In this document: positions 1 through 64,000 of the stretch, in pieces
How the letters are laid out: each line of letters begins with the position of its first letter
How positions within the stretch are numbered: position 1 is the stretch's first letter
NCBI GenBank assembly: GCA_020002185.1
Contig: CM034541.1
Coordinates: 50,514,562 to 50,578,561 of the forward strand
DNA length: 64,000 nucleotides
Direction: 5' to 3'
Source of the DNA: Paraescarpia echinospica
Taxonomy: Eukaryota; Annelida; Polychaeta; Sabellida; Siboglinidae
Translations under genes and position numbers: made by a program
Notes under the pieces: model-generated
What the model saw: the letters and a program-made list of their open reading frames with translations, nothing else
Databases searched by the model: none
Told to the model about the DNA's origin: nothing

Positions 1-600
1 TTTCTAACAATTGCAGTGCATGCTGCAAGAATGTCGTAGAACATGTCAAAAGTGGCCCTTCCTGAATAAAACAACAGCTGGTGGGACTAACCCTAGCATT
101 TCTTGCACACCTTGAGGCCATATCTTGAATCACATCTGTCAGCATCAAATTCTGCAGCTTCATCAGCATTCACTGTACAACTCTGGCAGTGGTCAGGGCA
201 AGCTGAAAAAAGATGACACATTTACTCAGAGAATTAACAGCAGTTCCATTAGTAAGACACAACTTACAGATTGCATATGTATAATATGTAGGATATTTAA
301 TGCAAACCAGGCAGGATATAGTTTATCATGGACTAGTACATATGCAGTCCTATAGAGGATAACAATAAACATTTTTAATCATGAAATTAAAGAAATAAAT
401 ATTATTATTACTTAGGATGCGATGCATCCAGGCAGTGATCACTCTCAGTGCCAGCACCTAAAGGTCAGCATACCAATAGTGTACTGAACAAGGTTGACTA
501 GTTGAACAAGGCCTCGTATGACATTCTTGCAACCACAACATATACACAGACAAGTAAATTAATAGAATATTGTTGTGTGATGTACAACTAGACTCTAGAA
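1..600. other. Non-coding stretch with a short dispersed repeat
   Basis: I see no supported gene here. Bases around 420-525 (gcagtgatcactctcagtgc, then gactagttgaacaaggcctc) resemble 53970-54070 in order and spacing, so this is probably a short dispersed repeat. The rest is AT-rich sequence without recognisable structure. Confidence 0.4.
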
Positions 601-607
601 TACAGAC

Positions 608-826
608 CTGGGAAACATTTCTCTCCGACAAGTTCGCAGTGAGTGCCAGAGAAGCCCTTGTTACAGATGCACTGGAAGCCGAACTCAGTCGCCGCAGTTC
701 AACAGCTACCGTTGCTCCCACAGAGGTTACTGACACACACAGGGCAGTTGGACACACCCACCATGTCCATGGCATCACCCCCAAGGTCCACAGGCACCCC
801 ACTGATCGCAATCTTATTGATGCACC
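608..826 (-). pseudogene. Laminin-G end plus EGF-like domain exon with an in-frame stop
   Basis: Read on the minus strand, an exon-like block lies between an acceptor (gtctgtctgcag) and a donor-like site (CCCAG then GTCTGT). It encodes the closing part of a laminin-G domain (GCINKIAISGVPVDLGG) followed by an EGF-like module whose cysteines are spaced as C-PVC-NLC-NGSC, then QCICNKGFSGTHCE. This LamG-EGF arrangement is typical of perlecan, agrin and related extracellular matrix proteins. A TGA at 699-701 sits inside the EGF module, just after the NGSC cysteine, so the exon is broken here or carries a sequence error. No neighbouring exon was recognised, so it is probably a fragment of a host gene or a duplicated exon. 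Confidence 0.55.
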
Positions 827-954
827 CTGCAGACAGACGTAGAGCAAGACTCACTTGTAGCACAGGTGACAGTGAGAATAATCATCCAAGAAGAATATTT
901 TCAAACTTTATTCTTAACAAGTTATTGTGTTAACATTTCTTGTCAGTTATTCGT

Positions 955-1110
955 ATGTTGGAATGATGAACTCTCGATAATGCAATGGCTTTCTTGTCCA
1001 TCCTCCTTTTGGGGTCTTGTTCTGGCTGGCCCACCCTCCTCTTGGGATCTTGTTATGGTTGGCCCAGCCTCCATCAAACACATACATCATATCAAGGTAC
1101 AGTAAATGCA
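955..1110 (+). repeat. LINE 3' end remnant
   Basis: The stretch with aactctcgataatgc and gctttcttgtccatcctcc resembles the sequence just after the RT gene at 46545-46640 (ggactctcgataagcc, then gcttccttgtccacctgcc). It is the decayed 3' untranslated end of the same LINE family. Confidence 0.4.
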
Positions 1111-1204
1111 TGTCGACAATGACATTTTATTTTATGAACTAGGTGGCTGTCAGGCCTGGTGAAATATAATTTCGTTGTCAACGTGACTTAGTAATACTAA
1201 GTCA

Positions 1205-1345
1205 GGTGTGTAGAGGTCACAAGTGGCATACCTCAGGGAAGTGTCCTTGGCCCCATTCTATTCATTCTGTTCATCAACGATCTACTAGATGGCATCAACA
1301 GTGGACTCAAGATCTTAGCCGATGATACAAAAAGATATCAAGATG
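1205..1345 (+). pseudogene. Reverse transcriptase fragment (non-LTR)
   Basis: A short plus-strand reading carries RT motif B ([14 protein letters not shown]) and, about 25 codons later, the catalytic-box remnant LADDTK (normally YADD or FADD). Family knowledge places these in the palm of LINE reverse transcriptases of the jockey/CR1 group. Nothing upstream or downstream keeps a continuous frame, so it is a relic. Confidence 0.65.
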
Positions 1346-1349
1346 TAAG

Positions 1350-2050
1350 GTGTGAAATGAACAAAAAGCTGAAAACATCCTCTCCTTCAAAACAAAACTT
1401 GACAAAGAATTGAAGATGGACAGGTTTAAGTTTTAATAAAAGCACAAAATCACAAGACAAGCCACGTTCTCAATACTAAAATACGATGCATAAAGGCGGT
1501 TGTACACAAGGCTATTATGCCTTTTAAAAACCTGAAGATCCAGGCAAGTTACTCCAGGCTGCCGAGTCCAGGCAAGTTACACTCACTAGCTGGGAAGCGG
1601 CAAATATCGCCCATGACGGCCACGTTCAAAAAAGCTGCACAACGAAGAAAAACATGAAAATAACATGCAACATATTCTACTAGATTACAGTTTAATGTAC
1701 TGTGAAGTTGTCACTGCACTGTCATTGAATAAGTGATGTAAAATGCAAAATAATATCAAATAGACATCCGGTAAACGTACCGTTAATTACTACTACAGCC
1801 CATCGGATAGTTGTGGTACTATACTTAATAATGAATCCAAAAGGTGGCAGCACTTGTACCATCAATTTACCTGGAATTTTGGTAAAACATAATTGACAAA
1901 CTAACAATTCAGTTACGAGTAAACTGTCATAAGCTTATACAAAACTGTGTATACTTATGAAATGATAAAACTTATCTTACATTCAGTAAATTCAGCTGTA
2001 AGCATAAGTACCTGGCTCTACAGATCCCATCTTCAAAGAATGTAAATTTC
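1350..2050. other. Unassigned sequence
   Basis: No supported gene. Bases 1480-1640 may be further LINE decay after the RT fragment. The remainder is AT-rich and featureless to my reading. Confidence 0.3.
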
Positions 2051-2056
2051 TTAAGC

Positions 2057-2378
2057 TCCCTGCTAAAAATGTACTACAGTTTATTATAGTAAACCATGAT
2101 ACATCCATAGTAAATCATGGTGAATTATAGTAAACTATAGTATATTGCATTTAACCATGCTTTCACCATAGTAAATCATAGCAAAATATGGTATTCACTG
2201 TAATAAACCATGGTAAAACGTGATATTCATCATACTAAAATGAAGTAGTTACTATACTAAACCATAATATTTACTATGGTAAAATATTCCGCAAAAACAC
2301 TGTAGTTTACTATAGTGTTTACTATAGTAAACTATAGTAAATTTACTTTAGTAAACTGTAGTATTTTTAGCAGGGCTG
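2057..2378. mobile_element. MITE-like element with terminal inverted repeats
   Basis: The left end (cctgctaaaaatgtactaca) and right end (tgtagtatttttagcagg) are near-perfect inverted complements. The interior is a degenerate array of TTTACTATAGTAAA-type palindromes. There is no coding capacity. About 320 bp with inverted ends fits a non-autonomous DNA transposon; the superfamily is not clear. Confidence 0.6.
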
Positions 2379-2869
2379 GATGACATCTATATAGACTCCA
2401 ACAGCTCAAATTTTATTACAAATTGATCAACAAGGTTATACCAGAATACTTCAGTCGTATTTCATACACATATAACTTTGCAATTCACCAATACAACACA
2501 CGTGGTAAATCAACTTATTTATTCCCAGAGTTAATCATCAATATGCAGAAAAGTACATCAGACACAACATTATATAAACTGTTAACAATACTCCAAACAT
2601 CATCCTTGATAACATTTATACACATGGTTTACATGGTTTTTCCACTCATACAAACAAATACTTTATCAAGAATTATGAATCATGTTGTCATATTTCTAAC
2701 TGTTACATTTGCCATTCTTAAACTAGACATGACTTTGCATTTGTTTAAACTAATTTATATATTATACTGTACTATAATATGCTATACTAAACATACTATG
2801 TTTACACATATATATATGCATATATATATAGTTGATCACGTGATAATCATATAATTCATTTACATCAGC

Positions 2870-2978
2870 GGGGTGGCTCCCATGATAGCGGCATATAATT
2901 GTCTTAATGGGAGCCTCCCTGACCTTACAATTAATTTTATTTTGTAGTTTATGTACTTATGATAGTCAAAATAAATAA

Positions 2979-3067
<89 letters not shown>
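2870..3067 (+). repeat. SINE/LINE-like tail ending in a (TGTC)n microsatellite
   Basis: A block with cggggtggctcccatgatag and a partly repeated cggcatataattgtcttaat leads into a pure TCTG/TGTC tandem array at 2981-3067. A unique body followed by a simple-repeat tail is the usual form of a retroposed short element. Confidence 0.45.
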
Positions 3068-3068
<1 letters not shown>

Positions 3069-3357
3069 CGCAATGGTAGATATTGATGTACGAACGTAGT
3101 TTTTGTGCAGAAATTACAACGGGGCTGAATGCTTCCCAGAAACATTGAGATGATGTTCGATTGAACAGATCTACAAAGGGGTAAAATCTAAAACATTTCG
3201 AGCAGTCCTAAAGACTCGATACCACGCTATACAAGAACTTACTTTTCCTTTTTATTGGCACAACTTCCACAGCAGAACAATTAAACACAATCAAGTTCAT
3301 ATTTTAGATATTTTAATTAACAATGTCTGTATTCGTTTCGTTTTTTGTATATACAGA

Positions 3358-3570
<213 letters not shown>

Positions 3571-3819
3571 CACATAATTGGGGAAACATTATGAAACTAC
3601 TGAGTATATCGCAGGAGATTCTCTAGAAATCCCACTGGATTTATTATGAAGGTCTGTATGCAGCTGCCTGTGTGACCTAGTGGACAATGCACCAAAACAC
3701 AAATATTTTGATCGCACGCTTGAATCCCATCTCATGTTATTTTTTGCATTTTTATTTATGGGCCGGTAATTTTTATTTTTAATATTGACTTGATTTAATT
3801 GACTTAGAGCTCTTGCCGG

Positions 3820-4430
3820 ATATACAGCGTACCTCCCAGGTAGGGCGGCTACCAGGTAGGGCGGTCAACGGCGAGCTGTTCGGCCGCCTCAAGGGTGAGG
3901 CCCAAATCGTGCTTAACACAGTCGATCCATCGATGCGAGGATGCCCACGGCGCGTTGCCAGCCGGTGTTTTGTGGGTGGAATTGGTATAATAGAGCGGCA
4001 GGGTAGTTTGGTGCCATACGTTGCAGGTGGCCGAACCTTCGAATGCGTCGCTGGGAAATGAGTATTGATGCATGCTTCTGACCGGTACGTTCCTTGATCG
4101 TGTTATTGCTGATGTAATTGAACCACTTTATGTTCTCGAGGCGTCGGAGGCTCTTCATGGCGAAAGCATCGATTTTCTTGGCTTGTTCAATTGTCAGTTG
4201 CCAGGTCTCAGAGGCATATAGAAGGACGGAAATGACGAGAGCATTGAAGATATTTAGCTTGGTACCCCGCGAGATGGAACGTCTGCGCCACAGAGCTGTT
4301 GACAGTCGTTCCATTGCACCCGCTGCTTTGCCGATTCTAACTGCGACCTCGTGGTCGACAGAGCCATTAGCACATATATGACGGAACCCAGGTAAGTAAA
4401 CTCATTCACAAAGTCGATGATTTCGCTATT
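3820..4430 (-). pseudogene. RTE-like LINE reverse transcriptase 3' part, inverted copy
   Basis: On the minus strand this reads as the thumb and C-terminal region of an RTE-group reverse transcriptase: LWRRRSISRGTKL, LLYASETWQLT, KSLRRLENIKW, ISNNTIKERTGQ and RRIRRFGHLQRM in order. The same protein segment is encoded on the plus strand at 4880-5258. It extends further 3' (to about 3820) than the plus-strand copy. Neither copy has an intact catalytic domain, so both are relics. Confidence 0.75.
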
Positions 4431-5268
4431 GATGGCAGGCTGGTTTCGTTCCGGGCCGCTCCACGGTTGAGCAGATATTCCCTCTACGCCAGATTATCAA
4501 AAAGCTAAATGAATGTCGTCAAACCGCCTTCATTGCTTTTATTGATTTTAAAGCTGCTTTTGATAGTATCGACCGCAAGAGTATGACCTGTTCAATCTCA
4601 CCATTGACCATATCATGGCACAAGTTGAGAGAAATGCCGGTTCTTCTCTCGGAATTAGACTTGGAGACACTGTCGTGACAGACCTGGATTATGCAGACGA
4701 CATTGCCATCTTCTGCACATCACGTGCTGACCTCGCGTCGTCCTCAAAGAACTCAGTGTTGGCATTTCCACCAGGTGCATGGGCCAAAACGAAAGCGATG
4801 GCAATATGCGCAGACGTCGATTTACTCAACCCCATCACCATCAACGGCAAAATCATCGACTTTGTGGATGAGTTTACTTACCTGGGTTCCGTCATATCTG
4901 CTAATGGCTTTGTCGACCACGAGGTCGCAGTTAGAACCGGCAAAGCAGCGGGTGCAATGGAACGACTGTCAACAGCTCTGTGGCGCAGACGTTCCATCTC
5001 GCGGGGTACCAAGCTAAAGATCTTCAATGCTCTCGTCATTTCCGTCCATCTATATGCCTCTGAGACCTGGCAACTGACCATTGAACAAGCCAAGAAAATC
5101 GATGCTTTCGCCATGAAGAGCCTCCGACGCCTCGAGAACATAAAGTGGTTCAATTACATCAGCAATAATACGATCATGGAACGTACCGGTCAGAAGCATC
5201 CAATACTCATCACCCAGCAACACCTTCGATGGTTCGACCACCTGCAACGTATGCGATATACTCAGTAG
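4430..5268 (+). pseudogene. RTE-like LINE reverse transcriptase relic
   Basis: A plus-strand reading begins with RT motif A (QAGFRPGRST, then IDFKAAFDSID at about 4540), changes frame, and continues from 4615 through LDYADDIAIF (catalytic YADD box, about 4688), FTYLGSVISANG and ISRGTKLKIFNAL to the C-terminal RTGQKHP region. This motif order is that of RTE-type non-LTR retrotransposons. A deletion joins motif A directly to the region before YADD, and the frame breaks near 4600, so it cannot make a working enzyme. Its 3' half is duplicated in inverted orientation at 3820-4430. Confidence 0.8.
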
Positions 5269-5299
5269 TTTCATCATGTTTCCCCAATTATGTGAATAC

Positions 5300-5309
5300 A
5301 CACACACAC

Positions 5310-5378
<69 letters not shown>

Positions 5379-5393
5379 CACACACACACACAA
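5300..5393. repeat. (CA)n microsatellite
   Basis: CA dinucleotide repeat of about 95 bp with small interruptions. It is the right-arm counterpart of the GT repeat at 3360-3569. Confidence 0.95.
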
Positions 5394-5704
5394 ATACATA
5401 TACAGCTGTATATATATAAAACGAAACGAATACAGACATTGTTAATTAAAATATCTCAAATGTGAACTTGATTGTGTTTAATTGTTCTGCTGTGGAAGTT
5501 GTGCCAATAAAACGGAAAGGTAAGTTCTTGTATAGCGTGGTATCGAGTCTTTAGGACTGCTCGAAATGTTTTAGATTTTACCCCCTTGTAGATCTGTTCA
5601 ATCGAACATCATCTCGATTTTTCTGGGAAGCATTCAGCCCCGTTGCAATTTCTTCACAAAAACTATGTTCGTACATCAATATCTCTCAATTTCTTAGATT
5701 TTTG

Positions 5705-6757
5705 GTATATTCTGTAATAATTTCATTTAATATTTATTGAATGTTGGTTGAAACATATTATAGAGCAAACAAATCAAAACACTAGTTAAAATCAAGTCAT
5801 GCGTGCAATTCACGAAGATGGTAATTGTATGTAATGGCATAATAAAACGAAAAAACATGTATGGAAAGGAGTAAATATGAAGTTGTAATCTTACAAATAA
5901 TAATTTTGGTGGGCATATAATCCGATAGTGTTTTGGGCCGGTTGACATGTACGACCCCACTAAAATCTGTAACACAATATATTATGTAACCCTGGCGGAA
6001 CTGTTTCGTGCAAGCGGTTGCATAGGCTATTGTCATGTCAGCCGCCAGACGCAGGTAGGGTAGCTCGAGCCACACCCAGTCGCAGTTTGCTAGGGATCAT
6101 GGACGTGTCCACAAAGATATACGTACAGTTCTCTCGGCTACGTAATTTCGAGTATCAATATACACGACCTGGTGAGTTATTTTGTCATGTTTACATGTTA
6201 TAATAGTGATATTATTAGAATAATGCATACCTTATAAATTGTTTCTTGTAATTGCCCCATTACTGTCACTTCGGGCAAGCCTGCTATAGTATGACGACAT
6301 AGCAGTGTTGTGTCGTTGAATGTTAAATTGTGTTTACAGACGACTTACATATCTAGCAAGCATTTTAACTAATTATTGTGATGTATAGATATGTCGTATG
6401 CATACGTTTGACTTTGGATAATGTGATGGTTACTAGATAAAATAAGTACTTAGCTAAAACAAGTTTCTCCGGCTCGTTGTATGTACAAGTTCAAATAAGT
6501 ATCTTTAGGGTGGCTGATTAATTACATGCGTTTTAACACGTATAATATTAGAACAGCCGACACAACTTAGTAATGTAGCGTTGGTTGCTTGACTACAGTG
6601 TTGCGATTTTGTAGTCGCAACTAGCACGCTGTCTCTGTGTGTCCCTGTCCATATCTCTATAAAAAGTATTTCTGTTTTTCTCCCGGTCTCCCCTTCTCTG
6701 GCCAACTCTCCCTCTCTCCTCGAAACTCTATATCCTCCATCCTCTGTTTGTCTGAAA
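5705..6757 (+). repeat. Repeat R, copy 1 (adjoins Polinton copy 1)
   Basis: About 1.05 kb that recurs at 19686-20790, for example tgttggttgaaacatattat, gggccggttgacatgtacga, and a pyrimidine-rich end finishing cctccatcctctgtttgtctg. Both copies contain ATGGACGTGTCCACAAA followed about 55 bases later by CCTGGTGAGTTATT, an ATG-to-donor arrangement that could be a first exon. The two copies no longer encode the same peptide there, so coding is doubtful. The Polinton reading begins right after the shared cctctgtttgtctg end. Confidence 0.75.
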
Positions 6758-7470
6758 GCCTCCTGCCACGCGTCGATCAGTCGTCGAGCACGCCTCGATC
6801 ACGTGTGCTGAGTAGTCTTGACAGCGACATGAAGGACATTCTAGAACGTTCGGATTTATCGGAACGAGAAAAGGTAGCGTCGTACAATCAACTGCTGAGT
6901 CGGTACAATACGATAGAGGCGGCTCGAGCGGCGCAACCGGTACGCGTGTCGGTGGTGAACAGCGGCGAGACACCCGCGGTACCGGTGGCGCCAGCAGCGG
7001 CGGCGCCACCATCGTCGGAGACGATAGAGCGCGAAATCGTAGCCAGTATGCCGAAAACGTTGAAAGAGAAGACGAGACTGCTGATCGAAAAAATGAAAGC
7101 CGATCCGTTGTCTCGATGGAACGATCGCGGTGAATTCGTGTACGACGGTAAAGCGATCGCGGGGAGTAATATGGTCGATCTAGTAAACGATCTCATGCGA
7201 ACGAGATCGAAGACGACGGCGCCCGTAGGATGGCGGGAGTTCGGATTGCACATGAAGGATATGAATATCCCTATGGAATTCGTAGGCAACCCGCGCTATC
7301 GTTCGTACGTGAAGCAACGACGGAAGCGGCTACTAGAAGAGAGGATGTCGAGACCGTCGACGTCTAGTTCATCAGCAGCGCCGACTGAGCGGAGACGTCG
7401 TATGCGAGACGAACCTAAACGCAGATCCGTTTCGTGGGACGTCACGGAGTGGGATACGTTGTCGTCATGA
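6757..7470 (+). pseudogene. Conserved Polinton protein of unknown function, 5' truncated
   Basis: From SLLPRVDQ onward the reading matches the intact homologue at 34218-34973: SSLDSDMKDILERSDLS, YNQLLSRYNTIEAARA, a proline/alanine-rich linker, then a well conserved block ending GWREFGLHMKDMNIPMEF and a basic tail. The homologue's start (LVDPRLVES) is missing; sequence before about 6757 belongs to repeat R. The first internal Met is at 6829. This gene lies just upstream of the integrase in both copies, and related proteins accompany integrase and capsid genes in many Polintons. Its role is not known to me. Its stop overlaps the start of the next small frame (ATGA). Confidence 0.7.
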
Positions 7471-7664
7471 CGACGTCACGACGAGCGATCATCATCGTCG
7501 GCGTCGTCGGTTTCATCATCGCGCTTATCGCGTTCTGTATAGTCGTATCATCATCGTCGTCGTCGTCGTCGTCGTCGTCATGGTGTCCGGGTGGAGTCGT
7601 CGTCGTCCAAAACGAAAGCCTCGACAGCAACGAAACGTCGACGACGACGACGACGAGGAGCTGA
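7467..7664 (+). CDS. Small single-pass membrane protein, overlaps integrase start
   Basis: A 65-codon frame starts at an ATG overlapping the previous stop (ATGA). It encodes a hydrophobic helix (IIIVGVVGFIIALIAFCIVV), a serine run and a WCPGG motif. Copy 2 keeps the same arrangement at 34018-34218, with hydrophobic helix, serine run, LLWCPGGVVVV and QNES, in spite of sequence change, which supports real coding. The last third overlaps the integrase 5' end in another frame. The serine run comes from a TCG repeat, so selection on the integrase or simple repetition could also keep this frame open. Confidence 0.45.
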   Translation: MTTSRRAIIIVGVVGFIIALIAFCIVVSSSSSSSSSSSWCPGGVVVVQNESLDSNETSTTTTTRS

Positions 7665-8714
7665 ATAACGCGTACTTCGATCCGAAACGGGTGGGGAGTT
7701 ACGGAGGCGTCGACGCGTTGCACCGGGCGTCGAAGCTCCGACGTCCGGCCGTCGAGAGGTGGCTAGCGTCGCAGGACGCCTATACCCTACACAAACCGGT
7801 TAGACGTCATTTCAAACGACGACGCGTCATCGTGGGCGGTCGAAACCAGCAGTGGCAAGCCGATCTGGTCGACTTGACTAGACTGAAAACGCACAACGAC
7901 GGTATAACATTCCTATTGACGGTGATCGATGTGTTTTCGAAGCGGGCGTGGTGCGTTCCGTTGAAGAATAAGTCCGGAGCGTCGCTCGTCGCGACCTTCG
8001 AGCGCCTGCTGAACGACGACGACGAGACGCCGCACACGCTGCAGACCGATAAGGGGAGCGAGTTTTTGAACCGACCCCTGCAAACGTTGCTAAAGAGTCG
8101 CGGCGTTCATCATTTCGTGACGCATAACGAGGAGACCAAAGCGAGCGTCGTGGAACGGTTTAATCGAACTTTGAAGACGCGTATGTGGCGCTATTTTACG
8201 AAACGAAACGCTGCGCTACGTAGAGGCGTTACCGGATTTCGTGCGATCGTACAACAACGCCTACCACCGAAGCATCGGTAGGACGCCGGCGAGTGTCGAC
8301 GCGACGAATCAGGAGGCCGTATGGCAACGACTGTACGGTGGCGACGACGTCGAACGACGACGAAAACCGAAACTACGCGTGGGAGATCGCGTACGTATCA
8401 GCAAGACGAGGGGTCATTTCAAAAAAGGATACATGGCTAACTGGAGCGAGGAGCTGTTCACCGTCGTAGAGGTGCACCCGTCCGAACCGCCCCTTTATCG
8501 CCTCAAGGACGACGCCGAGACGCCGATAGAGGACACCTTCTACGAACCGGAACTACAACGCGTAGTCGTTCCGAAAGACAAACTATATCGCGTGGAGGCG
8601 GTTCTTCGGCGTCGTCGGCGTCGTGGCGGCGGTTCGGAGGCGCTCGTAAAATGGAGCGGATATCCGGCCTCATTCAACAGCTGGATCGACGCCGAGTCGC
8701 TCGTGGACCTATGA
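7580..8714 (+). pseudogene. Polinton chromodomain integrase, one frameshift
   Basis: DDE-type (retrovirus-like, rve) integrase that would insert the element into the host genome. The first frame (from ATG 7580) holds the catalytic core with Asp95 (QADLVDL), Asp157 (LQTDKGSEFLN) and Glu192 (VVERFNRTLK), spaced as DD35E. Near 8205-8215 the frame changes: compared with copy 2, two bases are missing in the acgaaacgaaacg stretch. The second frame runs to 8714 with an SH3-like/chromodomain tail (YRVEAVLRRRR, LVKWSGYP, FNSWIDAESLV). Chromodomain-bearing integrases are usual for Polintons. The stop overlaps the ATG of the next small frame. Confidence 0.9.
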
Positions 8715-8992
8715 ATCGTTGGACGCGTCACACCGGCTGCTGGCGACTGCACGAGGCGGGCCTATGCAACGGATCTTCGTTCTTACCGTATAAAGGTCCC
8801 TGTTGCATCGACAGGGCGCAGTGGCGCGACGATGCGCGAAGACGACGAAACTACCTCGAGTGGCGAGCGTCGAACGAACGCCGACGAATCGTCCGTCGTC
8901 GACGACGAGCGCAACGCGGACTCCATCGACGCTACAACAGCAACCGCCGCCGAACCCGTTCCATGGCGAATCTGCGGCAACGAATGCCCTAA
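8711..8992 (+). CDS. Small Cys-containing frame between integrase and membrane protein
   Basis: A 93-codon frame starts on the integrase stop (ATGA) and encodes TGCWRLHEAGLCNG, YKGPCCIDR and a very basic tail. Copy 2 has the same frame at 32650-32937 with the same cysteines. The second half overlaps the membrane protein in another frame, and the TATA box used for that gene lies inside it (the PYKG codons). Conservation could therefore reflect promoter and overlapping-gene constraint rather than a protein. Function unknown. Confidence 0.35.
   Translation: MNRWTRHTGCWRLHEAGLCNGSSFLPYKGPCCIDRAQWRDDARRRRNYLEWRASNERRRIVRRRRRAQRGLHRRYNSNRRRTRSMANLRQRMP
8789..8796 (+). promoter_or_regulatory. TATA box for the membrane-protein gene
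   Basis: TATAAAGG lies 35 bases before the ATG at 8832. The same box at the same distance is kept in copy 2 (minus 32846-32853, ATG at 32810). The spacing implies a very short leader, as for other genes of this element. Confidence 0.5.
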
Positions 8993-9182
8993 GGCCGAAA
9001 TCGTGTTCCTCTGTCAGGTCGTCGTCCTGTACTTCGTCATCGCCGTTAGTAGATACAATCTGACGAAAGGTCAAGGCGACTCCAACCTGTGGACGGCGCT
9101 GTTGAGCAGCTGTCTCGGTTACCTGCTCCCGAGTCCGTCTATGGGTGTCGGTCGACGACAACGCGATGGCGGTCTCGTCTGA
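8832..9182 (+). CDS. Conserved Polinton membrane protein
   Basis: A 116-residue protein: acidic, threonine-rich N-terminus, a CGNECPKAE motif, one clear transmembrane helix (IVFLCQVVVLYFVIAVS), then LWTALLSSCLGYLLPSP. The last motif recurs in small proteins next to penton-like genes in Polintons and adintoviruses; their function is not established. The copy 2 homologue is at 32340-32810. The 3' end overlaps the start of the penton-like gene by 17 bases. Confidence 0.7.
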   Translation: MREDDETTSSGERRTNADESSVVDDERNADSIDATTATAAEPVPWRICGNECPKAEIVFLCQVVVLYFVIAVSRYNLTKGQGDSNLWTALLSSCLGYLLPSPSMGVGRRQRDGGLV

Positions 9183-10044
9183 TTTTTACCTGACGCTGCC
9201 GAGCAACGCGTCTATGAAACGTCACCCCGAAAATACGTTGACGCACTACGTCACGACGTTGCCGCGACGTTTCGACCTGTCGGGGGAGTGGGAATGCGGC
9301 GCCGTGTCGGTACAGTATCCGCACACGTGGTACAACGTGAGAAAGAAGGACTCCTACTTCTTTCTGACTTGCGCGGCGGGCGAACGGAACGTTTACACGC
9401 AGATAGACGAAGAAGGCACGACCTTGCTGATATATCGTCAGACGACGATTCCTCACGGTTTCTACAACAACGTTTATACGTTGTGCAACAGGATCAACGA
9501 GGCGCTAGAGAAATTACACACCAGGAAGGTCAAGGCCGTGCTAGAATACTGCGCCGTCTCTAACCGCTTTACGCTACGTCTGTCGGCGGGTGTCGAATTT
9601 ATCATACCTCATACGAGCCGTCTGAGACACGTGCTAGGTTTCCATAGCAACACGATCATGAGTTCGCCCGCGTTCGGTCCCGCGCCGGCGACGAGACCCG
9701 TCATCAGCACGTCGCCCGCCGCGTACACGTTCGAGTACGAAGGTCGCGATACGGTGAACATGTCGGCGGGCATCGAGAGTCTGTACGTGTACACGGATCT
9801 CGTGGAACCGCGCGTCGTCGGTGACGTGTTCGCGCCGCTGCTTCGAAACATCGCCGTCCGCGGTGAGAACGGTGACGTCATTTCGGAATCGTTCGTTCGC
9901 GTGCAATACGTTAAGCTGATGCGGAATCAATTCGACGAGGTCGAAGTCGATATAAGAGACGATCACGGCCAACCGATACCATTCGAGCAGGGGAAGGTGG
10001 TGACGACGCTTCACTTCAGACGTTGTAAATCGAAATTGTTTTAA
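9166..10044 (+). CDS. Penton-like minor capsid protein
   Basis: A 292-residue protein starting at ATG 9166, chosen because the family pattern FYLTLPSNAS follows at once; a longer reading from 9145 lacks an ATG. The region DLSGEWECGAVSVQYPHTWYN is diagnostic of the Polinton minor capsid (penton homologue, single jelly-roll) that would sit at capsid vertices. Further family-like stretches are IPHGFYNNVYTL, GVEFIIPHTS, LGF, LYVYTDLVEPRVVGD and a C-terminus rich in aromatic and basic residues. The frame is intact, unlike its copy 2 counterpart. It sits between the membrane protein (overlap) and the basic core-like protein (one base gap after the stop). Confidence 0.85.
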   Translation: MAVSSDFYLTLPSNASMKRHPENTLTHYVTTLPRRFDLSGEWECGAVSVQYPHTWYNVRKKDSYFFLTCAAGERNVYTQIDEEGTTLLIYRQTTIPHGFYNNVYTLCNRINEALEKLHTRKVKAVLEYCAVSNRFTLRLSAGVEFIIPHTSRLRHVLGFHSNTIMSSPAFGPAPATRPVISTSPAAYTFEYEGRDTVNMSAGIESLYVYTDLVEPRVVGDVFAPLLRNIAVRGENGDVISESFVRVQYVKLMRNQFDEVEVDIRDDHGQPIPFEQGKVVTTLHFRRCKSKLF

Positions 10045-10045
10045 C

Positions 10046-10486
10046 ATGTCGAAGAACCCGTACGTGGACTACTACGTTCGTCAGGTCAGCGGACAGCTGC
10101 CGGTCTTCGTCGGCGCTCGGGGTCAACGAGGTCACGGTCTGGGTAATCTCTTCGGGAGTCTGTTTCGAAGCGCCATGCCGCTTATCAAGAGGGGCGCGAT
10201 GGCGTTGGGAAAACGGGCGCTCAACACCGGCATGCACGTGGCGCGCGACGTCGTCGCCGGCGGCAATCTGAAACAGTCGCTAAAAAGGCGCGCGAAGGAG
10301 GCCAGCGCCGATCTTCTCGACGGCCTATTGAATCCGCGGGCGGCGGCGGCGGCGCCACCAAAGAAGAAGAAAAAGAAACAAACGCAGCAGCGCCGTACCC
10401 GCGTCGGCGTAAAGAGAGCGCGCTTAGCGGCGACGACCGTCAGTAGGCGGAAAAGAGCGCGTCGAAAGGACATCTTCGACGAGTAA
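10046..10486 (+). CDS. Small basic virion-associated (core-like) protein
   Basis: A 146-residue, strongly basic protein. The N-terminus holds a conserved Polinton pattern (GQRGHGLGNLFGSLFRS, then PLIKRGAMALGKRAL), likely amphipathic helices, followed by an alanine/lysine-rich tail (PKKKKKK, RRKRARRKD). Proteins of this type sit between the penton-like and major capsid genes in Polintons and are often compared with adenovirus core or pVI/pX-type proteins; that comparison is inference. It begins one base after the penton-like stop. A TATAAG in the preceding coding region (9951-9956) is kept in copy 2. Confidence 0.7.
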   Translation: MSKNPYVDYYVRQVSGQLPVFVGARGQRGHGLGNLFGSLFRSAMPLIKRGAMALGKRALNTGMHVARDVVAGGNLKQSLKRRAKEASADLLDGLLNPRAAAAAPPKKKKKKQTQQRRTRVGVKRARLAATTVSRRKRARRKDIFDE

Positions 10487-10715
10487 CGACGATGGAGCGC
10501 AGCGGACTCGAGAACGACGGTCAGTTCTCGCCGTACTTTCGAGTGCGCGTCGTAGTGGTGGTGATGGCGCCGGCGCCGCCGCGCGGAGGAGATTCGATCC
10601 TGCATACGCTATTAAGTCAACTCGACGGAAAAAAAAAAAAACCACGGCGGCGGCGGCATAAAGAGAGCACGCCTAGCGGCGACGGTCGTCAGTAGGCGGA
10701 AGACGTCGAACGGAC
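10405..10715 (+). repeat. Local duplication between core-like and capsid genes
   Basis: The sequence ggcgtaaagagagcgcgctt with gcggcgacgaccgtcagtag (10406-10447) recurs at 10656-10695 (ggcataaagagagcacgcct, then gcggcgacggtcgtcagtag). Copy 2 has only one such block between the two genes. Copy 1 therefore duplicated about 250 bp here, inserting extra sequence (10487-10655) between the core-like stop and the capsid start. The extra block contains an A11 run (10630-10640). Confidence 0.6.
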
Positions 10716-10728
10716 GACAACGACGACG

Positions 10729-11398
10729 ATGGCGTTCGTGAACGGCTCGACGTGCGAGGGCGTGAAGGGCGAACTGGACCTGTTCAGCGGACCGGTGACG
10801 CAGACGAGCATCGAGAGTAGTCATTGGACCGTCTACCAGCCGCTGACGACTCTCGACGCCGGCGGCCCTATCGAGTTCCTCGTGCCGGGTTCGGGCGAAG
10901 ACTATACGGACCTGGCGAGCATTCAACTGTACGTGCGCTTCAATGTGACGCGGGGGGACGGTACCGATCTGGCGGCCGCGGCCGCGGTGGCGCCGGTCAA
11001 CAATTTCCTGCATTCGATGATCAGTCAAATCGACGTGTCGCTGAACAACACCCTCGTGACGCCGTCGACCAATACGTACGCGTACCGGGCCTACCTCGAG
11101 ACGTTGCTAAGTTACGGTAGCGACGCGAAACGTTCGCATCTCACGGCGTCGTTGTGGTACAAAGACACCGCCGGAAGGATGGACACGCTCGGCAACGCCA
11201 ACGTCGGTTTCGAGACGCGACGCGTCGCGACGGCCGATAGCCACGAGGTGGAGATGATGGGACGGCTGCACGTCGACGCGTTTATGCTAAACAAACACCT
11301 ACCGAACGGCGTCGACACGAAAGTGCGCATAGTGCGCTCGAAGGACGCCTTCTCGCTGATGGGCGCGGCAGCCGTACCGGGGTGGCGCGACGTGCTGC
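10729..11398 (+). CDS. Major capsid protein, double jelly-roll, 3' end in gap
   Basis: The first 223 residues of the Polinton major capsid protein (hexon-like, double jelly-roll) are readable before the gap. Diagnostic stretches are GELDLFSGPVTQTSIESSHW, GSGEDYTDLASIQLYV, NNFLHSMISQIDVSLNNTLV, YRAYLETLLSYGSDAKRSHL, LWYKDTAGRMDTLG and DAFMLNKHLPNG. The family runs to about 430-600 residues, so about half is hidden. The frame is open up to the Ns. It corresponds to the copy 2 gene at 29936-31233. Confidence 0.9.
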
Positions 11399-12398
11399 NN
11401 NNNNNNNNNNNNNNNNNNNNNNNNNNNNNNNNNNNNNNNNNNNNNNNNNNNNNNNNNNNNNNNNNNNNNNNNNNNNNNNNNNNNNNNNNNNNNNNNNNNN
11501 NNNNNNNNNNNNNNNNNNNNNNNNNNNNNNNNNNNNNNNNNNNNNNNNNNNNNNNNNNNNNNNNNNNNNNNNNNNNNNNNNNNNNNNNNNNNNNNNNNNN
11601 NNNNNNNNNNNNNNNNNNNNNNNNNNNNNNNNNNNNNNNNNNNNNNNNNNNNNNNNNNNNNNNNNNNNNNNNNNNNNNNNNNNNNNNNNNNNNNNNNNNN
11701 NNNNNNNNNNNNNNNNNNNNNNNNNNNNNNNNNNNNNNNNNNNNNNNNNNNNNNNNNNNNNNNNNNNNNNNNNNNNNNNNNNNNNNNNNNNNNNNNNNNN
11801 NNNNNNNNNNNNNNNNNNNNNNNNNNNNNNNNNNNNNNNNNNNNNNNNNNNNNNNNNNNNNNNNNNNNNNNNNNNNNNNNNNNNNNNNNNNNNNNNNNNN
11901 NNNNNNNNNNNNNNNNNNNNNNNNNNNNNNNNNNNNNNNNNNNNNNNNNNNNNNNNNNNNNNNNNNNNNNNNNNNNNNNNNNNNNNNNNNNNNNNNNNNN
12001 NNNNNNNNNNNNNNNNNNNNNNNNNNNNNNNNNNNNNNNNNNNNNNNNNNNNNNNNNNNNNNNNNNNNNNNNNNNNNNNNNNNNNNNNNNNNNNNNNNNN
12101 NNNNNNNNNNNNNNNNNNNNNNNNNNNNNNNNNNNNNNNNNNNNNNNNNNNNNNNNNNNNNNNNNNNNNNNNNNNNNNNNNNNNNNNNNNNNNNNNNNNN
12201 NNNNNNNNNNNNNNNNNNNNNNNNNNNNNNNNNNNNNNNNNNNNNNNNNNNNNNNNNNNNNNNNNNNNNNNNNNNNNNNNNNNNNNNNNNNNNNNNNNNN
12301 NNNNNNNNNNNNNNNNNNNNNNNNNNNNNNNNNNNNNNNNNNNNNNNNNNNNNNNNNNNNNNNNNNNNNNNNNNNNNNNNNNNNNNNNNNNNNNNNNN
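11399..12398. other. Assembly gap (1,000 N)
   Basis: Exactly 1,000 undetermined bases, a conventional unknown-size gap. It hides the end of the capsid gene of copy 1, anything downstream of it, and the true left boundary of duplicated segment A. Confidence 1.
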
Positions 12399-12894
12399 CT
12401 GGCTTCAGTAGGCATTACTGCCTCTGCATCTTACATGCCTGCTCTCGCTTTTGACATCTGCTCGGACTGTGCGCATGCGTCTGGCACAATCAAAGATAGG
12501 AGTGGGGCAGTGAATTCAGTTTTCATCAGGTGGTTTTGCCATAACTTATCTATTTTTGTGTCAAACGACTACATCGGCGAAGTATCAACCACAGACTGTG
12601 GGAAACTGTTTCATAAATCTGTGCGTCGGTATATAAATTAGTTATTTCTAATATTTAATCGGCATCTTTCTTTAAATATTTTAGGTAGTGCTCTCTCGTA
12701 TGTACTTTGCTATCTCTCAATGTAACCAAAATTACATAATGCTGCTGGGTCATATTTCCCTATTAGCATCTTATAACTTGCCTGGATCTTCGGGTTTTAA
12801 AGTAAGGCATAACAGCCTTGTGTACACCCGCCTTTATGCATCGTATTTTGGTATTGAGAACGTGGCTTGTCTTGTTATTTTGTGCTTTTATTAA

Positions 12895-13540
12895 AATTTA
12901 AACCTGTCCATCTTCAATTCTTTGTCGAGTTTTGTTTTGAAGGAGAGGATGTTTTCAGCGTTCACTGTTTGCTGAGAAAGGTTGTTCCAGTCTAGGAAGA
13001 TGCGTTGTGATCCTAATATGAAGTCTGCTTGGTGTCTTATACAATTTTTTTTTGTGGCCTCGTGTGCGGTTTGTTGTGATCATGAAGAAGTCCTCTTGAT
13101 TGATGTCGTCGATGCCATTGATAATTCTGTAGACTTGGATCAGGTCTCCTCTTCTTCTTCGGTATGCCAGACTTGGTAAGTTAAGATGTTTCAGCCTGTC
13201 TTCATAGTTCGTTTCTTATTTCTGGGACCAGCTTGGTTGCTCTCCGTTGTGCTATTTAAAGGGTGTTGATGTCTACATTTCATTCATATCTCATCTGAGG
13301 CAACGGTATGATTGAGTTGGTAATTTCAGTCTCTGTAAACGTTCTTTGTATTCAAGGTCTTTGAAACCAGGAATTGATTTGATTGCACCGTGCTGAACAT
13401 TTTCAAGAACTGTAGTATGTGTCATTAAGAGAGGACCCCATACCTGATTAGCATATTCAATGTGTGGGCGGACGAGAGACTTACAAGTTATAAAAAAATA
13501 CTTTTCATCCATGTGATCGAAAGTACGTCAGATTATCTCC
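12895..13540 (-). pseudogene. LINE reverse transcriptase 3' fragments (two, nested)
   Basis: On the minus strand, 13291-13512 reads KSLVRPHIEYANQVWGPLL and IPGFKDLEYKERLQRLKLP, the thumb region of a CR1/Rex-type LINE RT. Further along the same strand (about 13260 to 12900) a second relative reads LAYRRRRGDLIQVYRIING and TTNRTRGHKKK. Frames are broken between the two. The same relics are found at 55385-56010 in segment B. Confidence 0.7.
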
Positions 13541-13599
13541 ATCATCGACTTGGCTTTATTAATTTTTTCTGACATATTTGTTTCAACATTGAGCACTTC

Positions 13600-16500
13600 T
13601 AACAAGGATACTCGTAACTTAAATTGCTTTAGTTGTACAATAATATATCGGCTCAATAATATATCAAAACTTTAAGAAGACCGGATCGAGCCAGTCTCCT
13701 TAAAACATCAGTCTCCTGTATGCAGTGAAGTATGCATAAAAGTCCCCCCATATGCCGTATATATATATACATATATATATATAATATTATATATGGAACT
13801 TCACTATTAAGGTCACAACTGGGACTGCATAAAAATAACCTGAGTAGCGAGGTGACCATATTAGTGGGACTAATTTCCTTTACTTTAAATTATATATGGA
13901 ACTAATGTCCTAGGGTGACCTTAATTGTAATGTGGGAGTATTAATGAGGTGACCGTCAATCGAGGTTCAACGGTAACTATATGATATGTGTGGATGTAGA
14001 TATTAATTCGTTTTTTGGCAGAATAGGGTGATGACAACAAGCGTCGTTTTGTGGACTTAACCATCTACAAGTGCATGTACTAGTGTTTTGCATATATACT
14101 CGTCACATAGCAAACACACTTTTGGTGACGTGTCTATCCCCACACTAAATTTCCTCCCAAGGATTCATTGTGTTGCCCAAAGGGATTATTGGGGTCAAAA
14201 CACCAATACAGTTTCTAAAATGGGGGATTGCTGTGAATGCCCATATCATGCTCGTCAAGCCATTTCAATTCAACATAATTCATGTACTGGATTGCACATA
14301 TGAGTTTGCGTCATTTTTTGCTGAGCTTCTAAATGTTGATATAATAATAGAGGTGGTTTTCTGGTGGAATGCTCTTGAAATTTATCTGGGCTTTTAAAAT
14401 TTTTAGTGTATGTAGCTGGTTTTCTATTGAAATGCTGTTGGAATAAACTTTTAAAATATTACGAATCGTTACGTAAGACTGGTGCAGACAACCCCACACT
14501 CATGTAGCACTTTGTTACGCTTGCCCACAGACCTTCCTCCATATTTTGTTAAATGGCCCCTTACATAATGTACACATATCTAAATTTGATTTTCGGAAGA
14601 GCATCCAACTGTACTTTACTTTCACAAGTTTGCTGTATGGAATATGTTTGAATTACTTATTATTTGAGCTGTAAAATTTAATTATTCCAATATATAATGC
14701 TAATTTGGTTTTCTTTTACAGGAGCAGGTCGGCGGCTTAATATAACAAGCGAGAATGTAAATAGTTGGGAGCCTAACACTGAAAAAGTGGGTTGATATGT
14801 TTGTTCAGATAGTTTCGTAACAAGTATATATTGTATTATTTTTCTGTCAAATGATACAAACATACGATACTATCTCTTTTGTGAAACATTAACACGCATT
14901 TATCAAATTTCACATATGTGTGTATGTACCATATGACTTTTCCAACAATGTAAACAATATATTTGTGACTGATTGCTGTTAAAGTATTGCGTAGTAAATG
15001 CAGACATACTACGTCATTTGTTTGTTTAAAAACTATTGAACTGTATTTGTTTATGACAATATTGTTTCAGTGTTGTGTGTGGCAGGTTCGATCCTTGCTG
15101 GTGTTTTTATAACCACACTACTGGTTGTGCACACACACTTATTCCATTCAATAACTTCAGCCATTTACAATAACTCCACCTAAACTAGATTAATTCCACT
15201 TAAACAACTATTGGAAATAGCACAGCAAATTAGCATTATGAGGAAAGGAGCCAACTTGCATGCTTTCTACAGAAAGACGTCAGTAGGCGACCACATGCTA
15301 ATGTTTCACAACTACAACTGTACTCTAGTATGAAAGGCTATACTGCTGATACTTACATCTTCTGGGGTGTTTGCTAAGGATGGGTGCAGTATGTGTACTG
15401 CTGTAATGCAATAGTAAATTTTTCACGTTTTAAATGTAGTTGTTTGCAAAACTTTGGATAATACCGAACTGTTTTTACTAGGTACTTTTGTTGGTTATGC
15501 AATTTGAACTGACATGTTTCATACAGTATGGACATTAATCACTACTGTATTTGTTTGCATTTTGAAAGAAATTAATCATGTATATTGCAAAGAATATTAT
15601 GTCCTGATGATATTGTTTCTAGATTATCAGGGATTCACTGTATCATATGAACACTTGATGTAACATGATAACATTTGTGTAACAACTTTATTTACACATA
15701 TATGACCATTTACACACATGCTGAATAATATTAGGCATTGGTAATCGACAATAATATTTTCAGACAAACGTGTGTATTAAAACAGGCAATTCTCTTTTAC
15801 TTTACCTCATGATCAGAGGTAATGAGCGACTAACTAGTCTTTTTGTTTTCACTTCTCTAGATTTAAGTACGAATCGACTTGCTCTTTGCTTAATTAACTG
15901 AATGCCAGTTTTTTATGTGTTTACCATAAAGGTGCATGCATTATATTCAACAATACGTTGCCAGTAACATCTGTACTGTTACTGCCACCTTGAGTTTGTA
16001 AATACAAGTTTCAAGAGACAGTGTTACTGAATATCAAATGTTTCAAACAAGTTCAAGTTAGGGAGTAACAAAATAATGTTCTTCTTGAGGAAACTTTGTG
16101 TTTCTTTATATAAATATAAATAATACACAAGTTACTATTGATAGTACACATACTTGAATCGTGTGAACTTTGCTTATTACCCCCAACATAGACAAAAAGC
16201 CAACATTACACAGCTAAATATAGATCTACACACCATAAACTGTGTTCATTTTGGAACCAATGAGCATTCCAGTTTTCACCAGGTCAGATATCCACAGCTA
16301 GACAAGCATGTCGATAAATCTTTAAATAGTTTACTACTAAAACCTAACGTTTCTTTACCGTGTGCTTTTGAGATTTTCATTATAACATACTGGCATATAA
16401 AATATAATGCAACAATGCTGTATTTTTAACATAGATATCATTAAACCACACATGGTTCATCCAACTCTACAAAACTACAAAAGCAGGCATGGGACATGTG

Positions 16501-17820
16501 AAATGTTGCACATTTTAATGAAACACATCACCAGATTTCTTTCCCCTACAACTCTGTTTCTGTGTGGAAAAATATTCAATAAGTACTTGGCATATTTGGC
16601 ATTTGTGCACTATAAGTACTTTGTATCAGACCATCACTTCAGTTGGCATGATCTAGTGGTATGATTGCATATAATTACCTTATCTCTACATCATAGTATC
16701 ATTGCTTTGTGAATCTGCCCTTCAACATTCAAAGACAACATTTTCATGCTAGAAAATAAATTAAAATTACAAAGAATTCACATATACAGGCTAATGGTAC
16801 AATTCATTCTGACATTAGTTAACCTCCTGTTTTACATAGACCTGCTCCAGTGTCTAGATTCTGTTGGCGTCATAAGTTTCAAATCAAGTATCAACCAGCT
16901 GAGATATACCATTTTAATCGGTTACATTTCTGTTAATAAAACTAATAAAGCTGACAAAATAATACATTTTGTTTAAGAAACAAACTGTCTCCAACACTAG
17001 CCCTAAAACATAAAGAAACAAAAACACTGTATCAACTGGACGGCTGCAGCAAAGAGTTATGTGACCTGTTGCCTAGCAAAACCTCCGTCAAGTCATCAAA
17101 AAATATGTAGTGGGTTCGGACATTCCGTCAAATATTTTGTAGAAATTCTGGTCACAAAAGTGTTTCTTTATGGCAAAAATATAAGGCAAAGTTTGTAAAG
17201 TGCCACAGTATGTGATAATGTTTGATTTAGGAGATGTCATGCAGCAATAGTAATGTAATTTACGTATATATAACAATTAACAACATTGTTGGCAAAGCAA
17301 AACTTGACGGAGGTCACATTCAAAATTCAACTGTGATGTAAGCAAAACCACGACGTAGTGGATACATCAATTATTATACAAACTAAAAAAATACTTATCC
17401 ATCAGAAGGGATAACTTGGTTATTTGTATGGTTAGGTAAGAAACCAAGTGCTTAGATTGGTAATTTGTGTGCCACATGGCGCTACCTACATAGACGCAAG
17501 AGACGGTTTGATGAAGATTGCATAACTTGGGACAGCTGTATGCAATGCCATGCATGTTTCCTGTGATTGTTCCATGCTGCATTTTTAAGTACAAGATATT
17601 TGTGAGACTTACCAATTTACATGTTGCCGCATGTGTTCAGCATGCATGATACTCTCAAGACTTCCTTTCCTCCCAGTCCTGAAGTGAACAACATCGTCCA
17701 TATTTATCTACTCATACCACAGCTAATATCACAAGTACCTGGGTTTTATTTTTAAACTGAAAAAATGCTTTAAAATTCGTATAGGTTAAAGTAAAATTAG
17801 TATGTTTTAATGTTGGGAAT
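13600..17820. other. AT-rich sequence without recognised genes (segment A)
   Basis: Both strands hold only short frames that look like chance. A TA-rich microsatellite lies at 13755-13795. A perfect tRNA-type B-box string (ggttcgatcc) at about 15089 has no A-box at proper distance. Conservation with segment B reflects duplication, not selection. Confidence 0.5.
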
Positions 17821-17845
17821 CAACTTCACTCACTTCCGATTGCGA

Positions 17846-19262
17846 CTACATCAGACATCCGCAATCTGCTCAACAAGTCACTAACAACATCGTGCGGGCT
17901 CGATCCCCTACCAACATGGCTGCTGAAAGAAGTCAGTGAGAACTTAGCATCTGGTGTTGTTCCATGCTGCCTGAAACTTGTCAACGTCACCCCTGTGCTT
18001 ATGAAGGCAAATCTCGACAACGAAAATGTGGACAGCTATAGACCGATATAAAACCTGCCTTTTGTGTCAAAGCTATTCGAAAGGTATGTTGCACGCTGTC
18101 TGGTCGACCACTTGACTGATAACAATATTCTTGAACGATACCAACAAGCCTACCAATCGCATCACTCCACGGAAACTGCGCTAGTTCTGGTACATAATGA
18201 CATCCTCGAGGCGCTAGACCGGCGGTATGGAGTCATCCTGGTTCTACTTGACATGTCGGCCGCCTTCGGCACAGTTGACCATGAAATTCTGCTCAGCCGA
18301 TTAGAACAACGCTTCGGAATGGTTGATTCCGTGCTGGCATGGATGCGATCATATCTAACCGACCGGTCGCAGTCAGTAAATATACCAGGTGGCGCTTCCA
18401 TCAAATCTAGCGTCGCTTATGGCGTCCCTCGATGTTCAGTGCTGGGGCCTCTGTTGTTCTATGCGTACTCAGCATCTATTGTTGATATCACCAGAAGACA
18501 CAACTAGGGCTCCCACCTCTGCGCGCACGATACCCGGCTATACGTCAAGTTTGAGATGACCGAAACCAACAGAATGTTGTCTCTACGCCGAATTGAGCAC
18601 TGCATCACCGACGTCCGCGTGTGAATGATAACAAAACGGTCGCATTTGTGTTAGCATCACGAAACAATTAAGCGAAACACAATTGATATCACCGTGATCA
18701 CAACTGGCGACTGCGACATAACGTCAAGACCTACTGCCAGAAACATCGGCGTTGTATTCGACTCGGAAATGTCGATGGTCGTCATGTAAAGAACATGTCC
18801 TGCGTAGCGTACTATCATCTGAGGAACATTGCGTTGATCCATTCGAGCCTAACACAGAAAGCGCAGTCCGTCTTATGTACTCTCTTGTCATTTCGAGAAT
18901 TGACTATGCGAACTGTCTGCTATATGACATCCCCGACTGCAAAGAGTGCAAAATGCTGCTGCTCGGCTGGTGGTCCGCTGCCACAGATGGGACCACATCA
19001 CACCGGTATTCAAGAAACTGCACTGGCTTCCCGTAAAGCAACGCATTCATTACGCAATTCTGCTACTGACGTTTCGTGCTCAACACGCGGACTGGTTCCA
19101 GCTTACATCACCGACTTACTCCACGAACAAAGAGCTACTCGAGTGTTACGTTCAACTACAAACAATGACTTGCACGTGCCACTATCTCGCAGCCGAAACG
19201 GCGTCAGAACTTTCTCGGTATCTGCTCCACGACTATAGATTCACTTCCAAGCGAGATGAAGG
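17846..19262 (+). pseudogene. CR1/L2-type LINE reverse transcriptase, multiply broken
   Basis: Continuous family features across several frames: a pre-RT block with LLKEVSEN, then VDSYRPI followed by a stop near 18049, KLFERYVARCLVDHL, HSTETALVLVHNDI, VLLDMSAAFGTVDHEILL (motif A, about 18240), YGVPRCSVLGPLLF (motif B), and after breaks the C-terminal AARLV, DHITPVFKKLHWLPVKQRI and FSVSAPRL. Motif A has Gly where the first catalytic Asp is expected (AAFGT instead of AAFDT), and motif B has RCS for QGS. Both changes are also in segment B, so the element was dead before the segment was duplicated. Confidence 0.8.
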
Positions 19263-19379
19263 CAACCTGTTGCTTTGTGACATTCAAAAGACTTTCGAAA
19301 ACCCATCTTTTCCGGGTTGCTTAAGCAACATAGGCGCCACCAGTCAGTTTATTTGTTTATATTATTCGTTATCTTGTAC

Positions 19380-19685
19380 ATGTGTTTAAACTAATATTAC
19401 ACAATCTTTACTGATTTATTATTAATATACCTTTAATTATAACGATCATCTTTAGCGGTAACTTATTCTTTTTAATTTGTGTATATATTTTCATTTATTT
19501 TAAATAATTTAATATTATAAATTTTATGTAACTTATTAAAGTTCTGCATTTATAAATATATAAAACACAAACCTTCTAATACACAAAAAGCTTGTATGAA
19601 AGCAACGTTCAGGGGGTTTTCGTTTGGTATTCGACACACATGTCCAAATTATCGGAGTCTTCTATGTATGATGACATCTGAGATT
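19380..19685. other. AT-rich spacer
   Basis: No gene or repeat recognised between the LINE 3' end and repeat R copy 2. Confidence 0.4.
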
Positions 19686-20709
19686 GTTGGTATATTCGGC
19701 AATAATTTCATTTAATATTTATTGAATGTTGGTTGAAACATATTATAGAGCAAACAAATCAAAACAAGTCATTAGTCAAAATCAAGTCATGCGTGCAATT
19801 CACGAAGGTGGTAATTGTATGTAATGGCATAATAAAACGAAAAGAAGTTGTAAAGTTACAAATAATAATGTTCGTGGGCATATAATCCGCTCGTGTTTTG
19901 GGCCGGTTGACATGTACGACCCCACAAATAATCTGTAACACTACAAGTATAATATATTATGTAACCCTGGCGGAATTGTTTCGTGCAAGCGGTTGCATAG
20001 GCTATTGTTATGTCAATGGCCAGACGGGGGTAGGGTAGCTTGAGCCACACCCAGTCGCAGTTTGCTAGGGATCATGGACGTGTCCACAAATATATACGTA
20101 CAGTTCTTTCGGCTCCGTATTACGGGTATCAATATACACGGCCTGGTGAGTTATTTGTTTTTCATGTTTATATGTTATATATAATAGTGATATTATTAGA
20201 ATAATGCATAACTTGTTGCCTCATTACCCGTCAGTTCGGGCATGCCAGCTATAGTATAACGAGTGTAGCAGCGTTCGGTCGCAAAATGTTAAACTGTGTT
20301 TACAGACGACTTACATATCTAGCAAGCATCCTAACTAATTATTGTGATATATAGGTATATCGTATGCATACGTTTGACTTTAGATAATGTGATAGTTACT
20401 AGTTAAAAGAAGTACTTAGCTAAAACAAGTTTCTCTGACTCTTTGTTTGTTCAAGTTCACACAACTATCTATAGGGTGACTGATTATTACATTCGGTTGA
20501 ATTAACACGTCTAATATTAGAACAGCCGACGCAACTTAGTAATGTAGCATTGGCTGCTTGACTACAGTGTTGCAATGTTATAGTCGCAACTAGCACGCTG
20601 TCTCTCTGTGTCCCTGCCCATATATAGGCCTTTATATGTCTGTTTTTCTCCCCGTCTCCCCTTTTCCAACTCTCCCTCTCTCCCCGAATCTCTCTCTCTC
20701 TCTCTCTCC

Positions 20710-20760
<51 letters not shown>

Positions 20761-20790
20761 ACTCTCTCTCTCTCCTCCATCCTCTGTGTT
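19686..20790 (+). repeat. Repeat R, copy 2 (adjoins Polinton copy 2 side)
   Basis: Second copy of the block at 5705-6757, in the same orientation, ending in an expanded CT run (20690-20776) and cctccatcctctgtgtttgtctg. After this shared end the sequence diverges: ttataatgtcaatc here, Polinton coding sequence in copy 1. Confidence 0.75.
20690..20776. repeat. (CT)n microsatellite
   Basis: Nearly pure CT dinucleotide repeat with occasional CCC or TTT interruptions. Confidence 0.9.
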
Positions 20791-20839
20791 TGTCTGTTAT
20801 AATGTCAATCTATAAGTCAGTCAGATTGTACGGTAGTCC

Positions 20840-21310
20840 GCCTGTCTGTCTGCCTGTATGCCTGTCTGCATGTCTGCCTGTCTGCCTGTCTGCCTGTCTG
20901 CCTGTCTGCCTGTCTGCCTGTCTGCCTGTCTGCCTGTCTGCCTGTCTGCCTGTCTGCCTGTCTGCCTGTCTGCCTGTCTGCCTGTCTGCCGGCCTACCTC
21001 CTTCTCTGCCGGTATGTTTTTGTGACTGTCTGCCTCTATGCCTGCCTGCCCGCCTGCCCGCCCGCCTGCCCGCCCGCCCGCCTGCCCGCCTGCCCGCCTG
21101 CCCGCCTGCCCGCCCGCCCGCCCGCCCGCCCGCCCGCCCGCCCGCCCGCCCGCCTGCCCGCCCGCCCGCGCCCGCCCGCCCGCCCGATCGCCCGACTGCC
21201 TGTCTTGTCTGCCTGTCTTGTCTGCCTGTCTTGTCTGCATGTCTTGTCTGCCTTGTCTGCCTGTCTTGTCTGCATGTCTTGTCTGCCTGTCTTGTCTGCA
21301 TGTCTTGCAT
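20840..21310. repeat. TGCC/TGTC and CCCG minisatellite
   Basis: 20840-20990 is a regular 8-bp repeat (ctgcctgt). 21040-21185 is a cccgcctg/cccg array, and 21200-21310 a gtcttgtctgcct array. Long open frames run through all six readings because the unit lacks stops; none is a gene. The CCCG tract gives repeated GGGC on the minus strand. Confidence 0.9.
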
Positions 21311-21318
21311 GCATGCGT

Positions 21319-21680
21319 AAAAGCAGACTTACGCACTTACAACTGTATAAACAAAGGGTGGCAATGCGCATACGCATGCAAGCAGGCTTACGTGCTTACA
21401 ACTGTTTAAACAAAGGGTGGCAATGCGCATACGCATGCAAGCAGGCTTACGTGCTGTTTAAACAAATGTACGCACGTGCATATGCATGCATGCATGCATG
21501 CATGCATAAAAGCAGTGTGTTAGGAGACGATGTTTTATCCATTGTGACATGCATGCATGGTAGGCTTACAACTGTTTAAACAAAGGGTGTCAATGCATGA
21601 ACGTGCACACGCATGCATGCATGCATGCACGCACGCTTGCACGCGCACATGCATGCATACATAAAAGCAGTCTTACCGAT
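21319..21680. repeat. Minisatellite of about 60 bp with GTTTAAAC and GCATGC palindromes
   Basis: Units begin cttacaactgtttaaacaaa and continue gggtggcaatgcgcatacgc, seen at about 21338, 21396 and 21565, with a shortened copy at about 21446. Stretches of gcatgcatgcat and acgcatgc follow some units, ending each time in ataaaagcag. There is no coding potential. It is a tandem array, not a CRISPR: no unique constant-length spacers. Confidence 0.65.
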
Positions 21681-21837
21681 GTGTTGGCGAATGATGAGTC
21701 GATGATGCGTTGTTCATTGTGACAAATCTATGAGAGGTTGAGAACCGATCAGGAGTGTTTGACTGAAAAATGGTGAATGAGCAATGAGCGCGCGTTTGCG
21801 CGCAACGTCAAACACAGCGGTGGCGCATGACACTACG

Positions 21838-22640
21838 GCTTATCGTGATCGGAATGTGAACGGAGAACAATGGATTTTTAAAAACAATAAACGAAAAGTT
21901 AAAAGCATGAAAATAAACGTTGTATTCGATCAGTGTGGGGTCAGGAATCGTGTGGGGCAATGATATTAGAGAAATTCGATGTAAAGAGACATTTCTCGAT
22001 GAATGTACTAACGTGACCGGTAACTTTTTTCCTAAAACAAATTCCTCAGTAGACTAGGCAGTTTGTGTTAAGTGCGCATGCGCGTAATTTTGAAATCTGT
22101 TGCGCGTGACTTATCGCGATTGGAATGTGAACGGAGAACAAATGGATTTTCAAAAACAATAAACGAAAAGTTAAAAGCATGAAAATAAACGTTGTATACG
22201 ATCGGTGTGGGGTAGGGAATTATGTGTTAAAGTGATATTAGAGAAATTCGATGTAAAGAGAGATTTAACGATGAATGTACTGACGTGACCGGACACTTTT
22301 TTCCGAAAACAAATGCATGGGATGTGTTAAGTATGCAATCGCGTAATTGAGTAAGATAATGGTATTAGTGTTAAGTGCGCATGCGCGTTATGTTGTAGAC
22401 AATGACATTTCAAAAACAATAAACGATCAGTTAAAAGCATGAAAGTAACCGTTGTACACGATGAGTTTGGGCTCTGGAATCGAGTGGTGTACCGATATTA
22501 GAGAAATTCGATGTAAAAGTCACATTTGACGATGAATGTACTGACGTGACCGCTAACTTTTTTCCTAAAACAAATTCCTCGGTATCAGCGTCGTTTGCGT
22601 TAAGTGCGCATGCGCGAGATTTGTAAGACAACTGTAGACT
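21838..22640 (+). repeat. Three tandem ~270 bp repeats upstream of the early promoter
   Basis: The anchor caataaacgaaaagttaaaa recurs at about 21885, 22157 and 22417 (last copy slightly changed), each followed by gatattagagaaattcgatg, then cgtgaccg, acttttttcc, and ending in ttaagtgcgcatgcgc (decayed at the end of unit 2). Period is about 260-272 bp. Placed right before a TATA box and a compact gene cluster, the array resembles a viral enhancer or origin region. This role is inferred from position and palindromes only. Confidence 0.7.
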
Positions 22641-22657
22641 GTTAAGTGCGCATGCGC
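22073..22657 (+). promoter_or_regulatory. Four TGCGCATGCGC palindromes (NRF1-like sites)
   Basis: TGCGCATGCGC occurs at 22073, 22376, 22605 and 22647, mostly preceded by ttaag. The sequence matches the palindromic site bound by the animal transcription factor NRF1. The last copy lies 15 bases before the TATA box. Four copies of an 11-bp palindrome in 600 bp are not expected by chance, although three are part of the tandem unit. Confidence 0.55.
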
Positions 22658-22671
22658 CTTATTTTGGAAAG

Positions 22672-22678
22672 TATATAA
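22672..22678 (+). promoter_or_regulatory. TATA box of the early transcription unit
   Basis: TATATAA, preceded by the NRF1-like palindrome and followed 97 bases later by the ATG of the RPA-like gene. Transcription would start near 22700. No other TATA candidate lies closer to the gene. Confidence 0.55.
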
Positions 22679-22774
22679 CGGTTGAGAAAATGCTATGTTG
22701 TATGTCGCCGGAGTTCTAACGTGTATTGTTTCTACAGCAGCAGCAGCAAGCAGCAGACGTTCTTCCACGAAAAC

Positions 22775-23530
22775 ATGGCAGATGAGATTCCACCAAAAAA
22801 GATCAAGGCACCACGCAAGCAGTCACTGAAGGCGGCCAGCGGTCAACAGCAGCAACCTTCGCCGGCGGTAGCAGCGGTGTCAACGGGAGCGGCACCTGTT
22901 AAGCGGCCCGTGGTGCTCATTGCGCTACCGCTGGCTGCTGTCCGACGTAAGCGAAGCGCCGAAGAGGCGTCCTTGGGAACCGTCGAGATGGCTGAGGGGC
23001 AGCCACCCCTGACGCGGAGCGCGTCACTCGAGCGCGAATGTGAGTCGACGGCATCGACGCGCGCCACATTGGTGAGTCTGAGGCACCTGATGTGTGCTGA
23101 CACCGGTGTGTATAAACTTCTGTTGCCCGTTATGATCGACGCTGTGTCGTACAAAGAGGTTGGCGCCTATTTGGGATGTTCCCGTTGTCGCCGGAAATTG
23201 CAGAAAAGCAAAGGCGGGGAAATGATATGCCGAACGCACGGTGGAGTGTTGGTGCCGAAATATTACTTCGCGTTGCGTGTGATGGTGAAGGACGGTGAGG
23301 AGGAGGAAGACGAGCTTTGGCTTACTTTGTTTGACAGCCAAATATCTAATCTCGTCGAGTACACGGCCGAGTACTTGGTGGAGTTGAGCGAGGAGGAACT
23401 CCGCGATACTGTGCTTGAGTTAACCGGCACGAAAGTGGAAATCAGTGTGCGTAAGACGACTTGGAACGGGGAGCCCTCGTATACCGTGCGCACACTGAAG
23501 AGATACAACGACGACGACGACGACGACTAA
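22775..23530 (+). CDS. RPA-like single-stranded DNA-binding protein (OB fold with zinc ribbon)
   Basis: A 251-residue protein from ATG 22775. Residues 1-99 are disordered and basic (PPKKIKAPRK, VRRKRS), suggesting nuclear entry. Residues ~125-245 resemble the C-terminal DNA-binding domain of replication protein A large subunit: a zinc-ribbon CxxC with a later CxxH (LGCSRCRRK, MICRTHGG), then YYFALRVMVKDG, ELWLTLFDSQISNL, TAEYLVELSEEEL, VEISVRKTTWNGEPSYTVRT. The fourth zinc ligand would be His instead of Cys. It probably coats single-stranded DNA during element replication, next to the polymerase gene. A strong splice donor (TTG|GTGAGT, 23072) lies in phase 0 after residue 99, so spliced transcripts would keep the N-terminus and drop the OB fold. 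The tail is an aspartate run. Confidence 0.65.
   Translation: MADEIPPKKIKAPRKQSLKAASGQQQQPSPAVAAVSTGAAPVKRPVVLIALPLAAVRRKRSAEEASLGTVEMAEGQPPLTRSASLERECESTASTRATLVSLRHLMCADTGVYKLLLPVMIDAVSYKEVGAYLGCSRCRRKLQKSKGGEMICRTHGGVLVPKYYFALRVMVKDGEEEEDELWLTLFDSQISNLVEYTAEYLVELSEEELRDTVLELTGTKVEISVRKTTWNGEPSYTVRTLKRYNDDDDDD
23072..23077 (+). promoter_or_regulatory. Candidate 5' splice donor inside the RPA-like gene
   Basis: GTGAGT after ATTG matches the metazoan donor consensus well. It falls exactly between codons 99 and 100 (phase 0). All four downstream acceptor candidates (23554, 23763, 23954, 24054) also open phase-0 frames. Confidence 0.45.
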
Positions 23531-23554
23531 TGTGTTGTGGTGTGTTGTTTGCAG

Positions 23555-23737
23555 GAAGGATGGCCGATACTGGTAGATTTGTTGACACACGCGAACGTGC
23601 AACAACGAATGAGAGAGCGTCGTAGTCGTGAAATAACCGAGGAGGCCGCTCAACTATTAACCGAGACGGCTGAGAATTACATAAGGGCGTTTTGGCTAGC
23701 TTACGAAGAGAACTTATTTTTTAGTATTATTCCGTAA
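23555..23737 (+). CDS. Early-region cassette 2: helical C-terminal frame behind an acceptor
   Basis: Preceded by ctaatgtgttgtggtgtgttgtttgcag, i.e. branch-like ctaat, pyrimidine-rich run and AG. From the first base after AG the frame is open for 60 codons (EGWPILVDLLTH, QQRMRERRSREITEEAAQLL, YIRAFWLAYEENLF) and ends TAA at 23735. It lacks an ATG at its beginning; the only early ATG (23560) is in another frame and stops after 21 codons. This suggests translation as a spliced tail of the upstream N-terminus (about 159 residues in total). The sequence looks helical and charged. Function unknown. Confidence 0.4.
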   Translation, partial: EGWPILVDLLTHANVQQRMRERRSREITEEAAQLLTETAENYIRAFWLAYEENLFFSIIP

Positions 23738-23763
23738 CTATCAGTTGTGCTTATTTGCTGTAG

Positions 23764-23934
23764 GAAGTGCGCCACATACTGGAGGGTATGCTAGCAAACA
23801 ACGAAAGGATGCGTGCTCGGTACGAGGAGGTTGCCACGTTCGTAAGAACGTTGTTGGAACGCGAAGTGGAGGGGTCGATAAAGAGGGAGGCGGAGGAGCA
23901 GGCCAAGAAGGAAGGTCAAAAGCAGGCGGACTAA
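23764..23934 (+). CDS. Early-region cassette 3: charged helical C-terminal frame
   Basis: Starts right after gcttatttgctgtag, with gtaactat 26 bases upstream as a possible branch site. Phase-0 frame of 56 codons: EVRHILEGMLANNERMRARY, EEVATFVRTLLEREVEGS, then a lysine/glutamate-rich tail ending QKQAD-TAA. It resembles cassette 2 in pattern (hydrophobic heptads, RMR then acidic/basic helix), so the two could be diverged duplicates or coiled-coil partners. An internal GTAAGA (23842) is also in phase 0, which would let this piece act as a middle exon joined to cassettes 4 or 5. Function unknown. Confidence 0.4.
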   Translation, partial: EVRHILEGMLANNERMRARYEEVATFVRTLLEREVEGSIKREAEEQAKKEGQKQAD

Positions 23935-23954
23935 TCATAATAATGTGTTTGTAG

Positions 23955-24035
23955 GAGGAGCTGATGCAACACACCAGGTGTGAATGTATGTGCGACTTCC
24001 TACACGCGTTGCTGACGGTGGTTCGTAAAGAGTAG
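23955..24035 (+). CDS. Early-region cassette 4: 26-codon frame
   Basis: Begins after ctaatcataataatgtgtttgtag, where ctaat contains the stop of cassette 3. Phase-0 frame reads EELMQHTRCECMCDFLHALL and ends VVRKE-TAG. Three cysteines sit in a short helix-like peptide. Too small to judge alone; its support is its place in the chain of acceptor, frame, stop. Confidence 0.3.
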   Translation, partial: EELMQHTRCECMCDFLHALLTVVRKE

Positions 24036-24054
24036 AACATGCTTTGTGCTGTAG

Positions 24055-24729
24055 GGTGGAAGCGGAGTGCGTGACGCCAACGTATTGGACGCCATCATCG
24101 AGGAGGCACTCGGTGTATCGGATGTGAGCCGAGCGCGTCCTCCACCGACGTATAACGAAAACCTGTACACGCCGCTGGGGACGATGGGACCGACGTGCGC
24201 TCCGTGTTGGAGTCTATCGGAGGAGGTGGCGTCGCAACGTGAAATCATCGTGCCTCGCAGGGGCCGGTTGGTCTGCCGATATGAACGCCTCGCAATGGGC
24301 CTCGTCGCCGAGATCCTCGGTGAGATGATACTGGAGCGGGCGCGGGATCATTGCGGGGTATGTGAGCCCAATGAAGGCTGCCCATATGTACACATGCCCG
24401 GCTATCGTGCAGGACGGCCGAACCGTGTATACATGCAGCGTTTCGACAACACGGGCTGTAATGTAACGCGATATTTCAACGCCGTCATGGAAACGATTCT
24501 GCGTCGGTCCCTTATCCCGTGCTTCACGCGACTCGTGCAAATTCTACACGAAACTACGGTGTCAACTTCTGGTGGTCAGCAGCCGCAAACGGGTCGTGCG
24601 GGAGAGTTGTATTTGGTGCAGTTTGTGTCGGACTGGCTTCTAGGAACGAACTGGCGCGAGTACATGAACCGTGTGCAGCTGGAGTCGGCCGTGCACACGT
24701 ACGTGCAGCGCAGGAGTGGACTCGAATAA
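24055..24729 (+). CDS. Early-region cassette 5: Cys-containing protein of unknown family
   Basis: Begins after aacatgctttgtgctgtag. The phase-0 frame is open for 224 codons to TAA 24727-24729. The first 43 codons (GGSGVRDANVLDAIIEEALG onward) contain no ATG, so full use needs a spliced-on N-terminus (about 323 residues with the common exon); otherwise translation would start inside at TMGPT. Visible features are a PPxY motif (RPPPTYNENLY), of the kind bound by WW-domain ubiquitin ligases, a cysteine cluster (DHCGVCEPNEGCPYVH), and a helical C-terminus. I do not recognise the family. The stop codon overlaps the polyadenylation signal. Confidence 0.5.
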   Translation, partial: GGSGVRDANVLDAIIEEALGVSDVSRARPPPTYNENLYTPLGTMGPTCAPCWSLSEEVASQREIIVPRRGRLVCRYERLAMGLVAEILGEMILERARDHCGVCEPNEGCPYVHMPGYRAGRPNRVYMQRFDNTGCNVTRYFNAVMETILRRSLIPCFTRLVQILHETTVSTSGGQQPQTGRAGELYLVQFVSDWLLGTNWREYMNRVQLESAVHTYVQRRSGLE

Positions 24730-24747
24730 AGAACGAACAATCGAATA
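24726..24747 (+). terminator. Polyadenylation signals of the early unit
   Basis: AATAAA occurs at 24726-24731, where its TAA is the stop codon of cassette 5, and again at 24742-24747 within a repeated cgaataaagaac. A third AATAAA lies at about 24830. This closes a transcription unit of about 2 kb from the TATA box. Confidence 0.6.
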
Positions 24748-24759
24748 AAGAACACTGCT

Positions 24760-25110
24760 TGTTTTGCTAATATTTGCTTGCTATTGTAACAAAGGCGTTG
24801 AACGCTGTTTTTGAATGTTGTAAGCTACTGAATAAAACGTTGAAAATGTACTTTCCGTTTCCGAGTTACATTACCCAAAACAAGTCACCACTAGAGACCA
24901 CTATCTCGCTAGGGTTACCCACATTACCTAAAACATTCCGAGTTAGTTATAAAAATCACCGCTAGTTCGCAACCACCACCACTTGTTACCGTAAAAACAT
25001 TACCGCAAACACATTCCTTCCACTATCGTTCCGAGTTACCCGCATTACCTAAAACCACATTCCCCGCTAGGGTGCACTTACCACCACCACCACCACCACA
25101 GTCACCACTG
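24760..25110. other. Spacer between early region and polymerase
   Basis: No supported gene. Short imperfect repeats are visible: ccgagttacattacccaaaac, gctagggttacccacattacc and ccgagttacccgcattaccta, followed by a CCA run (25079-25100). The array leads into the polymerase promoter and may be regulatory. Confidence 0.35.
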
Positions 25111-25111
25111 T

Positions 25112-25117
25112 TATAAG
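25112..25117 (+). promoter_or_regulatory. TATA box of the polymerase gene
   Basis: TATAAG (gttataagtagcgg) 35 bases before the ATG at 25153, the same box-to-ATG distance seen for several minus-strand genes of this element. Confidence 0.5.
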
Positions 25118-25152
25118 TAGCGGTGCTCGAAAAAATAGCAGCACAGTAGAGA

Positions 25153-28100
25153 ATGCCACCACCACCTTCTCTTCCTTCTAGATGGCAATGTCCGAAATGC
25201 GGGGGTTATTTCGCGAAACAATCGACGTTAGAGCGACACGCAAAGAGTTCGAAAAGATGCGGCAACGATGCACTATGCGTAAAACGCCGAGAGTGCCCAA
25301 AATGTGGCGCGACGTACACTACGCGCGCCGCTATGCTACGACACTTGAAGCTGCGGTGTGGCCGTCAGACGGCGCCACCTCCTGGTAGTAGTAATGAACC
25401 AGTGGCGGAGGCGTCAGCCGCTAGGGCGTCGTCACCCGACGATCTTCAGCGTGTCGTGGACGAGCACCGGCGTAGCATAGAGACGTCGGTAGCGCGCGGT
25501 GCCGTGCAGTCCCGTTACAACTATCGCATGACCGCCTGTACGAGTACGCTGGTGCTAGAACCGCGTCTGAGGGAAATGTTTCGCGAACAAAAGAATGCGT
25601 TTAAAATTAACGTAAGCTACGGTTTTGTATTACGCCACAAGGTGCCGGGTCGGTACCGATATTTTCATTCTTCCTGTAACTGTTGCGGTCGCCTCCTCGA
25701 AACGCCCGCCCTAGTTACCGATAGCCGTTCGTTCGAACGATTCCTCGACGCCGTGCGCACGACCGACGTACTGCAGTACGCCATCGCGCAGCGTCCCGAC
25801 TCGGGGTGGATCGTCGAGCTCGTAACGAACGCCACCTACTTCGTGAACGCCATCATCGCCCATCCTATCGGGTGCGTTGGCGTAACGCTCCCCGCCTACG
25901 TTCGCGACAACAAGAAGATTGTGACGTTGGCGAAAGATCGTCGAGGCACGCCCTACAACGATCATCTATGCCTCTTCCGCTGCATCGGTCTCCACCTGCA
26001 AGGTGGCGGCCGACGAGGCGAAAACCACCAAATCGATACGACCCGTTTAACGAAAGTCGCTAAACGTCTGCATGCGCAGTATTGTCGCGTCACGCGCACG
26101 ACGGCCTCGAACGGTGTGCGCCTGAACGAACTGGATCGCGTGGAGACAGTTTTCGGCATCAACGTCGCCGTCTATCGACTGACGAATGACATCGCCGAAC
26201 TAGTCCGTCGGTCGCGCGAAGCGCACCACACGACCCTGAACGTCAACCTGAACGAGACGCACTTCTCGAACATAAGCGACCCGCGCGCGTACACGAACAC
26301 GTCAAAGTGCGGAAAATGTGGCAACGCGTGGAGCGCGTGGGCGTTACGACGTCACGAAGCGACGTGCGAAGGTGGCGTTCGTCACGTGTTCCACGGCGGT
26401 ATCTACCGACCGTCGCCGTCCGTATTTCAGCGGCTCGACGACGAAGGCATCGACGTCGGCGACGACGACCTGCGCTACTACCCGTACCGCGCGACGTTCG
26501 ATTTTGAATGTTATTTCGCCGATAACGATCTGCCGACGGATACCAACAAATGCCGGTGGATCGCGCGACACGAACAGCTCAGCGTGAGCGTCGCGTCGAA
26601 GGTGCCCGGCCACGAAGCGGCGCGGTGTTACATCACGACCGGCGATTCGGCCGAACTCGCGCGTCGTCTCATCGACGACCTGGAAGCCGTGAGCGCGGCG
26701 GCGTGCGCAATTCTACGCCCCCGCTACGACGCGACCTTCGAGGCGCTCTACGCGCTCGACACCGACTGGCGGCGACGGTGCAACGACGACGACGCCGACG
26801 CGTCACCGTACGCCGCACTCACCGACCGCCTGTGGACGCACCTTCGTCAAATGCCCGTACTGGGATTCAATTCGGGTAAGTACGATCTCAGTGTCGTCAA
26901 GAAGTACTTGACTCCCCTGCTGATAACCGGCGACACGCAGCACACGTCGTCGGCGTTTACCATTAAACGTCAGAACAATTACATGTGCCTGTCGACGACG
27001 ACGTTGAAGTTCCTCGACATAACGAATTACCTCGCGCCCGGCGTTAGCTACGATCGCTTTCTGAAAGCGTACGGTTGCTCGGCAACGAAGGGGTACTTTC
27101 CGTACGAACATATCGACGCGTTGACGCGTCTGGACGAAACCGCCCTGCCGCCGCGCGAAGCTTTCTACAGCCACCTGAAACGCGAGGGAATCTCCGCGGA
27201 GGCGTACGAGATTTGTGCGACGGCGTGGCGTGACGAGGGCATGACGTCGATGCGCGATTTTCTGATGTGGTATAACAATCGAGACGTGGCGCCGTTTCTC
27301 GAGGCGCTGTTTCTATCGGCGCTGACGTATCGACATGTTCAAGGACGCCATCAGCGTACCGGGGTTGACGTTGTTGTACCTGTTCAACAACCTACCGACG
27401 TCGATCCATTTCTCGCTGTTCAACGAGCCGAACAAAGATCTGCACCGTCTGCTGCAGTCGCAGATCGTCGGCGGCCCGTCGATCATCTTCGCGCGCCACC
27501 ACGAGGCCGGCGTGAAGGCAATTCGAGGCGGCGACGACGCGCCGTGTCGTTCGATAGTCGGTTTCGACGCAAACGGCCTCTATCTATGGGCAATAATGCA
27601 GGAGATGCCGACGGGCTGGTACACGCGCCGGCGTGCGGAGAACGCCTTTCGAGCGGAACGCGTGCACCGCTACGGCCGTATGGCCGTGGAGTGGTTGATG
27701 TGGGTGGAGGCGCAAACCGGTGCGCATATACGTCACCAGTTGAACGGACGCGAGAAGCGCATCGGAAAGCACCGAGTCGACGGCTGGTGCGCCGCCACGC
27801 GAACGGCGTATCAATTTCACGGCTGCTATTTTCACGGCTGCCCGACGTGCAAGACGCACGTAACGACGAACGCGTCAACGGACAACCGATGACGACGCTG
27901 TACGCCGCGACGATCGCCGTGACCACCTACCTGCGCCGTTTCGTCGATGACGTCGTCGAAATGTGGGAGTGCCAGTGGCGCGCCGTGCGACCGCCCGCGG
28001 CGCCGACGCCGCCCGACGCGTCACGATGGCAACCACCGACCACGCCCATTACGCGCTCGACGATACTGGAGGCGGTGCGCGACGGCTCCCTGTTCGGTCT

Positions 28101-29294
28101 CGTGCAGTGCGATATCGCCGTGCCGGAAACGCTGCGCGACAAGTTCGCCGAAATGCAGCCCGTGTTCAAGAACGTCGATATCGTGCGCGACGATCTCAGC
28201 CCGTTCATGCGCGACTACGCCGAGTCGCACGATCTCCTCACCCGACCTCAACGGACGCTCGTCGGTAGCTACTTCGGCGCCGAGATCGTGCTCGCGACGC
28301 CCCTCCTACGCTGGTATCTGGCGCACGGTCTCGCCTTCGATCGCGTCTACCAGGTCATCGAGTACGCACCGATCGCGTGCTTTCGCCGCTTCGCCGACAC
28401 GGTCTCGGCGGCGCGACGCGAGGGCGATATCGATCCCGACAAATCAATCATCGCCGATACCTTTAAACTTCTCGGCAACAGTTCCTACGGGAAAACGATT
28501 ACGTCGATCGGCACCGGGAAATCAAGTACGCCACGCCGGTCGGCGCCTCGATACTCGTCAACAACCGTCGCTTCCGGCATCTCGACGTCGTCGTCGACGA
28601 CGCTCTGTACGAGGTGGCGCTGAATAAGCGCAAAGTCGTCTACGGCCTGCCGATACATATCGGCTATTTCTTCTTGCAGTACGCAAAATTGAGGATGCTC
28701 GAATTTTATTTCTATTTCGTCGACGCCTACATCACCCGTCCGCTCTTCCAGTACTGCGCTATGGACAAGAACTCGGCGTACATCGCCCTCGCCGGACGTA
28801 ACGTCGACGCGCTCGTGCCGGAAGAACGTCGCGAACACTACTTCCGGAATCGATCGCTCTGGTTTCCGGCCGAATGCTGCGACGCGCATGTGGACGCGTA
28901 CTTACGACGGCGGGTCGCCGGACTAGCGTGGGCGGCGGAGGACTGCTGCGCGCGCCGACGCCTGTTCGATCGTCGAACGCCGGGTCTCTTCAAAGAAGAG
29001 TGGCGCAGCGACGGAATCGTGGCGCTGTGCAGCAAGACCTACTACTGCTTCGGCGGCGACAACGGACCGAAGTACAGCACGAAGGGACTGAGCAAGCGTC
29101 AGAACGACATCGACGAGCACACCTTCCTCGCCGTACTGCGCGACCGACGCAACGGCGTCGGCTGGAACCGCGGTTTCCAGGTGAAAGACTCGTCCGTGTT
29201 GACGTACGTTCAAGAGCGCGCGGCGTTGAGCTACTTCTACGCTAAACGCCGCGTGCTCGACGACGGCGTCACCACGGCGCCGATACTTGTCTAA
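25153..29294 (+). pseudogene. Protein-primed-type DNA polymerase B, three frame changes
   Basis: Family B DNA polymerase of the viral/Polinton type (DNA_pol_B_2), the replicase of the element. The N-terminus has two zinc fingers (CPKCGGYFAKQSTLERH; CPKCGATYTTRAAMLRH) and a third near residue 385. Exonuclease motifs follow: Exo I DFECYF (~450), Exo II GFNSGKYDL (~570), Exo III YNNRDVAPF (~706). Near 27330 the reading passes to a second frame holding GFDANGLYLW (motif A region), near 27880 it returns to the first frame (VVEMWECQW, then NSSYGKT, motif B), and near 28505 to a third frame with motif C and the C-terminus. Motif C reads MDKNSAY where the family normally has DTDS, so the second catalytic Asp is Asn. 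It is therefore inactive as assembled. Confidence 0.85.
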
Positions 29295-29397
29295 CTCGTA
29301 TAACCTACAACTACTCGTCTAACTCGTCTAACCTAAGGAATGCCCCACCATCCCCCTTAGGGGTAGTTTCTGTATGTATGTAGGTAGGTAGGGTAAT

Positions 29398-29403
29398 AAT
29401 AAA
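29398..29403 (+). terminator. Polyadenylation signal of the polymerase gene
   Basis: AATAAA about 100 bases after the polymerase stop, in the short gap between the converging polymerase and protease genes. Confidence 0.5.
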
Positions 29404-29472
29404 CAACAACAATACAATCATCATCGTTTGTATTTTATTTCTACTACTACTACTATACACGTAAAAGCGAAA

Positions 29473-29930
29473 TTAATGTGGTTTTAACCAATCGAATACG
29501 AGACAGTCATTAGCCACCCGATCAGTGCCGAATAGGCTCTGGAACGTCGTCAACGGCATACCGCGACATCGGAGGAGAAGGTAGGCGACGCAATATTGTC
29601 CGCACACGTTAGAGACGGCGCTCTGCAGCCGCTTGTCGTTGTACGTCCACGCGTCGCCGCAGTTGCGGTGCAGGAATGCGTGGAAGTCGTCGTGCAGCGG
29701 CGGCAGACCGTACGAATCGAAGTACTCGCCTCGCCGGTCGACGACCACGTAGACGGCCACCCAGTGCTGCCCGGCTCGCCGCCGTCGTCGGTGTTGCACA
29801 CGAAGGCCGTCGGGTAAACGGTGGCGGTGGTGGTGACGGTAAGTAGCGCAACTTTAGGCACGACGCCGACGACGATACGTTTAGCGTACGTATCGTGTTC
29901 CAGGCGACGCATCAGTTGAAACGTATCCAT
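29473..29930 (-). pseudogene. Adenain-like cysteine protease, one frameshift
   Basis: Adenovirus-type maturation protease (C5/Ulp1-like), expected to cleave virion proteins. It starts at ATG 29930, five bases after the capsid stop, with MDTFQLMRRLEHDTYAKRI and a conserved VCNTDDGGEPG region. Near 29785 the frame changes; the other frame carries the catalytic part: GQHWVAVYV (His), GEYFDSYGLPP (acidic residue), WTYNDKRLQ and CGQYC (nucleophilic Cys), ending CLVFDWLKPH at 29473. All catalytic residues are present but split over two frames. It converges with the polymerase gene. Confidence 0.85.
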
Positions 29931-29935
29931 AGTTA

Positions 29936-31226
29936 CTAGTCGTACACGACGTTCCGGTTCCTGTCGATCTCCACCACCGTCTCGAATTCCGCGTACACGA
30001 CGACGTTCACCGGACGGGGTAGCGGCGTGCCGAAGTGCATTTCGGCGCCCACGGTCCCCTGACGCACGACGTTGAAATGGTCCCCGTCGCAACAGTCGGG
30101 GGTCAGGTCGAAACCGAAGATGGTGTAGCCGGCGCCGAAGTCCGTACGCGATACGTCGTTCCCCTCGTCCTCGTACGCCTTTCCGGTCGCCTCGAAGAGA
30201 TTCATGTAGCTTCGCACGTACCGGTTGTGCGGGAAGTCCGGCTGCAGCGGTTTGCTCGGCACCTGACGTCCGTCGATGACGAGCGTGAGGAAGTTTATGT
30301 CGTTGTGCCGCGCGTAGAACGGATTACTAGGGTTGTCGCTGTTTTAGGCGACGTTATCGATCATCATCAGGAATATGCGTTTCGGAATCGTACCCATGTA
30401 CAAGTTCTCGTGCGTGTGCGACAGCGTACCCGCCGTTATCGAGAACGATTTGCAGTCGATGCGGCGCATCGGGAACTTAGCCGTTCCCAACGTCCACGCT
30501 TTGATATGTCCCATCTGGACGTCCGGGTTCACCTTCACCTTTCGCACGTGCAGGCGAATCGCCTGCAGCACGATGCACCAGCCCGGTACGGCTTGCGCGC
30601 CCATGAGTGCGAAGGCGTCCTTCGAGCGCACCATGCGTATTTTCGTGTCGACGCCTTTCGGCATGAGCCTGTTTAGCATAAACGCGTCGACGTGCACGGG
30701 TCCCATCATCTCCACCTCGTCGCTATCGGCAGTCATGACGCGTCGTGCCTCGAACCCGACGTTGTTGTTACCGAGCGTGTCCATCTGTCCGGCGGTGTCT
30801 TTGTACCACAACGACCCCGTGAGATGCGAACGTTTCGCGTCGCTACCGAAACTCAGCAGCGTCTCGAGGTAGGCCCACTTCGCGTACGTATTGGTCGACG
30901 GCGTCACGAGGGTGCCGTTCAGCGACACGTCGATTTGACTGAACATCGAATGCAGGAAATTATTGGTCGGCGCCACGTTGGCGCCGGCCGCCAGATTGGT
31001 GCCGTCCCCCTGAACCACTTTGAAGCGCACGTACACTTGAAGGCTCGCCAGGTCCGTATAGTCGTTGCCCGAACCCGGGATGAGGAACTGGATAGGGCCG
31101 CCGCCGTCGAGAGTCGTCAGCGGCTGGTAGACGATCCACTGACTGCCCTCGACGCTCGTCTGCGTCACCGGCCCGGTGAACAGGTCCAGTTCGGCCTTCA
31201 CGCCCTCGCACGATGCGCCATTCACG
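29936..31226 (-). pseudogene. Major capsid protein, in-frame TAA, fused upstream to the core-like frame
   Basis: Full-length double jelly-roll capsid protein of the Polinton type. It starts with MAFVNGASCEGVKAELDLF and contains DYTDLASLQVYVRF, NNFLHSMFSQIDVSLNGTLV, YLETLLSFGSDAKRSHL, LWYKDTAGQMDTLGN and IPKRIFLMMIDN. A single in-frame TAA at 30344-30346 interrupts it; the same frame then continues (NPFYARHNDINFLTLVIDGR, GYTIFGFDLTPD, VVYAEFETVVEIDRNRNVVY) to TAG at 29936. Upstream, the core-like gene is read straight into it because of a small frame slip. Apart from the stop the gene looks intact. Confidence 0.9.
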
Positions 31227-31681
31227 AACGCCATAATTACTCGTCGAATATGTCGTCCGTTTGACGCACTCTTCCGCCTATTGACGCTCGTCGCCGCCAG
31301 GCGCGGCCTCTTTATGCCGGCGCCGCCGCGGGGGCGCTGCTGCTGCGTTTTTTTCTTTCTCTTCTTCTTCGGCGGTGCCTGCGAATTCAATAGGCCGTCG
31401 AGAAGATCGGCGCCGGCCTCCTTCGCGCGTCGTTTTATCGACTGTTTCAGATTGCCGCCGGCGACGACGTCGCGCGCCACGCGCACGCCGGTGTTGAGCG
31501 CACGTTTTCCCAAAGCCAACGAGCCTCTCTTGATAAGTGGCATGACGCTTCGAAACAGGCTCCCGAAGAGATTGCCCAGACCGTGACCTCGTTGCCCCCG
31601 ACCACCGACGAAGGCCGGCAGCTGACCGCCGACCTGACGAACGTAGTAGTCCACGTACGGGTTCTTCGACGACGGCGGCAT
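31227..31681 (-). pseudogene. Small basic core-like protein, read through into the capsid frame
   Basis: Homologue of the 10046-10486 protein: NPYVDYYVRQVGGQLPAFVG, GHGLGNLFGSLFRS, PLIKRGSLALGKRAL and a lysine-rich tail. In copy 1 it ends at a TAA after IFDE. Here the DNA for that end (gacatattcgacgagtaa) is still present, but an indel in the preceding region shifts the frame, so the stop is bypassed and the frame continues into the capsid ATG. The one-frame fusion is thus a mutational accident, not an ancestral state. Confidence 0.7.
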
Positions 31682-31682
31682 G

Positions 31683-32460
31683 TTAAAACAATTTCGATTT
31701 ACAGCGTCTGACGTGAACCGTCGTCACCACCTTCGCCTGCTCGAATGGTATCGGTTGGCCGAGATCGTCTCTTATATCGATCTCGATCTCATCGAATTGA
31801 TGACGCAACAGCCTCACGTGTTGGACGCGGTCGAACGTTTCCGAAATAATGTCACCGTTCCTACCGCGGACGGAGATGTTTCGAAGGAGTGGCGCGTACA
31901 CGTCACCGACGACGCGCGGTTCCACGAGATCCGTGTACACGTACAGGGTCTCGATGCCCGCCGTCATATCACATCCGTATCGCGACCTTCGTACTCGTAC
32001 GTGTACGCGACGGGCATGGTGGCGATGACGACTGCCGGCGCGGGGCCAAACATGGGGGCACTCATGATCGTGTTGCTATGGAAACCTAGCACGTCCTTCA
32101 GACGGCTCGTATGAGGTATGATAAATTCGACACCCGACGACATACGTAGCGTAAATCGGTTAGAGACGTTGCTGTACTCTAGGAGCGCCTTGACCGTATC
32201 GGTGCACAATTTCTCTAGCGCCTCGTTGATCTTGTGCAACAACGTATAAACGTTGTTGCAGAAACCGTGAGGAATCGAGGTCTGACGGTATATCAGGGTG
32301 GTGACGCCGTATTCGTCTACCTGCGTGTAAATACCCGGATCACCAGTCGCGCAAGTCAGGTAGAAGTGTGCGGATACTGTACCGCCACCACTCCGCATTC
32401 ACACTCGCCCGACAGGTCGAAACGTTGCGGCAGCGTCGTGACGTAGTGCAGACGAGACCG
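31683..32460 (-). pseudogene. Penton-like minor capsid protein, deletions and frameshifts
   Basis: Counterpart of the intact gene at 9166-10044. Compared with it, about 62 bp at the start (from after GTCTG to CACTACG) is missing, which removes the conserved FYLTLPSNAS region. A second deletion removes the block after CAGTATCCGCACAC. A frame slip at about 31966 separates the middle part (IPHGFCNNVYTL, GVEFIIPHTS) from the C-terminal part (IETLYVYTDLVEPRVVGD). The conserved DLSGECECG region survives. It cannot give a complete protein. Confidence 0.85.
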
Positions 32461-32810
32461 CCATCGTGTTGTCGACGACGACGACCGCCACCAACACTCA
32501 TAGACGGACTCGGGAGCAGGTAACCGAGACAGCTGCTCAACAGCGCCGTCCACAGGTTGGAGTCGCCTTGACCTTTCGTCAGATTATATATACTAGCGGC
32601 GATGACGAAGTGCAGGACGACGACCTGACAGAGGAATACGATTTCGGCCTTAGGGCATTCGTTGCCGCAGATTTGCCATGGAACGGGTTCGGCGGTGGTT
32701 GTGGTGGTAGCGTCGATGGAGTCCGCGTGCTCGTCGACGGAGTCCGCGTGCTCGGCGCCGGTGTTCGTTCGACGATCGCCACTTGAGGTAGTTTCGTCGT
32801 CGTCGCTCAT
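32340..32810 (-). CDS. Conserved Polinton membrane protein (copy 2), 3' extended
   Basis: ATG 32810, 36 bases after a TATAAAGG box. Acidic/threonine-rich N-terminus, CGNECPKAE, one transmembrane helix (IVFLCQVVVLHFVIAAS) and LWTALLSSCLGYLLPSP as in copy 1. The N-terminal region has an extra HADSVDEHADSID repeat. Because of the deletion in the adjoining penton-like gene, the frame now runs about 40 codons past the point where the copy 1 protein stops; that tail is frame-shifted penton DNA and not original. Confidence 0.65.
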   Translation of the reverse strand: MSDDDETTSSGDRRTNTGAEHADSVDEHADSIDATTTTTAEPVPWQICGNECPKAEIVFLCQVVVLHFVIAASIYNLTKGQGDSNLWTALLSSCLGYLLPSPSMSVGGGRRRRQHDGGLVCTTSRRCRNVSTCRASVNAEWWRYSIRTLLPDLRDW

Positions 32811-32937
32811 CGTCGCGCCACTGCGGCCTGTCGATACAGCAGGGACCTTTATACGGCAAGAACGAAGATCCGTTGCATATTCCCGCCTCGTGCAGTCGCC
32901 AGCACCCCGTGTGGCGCATCCAACGAGTCATTCTCAT
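32650..32937 (-). CDS. Small Cys-containing frame (copy 2)
   Basis: Same frame as 8711-8992: HTGCWRLHEAGICNGS, YKGPCCIDR, basic tail. It overlaps the membrane protein gene and contains its TATA box. Conservation in two diverged copies supports coding weakly; function unknown. Confidence 0.35.
   Translation of the reverse strand: MRMTRWMRHTGCWRLHEAGICNGSSFLPYKGPCCIDRPQWRDDERRRRNYLKWRSSNEHRRRARGLRRRARGLHRRYHHNHRRTRSMANLRQRMP
32846..32853 (-). promoter_or_regulatory. TATA box of the membrane-protein gene (copy 2)
   Basis: TATAAAGG on the minus strand, 35 bases before ATG 32810; identical box and spacing in copy 1. Confidence 0.5.
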
Positions 32938-32959
32938 CGCCGCCTCACTAGTAGTCTTT

Positions 32960-34099
32960 TTATAGGTCCACGAGCGACTCGGCGTCGATCCAGCTGTTGA
33001 AGGAGGCCGGATATCCGCTCCATTTTACGAGCGCCTCCGAACCACCGCCGCGACGACGCCGACGACGCTGTAGAACCGCCTCCACGCGATACAGTTTGTC
33101 CTTCGGAACGACTACGCGTTGTAGTTCCGGTTCGTAGAAGGCGCCCTCTACCGGCGACCCGGCGTCGTCCTTCAGGCGATAAACGGGCGGTTCGGACGGG
33201 TGCACCTCTACGACGGTGAAGAGTTCCTCGCTCCAGTTAGCCATGTATCCTTTTTTGAATTGACCCCTCGTCTTGCTGATACGTACGCGATCTCCCTCGC
33301 GCAATTTCGGTTTTCGCCGTTACCCGCAGCCGACGTCGCCACCGTACAGTCGTTGCCATACGGCCTCCTGATTCGTCGCGTCGACACTCGCCGGCGTCCT
33401 ACCGATGCTTCGGTGGTAGGCGTTGTTGTACGATCGCACGAAATCCGGTAACGCCTCTACGTAGCGCAGCGTCTCGTGTTTCGTAAAATAGCGCCACATA
33501 CGCCTCTTCAAAGTTCGATTAAACCGTTCCACGACGCTCGCTTTAGTCTCCACGTTACGCGTCACGAAATGATGAACGCCGCGACTCTTTAGGAACGTTT
33601 GCAGGGGCCGGTTCAAAAACTCGGTCCCCTTATCGGTCTGCAGCGAGTTCGGCGTCTCGTCGTCGCCGCTCAGCAGGCGCTCGAAGGCCGCGACGAGCGA
33701 CGGGCCGGACATACTCTTCAACGGAACGCACCACGCCCACTTCGAAAACACATCGATCACCGTCAGTAGGTATGTTATACCGTCGTTGTTCGTTTTCAGC
33801 CTAGTCAAGTCGACCAGATCGGCTTGCCACTGCTGGTTTCGACCACCCACGATGACGCGACGACGTTTGAAATGACGTTTAACCGGTTTGTGTAGGGTAT
33901 AGGCGTCCTGCGACGCTAGCCACTTCTCGACGGCCGGACGTCGGAGCTTCGACGCCCGGTGCAACGCGTCGACGCCGCCATAACTTCCCACCCGTTTCGG
34001 ATCGAAGTAGACGCTATTCAGGTCGTCGACGTCGACGTCGTTTCGTTGCTGTCGAAGCTTTCGTTTTGGACGACGACGACGACTCCACCCGGACACCAT
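32960..34099 (-). pseudogene. Polinton chromodomain integrase (copy 2), one frameshift
   Basis: Starts at ATG 34099 (MVSGWSRRR). The DDE core is intact: QADLVDL, LQTDKGTEFLN and VVERFNRTLK. It continues through YHRSIGRTPASVDATNQEAV, where copy 1 is already shifted, to a stop at 33320 after an indel in the ggcgacgtcggctgcgg region. The remaining frame (32960-33304) carries GDRVRISKTRG, the SH3-like part and the chromodomain (LVKWSGYP, SWIDAESLV). The break is at a different place from that in copy 1. Confidence 0.9.
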
Positions 34100-34218
34100 A
34101 GCAGCGACGACGACGACGATGATGATAAATGTACGATGATTATTATACACGTATAGAGAGTGATAAGCGCGATGGTGAAGCCGACGACGATGGCCGTTAT
34201 CGTGTGTCGTGACGGCAT
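34018..34218 (-). CDS. Small single-pass membrane protein (copy 2)
   Basis: ATG overlaps the previous gene's stop (TGATG). It encodes MPSRHTITAIVVGFTIALIT, a further hydrophobic stretch, a serine run and LLWCPGGVVVV. It corresponds to 7467-7664 in copy 1. The end overlaps the integrase in another frame. Confidence 0.45.
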   Translation of the reverse strand: MPSRHTITAIVVGFTIALITLYTCIIIIVHLSSSSSSSLLWCPGGVVVVVQNESFDSNETTSTSTT

Positions 34219-34973
34219 CACAACGTGTCCCACGCCGCGACTTCCAACGAAGGGGATCGTTGTCTGCGTTTAGTCTCGCGTCGCATCCGACGTCTCCACT
34301 CCGGCATCGCTGATGAACTAGTCGTCGGCGTCATCAACGTCGCCTCTTCTAGTAGGCGCTTCTGTCGTCGCTCCATGTACGACCGATAGCGCGGGTTGCC
34401 CACGAATTCCATAGGGATATTGATATCCTTCATACGCAATCCGAACTCTCGCCATCCTACGGGCGCTGTCGTCTTCGATCTCGTTCGCATGAGATCGTTC
34501 ACTAGATCGACGATGTTACTCCCCGCGATCGTTTTACCGTCGTACACGAATTCGCCGCGCTCGTTCCATCGACACAACGGATCGGCTTTCATTTTTTCGA
34601 TAAGCAGTCCCGTCTTCCCTTTCAGCGTTTTCGGCATACTGGCTATGATTTCGCGCTCTACGACCTCCGACGATGGTGGCGCCACCGTCGCCGCCACCCC
34701 CACCGCAGGCGTCTCGCTGCTGTTGACCACCGACACGCGTACCGGTTGCGCCGCACGAGCCGCCTCTATCGTGTTGTACCGACTCAGCAGTTGATTGTAC
34801 GAAGCTACCTTTTCGCGTTCGGATAAATCCGAACGTTCTAGAATGTCCTTCATGTCGCTGTCCAGGCTACTCAGCACACGTGATCGGGGCGTGCTCGGCG
34901 GCTGATCGATATGTGGCAGGAGGCTTTCCACCAATCGCGGGTCGACCAACGCCATCTTCTTCGCGTACTGCAT
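34218..34973 (-). CDS. Conserved Polinton protein of unknown function
   Basis: A 251-residue protein from ATG 34973. N-terminal MALVDPRLVESLLP, then SSLDSDMKDILERSDLS and YNQLLSRYNTIEAARA, a low-complexity linker, and a conserved C-terminal block (SMPKTLKGKTGLLIEKM, GWREFGLRMKDINIPMEF, GNPRYRSYM) with a basic serine-rich tail. The LVDPR start is a common hallmark of this Polinton family. The start lies four bases after the stop of the previous small basic protein. Role unknown; its place between virion and integrase genes suggests a virion or assembly factor (inference). Confidence 0.75.
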   Translation of the reverse strand: MQYAKKMALVDPRLVESLLPHIDQPPSTPRSRVLSSLDSDMKDILERSDLSEREKVASYNQLLSRYNTIEAARAAQPVRVSVVNSSETPAVGVAATVAPPSSEVVEREIIASMPKTLKGKTGLLIEKMKADPLCRWNERGEFVYDGKTIAGSNIVDLVNDLMRTRSKTTAPVGWREFGLRMKDINIPMEFVGNPRYRSYMERRQKRLLEEATLMTPTTSSSAMPEWRRRMRRETKRRQRSPSLEVAAWDTL

Positions 34974-34976
34974 CAA

Positions 34977-35378
34977 TCACCCGCTGCCGATCACCTGTCT
35001 GAGCAGCGGGAGGAGAACGGTGCTTGCTAACGGCGCTAGCAGGGCCGTCAGAAAACCACCCGAACCCTTTTGCAAGATGGCACGCTTCTTTTTAAGCGCA
35101 ACTTGTTTGTCGGCGAGTTTACGCAGGTGGTTCCGGTATTTTGACAACACGCGTTTCTGCTTCGGCGACAACTTCACGTTCCCTTTCAGAATGTTGTACG
35201 CGCAATCGCACAGACTACAAATGAGTCCGGCGTCCGCGTGGCCGATCACGGCTTTTCGCAGATCGATGTTCCGCCTATGCCTCTCCAACAGCTGCAGGGC
35301 GAAAATGTGTCTCTTCACTTGGTTCGTCGGTGCCGCCACCTTCGGTCGTCGCTTCGCTACCACCGCGCGCCCCGTCAT
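34977..35378 (-). CDS. Small basic Polinton protein with C-terminal hydrophobic segment
   Basis: A 133-residue protein from ATG 35378; upstream in-frame sequence has no ATG and belongs to the ATPase 3' end. It contains QLLERHRRNIDLRKAVIGHA, a Cys pair in LICSLCDCAYNILKGNVKLS, a basic helix (KRVLSKYRNHLRKL, KKKRAILQKGSGG) and a hydrophobic end (LLAPLASTVLLPLL). This pattern is widely conserved in Polintons and adintoviruses, where it has been likened to small adenoviral virion proteins; the role is not proven. A TATA box overlapping the ATPase stop codon lies 37 bases before its ATG. Confidence 0.7.
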   Translation of the reverse strand: MTGRAVVAKRRPKVAAPTNQVKRHIFALQLLERHRRNIDLRKAVIGHADAGLICSLCDCAYNILKGNVKLSPKQKRVLSKYRNHLRKLADKQVALKKKRAILQKGSGGFLTALLAPLASTVLLPLLRQVIGSG

Positions 35379-35415
35379 AGCGACTAATAAACGTACGCCC
35401 TGACGTCCCTCTCTT

Positions 35416-35422
35416 CTTATAT
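35416..35422 (-). promoter_or_regulatory. TATA box overlapping the ATPase stop codon
   Basis: ATATAAG on the minus strand; its TAA (35417-35419) is the stop codon of the ATPase. It is 37 bases before ATG 35378. Confidence 0.45.
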
Positions 35423-36070
35423 GATGCCGCCGCCACCACCACCGCCACCACCCTTCCGTACGTACACGTACTGAAGGCGATCGTCCGGAAATATGCAAGA
35501 ACGCAGGCGCATGTCCTCTTCCGTTTCCTGTTTCAGATCCACAAATAGATAGCCGTACGCCGACGACGTCGCATCTTTGAAAGCCTCTATCATGTAGTTG
35601 ACCTTTCCAGGGTACATCTGTTTCGCTAGGTGACCTACTTGTCCGGCGTCTCGGGGGCTCTTGAATAACACTATGTATTGGGCGTTCAGGCTGATTGTAC
35701 GGTTTTCTTTCCCTTTCGGAAACATGTTCTGTCGCAATTGTACGACCGACGTATTACAACGATGACTTTTTTTAGTAAATAGTACCGTCACCCGGCTATC
35801 GGTTTCCTCCATGAGGTCGTCGAGTACTAGAAGCGTCCTCGCTTTATCGTCTAAACGTTTCGGATCCGGCAGACCGTCTACGAACTCTATTTTCGAAGAC
35901 ATAGACGCGTAGCCGGACTGCCACTGTCCGTAGCACCACAGGATTTTCTCCGGCGGCGGATCGATCATAGCGTCGTGACGTATCAGACGCTCGACGAACG
36001 TCGTCTTACCGCACCCCGTAGGACCGGCTACTATACATGTAAAAGGATGCTTCAACGACGGTCCGCTCAT
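35417..36070 (-). CDS. A32-like DNA packaging ATPase
   Basis: A 217-residue FtsK/HerA-type ATPase expected to pump element DNA into capsids. ATG 36070 was chosen because the conserved HPFTCIVAGPTGCGKTTF follows directly. Walker A is GPTGCGKT (residues 16-23); Walker B is TLLVLDDLMEE (about residue 80). Also visible are the sensor-like LFTKKSHRCNTSVVQLRQN and LFKSPRD typical of Polinton ATPases. A glycine run ends the protein (GGGGGGGII). The frame is intact. It follows the NADAR gene by 27 bases and has its own TATA box inside that gene's last codons. Confidence 0.9.
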   Translation of the reverse strand: MSGPSLKHPFTCIVAGPTGCGKTTFVERLIRHDAMIDPPPEKILWCYGQWQSGYASMSSKIEFVDGLPDPKRLDDKARTLLVLDDLMEETDSRVTVLFTKKSHRCNTSVVQLRQNMFPKGKENRTISLNAQYIVLFKSPRDAGQVGHLAKQMYPGKVNYMIEAFKDATSSAYGYLFVDLKQETEEDMRLRSCIFPDDRLQYVYVRKGGGGGGGGGII

Positions 36071-36097
36071 TTTCGACGACTGAACGACGAACACTTT

Positions 36098-36550
36098 TTA
36101 CGCGTCTTTATAAGTGGCGCGCAACTCCATCAATAGTTTACCGAGCATGTTCTCCCCCGCAACGTCTCCGATTCTGGTACCCCAAAAACCCTCCCTATTC
36201 GGTACCCATTCCACCAATTCGGCGTCCCCGGTGGCCAACAGGGCGGCCTTCAAATCGTTCGACCCGTCAAACTTCCTCCTCAACAACGTCTTCATACATG
36301 CCACCCTAACGGAGCGCCATTCGGTTCCCGTTCTCTTTTTTCGAATGTCGTAACCGCGTCGTTTCGCTGCATAAGATGATCGCGCACTTTTGATATGTTC
36401 GGCACATTCCACGTCGCCGTTGAATATTGCTTTCCTATACTGATAGGCGTGCTCGACGGATCGAAAGCCCCGACCGAACGCCGACAATGGACACAAATAC
36501 ATATTTGACAAGAAAGACCACGATCCACCAAACCTTATAGGTGACGACAT
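36098..36550 (-). CDS. NADAR (YbiA-like) domain protein
   Basis: A 150-residue single-domain protein from ATG 36550. Family features in order: SWSFLSNMYLCPL (residues 10-22), SVEHAYQYRKA (31-41), AKRRGYDIRK, EWRSVRVACMKTLLRRKF, LLATGDAELVEWVP, FWGTRIGD and NMLGKLLMELR. NADAR proteins are N-glycosidases acting on ADP-ribose-related substrates; members are known to take ADP-ribose off guanine bases and act as antitoxins to DNA ADP-ribosyltransferases. The frame is intact, in contrast to many neighbours. A TATA box lies 34 bases upstream. In a virus-like element it could counter ADP-ribosylation-based host defence or repair its own DNA (inference). No partner transferase is visible. Confidence 0.8.
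   Translation of the reverse strand: MSSPIRFGGSWSFLSNMYLCPLSAFGRGFRSVEHAYQYRKAIFNGDVECAEHIKSARSSYAAKRRGYDIRKKRTGTEWRSVRVACMKTLLRRKFDGSNDLKAALLATGDAELVEWVPNREGFWGTRIGDVAGENMLGKLLMELRATYKDA
36106..36112 (-). promoter_or_regulatory. TATA box of the ATPase gene inside the NADAR 3' end
   Basis: TATAAAG is part of the codons for the last residues (TYKDA) of the NADAR protein, 35 bases before the ATPase ATG at 36070. Confidence 0.45.
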
Positions 36551-36584
36551 CGTACCGACTACCGATAACCCGCTACTGCCACCG

Positions 36585-36592
36585 CTTATATA
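36585..36592 (-). promoter_or_regulatory. TATA box of the NADAR gene
   Basis: TATATAAG on the minus strand (gacagtatataagcgg), 34 bases before ATG 36550. Confidence 0.55.
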
Positions 36593-36630
36593 CTGTCACC
36601 ACCACCGCTAGACAGAGGAACTAAAAAGTT

Positions 36631-36701
36631 GCGACTAGGGTTCAAACCCGGAATCTTTCGATCCCTAGGCGAACGCTCTCCTAAGAGAGCTATACCGTCG
36701 C
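36631..36701 (-). ncRNA. tRNA-like structure 1
   Basis: On the minus strand: A-box-like TAGCTCTCTTAGGAGAGCG forming a D-arm (GCTC/GAGC with the usual GG), an anticodon-like arm with loop CTAGGGA, and a B-box GGTTTGAACC forming a T-arm-like hairpin. The ends gcgac and gtcgc pair as an acceptor-like stem. The T-stem and the stem base contain mismatches, so it is a degenerate tRNA or tRNA-like element and probably not a working tRNA. By normal numbering the anticodon would read AGG. Confidence 0.45.
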
Positions 36702-36802
36702 CAACGATTATGCAGTGGTTTTACCCCGGTTATATTATAGGGAACAATGATCTCTGTACTCACCGCTAGGTGGCATCTCACATACAGCGAATCTAAAAAG
36801 TG

Positions 36803-36879
36803 TCGACGAACGGACTCGGACCGGGAATCTTTCGATCCCTAGTCGAACACTCTCCCAGGAGAGCTAATCCGTCGTCGAC
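36803..36879 (-). ncRNA. tRNA-like structure 2
   Basis: Second unit, about 175 bp from the first: gtcgacgacgga pairs with tccgttcgtcgac in a long terminal stem, followed by TTAGCTCTCCTGGGAGAG (D-arm), TTCGA-CTAGGGA-TCGAA (a perfect 5-bp anticodon-type stem with the same seven-base loop) and CCCGGTCCGAGTCCG (T-arm-like, weakened). The stems differ in sequence from unit 1 while the arms are kept, which hints at structural constraint. Confidence 0.45.
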
Positions 36880-37145
36880 GTTTATACAGTGGTTTTATCG
36901 TGGTTATATACTCGCGCGATAAACGCATTATTGCTTACGTCAGCACGCACTAGGTACGGCGTTGATCGCTAGGGGACGAACTAAAAGGGTCTCTGCACTC
37001 ACCGCTAGGTGGCACCTCAAATGTACTTAGAGGGGGTAATCAATCACGTTTTTTATAAGTAGGTTCCCGAAAACGTTTAGTGTCAAAAAATCCTTTGATC
37101 TTTTTTGATAAGTAGGTTCCCGAAAACGTTTAGGGGTAATTAAAA

Positions 37146-37750
37146 CGTTTTTTATTAGTAAAGTTTTGCCTATAGGTCACCAAAGGTGGCGTGCACGGGG
37201 GCATTCAGCTCCTCTATACTACTAGCGTGTCCAGCGTCACTGCGTGTCCATCGTATCTGCGTAAGTATGTGACATCTAGGGAGTTGACCGGCACTCAACC
37301 GCCTAAGATGAATGCTTATCATGCAACTCGCCAGTGGTGCCTACTGATATGGAGTTAAACAATCCTACACAGCGAAATGGAAATATACTTGGATTCACCG
37401 AACAAAATGTTCTCTATCCACCAAAACCCACGCGGCCGCTGCATTAATTGAGCACTGCCAAATCACGTGTTCGGATAATAGAGTAAGCGCCACGAGCACC
37501 TTGCCCAACACAGGCGCTATATAAGATCACATATTATTTTTGTTGTTATTATTATTAGTAGTAGTAGTAGTATTGTGCATGAAACAAACCTAAGATAAAC
37601 ATATTATTTTTCTTAAATGTTCCCTTAAATATTATATCATACTGCAGCAAAGTAAGTACGTTACATTTTCAGCAGTATGGTCTACACATTAATACGTCAG
37701 TTATGCGCTATCAGCATATTAGTATGCAAATTTTTTTTCCTACTGTGTAG
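37146..37750. other. Junction to host sequence, no gene seen
   Basis: Base composition falls from the GC-rich element to AT-rich host DNA. No frame or repeat is supported apart from a short TAG microsatellite (37555-37570). Confidence 0.4.
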
Positions 37751-37947
37751 ACGCCACACCTACACGAAATAGACTCGGGCATTTAGTCAATGACAGAACA
37801 CCGAGCAGGGCTAATGCCAAGATGAGAAACATGGTTATTCGCCGAAAACCACATCTGGCATTATTCGCCATAAAAGACATTCATCCTGGGGATGAAATCA
37901 CCTACGACTACGGGGAAGATAAGAAGAAGTTGTGGTGGAGGCAAAAG
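37751..37947 (+). CDS. SET-domain exon (histone/protein lysine methyltransferase type)
   Basis: Between acceptor tactgtgtag and donor caaaag|gtatcg. The open frame encodes the C-terminal half of a SET domain: LGHLVNDRTPSRANAKM, HLALFAIKDIHPGDEITYDY. It keeps the LVND (usually LVNHS), acidic and YDYG signatures of the methyltransferase active site. Nearest in style is the KMT5A-type family. Asp replaces the usual His of the NHS motif region, so activity is uncertain. The 5' part of the gene is not recognisable in the window and may have been displaced by the Polinton. Confidence 0.6.
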
Positions 37948-38597
37948 GTATCGTGTCAAGATATATATCGTCATATTTTCTAAGAGTATATTATTTATTA
38001 CGTTTGTGTTCATTGTACACCACAAGGATTCCTTGTGGAAAGCATAAATACTTAACATTAATTTTAGTCAGTGACTTTGTGAGCCTATATGTTTTTGTAT
38101 GTGTTTGTATGTAGTCATATGCGCTTTGTATTTGATGCACAAGCTCGCGTTCTGCATCCAATGTTGATGTCTTGACGGACTTTCTGATAGACAACAGGTC
38201 ACGTGATGGATAGGTCAATGCCATGAACTGATTATGCTGCATGGGGGCATGTGTTGAATGTTCACTTAAATGAGCATTTCACGCAACCACTGTATCACTG
38301 ATAACACAGAAATCCTGGATAAGGGGAAGGTTTCATGAAGCCGCTAAGAACGTTCTTAACTCTAAGATGATTTTCTAGGTAAATGACATGACTTTTTACA
38401 TAGGCGAACAGAGGAGATTACGCAGGCACGTGACGCTAAGTAATTGCGTAACTTTAATAACGTTTCATGAAACCGTGCATATTTAGTGAGTAAATATGGA
38501 ATAGATAGCATGCTGTGTTTCAGTTCCCCTTTAAGAACGTAAATATGGACCTGTTTGTGTTTGAATATATCCTAGCATGAATTGTAAATCACTACAG

Positions 38598-38670
38598 GTG
38601 CAGCAAGAAGGTGCTGACACTGAAACTGAGAACACGTCAGCTGTGCACATTGACTATCCAGCAGCAGCAG
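38598..38670 (+). CDS. Possible small exon
   Basis: Block between actacag and gtaaacc reading VQQEGADTETENTSAVHIDY. Splice-like borders and an open frame suggest an exon of the same plus-strand gene as the SET exon. The evidence is weak because of the length. Confidence 0.3.
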
Positions 38671-39012
38671 GTAAACCATCTGCCCCATCAAAGCAGTCTT
38701 ACAGGACTGCGTACCGCGATATTAAAGAAATGCCTACCTGACGTGATCAACATCGTTATAAAGCCACTGTTTGCGGAGTTATTATATATTATGTTCTTAA
38801 AATATGTGTTCATGCGTGCTTTGTCTGTCGTCCAACAGCCCCATCCCAGGTAAGGGACTAAACAAAAATACCCATCTTCCGGAAGGGAAAACTTGGTAGT
38901 TAGAGTGGTACTGCTAACCTGTAAGCCCACTTGCGACAAACTGTGTATTGTTTATAAACTGACTTCGATACAGTGTTACAATTACTAAAGTTTTGATCAA
39001 TTATTTAATCAG

Positions 39013-39603
39013 AGAAAATGGAAACCCCAGAATTCACACTGAAGCCAAAGAACACGGATGTGCAGGAAGGAGGCAAGGCCACATTTGAGGTCAAGGTGAA
39101 GGGCAAGCCACTTCCGGAGATTACTTGGTAAGTTTATATAAAGATCATTAATTTATCATTTAACACTCCTATGTCTTCAAAATACGTAGTAATATTAAAC
39201 ATTCTGCATCCCCAAATCCATCCCTGTAATGTTACGTTGCACGTTTCACTTTCTTATATTCAAGCATATAAAGACAGTTATGTTCAAATGTTCAAACTAT
39301 TCTAACATATTATCTTCTTTAAGTAATCTTTGTTAAATGTACATTTGATATGACTAACTGACTAACCTAATATTTACTGGAGGCGAAAACTGTTAGAAGG
39401 TCATGATGTGAATTATAGGTTCCGTGCAGAAGAGAAGTTAGTGACACCAGAACATGCGAAACTGACAACGATCGAAGTCCTGGGAGAGATCGTGTCAAGC
39501 GTCGTGTTTGGCCACTGCTCAGTGGACGACGCTGCTGACATCAAAGTGGTTGCGACAAACCCCGCCGGAGAAGCTAGCTGTGGAACCACGTTGACCGTGC
39601 AAG
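39013..39603 (+). CDS. Immunoglobulin I-set domain encoded by two exons
   Basis: Exon 39013-39127 (acceptor tttaatcag, donor TTG|GTAAGT) reads ETPEFTLKPKNTDVQEGGKA and KVKGKPLPEITW, the first half of an I-set domain up to the core Trp. Exon 39383-39603 (acceptor tttactggag, donor CAAG|GTGACC) restores the split Trp codon in phase and continues RFRAEEKLVTPEHAKLT, then DAADIKVVATNPAGEASCG, the second half with the usual N-PAGEA turn. The typical DxGxYxC is DDAADIKVVA, so the second Cys is absent, as in many titin- or twitchin-type I-set domains. Part of a muscle-type Ig protein gene or a duplicated fragment. Confidence 0.65.
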
Positions 39604-40593
39604 GTGACCTCGCTTACCCTCCTTAACTCTCTCACGTATCCAAGTATATGTTGACAACGGCAATATTGATTACTGATTTTAAGATTGACTAACCGTTTTC
39701 TTTTGATTAGTCTCTGAGCTTGGTTTCTGAGCAAATAAGTGCGAAAAATGTGTTCGACTTTTGTTGTTATTGTTGTTATTATTATTATTATTATGACTGT
39801 GTTACCAAGAATAACTGCAATATTCATTTGATTGTTGGATCGAAGCTTTTATGCGACGTTCATGTTATTAAGACATATACAACATATAGTAGTTATTCAA
39901 TTCCTCTCAGCTTTGATTCATGCATTCATTTTGTTCCGATCGACCCACCGATGCGACCGTGATGCGGTATGGCAATAAGCAGGCAGAAAGGCAAAATTGA
40001 CTTTAATTGAGTATATTGTAAATAAATGTGTATACACTACATGGGTAACACGGTGATTCGCGGGTGGCGGGTGTATTACAGCGAAAACAGCGTTCGTGAT
40101 GTGATCAGCCCTGTACTATTGCTACTATAACTGAAGGCATATACTAGTTGTCTACTACTTTATCAACTAGTATATGACATGTCTGGGCATTGGTTAATTC
40201 AAAACTAATGACAACGATAAGACATGCAGTGACCAGCTTTTACACCAAAATGCTTATTTTGTATTGTTTTTGTGCTGATATTGTTACATAAGTTTCCTGA
40301 AAATATATTTGAATGTGTATGCAGTTGTAATAAATTTAAGTAATCGGGTGTTGCAAAAAGACCATTTTTACTAATTAAGATCCGCTATACAGATCGTAAT
40401 TCTGACCGTGAGAATCTTGCAAACACCCTTGCCCCATATCAAAGGGCAACACAGGGAAATCTCAATTTTTACTTCCAGAGTATTACATTTAACATCAGCC
40501 ATGACTGATCCAAATCCAAATCTTCTTAACCAGAATGGCATCGAAATGACGTACTGTATTGTATGTGTTTTGATTACACTTTTTTATTCCTAG

Positions 40594-41619
40594 GCACAGT
40601 CTATCGATGAAATGAGACGGCAAGGGATCTAATGGTACAACACCAACTTGATCAAGAATGCAATAGAACCGTGCCTCATCCCCAACAGAGATTTCCATGC
40701 AGAGAGGAAATCAAAATATCTTGACAGCATCACACTTTGTTCAGAATGCAAACGATTCGTGTGTGATCGCACTTTCTGGCGACACAAACAAATCTGCACC
40801 AGTCCCAATCCTATCCCGTTACATCCATCTGTTGTGAAGATTCGTCAGCCACATGACACCGAATTTTGCGAAATGATCCTTAACCGATTTCGCGATTCCG
40901 ATGCTGGAAAACTCTGCCTGACGGACAAACTAATCCAACATGTTGGGTATCGCCATTACTGCATGCGACGCTGCCATGTGTCAAAAATTGACGAAGTCCG
41001 GAAAAACGTTATGCAGGAGATGCGGGAACTGGCCAGACTGTTATTGCAGTTCTAGCAAATTGCAGTTGCTGACGGGCTGGATGGGACCACAATGGGAATG
41101 GAGGACATGCTCTCAAGGCAGCACCTCCCTTTGATGCGTGATGCAATCAACGCCCTGGCTGGTGAGAAATATGGTCTCAAACTCCACATAACAGCAATCA
41201 TCTTGCGAACCATTAAGTCCCTAAAGGGGATGTATGTTGAGGCAATGAATGATGCCAAGAGCCGAGAGCTTGACCTCTTCACGGATTAGTACAAGTTCAG
41301 ATCGCATGAAATGTATGCATCTGCACGATACCAGGTAGTTGCACAATCCCTGGATAAAGCTCGTAGACCAGCATCCCTTCCTGAAGAGGATGAAATGATG
41401 AAACTGAAGGTCTACGTCACTAGAGAGATAGAAAGGCTGTCAAACAGTTTGACACTCCAAGGAGAGGACTACGGTCTGCTGCGGTCATTGGTTGTATGTC
41501 GCCTCACCCTGTTCAACGGCAGGAGAGGCAAAGAGCCAGCACGTATGCTGTTGTCAGAATGGCAAGATGCTAAAAATGGCGAATGGCTCAGGAAGCATGA
41601 GGTTTGCAAAACTAAATAA
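40594..41619 (+). pseudogene. Zinc-finger/recombinase-related exon with three in-frame stops
   Basis: After acceptor ttattcctag one frame runs over 340 codons with stops at 40630 (TAA), 41053 (TAG) and 41287 (TAG). It contains a zinc-finger-like LCSECKRFVCDRTFWRHKQIC, then ILNRFRDSDAGKLCLTDKLI, and a C-terminal TLFNGRRGKEPARMLLSEW. Proteins with this last motif are common in invertebrate genomes and are related to Crypton/tyrosine-recombinase-derived or SET-associated genes; I cannot assign it further. The reading stays in one frame throughout, so the stops look like point mutations in a fairly young pseudogene. Confidence 0.5.
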
Positions 41620-41639
41620 TAATTGTTATGTTGAGAGTG

Positions 41640-42560
41640 GCCACTAATTCTGAAATTGAAATGTTGGGAGTTGATCATTTTACATTTGGTGATTTGTTTT
41701 ATTTTTAATATATATGCTAGGTAATAATGATGCTTAGATTGTTTTTGCATTATGTGTTCACGCATTATTACTTGGCTTATCATTATAAAGCCCATATAGA
41801 AAACTCACATTTACCTTCTTTGTCATCAGCAAACTAGCCATGATTCCTAGTCTGTCAATTTTATACAGGTAACTTTGCCCCACATAAAACACATTTGATT
41901 TAATTAAATAAAACCGCATTTATGTGTGCAAAGCTAACGCTTCTATTGTAGAAGGTACGGTAGGCCGACCTCCAAAATCAGATCCACCAGCCTCTTTTTC
42001 AATTTCCGCGCAAAGAAAAGGTAATCTATTTTTCCACGCTTATTTGTTTACATTTTGTTTTCCCACCCTCCTCCCCTTTTGTACCTGTATTTAACATAAT
42101 TCCAGGTCGGCCTGGTTTGATACCTTTGGCTGTCGTCAGAGACCAAGTGTATAGGTATGCATTTACTGTACACATACCATAATTTGTATGCTGTGTATAT
42201 ATTCTCATGATATGTTACAACAAGTTAACTAATTACATTGTATTGGTCATTGTCAGTGACATTGTTGTTGACATTTATATTGTGAATAGTCCTCTGTTAT
42301 ATGGATGCGGGGTTTAGGGCGGAGGTAGGTACCTTGCCCTTTCTCATTTTATAGATTACTGTGCACATGCAGATTTCGTCATTACAGACATATAGCTTTT
42401 AAATTTATTCTTGTTTATTAATACGAAATATGACGTGGGGTATTCCACCTTTGCTGGTGTTTTATATTTTAATTGTCTAATCTAGGTAACGACGACACTG
42501 AAACACTGAAGACAGATAGGTAGTTCACACAATTTTTTGAATTTTTTGACGCTTTTCCCT
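41640..42560. other. Intron-like sequence with possible small exons
   Basis: Splice-like borders surround short open blocks: ttctattgtag before 41952 with donor AAAG|GTAATC near 42019 (reads VGRPPKSDPPASFSI), ataattccag before 42106 with donor ATAG|GTATGC near 42154 (GRPGLIPLAVVRDQV), and taatctag before 42487. They could be 3' exons of the preceding gene. A 35-bp string (gtcaattttatacaggtaac) recurs at 42759. Confidence 0.3.
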
Positions 42561-42699
42561 GTTTTAGTTTGTACCCGAGATTGTGCTTTATTGGTTTTCC
42601 CTTCACTGTATTTTCACTAGTGTACACAGGGTTTTTAGTGCGGATACTTTTTAAGAGTATTCTGTGTGGCTATCTATGTGTGATGTGTTACTTGTTAGT

Positions 42700-42760
42700 G
42701 GTTCAACAATATATATATACATATATATATATATATTTATATATATATATATATATATGT
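42700..42760. repeat. (TA)n microsatellite
   Basis: TA dinucleotide repeat with short interruptions just before the minus-strand RT relic. Confidence 0.9.
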
Positions 42761-42769
42761 CAATTTTAT

Positions 42770-43460
42770 ACAGGTAACGTTGCCCCACGTAATTATGGGT
42801 TTTCCATTTGAGTTCTCTCTGTAGCTCAACTGCAAGATAGGAATGATGACTGGCTTCATAATGACACCTTCCATTATATAGTCCAGTGTTAATGGGATGT
42901 GATTTCTATACATATGGAGTGTGTAGCATTTATCTGGATTAAATGACATTTGCCATTTCTGGGCCCAGTGTGACATATTGTGTAATTCGTTTTGTACGGC
43001 TAGCGTATCGGCAACATTGTCTATTGTCCTGAACAACAAGCGGTGATCTGCAAAGAGGTTAACGTGGGATGTAATGTCTTCATTAATGTCATGTATATAC
43101 AATAGAAACATAACGGGTGCAAGTACCCTATGGTACACCTGAGGACATGTGTATTTTTGAGAAGCATCACCATCTACCACTACCCGTTGAGTCCTATTTG
43201 TCAGCCAAACACTGATCCATTGCCAGGTCTTTCTCTGTATATTGATACTGGAGTTTGTGAAGAAGTCTTTGATGGGGGACAATGTCAAAAGCTTTGGAGA
43301 AATCTAAATGAGAATATATGTCTGTAGTTAGAAAATCAATGGCTGTATTTTAGGCTTTCGCACGAGTGCTTTGTACGGAAACCGCGTTGCGCGTTGATTA
43401 GGCTGCTGTTTTGTCTAGGTGTTCCATGATGAAGTGGTAGAGGATTTGTTCTATTATTTT
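42770..43460 (-). pseudogene. LINE reverse transcriptase relic
   Basis: Minus-strand reading WISVWLTNRTQRVVVDG, then LAPVMFLLYIHDINEDITSH, NLFADHRLLFRTIDN and HWAQKWQMSFNPDKC follows the order of motif B, catalytic box (LFADH for FADD) and thumb of a jockey/CR1-type RT. The catalytic box has lost its second Asp and several frames are needed. Confidence 0.7.
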
Positions 43461-43464
43461 ACAA

Positions 43465-44470
43465 CACATTGTTTTGTGTAGGCTTCTGTCTCCTATATAT
43501 AATATGTAACTGAGTTGACGACGCATATGTTACATGAGGCTGTTATTGTTTATACGCTATTAAATGAAATAAAAAGGTCACTGCTACTTTACATGTGTTG
43601 TTGTCATTTTGACTAATGTTCGCATACAGCTTATCTAACTACAGACATTCCCTTATATGCAACATGTTGAAGGCAGTTCCATATATTTAATATTTCTAAG
43701 CATCTTAATGAAAACCATGCAATATTCAAATGCAAGTAATACAACATGCATACACATCATAAATGGAGTAACTTGCATGAAGGAATGACAAAAATTACTT
43801 TACGTGTCACGAAAAATCCATGAATTATTACGTGACTTGATGTTTGAACATAACCATTATTTCGTATTAAGAAATGTAATGACTAAATTATTTAATAAAA
43901 CAGATTTTTTTATTTTATTTACGTAACATTAACCAACGAAAATAACGACAAAATAAACATGGGAAAAAATTATTAAAATGTTATATATTTGTTATTAATT
44001 AAAACATCACAATAAACTTTGAGTATTTGGTCTACGTCAGTGTTACAAACAATGTTCCAGTTCTATATAGTTAGAAAATAAAAAAATAAAATCGACATAT
44101 ACTTTAAAAGGGCGCGATTCACATAGATAAAAAGTGTTGGACTCTCGATAATACAAATATATAGCCAGTCCCCGTAAACGAAACGGTGTTTAGTCTTATA
44201 TATATATATATACATGTATATTATATAATATAATATATATGTGATATAATGTATATATGATATACTATATATAATATATAAATATATTATGTCATATGTG
44301 TTCGTTGGACATCCAATTCATGCGACAGATAGCTGAGATTAATTTTACAATGTTCTCGCCATTTAGATAAAATCGAACGGTACACACCTTTTACAAACGA
44401 TTGGTGCATCCAAGCGTTGACAGATCGTTCCGAACGTGTGCATGTTCTATAAGGGATATATGATCGGGTC
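43465..44470. other. AT-rich sequence with a LINE 3' end copy
   Basis: Bases 44085-44150 (aatcgacatatactttaaaa, then gttggactctcgataatac) match the 3' end of the LINE at 46500-46560 and are a second, truncated copy. A TA-rich stretch follows (44195-44295). No gene is seen. Confidence 0.45.
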
Positions 44471-44529
44471 GACGTCAAACGGGAATGTAAGCGGGTCGAG
44501 GAAGATAACGAAGCGATCGAAGCCTCCGT

Positions 44530-46600
44530 CGCAGAGGAACACCGACATTCTTAAAGAATGAAATAGAGTGCATCGTAGATAAATTTGTTCCCTTCAAAAA
44601 ACAAGGGAAACGGACCAGAAAGAAATACTTATCGAAAGAAGCCATTAGAAAAATTTTGTATAAACAAATGATGTGGAAGTCATATAGACGTACTGGCAAT
44701 GACGAAGACTACAACATTTATAAAGAAGCACTAAACCAAGCTACAGCTGAAATTAGAAATTCAAAGAGAAGCTATGAACATAAATTAGCTTGTAATATAA
44801 AACATGACAGCAAGAGTTTTTATGCGTATGTTCGAAGCAAACAGAAAGTTCAGGATAAGGTCGGTCCTCTAGAAGATAGTGCTGGAAATATAATATCAGA
44901 AGGATTCTTAATGGCTGAAGACCTAAATGAGTATTTTAGTTCAGTGTTTACCAGAGAAGACACTAGTTCACTGCCAGTACCAGAGGCTAAGTTCAAGGGG
45001 GCAGAATCAGACTATTTAATACAGTTAATTGTAACCCCAGAAATGGTAGCTAAGAAAATTAGGGCTATGAAGGAAATAAATCACCTGGAGTGGATGGTAT
45101 TCCACCCAAACTACTAGTGGAAATTGTAGAACAAATTAGCATACCGCTTGCAACAGTTTTCAACTTGTCATTAGAAGAGGGAGTGGTTCCTTTAGAATGG
45201 AAAGAAGCAAACATTATACCGTTATTTAAAAAGGGTTCGAGAAACAAGTCAAATAATTATAGACCAGTTAGTTTAACATCGGTGATTTGTAAATTATTAG
45301 AAAGACTAATTAAAGATCACATGGTGGATTTTCTTGTTAAACATAACTTGATAAACCCATCTCAACATGGGTTTCTAAAAGCGAGGTCATGCTTAACAAA
45401 TATGTTATGTTTTTTGGAAGATATCACTAAGTGGGTAGATGATGGATAACCAGTAGATATCATCTACTTAGATTTTCAAAAAGCTTTCGACAAAGTGCCA
45501 CATCAGAGATTACTGCTTAAACTAAAAGCCCATGGCATAGGAAATGGTATAATTAACTGGATAGAAAAATGGCTGATTGACAGAAGACAACGGGTAGTTG
45601 TTGATGGGGAGGCTTCAAACTGGAAATCAGTTTTGAGTGGGGTTCCACAGGGATCAGTACTGGGACCTATATTATTCTTAATATATATAAACGATTTGGA
45701 CGATGATATAGCTAGCAAGGTGTTGAAATTTGCAGATGATACAAAAGTGTTTAGAAGGATTAAAAGTGATGGGGATAGACAGCATTTACAAGATGATCTT
45801 GACAGGTTGATCAAATGGTCTGAAAAGTGGCAAATGTTGTTCAATTTTGGGAAATGTAAATGCCTCCACACAGGACATGGGAACGAATATGTAGAATATA
45901 CAATGGGGGGAACTGTACTAAGTACTACTGTAAAAGAAAAAGACTTAGGGCTGACAATTAGTGCTGACATGAAGGTTTCAGAGCAGTGTGGAATTGCAGC
46001 TTCAAAGGGAAATCAAATCCTTGGATTGATTAGGCGAAATATAGCATATAAAGAAAAAGAACTAATAATACCGCTGTACAAAACAATAGTTAGGCCTCAT
46101 TTAGAATATTGTATACAAGCGTGGAGGCCATACCGCAAGAAGGACATAGATATGCTAGAAAGAGTACAGAGGAGAGCGACTAAAATGATACCAAAACTGA
46201 GGGATCTTAGTTATGAAAAACGCCTAAAAGAATGTGGTTTAACAACACTAGAGACCAGGAGATTGAGAGGAGATCAGATAGAAGTGTTTAAAATATTGAA
46301 TGGTTATGAAAATATTGATAGAAATATGTTTTTTTCAGTTAAGAAAGATAGAAAGACTAGAGGACATGAAGTTACATTAGTAAAGGAGCAGTGTAGATTA
46401 GACGTGAGAAAGTTCTCATTTTCACAAAGGACTGTGAATGAATGGAACAGATTATCTGATGATTGTGTGGGTGCTAGTAGTGTGAATATGTTTAAAAATA
46501 AAATCGACACATACCTCAGAAGGGCTGGATATATGTAGATAAAAGGGTTGGACTCTCGATAAGCCAAAAGGCTTCCTTGTCCACCTGCCATCTAGAGTTA
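44530..46600 (+). mobile_element. Non-LTR retrotransposon, 5' truncated, nearly intact RT
   Basis: A CR1/Rex1-like LINE on the plus strand covering the region before RT, full RT, and a 3' UTR ending cttccttgtccacctgccat. It has only a few coding lesions, so it is younger than the other LINE relics in the window. The endonuclease part is missing. Confidence 0.75.
44545..46538 (+). pseudogene. LINE reverse transcriptase, one frameshift and one stop
   Basis: The pre-RT part reads KRSYEHKLACNIKHDSKSFY, YVRSKQKVQDKVGPLED and LNEYFSSVFT; near 45085 the frame shifts; then DGIPPKLLVEIV, PLFKKGSRNKSNNYRPVSL and QHGFLKARSCLTNML, a TAA at 45447, and IIYLDFQKAFDKVPH (motif A), [20 protein letters not shown] (motif B), KFADDTKVF (FADD catalytic box), LGLTISADM, RPHLEYCIQAW (thumb) and SFSQRTVNEWNRL near the end. 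All three catalytic aspartates are present. Two lesions block full translation. Confidence 0.85.
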
Positions 46601-46604
46601 ATTC

Positions 46605-47298
46605 TCTGGATGGCAATCTTGTTAAATCTTGTTAAATTAGTATGTCCGCCAGCAGTTCCGGTTCGTCGTCAATGTTGTACTTATGGCGCCGCTAGGACGA
46701 TCACCGGATGTGTGGTGCACACGTGATCAGCCCTAGTTGCCGTTGTGGACGCTGTGACGTTGATTGAAACTGACGGCATCGCCAATTACTGTCGTTACAA
46801 CTTTCTTGTAGTTGCCGCTTGCTTTTATGTAGCGATAAAACGAGTTCTTGATCCGGCTCATTCGAACGCTCCGACGGAAGCATTCCGGCCCGTGGAGATA
46901 GAGCAAATCTTTGAAGATGTTTGACGACATTTGAGGAGTTTCTATCAGCCAAACAAGGACAGGTCCTGCGGTTTGCCGACATCTGCACGCGGTAATAGTG
47001 CAGCGTGACGTCTTCATGCAAACGTCGGCGCGCAAACTTAACGCTTTGGTTGGTCTTGGCGCTAAAATAACTAAGCAATCATACTATATCTTCTCTTGCA
47101 TGTGATAAGCATGAAGTCGTATTGTTTTATAATATACCTCTGTTTGTTTGTGGCTTTCGAGAAATGTTAACAGATGAGAGGAATTGACGTGTTTTATAGA
47201 AGCACATTTAATTGCAATGAAATTATAATCAAAGTTAAAATAAACTTATCCAATTATAATAAAAGTCTGTTCGTAACTATATTTTACATCCGTTGTAG
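46605..47298. other. Unassigned stretch
   Basis: 46650-47050 is less AT-rich than its surroundings and may be an old repeat, but I recognise no protein on either strand. Confidence 0.3.
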
Positions 47299-47351
47299 GA
47301 CGTAGAGGAGCAGACTGTGACAGTAAAAGTTGGAGAGTCGATTGGTTTCAC
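47299..47351 (+). CDS. Possible Ig-domain exon
   Basis: Between acceptor tccgttgtag and donor TTTCAC|GTAAGG a 53-bp block reads DVEEQTVTVKVGESIGFT, the usual N-terminal strand pattern of an I-set domain. Same strand as the Ig exons at 39 kb. Length makes this tentative. Confidence 0.35.
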
Positions 47352-49500
47352 GTAAGGTACCTTTGTTGAAAAAATCACAAAGCTGTCAATTAGGCTTAAT
47401 CAGGCAACAAAATGGTACCAATCTCCACAGACAAATCATTGGTCTCTACTTCCAGGTGAGGTCTGGAAATTACCGGGCTATTTTGAGTTACACATCAACG
47501 ATGATATTAACGTGTGCATCGTGTGAATATATCAAGTTATGAAACAGCTCTAGCATTCTGTCATTGCATACCAACGATTCAAACTCCTCCTATAAGTGAA
47601 ACACAACACATATGCAATATATATTACTTATTCCTTGCGGAATTATCGATTTTGAATAGGGCATGGCATGTTTCCTGGGCGTTCTTGTTTCTTCATGTAG
47701 CATCCACTCTAAGTAATCATGACGAAGCTGAACGCGGCTGTCTTCTGGCGCACGCACAACCAACATCTATCGGCGGGCGGGCGACCTCACGAAGCAGCAC
47801 CGTAAGGATATCGAACTAAAGCTGTGATTACGCTACTTCTGTCGCTCCCTCAGGCGGCTTCCCATCACCGTCGGGAACCGCGTCACTTCCGTCGCGTCGC
47901 CTTCCGACCGCTGCCACCTCGTCGCGTTCGGCTTATATCCCCACTATACCAACCACTGTTACCGCGAGACCGCCTCAACTCGCCCGCTGAACCCATGCAT
48001 ATATGTCGCCGTGCAATCAGGCGGACGCTGAAGGAAATACAGGCTCTGCCTGCCGGGATACAATAGCTTCCGTTGCCGGTCTTTTGTAAACAGTATCTGG
48101 ATCTTATGTTAGACTGAATCGTCTGCCTGGAAGCACAAACACTGCCTGTGGTCTTTGCTTAAATTGTCTTTGAGTACTGCGAAGACAGTATGACGTTCTG
48201 CCGACTGTCTTCATGACATATGAGGTTCTCTGTTAACAACCTGAAAAAAAAACAGTCTCCAAGTGGAAGACATTTAAAATGGACTTCCTCAAATCGATGT
48301 TATCGTTCATTTCGTGCAGACTCTAACAAGTAATTACGACATACTGGTGCGTTCACAGATTTGCTAATTAATTTATCTTTTGTAATATAATCCAACTATT
48401 GAATTATTTTTGTCCGGTTCCAGTAAAAATTCGGCAAAAAGGTCCAAAGTAGTTCTTCGAGAAATATGACAAATGTAAAGGTATGCTCTTTTTATTAAAC
48501 TGACAAATTTAAATATCACCTAACCTTCTTCACAATGGGCAAAATTAATTGACGAAGTATGTTCAATAATCTGTGCTAACAAAGGATGATCAGTAATATA
48601 AATTAACGATGGAAAATACAATGGCTTTTCACAGCCGTCGCCGTTGAATAATGCGCTTGTTGCATGATTTATCTGTCAGTTCGGAGTTTTTTCTTCATCT
48701 TGTTGCAGTTTTAGAGCACCTCTTTTTGTTGATGCTACAACGTTCGGTTGGTGTAGGAATGGCGACATTTTAACACTCAGCTAGATGGGGCTAATATTCA
48801 ATCAGTCTATCTTGATCATGGTCATGAAGAAATGTAAACCACAGCCACCATCACCGACATGGGAGGCATATTACTGCCTCTATTCTAACATTCTTAGAAT
48901 GGCAAACATTAGCGCATTGGGTTGATACGAGGCGCTTGACTAGCAAATGCCATTCACAAGGTGGAACAGACTGAAGAAAACACACTGCTGTGAACGGCTA
49001 ATGATGGATCCACATGTCGCCGTGGCTTACGTGCCGCTGGCGCTTGTTGAAGAATAGTTTGCCACGAACTGCCGGTTCTTTACATTATTATTAACACTGG
49101 ATGTGCCTATTGTTAACCTGGTGGTGATTGGCTCACAACGCTGTCTGTAGTAAGTTGACAGTCAATTTGACTTATGCATAGGCAAGGCTAAAACTTTACA
49201 TATCCAGTGTGGATTTATAGGAATCGGATTTTTTTAAATACTATATTGACAACCCTGAATGGGGGACTACACCAAAGTAGTGTCGCTAAACAATGGAGTG
49301 GAGGGGGAACTAGCTAAGCTGTCATGTTTGCATCCCAAGGGGTACCCCGGGTGTACTGGTAGTTCCTGGTAGTTCACGTCGTCGCCGACGACGCGGCACC
49401 AAACCCCTTGACTGGTTCTGCTTCATGGCTGCAGCATTGGTCACATACCAAATGGACGTGACGCCCAGCATACATGGGCGCACCTCATGATATATATATA
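47352..49500. other. Unassigned stretch
   Basis: 47385-47430 resembles 51325-51375 (ggcttaatcaggcaacaaaa, then ggtaccaatctccacagac), so it is a dispersed repeat. A GC-richer patch at 47740-48060 has open frames but no recognisable domain. No gene is supported. Confidence 0.35.
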
Positions 49501-49510
49501 TATAGTTCGC

Positions 49511-49655
49511 ATTCATATGGGTTAACATTATTATTATTGTAATTATTTATGGCTTGCGTAAGCTATGGTGGGTTTGGATTATATATATATATATATATAT
49601 ACATAATCGCAAGCCATAAATAATTACAATAATAATAATGTTAACCCATATGAAT
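49511..49655. repeat. Perfect 48-bp inverted repeat around a TA run
   Basis: attcatatgggttaacatta at the left and taatgttaacccatatgaat at the right, with the whole 48-bp arms complementary, around a loop containing (TA)n. It can form a long hairpin and looks like a small MITE or its core. Confidence 0.75.
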
Positions 49656-49907
49656 AATGACATTTCACATTAACTAGTTATTCCAATTGTCTTATTGGTT
49701 CCATTTATTACCCTAACTCTAATCATAACTGGCTCTAATCATGGCTAATGATAATAGCTAGTAACCTTAACCCTAATGAATAACGACATTTCACGTAAAT
49801 AATTATATTCCCGTCATCTGATTGATTTTATTCCAGTCGTCTGCTTATCATACTAACTATTCCCGTTGGCTGACTAGTTCCAACGATTATGCTATAACTA
49901 ACCTTAA

Positions 49908-51675
49908 CCAGGTCCGTAGCCAGGGGGTTCACGTGAACCCCCCTTTTTGTGAATCCCCTTTTCTCCAAAATGTGAACTCCCCTCAAAATTACATCTTTAA
50001 AATGTGAACCACTAATTGTATTCGGTGTTTCTCAAAAGCGTTAACCCCCTCTTCTAAAAGTTGCTGGATAGTGTTCAAGCATTACAAGGAATGCCAAAAA
50101 GTCTGATTTGTGCAGATGATAAAGAGAGAACCGTTATCTATTAAGTTATCATCACTGATCTTATATAGCCTGACTGAGGAGTCTGTCCCCAACGCCATGT
50201 GTGAAAAGGGAAGTCACCAGAGGAATGTGAATCCAGAATCCAATTTGCCAAGCTGAAGGACTTCACACTATCCCAGGGTCTCCTATTATGAAAACGCATG
50301 ATACACAAGAAGCCAGTTTTACACCAAACGTAAAATTATGAGTCCTAATTGTAGTCACTCAGAGGTGACAGATGCATACATAATACTGATGAATGAAAGG
50401 GATGACGATGATTTAACAATTATGAGCACATAAATTAAGCCATACAAAATAATTCATTATTTCTCGTCAGAACTCTGTTAAAAAGTGAACGAAAGGTGTG
50501 GCCTTTTATTTTTAGTATGCTGATTAAGGTAACTACTGACTATTAAAGAGGCTATTCTCAACAATCAACAACTTAAGATGTGTAGCGAGTGTATTTCTTA
50601 ATAGCTGCAAACCCGGTAGACAAACACATCTGGCTTAACATAAATCATAAGTTTCAACTATTGCGCTGGAACGCGAATTTCGATTAATAATGCAACACAC
50701 TATAAGTTTAGCTTCACCTATTTTAAAATGCGTTTGCTGGTGGGAAATCGTGTAATTGTGTAATTGTGTGGGTGTATGGTAGTCGAAATACTGTGGTTGC
50801 TAGTTGCATATTTGTAGATCTCAGACGAGGAGACAAAAATGTGTGAAGGGCCTTTATTATCAATTATTATATAAATGTTGTGTTCCGTATAGTTATAAAA
50901 TACAGTTAGTGTTTCCTGGAGTTAGTGTGGTGTAGAAGATATAGTACTTGATTGTTTGACACATACAATTTAGTTCAAATTCTACAAGAGGACAATACTT
51001 GTCTAATCTTCTATTTACAGGGCATGTTTAATAAAGGTTTGTTAATTTACTAACTTAATTATCTTTATGATAAATTATGGAACTTTTGCACATCAAATCA
51101 GCTAAATATAATGTATCAATTGAGTGAAAACCAGATTGTAAATGTCACACTTTAACTGTTTATTCTTAAAAATAACTAGGACACGCCCACACTCTTCGGT
51201 GCCTCGTTTATTAAATGAATACATTCAAAACAATTGCACACACGGCGAAGGGTTTCTGGTAAATAATTCAGTTATATTAACAGCATGCTATCACTGCGTG
51301 TTGGCTTTTATTAATACAATTGGGTGTAAATTAGGCTTAATCATGCAACAAAATGGTACCAATCTTCACAGACCACATAAGTCCCACTTTGTTTGAAAAC
51401 GCACCCCCAAAACGACCTCGTTATGGGCCTGCTAATGTGGTGTTTGTATATAAGATGAAAGAATATAAGACGAAAGCATCTGGTCCACCAATCTCACACC
51501 CACTTCATTGTTCTTCCAGTTAGAAATGTACCTTCTGCATTATGAGTCCCCACGTGAACATGTGGGGCCCTCTGCATTGTGAAAAAATATAACCCCACAT
51601 GAACTTGTGGCGCCCCTGGAGTCTGAATTGATCAAATGTGAACCCTATTGTGAAAAGCTGGCTACGGGCCTGTTA
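49908..51675. mobile_element. Non-autonomous DNA transposon with TTAA flanks
   Basis: The left end is ttaac-caggtccgtagccag, the right end ctggctacgggcctg-ttaac, giving inverted termini CAGGYCCGTAGCCAG inside a TTAA(C) duplication. Subterminal sequence also pairs loosely (gtgaaccccc near the left, tgaaccctattgtg near the right). TTAA target sites occur with Kolobok and piggyBac elements; Kolobok-like is my guess. The 1.76 kb interior has no coding region. Confidence 0.6.
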
Positions 51676-51819
51676 ACCCCAACCACAACTAAATCAAACC
51701 ATAACTAATTATAATTATGGCATTTAACATAATTAATAGTTTGTGTAATGTCACACTAACTATTTATTTATATTGTCTAATTGGCTCCAACGATCACGAA
51801 CTCGACCCTAGTGTACAGG

Positions 51820-52060
51820 ATGTTTCCCAAAGGTATAATATAATTGGCTGGTAAGATATACTGACGGTAGTGTTTTGGAATTGGGTAGATATTTGAGCGT
51901 ACACACGTGTAGTGGTAGTGTTTTGAACTTAACAGTAGTGCATATTTTGAGGGTACGCTCAAAACACTATGGTAGTGTTTTGAGAGTACGCTCAAAACAC
52001 TACCGTAGTGTTTTCAGCGGGGTAGTGTTTTGAGCGTCCTACACCGGCCGTAGACTAAGA
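51820..52060. repeat. Array of GTAGTGTTTTGAG-type inverted repeats
   Basis: gtagtgttttgagcgtac and its complement gtacgctcaaaacactac occur at least five times in alternating orientation, with weaker copies from 51868. No coding potential. Confidence 0.65.
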
Positions 52061-52200
52061 TAGCGGCAATGGAGACCTGCACGCGCAAACTACGACGACT
52101 TTTTCATGGCAGTCTTGTACGTCGACTTTGTCATGGCAGTCTTGTAGCATAAAGGCAAACATAAAAACTACAAACACTGCCACTGAGGCGTGCGACTGTA

Positions 52201-53200
52201 NNNNNNNNNNNNNNNNNNNNNNNNNNNNNNNNNNNNNNNNNNNNNNNNNNNNNNNNNNNNNNNNNNNNNNNNNNNNNNNNNNNNNNNNNNNNNNNNNNNN
52301 NNNNNNNNNNNNNNNNNNNNNNNNNNNNNNNNNNNNNNNNNNNNNNNNNNNNNNNNNNNNNNNNNNNNNNNNNNNNNNNNNNNNNNNNNNNNNNNNNNNN
52401 NNNNNNNNNNNNNNNNNNNNNNNNNNNNNNNNNNNNNNNNNNNNNNNNNNNNNNNNNNNNNNNNNNNNNNNNNNNNNNNNNNNNNNNNNNNNNNNNNNNN
52501 NNNNNNNNNNNNNNNNNNNNNNNNNNNNNNNNNNNNNNNNNNNNNNNNNNNNNNNNNNNNNNNNNNNNNNNNNNNNNNNNNNNNNNNNNNNNNNNNNNNN
52601 NNNNNNNNNNNNNNNNNNNNNNNNNNNNNNNNNNNNNNNNNNNNNNNNNNNNNNNNNNNNNNNNNNNNNNNNNNNNNNNNNNNNNNNNNNNNNNNNNNNN
52701 NNNNNNNNNNNNNNNNNNNNNNNNNNNNNNNNNNNNNNNNNNNNNNNNNNNNNNNNNNNNNNNNNNNNNNNNNNNNNNNNNNNNNNNNNNNNNNNNNNNN
52801 NNNNNNNNNNNNNNNNNNNNNNNNNNNNNNNNNNNNNNNNNNNNNNNNNNNNNNNNNNNNNNNNNNNNNNNNNNNNNNNNNNNNNNNNNNNNNNNNNNNN
52901 NNNNNNNNNNNNNNNNNNNNNNNNNNNNNNNNNNNNNNNNNNNNNNNNNNNNNNNNNNNNNNNNNNNNNNNNNNNNNNNNNNNNNNNNNNNNNNNNNNNN
53001 NNNNNNNNNNNNNNNNNNNNNNNNNNNNNNNNNNNNNNNNNNNNNNNNNNNNNNNNNNNNNNNNNNNNNNNNNNNNNNNNNNNNNNNNNNNNNNNNNNNN
53101 NNNNNNNNNNNNNNNNNNNNNNNNNNNNNNNNNNNNNNNNNNNNNNNNNNNNNNNNNNNNNNNNNNNNNNNNNNNNNNNNNNNNNNNNNNNNNNNNNNNN
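52201..53200. other. Assembly gap (1,000 N)
   Basis: Exactly 1,000 undetermined bases. The flanks are a low-complexity area on the right (tgcctg runs), so the gap probably spans repeats. Confidence 1.
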
Positions 53201-53229
53201 TGGCAATGTGCGTTCGTGTATGTCCGTGT

Positions 53230-53418
53230 CTGTGTGCCTCTTTTTGTCTGCCTGTCTGTCTGCCTGCCTGCTAGCTTGCCTGCTGGCTGTATGTTTATCT
53301 GCCTACCTCTTCCTCAGTCTTTGTACCTGTCTGTGTCTCTGCATCTCTGTATCTCTTCTCTGTCCAGTTTGACACTCTATCTGGTTGTTTTTCTGTCTGT
53401 TTGTCTGTCTGTCTGTCT

Positions 53419-53473
<55 letters not shown>
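53230..53473. repeat. TGCC/TGTC-rich low-complexity region and (CA)n
   Basis: Pyrimidine-rich tgtctgcc repeats are followed by a CA dinucleotide repeat at 53421-53473. Frames through it are repeat artefacts. Confidence 0.85.
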
Positions 53474-53475
<2 letters not shown>

Positions 53476-53479
53476 AGAA

Positions 53480-54881
53480 TTGGGACTTTGGATATTTAGA
53501 ACAGCAAGTACTTGTAGTTTGTTCTATATATTGCCTTTGCATGGGTACAACACGAACATTCTTTATTGTTGACTAGTTTATTCATGGCGGCAGTCACGCG
53601 CGCACAAGAAAAGAACATGGTTATTGTCTTTAAGCGTTACTTTTGTATGGTATCATAATGTAGACACATATAGACAGACTGGCGTGATGTGTCCATAGAA
53701 CAGCTTGTCAATCACAATGCAAATACACACATGCGCTTGTGCTTGGCCGATTATAGTTACATTAATTAATTGGCAATGATCAAAATATTAGTAACTTAAA
53801 GTACACAAAATAGATTCGGCGTCTCGAGTTCAATACCCGGACCGGGCAGGTATGGTATATTTGATGTAAGAAGCTGGCTTTCAACATTGGGGACTGTGTA
53901 TCCCTTGTGACTCGGAGATCACGGTAATGTCGGTCCCGTCTCAATTTGGGACGTATAAGCACCACTGAGAACGACAAGCACCCTGGCAGTGACCATCCTC
54001 ATTGCCAGCATAGAAAAGTCGGCTTGGCGATAATGTTCTGAAAAAGGCTGACTAGTTGAATGAGACCTCATAAGATCATAACATTGTATTTTGAAACATT
54101 TATTATTGTTTTTAATTCACCATTTATACCGCACTGTGTATTGTACTTTAACCGTTGTTGGTATAATACATAGACAATAAATATGATTTGACTTTTCGAA
54201 ATTTACTCACTGTATGCGCCATCTTGGATTCGCCACTTCCGGCGTCAACCATAACTGTCCATGAACTTGCATTCATCAGAATACATATAATAGATTAGTA
54301 ATATTATATACTCCGCGTATACATACGTTTACTACATCATATCATGTAACATAACATATGACCAAAGTTTTAATACGATTCTATCGAACAAATAACTTCA
54401 CTAGGTGTAGATATGCAAGATTAATTAATGCTGAAAGTTCACACCACAATTCCGGCTGACTGTGTTTGGCAGGGTATAAAGGCAGGTAAATTTTCTATGT
54501 TAATTGCAGCTTGACGTGCTCAATATATAGGGTTATATCACGTGGCATGGATGACCACAACGTCTATGGGAACGACGTATGGCTTAGGGGCCGATATTTC
54601 CCTCCCTTGCAGAGTACAGCCACAGGGGTGGGTCAGCTGTGAGAGATCAGGATTGTGACACTACTTTCCAGAGTAGCGTTATGAGGAGCAACCGATGAGA
54701 TGTCCCGAGCCGATCATTGGTGCAGTTAGCTCTGTATCATAGGCAGTAACGGCTCCAGTGTCTCCCACTTCCTGATTCTCTCTTTTGTCTTGCAAAAATG
54801 AACTTCAATGTTGTTGGGCCATTTCAAGACCTCAAAAGTAAAGTGAATAACATCTTTCAGCTTATTTTAGTAGTCCTCTTC
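53480..54881. other. Unassigned stretch with a dispersed repeat
   Basis: 53970-54070 matches the short repeat at 420-525. 54560-54800 is moderately GC-balanced but has no recognised gene. Confidence 0.35.
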
Positions 54882-55384
54882 TGGCTTCAGTAGGCATTAC
54901 TGCCTCTGCATCTTACATGCCAGCTCTCGCTTTTGACATCTGCTCGGACTGTGCGCATGCGTCTGGCACAATCAAAGATAGGAGTGGGGCAGTGTATTCA
55001 GTTTTCATAAGGTGGTTTTGCCATAACTTATCTATTTTTGTGTCAAACGACTACATCGGCGAAGTATCAACCACAGACTGTGGGAAACTGTTTCATAAAT
55101 CTGTGCGTCGGTATATAAATTAGTTATTTCTAATATTTAATCGGCATCTTTCTTTAAATATTTTAGGTAGTGCCCTCTCGTATGTACTTTGCTATCTCTC
55201 AATGTAACCAAAATTACATAATGCTGCTGGGTCATATTTCCCTATTAGTATCTTATAACTTGCCTGGATCTTCGGGTTTTAAAGTAAGGCATAACAGCCT
55301 TGTGTACACCCGCCTTTATGCATCGTATTTTGGTATTGAGAACGTGGCTTGTCTTGTTATTTTGTGCTTTTATTAAAATTTAAA

Positions 55385-56030
55385 CCTGTCCATCTTCAAT
55401 TCTTTGTCGAGTTTTGTTTTGAAGGAGAGGATGTTTTCAGCGTTCACTGTTTGCTGAGAAAGGTTGTTCCAGTCTAGGAAGATGCGTTGTGAAAAGGAGT
55501 GTTTCCTAATATGAAGTCTGCTTGGTGTCTTATACAATTTTTTTTGTGGCCTCGTGTGCGGTTTGTTGTGATCATGAAGAAGTCCTCTTGATTGATGTCG
55601 TCGATGCCATTGATAATTCTGTAGACTTGGATCAGGTCTCCTCTTCTTCTTCGGTAGCCAGACGTGGTAAGTTAAGATGTTTCAGCCTGTCTTCATAGTT
55701 CGTTTCTTATTTCTGGGACCAGCTTGGTTGCTCTCCGTTGTGCTCTTTAAAGGGTGTTGATGTCTACATTTCATTCATATCTCATCTGAGGCGACGGTAT
55801 GATAGAGTTGGTAATTTCAGTCTCTGTAAACGTTCTTTGTATTCAAGGTCTTTGAAACCAGGAATTGATTTGATTGCACCGTGCTGAACATTGTCAAGAA
55901 CTGTAGTATGTGTCATTAAGAGAGGACCCCATACCTGATTAGCATATTCAATGTGTGGGCGGACGAGAGACTTACGAGTTGTAAAAAAAGACTTTTCATC
56001 CATGTGATCGAAAGTACGTCAGATTATCTC
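55385..56030 (-). pseudogene. LINE RT 3' fragments (segment B copy)
   Basis: Same relics as at 12895-13540: KSLVRPHIEYANQVWGPLL, FKDLEYKERLQRLKLPTLSY and a second RT tail. They share the same decay, so they were duplicated with the segment. Confidence 0.7.
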
Positions 56031-56247
56031 CATCATCGACTTGGCTTTATTAATTTTGTCTGACATATTTGTTTCAACATTGAGCACTTCTAACAAGGAT
56101 ACTCGTAACATAAAATGCTTTAGTTATGCAATAATATATCGGCTCAATAATATATCAAAACTTTAAGAAGACCGGATCGAGCCAGTCTCCTTAAAACATC
56201 AGTCTCCTGTATGCAGTGAAGTATGCATAAAAGTCCCCCATATGCCG

Positions 56248-56283
<36 letters not shown>

Positions 56284-59200
56284 ATATTATATATGGAACT
56301 TCACTATTAAGGTCACAACTGGGACTACATAAAAATAACCTGAGTAGCGAGATGACCATATTAGTGGGACTAATTTCCTATACTTTACATTATATATGGA
56401 ACTAATGTCCTCGGGTGACCTTAATTGTAATGTGGGAGTATTAATGAGGTGACCGTCAATCGAGGTTCAACGGTAACTATATGATATGTGTGGATGTAGA
56501 TATTAATTCGTTTTTTGGCAGAATAGGGTGATGACAACAAGCGTCGTTTTGTGGACTTAACCATCTACAAGTGCATCTACTAGTGTTTTGCATATATACT
56601 CGTCACATAGCAAACACACTTTTGGTGACGTGTCTATCCCCACACTAAATTTCCTCCCAAGGATTCATTGTGTTGCCCAAAGGGATTATTGGGGTCAAAA
56701 CACCAATACCGTTTCTAAAATGGGGGATTGCTGTGAATGCCCATATCATGCTCGTCAAGCCATTTCAATTCAACATAATTAATGTACTGGATTGCACATA
56801 TGAGTTTGCGTCATTTTTTACTGAGCTTCTAAATGTTGATATAATAATAGAGGTGGTTTTCTGTTGGAATGCTCTTGAAATTTATCTGGGGTTTTAACAT
56901 TTTTAGTGTATGTAGCTGGTTTTCTATTGAAATGCTGTTGGAATAAACTTTTAAAATATTACGATTCGTTACGTAAGACTGGTGCAGACAACCCCACACT
57001 CATGTAGCACTTTGTTACGCTTGCCAACAGACCTTCCTCCATATTTTGTTAGATGGCCCCTTACATAATGTACACATATCTAAATTTTATTTTCGGAAGA
57101 GCATCCAACTGTACTTTACTTTCACAAGTTTGCTGTATGGAATATATTTGAATTACTTATTATTTGAGCTGTAAAATTTAATTATTCCAATATATAATGC
57201 TAATTTGGTTTTCTTTTACAGGAGCAGGTCGGCGGCTTAATATAACAGGCGAGAATGTAAATAGTTGGGAGCCTAACACTGAAAAAGTGGGTTGATATGT
57301 TTGTTCAGATAGTTTCGTAACAAGTATATATTGTATTATTTTTCTGTCAAATGATACAAACATACGATACTATCTCTTTTGTGAAACATTAACACGCATT
57401 TATCAAATTTCACATATGTGAGTATGTACCATATGACTTTTCCAACAATGTAAACAATATATTTGTGACTGATTGCTGTTAAAGTATTGCGTAGTAAATG
57501 CAGACATACTACGTCATTTGTTTGTTTAAAAACTGTTGAACTGTATTTGTTTATGACAATATTGTTTCAGTGTTGTGTGTGGCAGGTTCGATCCTTGCTG
57601 GTGTCTTTATAACCACACTACTGGTTGTGCACACACACTTATTCCATTCAATAACTTCAGCCATTTACAATAACTCCACCTAAACTAGATTAATTCCACT
57701 TAAACAACTATTGGAAATAGCACAGCAAATTAGCATTATGAGGAAAGGAGCCAACTTGCATGCTTTCTACAGAAAGACGTCACGACCACATGCTAATGTT
57801 TGACAACTACAACTGTACTCTAGTATGAAAGGCTATACTGCTGATACTTACATCTTCTGGGGTGCTTGCTAAGGATGGGTGCAGTATGTGTAATGCTGTA
57901 ATGCAATAGTAAATTTTTCACGTTTTAAATGTAGTTGTTTGCAAAACTTTGGATAATACCGAACTGTTTTTACTAGGTACTTTTGTTGGTTATGTAATTT
58001 GAACTGACATGTTTCATACAGTATGGACATTAATCACTACTGTATTTGTTTGCATTTTGAAAGAAATTAATCATGTATATTGCAAAGAATATTATGTCCT
58101 GACGATATTGTTTCTAGATTATCAGGGTTTCACTGTATAATATGAACACTTGATGTAACATGATAACATTTGTGTAACAACTTTATTTACACATATATGA
58201 CCATTTACACACATGCTGAATAATATTAGGCATTGGTAATCGACAATAATATTTTCAGACAAACGTGTGTATTAAAACAGGCAATTCTCTTTTACTTTAC
58301 CTCATGATTAGAGGTAATGAGCGACTAACTAGTCTTTTTGTTTTCACTTCTCTAGATTTAAGTACGAATCGACTTGCTCTTTGCTTAATTAACTGAATGC
58401 CAGTTCTTGATGTGTTTACCATAAAGGTGCATGCATTATATTCAAAAATACGTTGCCAGTAACATCTGTACTGTTATTGCCACCTTGAGTTTGTAAATAC
58501 AAGTTTCAAGAGACAGTGTTACTGAATATCAAATGTTTCAAACAAGTTCAATTTAGGGAGTAACAAAAATAATGTTCTTCTTGAGGAAACATTGTGTTTC
58601 TTTATATAAAAATAAATAATACACAAGTTACTATTGATAGTACACAAACTTGAATCGTGTGAACTTTGCTTATTACCCCCAACATAGACAAAAAGCCAAC
58701 ATTACACAGCTAAATATAGATCTACACACCATAAACTGTGTTCATTTTGGAACCAATGAGCATTCCAGTTTTCACCAGGTCAGATATCCACAGCTAGACA
58801 AGCATGTCGATAAATCTTTAAATAGTTTACTACGAAAACCTAACGTTTCTTTACCGTGTGCTTTTGAGATTTTCATTATAACATACTGGCATATAAAATA
58901 TAATGCAACAATGCTGTATTTTTAACATAGATATCATTAAACCACACATGGTTCATCCAACTCTACAAAACTACAAAAGCAGGCATGGGACATGTGAAAT
59001 GTTGCACATTTTAATGAAACACATCACCAGATTTCTTTCCCCTACAACTCTGTTTCTGTGTGGAAAAATATTCAATAAGTATTTGGCATATTTGGCATTT
59101 GTGCACTATAAGTACTTTGTATCAGACCATCACTTCAGTTGGCATAATCTAGTGGTATGATTGCATATAATCTCTACATCATATTAACATTGCTTTGTGA

Positions 59201-59544
59201 ATCTGCCCTTCAACATTCAAAGACAACATTTTCATGCTAGAAAATAAATTAAAATTACAAAGAATTCACATATACAGGCTAATGGTACAATTCATTCTGA
59301 CATTAGTTAACCTCTTGTTTCACATAGACCTGCTCCAGTGTCTAGATTCTGTTGGCGACATAAGTTTCAAATCAAGTATCAACCAGCTGAGATATACCAT
59401 TTTAATCGGTTACATTTCTGTTAATAAAACTAATAAAGCTGACAAAATAATACATTTTGTTTAAGAAACAAACTGTCTCCAACACTAGCCCCAAAACATA
59501 AAGAAACAAAAACACTGTATCAACTGGACGGCTGCAGCAAAGAG

Positions 59545-59763
59545 GGGTGTCAGGGCGCCACAACATACCCCGACAGCGTCAGCGGTGAGGTCAAGGGGTC
59601 CTTGCCCTGGATGTGCAGGTTGCCGACACAACCCTCCAGCATCTTCTCATGCTGACCAAATGTCATGCCGTCCAGGTTAGGCACGCCACCTGAAGCATAA
59701 CAACCACTGTCAACACTCTGGCAATACTGGCGGAACATGCTACAGATAACGTCTCCATCATGT
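59545..59763 (-). CDS. Laminin-G domain terminal exon, present only in segment B
   Basis: Minus-strand open block reading ICSMFRQYCQSVDSGCYASG, GVPNLDGMTFGQHEKMLEGC and VGNLHIQGKDPLTSPLTLSG, ending VVAP-TGA. A Cys, then GCVGNLHIQG and a terminal hydrophobic strand, is the pattern of a laminin-G domain C-terminus. Segment A lacks exactly this piece between gcagcaaagag and acctgttgcc. It may be an exon of a matrix gene of the same kind as the 608-826 exon. Confidence 0.5.
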
Positions 59764-60534
59764 AACCTGTTGCCTAGCAAAACCTCCGTCAAGTCATCAA
59801 AAAATATGTAGTGGGTTCGGACATTCCGTCAAATATTTTGTAGAAATTCTGGTCACAAAAGTGTTTCTTTATGGCAAAAATATAAGGCAAAGTTTGTAAA
59901 GTGACCACAGTATGTGGGAATGTTTGATTTAGGAGATGTCATGCAGCAATAGTAATGTAATTTACGTATATATAACAATTAACAACATTGTTGGCAAAGC
60001 AAAACTTGACGGAGGTCACATTCAAAATCCAACTGTGATGTAAGGAAAACCACGACGTAGTGGATACATCAATTATTATATAAACTAAAAAAATACTTAT
60101 CCATCAGAAGGGATAACTTGGTCATTTGTATGGTTAGGTAAGAAACCAAGTGCTTAGTTTGGTATTTTGTGTGCCACATGGCGCTACCTACAGAGACGCA
60201 AGAGACGGTTTGATGAAGATTGCATAACTTGGGACAGCTGTATGCAATGCCATGCATGTTTCCTGTGATTGTTCCATGCTGCATTTTTAAGTACAAGATA
60301 TTTGTGAGACTTACCAATTTACATGTTGCCGCATGTGTTCAGCATGCATGATACTCTCAAGACTTCCTTTCCTCCCAGTCCTGAAGTCAACAACATCGTC
60401 CATATTTATCTACTCATACCACAGCTAATATCACAAGTACCTGGGTTTTATTTTTAAACTGAAAAAATGCTTTAAAATTCATATAGGTTAAAGTAAAATT
60501 AGTGTGTTTTAATGTTGGGAATCAACTTCACTCA

Positions 60535-61335
60535 CTTCCGATTGCGACTACATCAGACATCCGCAATATGCTCAACAAGTCACTAACAACATCGTGCGGG
60601 CTCGATCCCTACCAACATGGCTGCTGAAAGAAGTCAGTGAGAACTTAGCATCTGGTGTTGCTCCATGCTGCCTGAAACTTGTCAACGTCACCCCTGTGCT
60701 TATGAAGGCAAATCTCGACAAGGAAAATGTGGACAGCTATAGACCGATATAAAACCTGCCTTTTGTGTCAAAGCTATTCGAAAGGTATGTTGCACGCTGT
60801 CTGGTCGACCACTTGACTGATACTAATATTCTTGAACGATACCAACAAGCCTACCAATCGCATCACTCCACGGAAACTGCGCTAGTTCTGGTACATCATG
60901 ACATCCTCGAGGCGCTAGACCGGCGGTATGGAGTCATCCTGGTTCTACTTGACATGTCGGCCGCCTTCGGCACAGTTCACCATGAAATTCTGCTCAGCCG
61001 ATTAGAACAACGCTTCGGAATGGTTGATTCCGTGCTGGCATGGATGCGATCATATCTAACCGACCGGTCGCAGTCAGTAAATATACCAGGTGGCGCTTCC
61101 ATCAAATCTAGCGTCGCTTATGGCGTCCCTCGATGTTCAGTGCTGGGGCCTCTGTTGTTCTATGCGTACTCAGCATCTATTGTTGATATCACCAGAAGAC
61201 ACAACTTGGGCTCCCACCTCTGCGCGCACGATACCCGGCTATACGTCAAGTTTGAGATGACCGAAACCAACAGAATGTTGTCTCTACGCCGAATTGAGCA
61301 CTGCATCACCGACGTCCGCGTGTGAATGATAACAA
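60535..61335 (+). pseudogene. CR1/L2-type LINE RT fragment (segment B copy), cut at 3' end
   Basis: Same sequence as 17846-18645: KLFERYVARCLVDHL, HSTETALVLVHHDI, LDMSAAFGTVHHEILL (with Gly in motif A) and YGVPRCSVLGPLLF. It is interrupted at 61335, where the U2 fragment starts, so the U2/LINE unit landed inside this older LINE. Confidence 0.8.
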
Positions 61336-61397
61336 ATCGCTTCTCGGCCTTTTGGCTAAGATCAAAGTGTGGTATCTGTTTTAATCAGCTTAATATC
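61336..61397 (+). ncRNA. U2 snRNA 5' fragment (about 62 nt)
   Basis: atcgcttctcggccttttgg followed by ctaagatcaa matches the first 30 bases of animal U2 snRNA exactly. The next 32 bases (agtgtggtatctgttttaat, then cagcttaatatc) match U2 positions to about 61 with one insertion and a few substitutions, including one in the branch-site recognition GTAGTA (here GTGGTA). It begins at U2 position 1 and stops where LINE sequence begins, so it is a fragment and not a working snRNA gene. Confidence 0.85.
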
Positions 61398-61418
61398 GTG
61401 TCTTTTTCTGTTCCAGGT

Positions 61419-62852
61419 ATGACGGTCCATTTGGACGACGAATGGGAGAAAGTCCAGGAATGCAGTGTTATTTTGGTCGGACCTTTCGATGGCCGCCCAT
61501 ATACCAGAGAGGATTTCCTCCACAGTCTTGAAATCTTGACAGGGAAAGTAAGTGAGAATGTGTTAGCGTTTGGTCCTTTACACAAGAACAATGAATGGTA
61601 TTTGACTGTGCATAGCGTAGAAGTCAAACACAAGCTAATAGTAGCATGGGCATTGGAAGTGAAAGGTAAAAGGTTTAGAATCAAGTCTGCAGACACCAGA
61701 CACTTTGTTGCCCGTGTACACTGGGCTCCGCCGTATGTTAACAATGCGGCTATTGTTGATCAACTGTCCAGTTACGCAAAAGTAACTTCAATTACCTTTG
61801 AGAAATCACAAAGTCCAGGGTTCGAAGGGGTGGCGACAGGTGTAAGTGATGTGTCCATGGTAGGAGATAGGCGAGAAATACCTCATCTTATCACCATTTC
61901 TAACCCGGAAACATATGAACGCTATGAACTTCTGGTTACAGTAAAAGGTAGACCACCCCTTTGTCTAAAATGCCGTAAAACTGGGCATTATCGTAAAGAT
62001 TGTAAAACGCCGTACTGCCGCCACCATGGCGAGTACGGACATACTACGGAAAGTTGTAGCGAACTGAAAGCAAGAAGCTATGCAGGGGCTTTGAGGAAAA
62101 ACGAAGAGAGACAAGAAGACATGGAATTCAGCGAGGCAGAGGTGACGGAGGAGCGGCAGACGACCTCTTTGCAGCAAGCCCCGGACGCCACGACAGCAAT
62201 AGAGCAGCCAAACAATGCAGCGTTAGGTAACAACGCAGACAGAGACAGCGCCAGCGGTAAGACGGTGACAATGCACAGAGTAAGTGGGGCCAATGTAGCC
62301 TACGTGGGGGACAACATAGATCACGCTAGTAACCCAGAACAACAGGTAGAAACGCTGTCGCAACAAATGCGAAAAGCATTAGATGGTTTATCTAAGGAGG
62401 AGAAGAAGGCGTGGCTTGTGGCCGCTGAAAGTATCCAGAAGCTAGATATTCCACGTATAGAGGAAGCAACAAGACATAGACTTAGAGGAGAGAAAGAACT
62501 ATTAGTGTTACAACAGAAGGGAGGGGATAGTAGCAATCCTTCACCAGTCAAAGGGAATAAAGACAGTAACCCACCAGCAGATAATGATGAGGAAAGTAGT
62601 TTACTGCCTGAAAGATCAACCCCGGTGTCGGGAGATGTGTTCTCGAATGAGGAAACAGAGAACATGTCTCCCGAGGAAGGAGAGATGAGCTGGGAAGAGG
62701 TAAAACGGAAAAAAAGATCACGAAGTGTCTCTCCTCCACCCTCGCCGGTTAGCCCTCCAACGGGTGAGCTGGTGATAGCGGAGGAGGACTCCGATCACAA
62801 CTCATGTCAGGAGTTGGAGTCCATTTCAAACAAGAAGAAATGCGGGGACTAA
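61419..62852 (+). CDS. LINE ORF1 protein with CCHC zinc knuckles
   Basis: A 477-residue protein from ATG 61419, chosen because the longer reading from 61326 passes through the U2 fragment. An N-terminal domain of about 170 residues (VILVGPFDGRPYTREDF, VARVHWAPPYVNNAAIVDQL) is followed by a zinc-knuckle pair (CLKCRKTGHYRKDC, then CRHHGEYGHTTESC) near residues 185-210, an acidic disordered region with a helical stretch (LSQQMRKALDGLSKEEKKAW), and a C-terminal WEEVKRKKRSRSV motif. ORF1 proteins of this kind bind LINE RNA. The frame is intact, suggesting a young copy. Confidence 0.8.
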   Translation: MTVHLDDEWEKVQECSVILVGPFDGRPYTREDFLHSLEILTGKVSENVLAFGPLHKNNEWYLTVHSVEVKHKLIVAWALEVKGKRFRIKSADTRHFVARVHWAPPYVNNAAIVDQLSSYAKVTSITFEKSQSPGFEGVATGVSDVSMVGDRREIPHLITISNPETYERYELLVTVKGRPPLCLKCRKTGHYRKDCKTPYCRHHGEYGHTTESCSELKARSYAGALRKNEERQEDMEFSEAEVTEERQTTSLQQAPDATTAIEQPNNAALGNNADRDSASGKTVTMHRVSGANVAYVGDNIDHASNPEQQVETLSQQMRKALDGLSKEEKKAWLVAAESIQKLDIPRIEEATRHRLRGEKELLVLQQKGGDSSNPSPVKGNKDSNPPADNDEESSLLPERSTPVSGDVFSNEETENMSPEEGEMSWEEVKRKKRSRSVSPPPSPVSPPTGELVIAEEDSDHNSCQELESISNKKKCGD

Positions 62853-62864
62853 AGGAAAAACCAA

Positions 62865-64000
62865 ATGGGAAACAACAACATAATGAGAGTGGTTTCACTA
62901 AACTGTAGAGGTTTAAAAGATTTCAAAAAGCGTGTTTCAATTATTCAAAATTTAAAAACTAGTTCAGTAGATATTTGTTTTCTCCAAGAAACCCATTGTT
63001 CTTCCCAAAAAACTGGAACAAATTGGACTACACAGTGGGGAGGGAAATTGTTTTGGTCATATGGGTCAGATAGGTCGAAAGGGGTTGGTATTTGGTTTAG
63101 ACCGGGCTTTAAATTTAATATAATATCTACAGACAGAGACAATGAAGGAAGGTTAATATGTTTATTAGTGAACATAAATGGTAAAATATTGAAATTAGTT
63201 AATATTTATGCCCCCGTTATTCCGAGAGAACGTAAAACATTTTTTGAATCTTTTAAATATTTTTTACAAGGAAAATATCCCACAATTTAGAGGTGATTTT
63301 AATTGCGTAACCAATGTCAATCTAGACAAATGTGGCGGAAATGACCTATACGGCAATTTAGCGAGTGAGAATCTAATTAAAGTTTGTGAAGATAATCAAT
63401 TGGTAGACATATTTAGAAAAATGAATCCTCAAAAGAAAGAATATACATGGAGAAATTCACTGCATTCTATATGTTGTAGATTAGACCGCTTTTATATTTC
63501 AGAATCTCTCATAAATAATGTAAAGTATGTTAAACATGAACCTATTAGCCACATGGTTTCTGATCATCATATTGTACAAATGGATATCACACTAGATAAA
63601 GAAGTTAACCAAGGGCCAGGTTATTGGAAATGTAACAATAATACCTTAAAAGATCCACATTTTCAAGAAGACTTAAACAATTTATGGGAATCTTTAGAGT
63701 CGATACCTGAACAAGATTCACATTGGTGGGACAAATGTAAACTGCATTTTCGAAAGTTAATTATATGTCATTCTATGAGATTATCGCGTATTAGCAAAGT
63801 AGAATTAAAAGAAGCAAGACGAGATCTAAATAATTTAATTAGAAGCGAAGAAAATACAGGAACAACACCAGAATTAATAAACCAAATTAAACAAGCACAA
63901 AGTGTGATAGATACATTAAACGAAACTTTCATGGAAGGAGCGAAAATTAGATCCAAAGCCAAATGGTTAGAGACAAACGAAAAACCTACGAGATTCTTCT
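62865..64000 (+). pseudogene. LINE ORF2 start: apurinic-type endonuclease, one frameshift
   Basis: Begins 13 bases after ORF1. The EEP endonuclease domain reads MRVVSLNCRGLKDFKKR, DICFLQETHCSS (catalytic Glu), WGGKLFWSYGSDRSKGVGIW and LVNIYAP; near 63285 a TAG and frame change follow GKYPTI; the next frame continues RGDFNC, EYTWRNSLHS, CRLDRFY and SDHHIVQMDI (catalytic Asp/His). A linker typical of Tx1/L1 elements (RSKAKWLETNEKPTRFF) reaches the window edge; the RT would follow outside. One indel is the only lesion visible. Confidence 0.8.

Follow-up and report, generated by a model that had tools for sequence, protein, structure and literature searches.

Could one transcript of a Polinton/Maverick-type element give several proteins that share an N-terminus and differ in their C-terminal tails? 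The question is raised by a 64,000-nucleotide stretch of Paraescarpia echinospica DNA (the window), in which one predicted splice donor is followed by four predicted acceptors, each with a phase-0 frame downstream. With a probability of roughly 0.85, we think that the locus is one Polinton/Maverick-type transcription unit with alternative 3' splicing, in which an RPA domain would be swapped for other tails; splicing itself, its early timing and the function of the tails we infer from the sequence. The predicted unit is composed as follows, with acceptors a2 to a5 opening cassettes 2 to 5 (c2 to c5):

21839..22666, + strand: direct repeats with four GCGCATGCGC palindromes (22074, 22377, 22606, 22648), putative promoter/enhancer (self-BLAST, motif count)
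22672..22678, + strand: TATATAA, putative TATA box (by sequence)
22775..23071, + strand: exon 1, codons 1-99, basic N-terminus common to all predicted products (ATG at 22775)
23072..23077, + strand: putative splice donor GTGAGT, phase 0
23072..23530, + strand: remainder of the RPA-like ORF (RPA70-C domain) and stop, translated only with the intron retained
23528..23554, + strand: stop/branch-like CTAAT, T/G tract and acceptor 1 (a2)
23555..23737, + strand: cassette 2, 60 codons and stop
23738..23763, + strand: spacer and acceptor 2 (a3)
23764..23934, + strand: cassette 3, 56 codons and stop
23935..23954, + strand: spacer and acceptor 3 (a4)
23955..24035, + strand: cassette 4, 26 codons and stop, the weakest coding case
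24036..24054, + strand: spacer and acceptor 4 (a5), without CTAAY branch
24055..24729, + strand: cassette 5, 224 codons and stop
24725..24749, + strand: AATAAA twice (at 24725 and 24744), a shared putative poly(A) signal (by sequence)

The layout given by the first-pass annotation proved exact: the GTGAGT donor lies right behind codon 99 of the RPA-like gene (23072-23077), and the acceptor AGs end at 23554, 23763, 23954 and 24054 and open phase-0 frames of 60, 56, 26 and 224 codons. Counted from behind each stop through the following AG, the distance is 24 nt for the RPA ORF and 26, 20 and 19 nt for cassettes 2, 3 and 4. The values for the three cassettes are as claimed, as are GAC-TAA-T at the RPA and cassette 3 stops and the lack of an early ATG in cassettes 2 and 5 (first in frame at codons 19 and 44, respectively). 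In cassettes 3 and 4 the first in-frame ATG is at codon 9 and codon 4. Cassette 5 was also said to end on AATAAA, which holds in the window, where the stop lies inside 24725-24730, but not across the copies described below, of which 29 of 76 have A at position 24728.

Unspliced RNA would be translated into a 251-residue protein, composed of the 99-residue basic N-terminus and an RPA70-C-like ssDNA-binding domain. If the sole donor, at 23072, were used, the whole RPA domain would be spliced out and codon 99 would continue in phase 0 into any one of the four tails. The RPA ORF and the first three tails would each stop just ahead of the next acceptor, with the T/G tract beside or inside the preceding stop and, at the first three acceptors, with the putative CTAAY branch string placed likewise. 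Splice choice would therefore decide whether a nuclear-type basic N-terminus carries a DNA-replication domain or one of the accessory tails, the largest of which would be the helical, possibly metal-binding cassette 5 protein. The RPA-like ORF matches Pfam Rep_fac-A_C (E 4.5e-8, above cut-off) and yeast Replication factor A protein 1 (PDB 6i52_C, E 7.7e-5), two matches that make up its likeness to the C-terminal domain of RPA70 (DBD-C). In contrast to RPA70, the C-terminal domain here stands alone, follows another basic N-terminus and is encoded within a putative intron.

The Polinton setting proposed by the first-pass annotation is backed by two genes, one for an rve integrase and one for an Adeno_IVa2/A32-like ATPase, which together with a PolB-like gene make up the likeness to Polinton/Maverick elements and adintoviruses:

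25153..28623, + strand: PolB-like ORF with N-terminal C2H2 zinc fingers, the next gene downstream (56% identical to its counterpart in the divergent locus L003)
33320-34150, - strand: rve integrase (Pfam rve E 5.1e-15)
35417-36094, - strand: A32/IVa2-like packaging ATPase (Adeno_IVa2 E 1.3e-5, above cut-off)

The ATPase also matches Pox_A32 just under the cut-off (E 1.5e-4), and the PolB-like ORF matches DNA_pol_B_2 below it (E 0.065), its reading seeming to go on in another frame at 28467-29291. As regards the jelly-roll capsid proteins of Polintons, a 445-aa ORF on the - strand (30344-31681) gave no Pfam match and no useful PDB sequence match. The element is multicopy within one large genome, and the window itself holds a second copy (Pfam rve E 3.7e-13 at 7580-8281). 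Next to this inverted partial copy, 5692-6729 matches a stretch of about 1 kb at 19677-20693, as expected of a terminal repeat; a right-hand partner for the main copy was not found. All four copies of GCGCATGCGC in the window, a palindrome that we take to be an NRF1-type motif, fall in the repeats at 21839..22666, which may act as promoter/enhancer of the unit.

Sequence of this size contains many AG and GT dinucleotides, and one might ask whether the arrangement arose by chance inside a decayed element. On a home-made splice-site score that is blind to reading frame, the acceptors a2, a3, a4 and a5 rank 1, 2, 5 and 8 among the unit's 103 AGs, and the donor at 23072 ranks third among its 156 GTs; in the whole window 60 of 8,374 GTs, the donor itself counted, score at least as high. 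The two-cassette chain arose in 4 of 20,000 first-order Markov simulations and the three-cassette chain in none, by criteria that were set after the data had been seen, a point in favour of chance. Chance is nevertheless a poor explanation of the chain, because no simulation reproduced three cassettes, and the layout recurs, with purifying selection, in 76 near copies and 19 divergent loci; we regard a chance origin as barely credible.

The near copies, selected via cassette 5, were fetched from the same genome (80, of which 76 were usable), and counts among them are not independent because the copies share ancestry. GT at the donor is preserved in 75 of 76 and the whole GTGAGT hexamer in 71, and the acceptor AG is kept in 76 (a2), 76 (a3), 74 (a4) and 74 (a5), a retention that is by itself unexceptional: 37 of 127 AGs are kept in at least 74 copies and 25 of 156 GTs in at least 75. 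Another GTGAGT, at 23040, lacks such conservation, its GT being present in 28/76. The bases of TATATAA are identical in 72-75 copies, except 22676 (13), and the exon-1 ATG is kept in 74. Many copies are broken, with the full RPA ORF intact in 44/76 and cassette 5 in 62/76; the frames of cassettes 2 and 4 are open in 67 and 71, respectively, and the in-frame TAG of the acceptor itself blocks reading from upstream in 74 (c3), 74 (c4) and 72 (c5). Indels shared among copies have lengths divisible by three in 44 of 46 coding cases, compared with 4 of 12 non-coding ones (p 1e-5).

CTAAY precedes a2 in 69 of the 76 near copies; for the acceptors of cassettes 2-4 together, the near copies have it in 206 of 226 cases. 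Its frequency at control AGs is 11%. It is absent at 10 of 18 divergent cassette 3 acceptors, and at a5 it was found in 0 of 69 near copies and 0 of 19 divergent loci. That the acceptor of cassette 5 is the weakest and has no CTAAY is odd, being unexpected for a distal site that has to compete. Across the near copies the a2 triplet is TAG in 68 of 76, GAG in 7 (in the alignment used) and CAG in 1; CAG, which stands at the window's own a2, is unusual among them.

Beyond the near copies, donor and cassette order are kept in 19 of 20 divergent loci, with cassette 4 unmatched in five and cassette 3 in one. The donor is GT in all 19 and GTGAGT in 17, and the acceptors of divergent loci mostly rank 1-7 among about 100 AGs. 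L112 and L113, with an RPA identity of 42-44%, carry GTGAGT directly after TCG at exactly the homologous codon, ranking third and second, respectively, by donor score within their own RPA frames; L114 and L115 yielded no identifiable donor. The first-pass annotation had suggested searching related elements for the order of donor, acceptors and stops and for conservation of phase, and the outcome favours its proposal of one N-terminus with alternative tails: homologous copies keep the donor, the acceptors, their order and the phase, and shared length changes are nearly all of whole codons. Cassettes joined in one frame were not noticed in any locus on an unsystematic look.

Element families differ in how many tails they have, in part through tandem duplication. 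L003, L112 and L113 possess only the last cassette, cassette 5, opened in each by the best-scoring TAG acceptor, and no intermediate ones; L104 has a tandem second copy of cassette 3, some other loci carry extra cassettes, and one to five acceptors are seen between families. At slightly better than even odds, we hypothesize that the unit is an evolving array for tail exchange, in which an unchanging exon for a nuclear N-terminus, with its one donor, would be followed by tandem-duplicated, diverging, phase-matched cassettes, and splicing would pick either the replication protein or accessory factors. Tandem duplication and subsequent divergence would thus give rise to families with one to five tails in one genome.

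Exon 1, the RPA part and cassettes 2, 3 and 5 are under purifying selection. Their dN/dS across divergent loci, a tblastn-based estimate and thus biased toward conserved segments, is 0.24-0.37 in frame against 0.79-1.97 in shifted frames: 0.32 against 1.23 and 1.86 for exon 1, 0.37 against 1.38 and 1.26 for cassette 2 (19 loci), 0.28 against 0.79 and 1.07 for cassette 3 (18 loci) and 0.24 against 1.38 and 1.97 for cassette 5. Cassette 4, at 0.62, shows no separation from its shifted frames (0.58, 0.98). In the near copies, a synonymous excess among shared relative to singleton changes is seen for cassette 5 (odds ratio 4.4, p 2e-15), exon 1 (2.8, p 4e-5), cassette 3 (2.4, p 0.014) and cassettes 2-4 pooled (1.98, p 0.003). 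The same test is not significant for cassette 2 alone (p 0.10), the RPA part (p 0.07) and cassette 4 (p 0.30), and cassette 3 shows an excess in one shifted frame too (p 0.004). The weak coding evidence for cassette 4 and the lack of intermediate cassettes in L003, L112 and L113 would suit a unit with a single functional intron of the type found in those three loci, from the donor to cassette 5, with cassettes 2-4 being retained inserts or decoys without a useful protein product. However, cassettes 2 and 3 keep phase, take shared indels as whole codons in 11 of 12 cases, have the low in-frame values given above (0.37 and 0.28, against 0.79-1.38 shifted) and own the two best-scoring acceptors of the window's unit, and we consider a single functional intron unlikely.

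Alternatively, each cassette could be a small gene of its own, with translation starting at an internal ATG or by re-initiation, and the acceptor-like strings could be T-rich spacers. The early ATGs of cassettes 3 and 4 would fit, as would the conservation among near copies of Met9 in cassette 3 (74/76), Met44 in cassette 5 (74/76) and Met19 in cassette 2 (71/76), but Met4 of cassette 4 is kept in only 47/76. The L003 cassette has no in-frame ATG in its first 111 codons, and this type of cassette 5 is conserved over all 111, L112 and L113 still aligning from residue 1; in the near copies the cassette 5 codons ahead of Met44 show no more than a weak synonymous excess (odds ratio 1.73, p 0.10), which counts against the splicing reading. 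Independent genes would also leave unexplained the synonymous-site conservation of the donor hexamer: codons 98-103, which span the donor, have third positions that hardly vary (identical in 16-19 of 18-19 loci), compared with a mean of 0.66 over 230 RPA codons. This alternative appears very unlikely.

A stop followed by a nearby acceptor, in series, resembles operons processed by trans-splicing, and the stops here lie within 19-26 nt of the acceptors. A spliced leader might accordingly be added in trans onto the acceptors of an operon-like unit, the leader possibly giving the start codon. Against this, a good donor whose phase suits all cassettes is conserved, two loci with an RPA identity of 42-44% still having it at the homologous codon, and the PolB ORF, by inspection, has no such acceptor directly ahead of its ATG. 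We know of no spliced leader in siboglinids and hold trans-splicing to be extremely unlikely.

For alternative 3' splicing from one donor, the comparison with adenoviruses made by the first-pass annotation is apt. Ad5 E1B has the same one-donor, several-acceptor plan, with three acceptors and a 79-residue N-terminus in common; its products are E1B-496R/55K, the longest, encoded by the full-length transcript, and E1B-93R, -156R and -84R [PMC9663300]. The likeness, here at the level of sequence, consists of one donor in a long ORF, several acceptors and a constant N-terminus (79 aa in E1B, 99 aa here). Unlike in Ad5, the host gene here is RPA70-C-like and not E1B-55K, with no sequence relation found or claimed, and there are one to five acceptors, differing by family, every tail stopping short of the acceptor that follows. 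The polyomavirus early region (T antigens) likewise combines a common N-terminus with alternative splicing to different C-termini, mainly by alternative donors, whereas here one donor is combined with several acceptors. If transcripts confirm the reading, adenovirus-style economy (one promoter, one N-terminus, many C-termini) would exist in Polintons too, which would bear on the origin of splicing-based early regions in adenoviruses and their relatives. The many copies per genome and the families with one to five acceptors would then form a natural series for the birth of phase-matched alternative exons.

That no such arrangement has been described for Polintons fits the open-licence literature searched, in the accessible parts of which no alternatively spliced Polinton unit was found [including PMC11071296, PMC12220804, PMC8363768, PMC6431247, PMC5803895]; the terms splic and intron are absent from PMC11071308. 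Endogenous protist viruses are treated as intron-free for gene prediction in another report [PMC10120064], and prediction of this kind would miss the unit or cut it into pieces. The database homologues of cassette 5 (P0002-P0004) come without exon 1, none of the three being found joined to exon-1 sequence, and the sole named one is recorded under a bacterium as a hypothetical protein. In Pfam scans bearing on a relation to E1B-55K or its tails, the RPA ORF matched Rep_fac-A_C alone at E up to 1, and the window's cassette 5 had no match. C100, C103, C109 and H113 of cassette 5 are invariant and its AF2 model consists of helices (mean pLDDT 51), consistent with a product that may be helical and possibly metal-binding. 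Foldseek searches with low-confidence models of cassette 5 returned titles of the Bcl-2 family proteins Mcl-1, Bcl-xL or BAK in 3 of 14 and 3 of 30 rows, at E values of at least 3.9; a further row, 4k5b, is presumably BCL-W, likewise at E of at least 3.9 and from a low-confidence model.

The first-pass annotation had placed a single donor and four phase-matched acceptors in a Polinton early region, and re-reading of 22775-24729 bore out this layout, which, with its upstream sequence, comprises the following features:

21839-22666, immediately 5' of the unit: direct repeats that contain all four GCGCATGCGC palindromes of the 64-kb window
22672, + strand: TATATAA, putative promoter
22775 (start) to 23528-23530 (stop), + strand: RPA-like ORF
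23072, + strand: donor GTGAGT, directly after codon 99 of the RPA-like ORF
23554, 23763, 23954 and 24054 (ends), + strand: acceptors opening phase-0 frames of 60, 56, 26 and 224 codons (cassettes 2, 3, 4 and 5)

The stop-to-acceptor distances are 24, 26, 20 and 19 nt. We hypothesize that one promoter, TATATAA with the upstream GCGCATGCGC repeats, whose palindromes we take to resemble NRF1 sites, would give one RNA; unspliced, it would encode the RPA-like protein, and spliced from the single donor it would encode the N-terminus joined to one tail. The RPA70-C match (Pfam residues 127-233; yeast Replication factor A protein 1, residues 130-242) lies entirely 3' of the donor, so that splicing would excise the complete DNA-binding domain and retain the basic N-terminus of exon 1, which has two lysine/arginine clusters, presumably of the nuclear-signal type. 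We infer a trade-off in which less RPA would be made when more of the tails are produced, and likewise infer the roles of the tails. In its splicing logic, as read from the sequence alone, the unit would work like adenovirus E1B as described in PMC9663300, and no evidence was found for its membership in the E1B gene family. The consulted parts of open-licence full texts on Polintons hold no description of such a unit, in keeping with the earlier statement that no such arrangement was known for these elements. The splicing logic is already known; its occurrence in this kind of element and the growing array of tails are new within the literature searched.

Within the window, the sites were ranked by a home-made, frame-blind score whose frequencies came from general knowledge and not from training. 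The four acceptors rank 1, 2, 5 and 8 among 103 AGs of the unit and the donor ranks third among its 156 GTs; across the whole window, 60 of 8,374 GTs, the donor included, score at least as high. Three-cassette chains arose in none of 20,000 runs of simulated sequence, under criteria fixed post hoc. In a codon-usage test with the RPA and PolB ORFs as the training set, the proposed frame beats both other forward frames in all four cassettes, and one antisense frame scores slightly above it for cassette 2 and for cassette 3. Against shuffles, the result is clear for cassettes 3, 4 and 5, which were equalled by 0, 15 and 0 of 5,000, but cassette 2 (640 of 5,000) does not stand out.

A cassette-5 search of the animal's own assembly (1.084 Gb, 3,111 contigs) gave 2,014 candidates, and all 150 that were scored matched, so the genome holds at least 150 matches. 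From these, 80 stretches of about 2.2 kb were taken and 76 kept (L052, L065, L072 and L073 were dropped for low coverage or identity), a set biased toward intact cassette 5 by its selection. The donor GT is present in 75 of the 76 copies and the full hexamer in 71, and the acceptor AGs of cassettes 2-5 in 76, 76, 74 and 74. Among control sites, 37 of all 127 AGs of the unit (median retention 69) are kept in at least 74 copies and 25 of all 156 GTs in at least 75, so dinucleotide retention by itself is suggestive evidence and does not decide the matter. Among indels present in four or more copies, 44 of 46 coding cases comprise whole codons, compared with 4 of 12 cases in spacers and the 5'-UTR (Fisher p 1e-5), counts in which a single event placed differently by pairwise alignments may appear twice. 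When changes common to four or more copies were compared with singletons, the shared ones showed a synonymous excess in cassette 5 (odds ratio 4.4, p 2e-15), exon 1 (2.8, p 4e-5), cassette 3 (2.4, p 0.014; an excess is also seen in one shifted frame, p 0.004) and cassettes 2-4 pooled (1.98, p 0.003); in this test, cassette 2 (p 0.10), cassette 4 (p 0.30) and the RPA part (p 0.07) were not significant on their own. Frames open at about full length number 59 for exon 1, 44 for the RPA ORF, and 67, 69, 71 and 62 for cassettes 2-5.

The arrangement also recurs in more distant relatives. A database homologue of cassette 5, P0003, gave at least 150 matches (62-82% identical to it), and 20 loci were fetched. 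The RPA gene is present in 19, the other (L109) having cassette 5 only, and all 19 have GT at the donor codon position (GTGAGT in 17, GTGAAT and GTTAGT in one each). Cassette matches follow the order of the window, at identities of 35-87% for cassette 2 (19 loci), 50-84% for cassette 3 (18), 59-76% for cassette 4 (14) and 57-77% for cassette 5 (20). The donor position and the cassette order, which the first-pass annotation had proposed to seek in related elements, recur in 19 of them, with cassettes 3 and 4 matched in 18 and 14. Acceptors were placed for cassettes 2-5 in 18, 18, 14 and 19 loci and fall among the ten best AGs in 18, 17, 14 and 17 of these; the placement rule failed for cassette 2 in L101 and cassette 3 in L111, where the AG with the highest score, a TAG, lies close to the expected position. 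Between-family dN/dS is 0.32 for exon 1 (1.23/1.86 in the two shifted frames over identical aligned codons), 0.37 for RPA (1.96/1.94), 0.37 for cassette 2 (1.38/1.26), 0.28 for cassette 3 (0.79/1.07), 0.62 for cassette 4 (0.58/0.98) and 0.24 for cassette 5 (1.38/1.97), so this test does not prove cassette 4 to be coding. Codons 98-103, which span the donor, show almost no variation at their third positions (16-19 of 18-19 loci); the mean for 230 RPA codons is 0.66, and 87 of these codons reach 17 of 19. Hence, the donor seems to be conserved beyond its protein meaning, though the 18-nt stretch around it, at rank 7 of 633, is not the most conserved.

The number of cassettes varies among families. 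L003, a 3,450-base contig, is deposited as sequence from a bacterial endosymbiont that lives in the tubeworm Escarpia laminata; the presence of this element fragment in a public endosymbiont MAG is probably contamination by host DNA. It starts inside the RPA gene, which places the donor outside view, and continues with the RPA tail, a stop forming CTAAC, a TAG acceptor 23 nt on (rank 1 of 44 AGs), a cassette-5-homologous frame of 271 codons with no ATG in the first 111, and PolB; no intermediate cassettes lie between the RPA gene and the cassette-5 homologue. The first 25 residues after the acceptors of L003 and window cassette 5 match better than 99,978 of 100,000 shuffles. Among the matches to the L003 cassette, four deeper loci, L112-L115, were selected. 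In L112 and L113, RPA is 42-44% identical to that of the window, and TCG|GTGAGT falls at precisely the homologous codon; by score it ranks third in L112 and second in L113 within the RPA frames, both of which are interrupted. In each of the two, one best TAG acceptor leads into cassette 5, whose frame in L112 breaks off after 82 codons. Two good acceptors are present in L114: one opens a 49-codon frame weakly similar to cassette 3 (E 0.021), and the next opens cassette 5. L115 has one good acceptor. The 5' part of RPA was unmatched in both L114 and L115, and no donor was located in either. Of the seven P0003-like loci, six (L093-L098) have an extra TAG acceptor between cassettes 3 and 5 (about 1918-1961) with an in-phase frame of 23-47 codons (at least 35 in five of six), a cassette absent from the window; in the seventh, L092, the corresponding frame stops after 5 codons. 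In L104, a second cassette-3-like cassette (1740-1876) with its own acceptor lies just before the first and looks like a tandem duplication, which would be one source of this variation.

CTAAY strings, putative branch sites, precede 11% of 9,337 control AGs drawn from stretches 1-76 of the 80 and lie upstream of the acceptors of cassettes 2, 3 and 4 in 69/76, 67/76 and 70/74 near copies and in 18/19, 8/18 and 14/14 divergent loci. At the cassette-5 acceptor (24036-24054 in the window) none was found in 69 near copies or 19 divergent loci; the cassette-5 acceptors of L003, L112, L113 and L114, four loci with fewer cassettes, do have one. In the window, the CTAAY at the RPA and cassette-3 stops shares bases with the stop codon, and this would account for the close spacing of stop and acceptor.

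Cassette 5 is the best conserved cassette and has the weakest of the four acceptors. Its product is predicted, at low confidence, to be helical, and C100, C103, C109 and H113, invariant in four homologues, suggest a metal site. In weak Foldseek lists obtained with its models, Bcl-2 family titles account for 3 of 14 rows in one and 3 of 30 in the other, none with an E below 3.9, and a Bcl-2-like fold is doubtful.

Elsewhere in the window, the PolB reading seems to run on in another frame at 28467-29291 (+), the first PolB ORF ending at 28623, so the polymerase of this copy looks broken. An open frame at 29476-29853 (-) contains FDSYG and GQYCVAY strings, which we take to recall an adenovirus-type cysteine protease, as a candidate. 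A NADAR-domain gene (36098-36550, -; Pfam E 6.8e-24) adjoins the ATPase gene and is predicted to give the element an accessory enzyme of the ADP-ribose type. A second, inverted partial element copy occupies 5692-11398, up to a 1,000-N gap at 11399. Its 6754-11398 part matches 34928-30565 at 85-87%; the flank on its outer side, 5692-6729, is a direct-orientation match to 19677-20693, the pattern expected of a terminal repeat. Two direct copies of a repeat about 6.2 kb long (12399-18638 and 54881-61339; 98% identity) lie 42.5 kb apart, the first beginning right after a 1,000-N gap.
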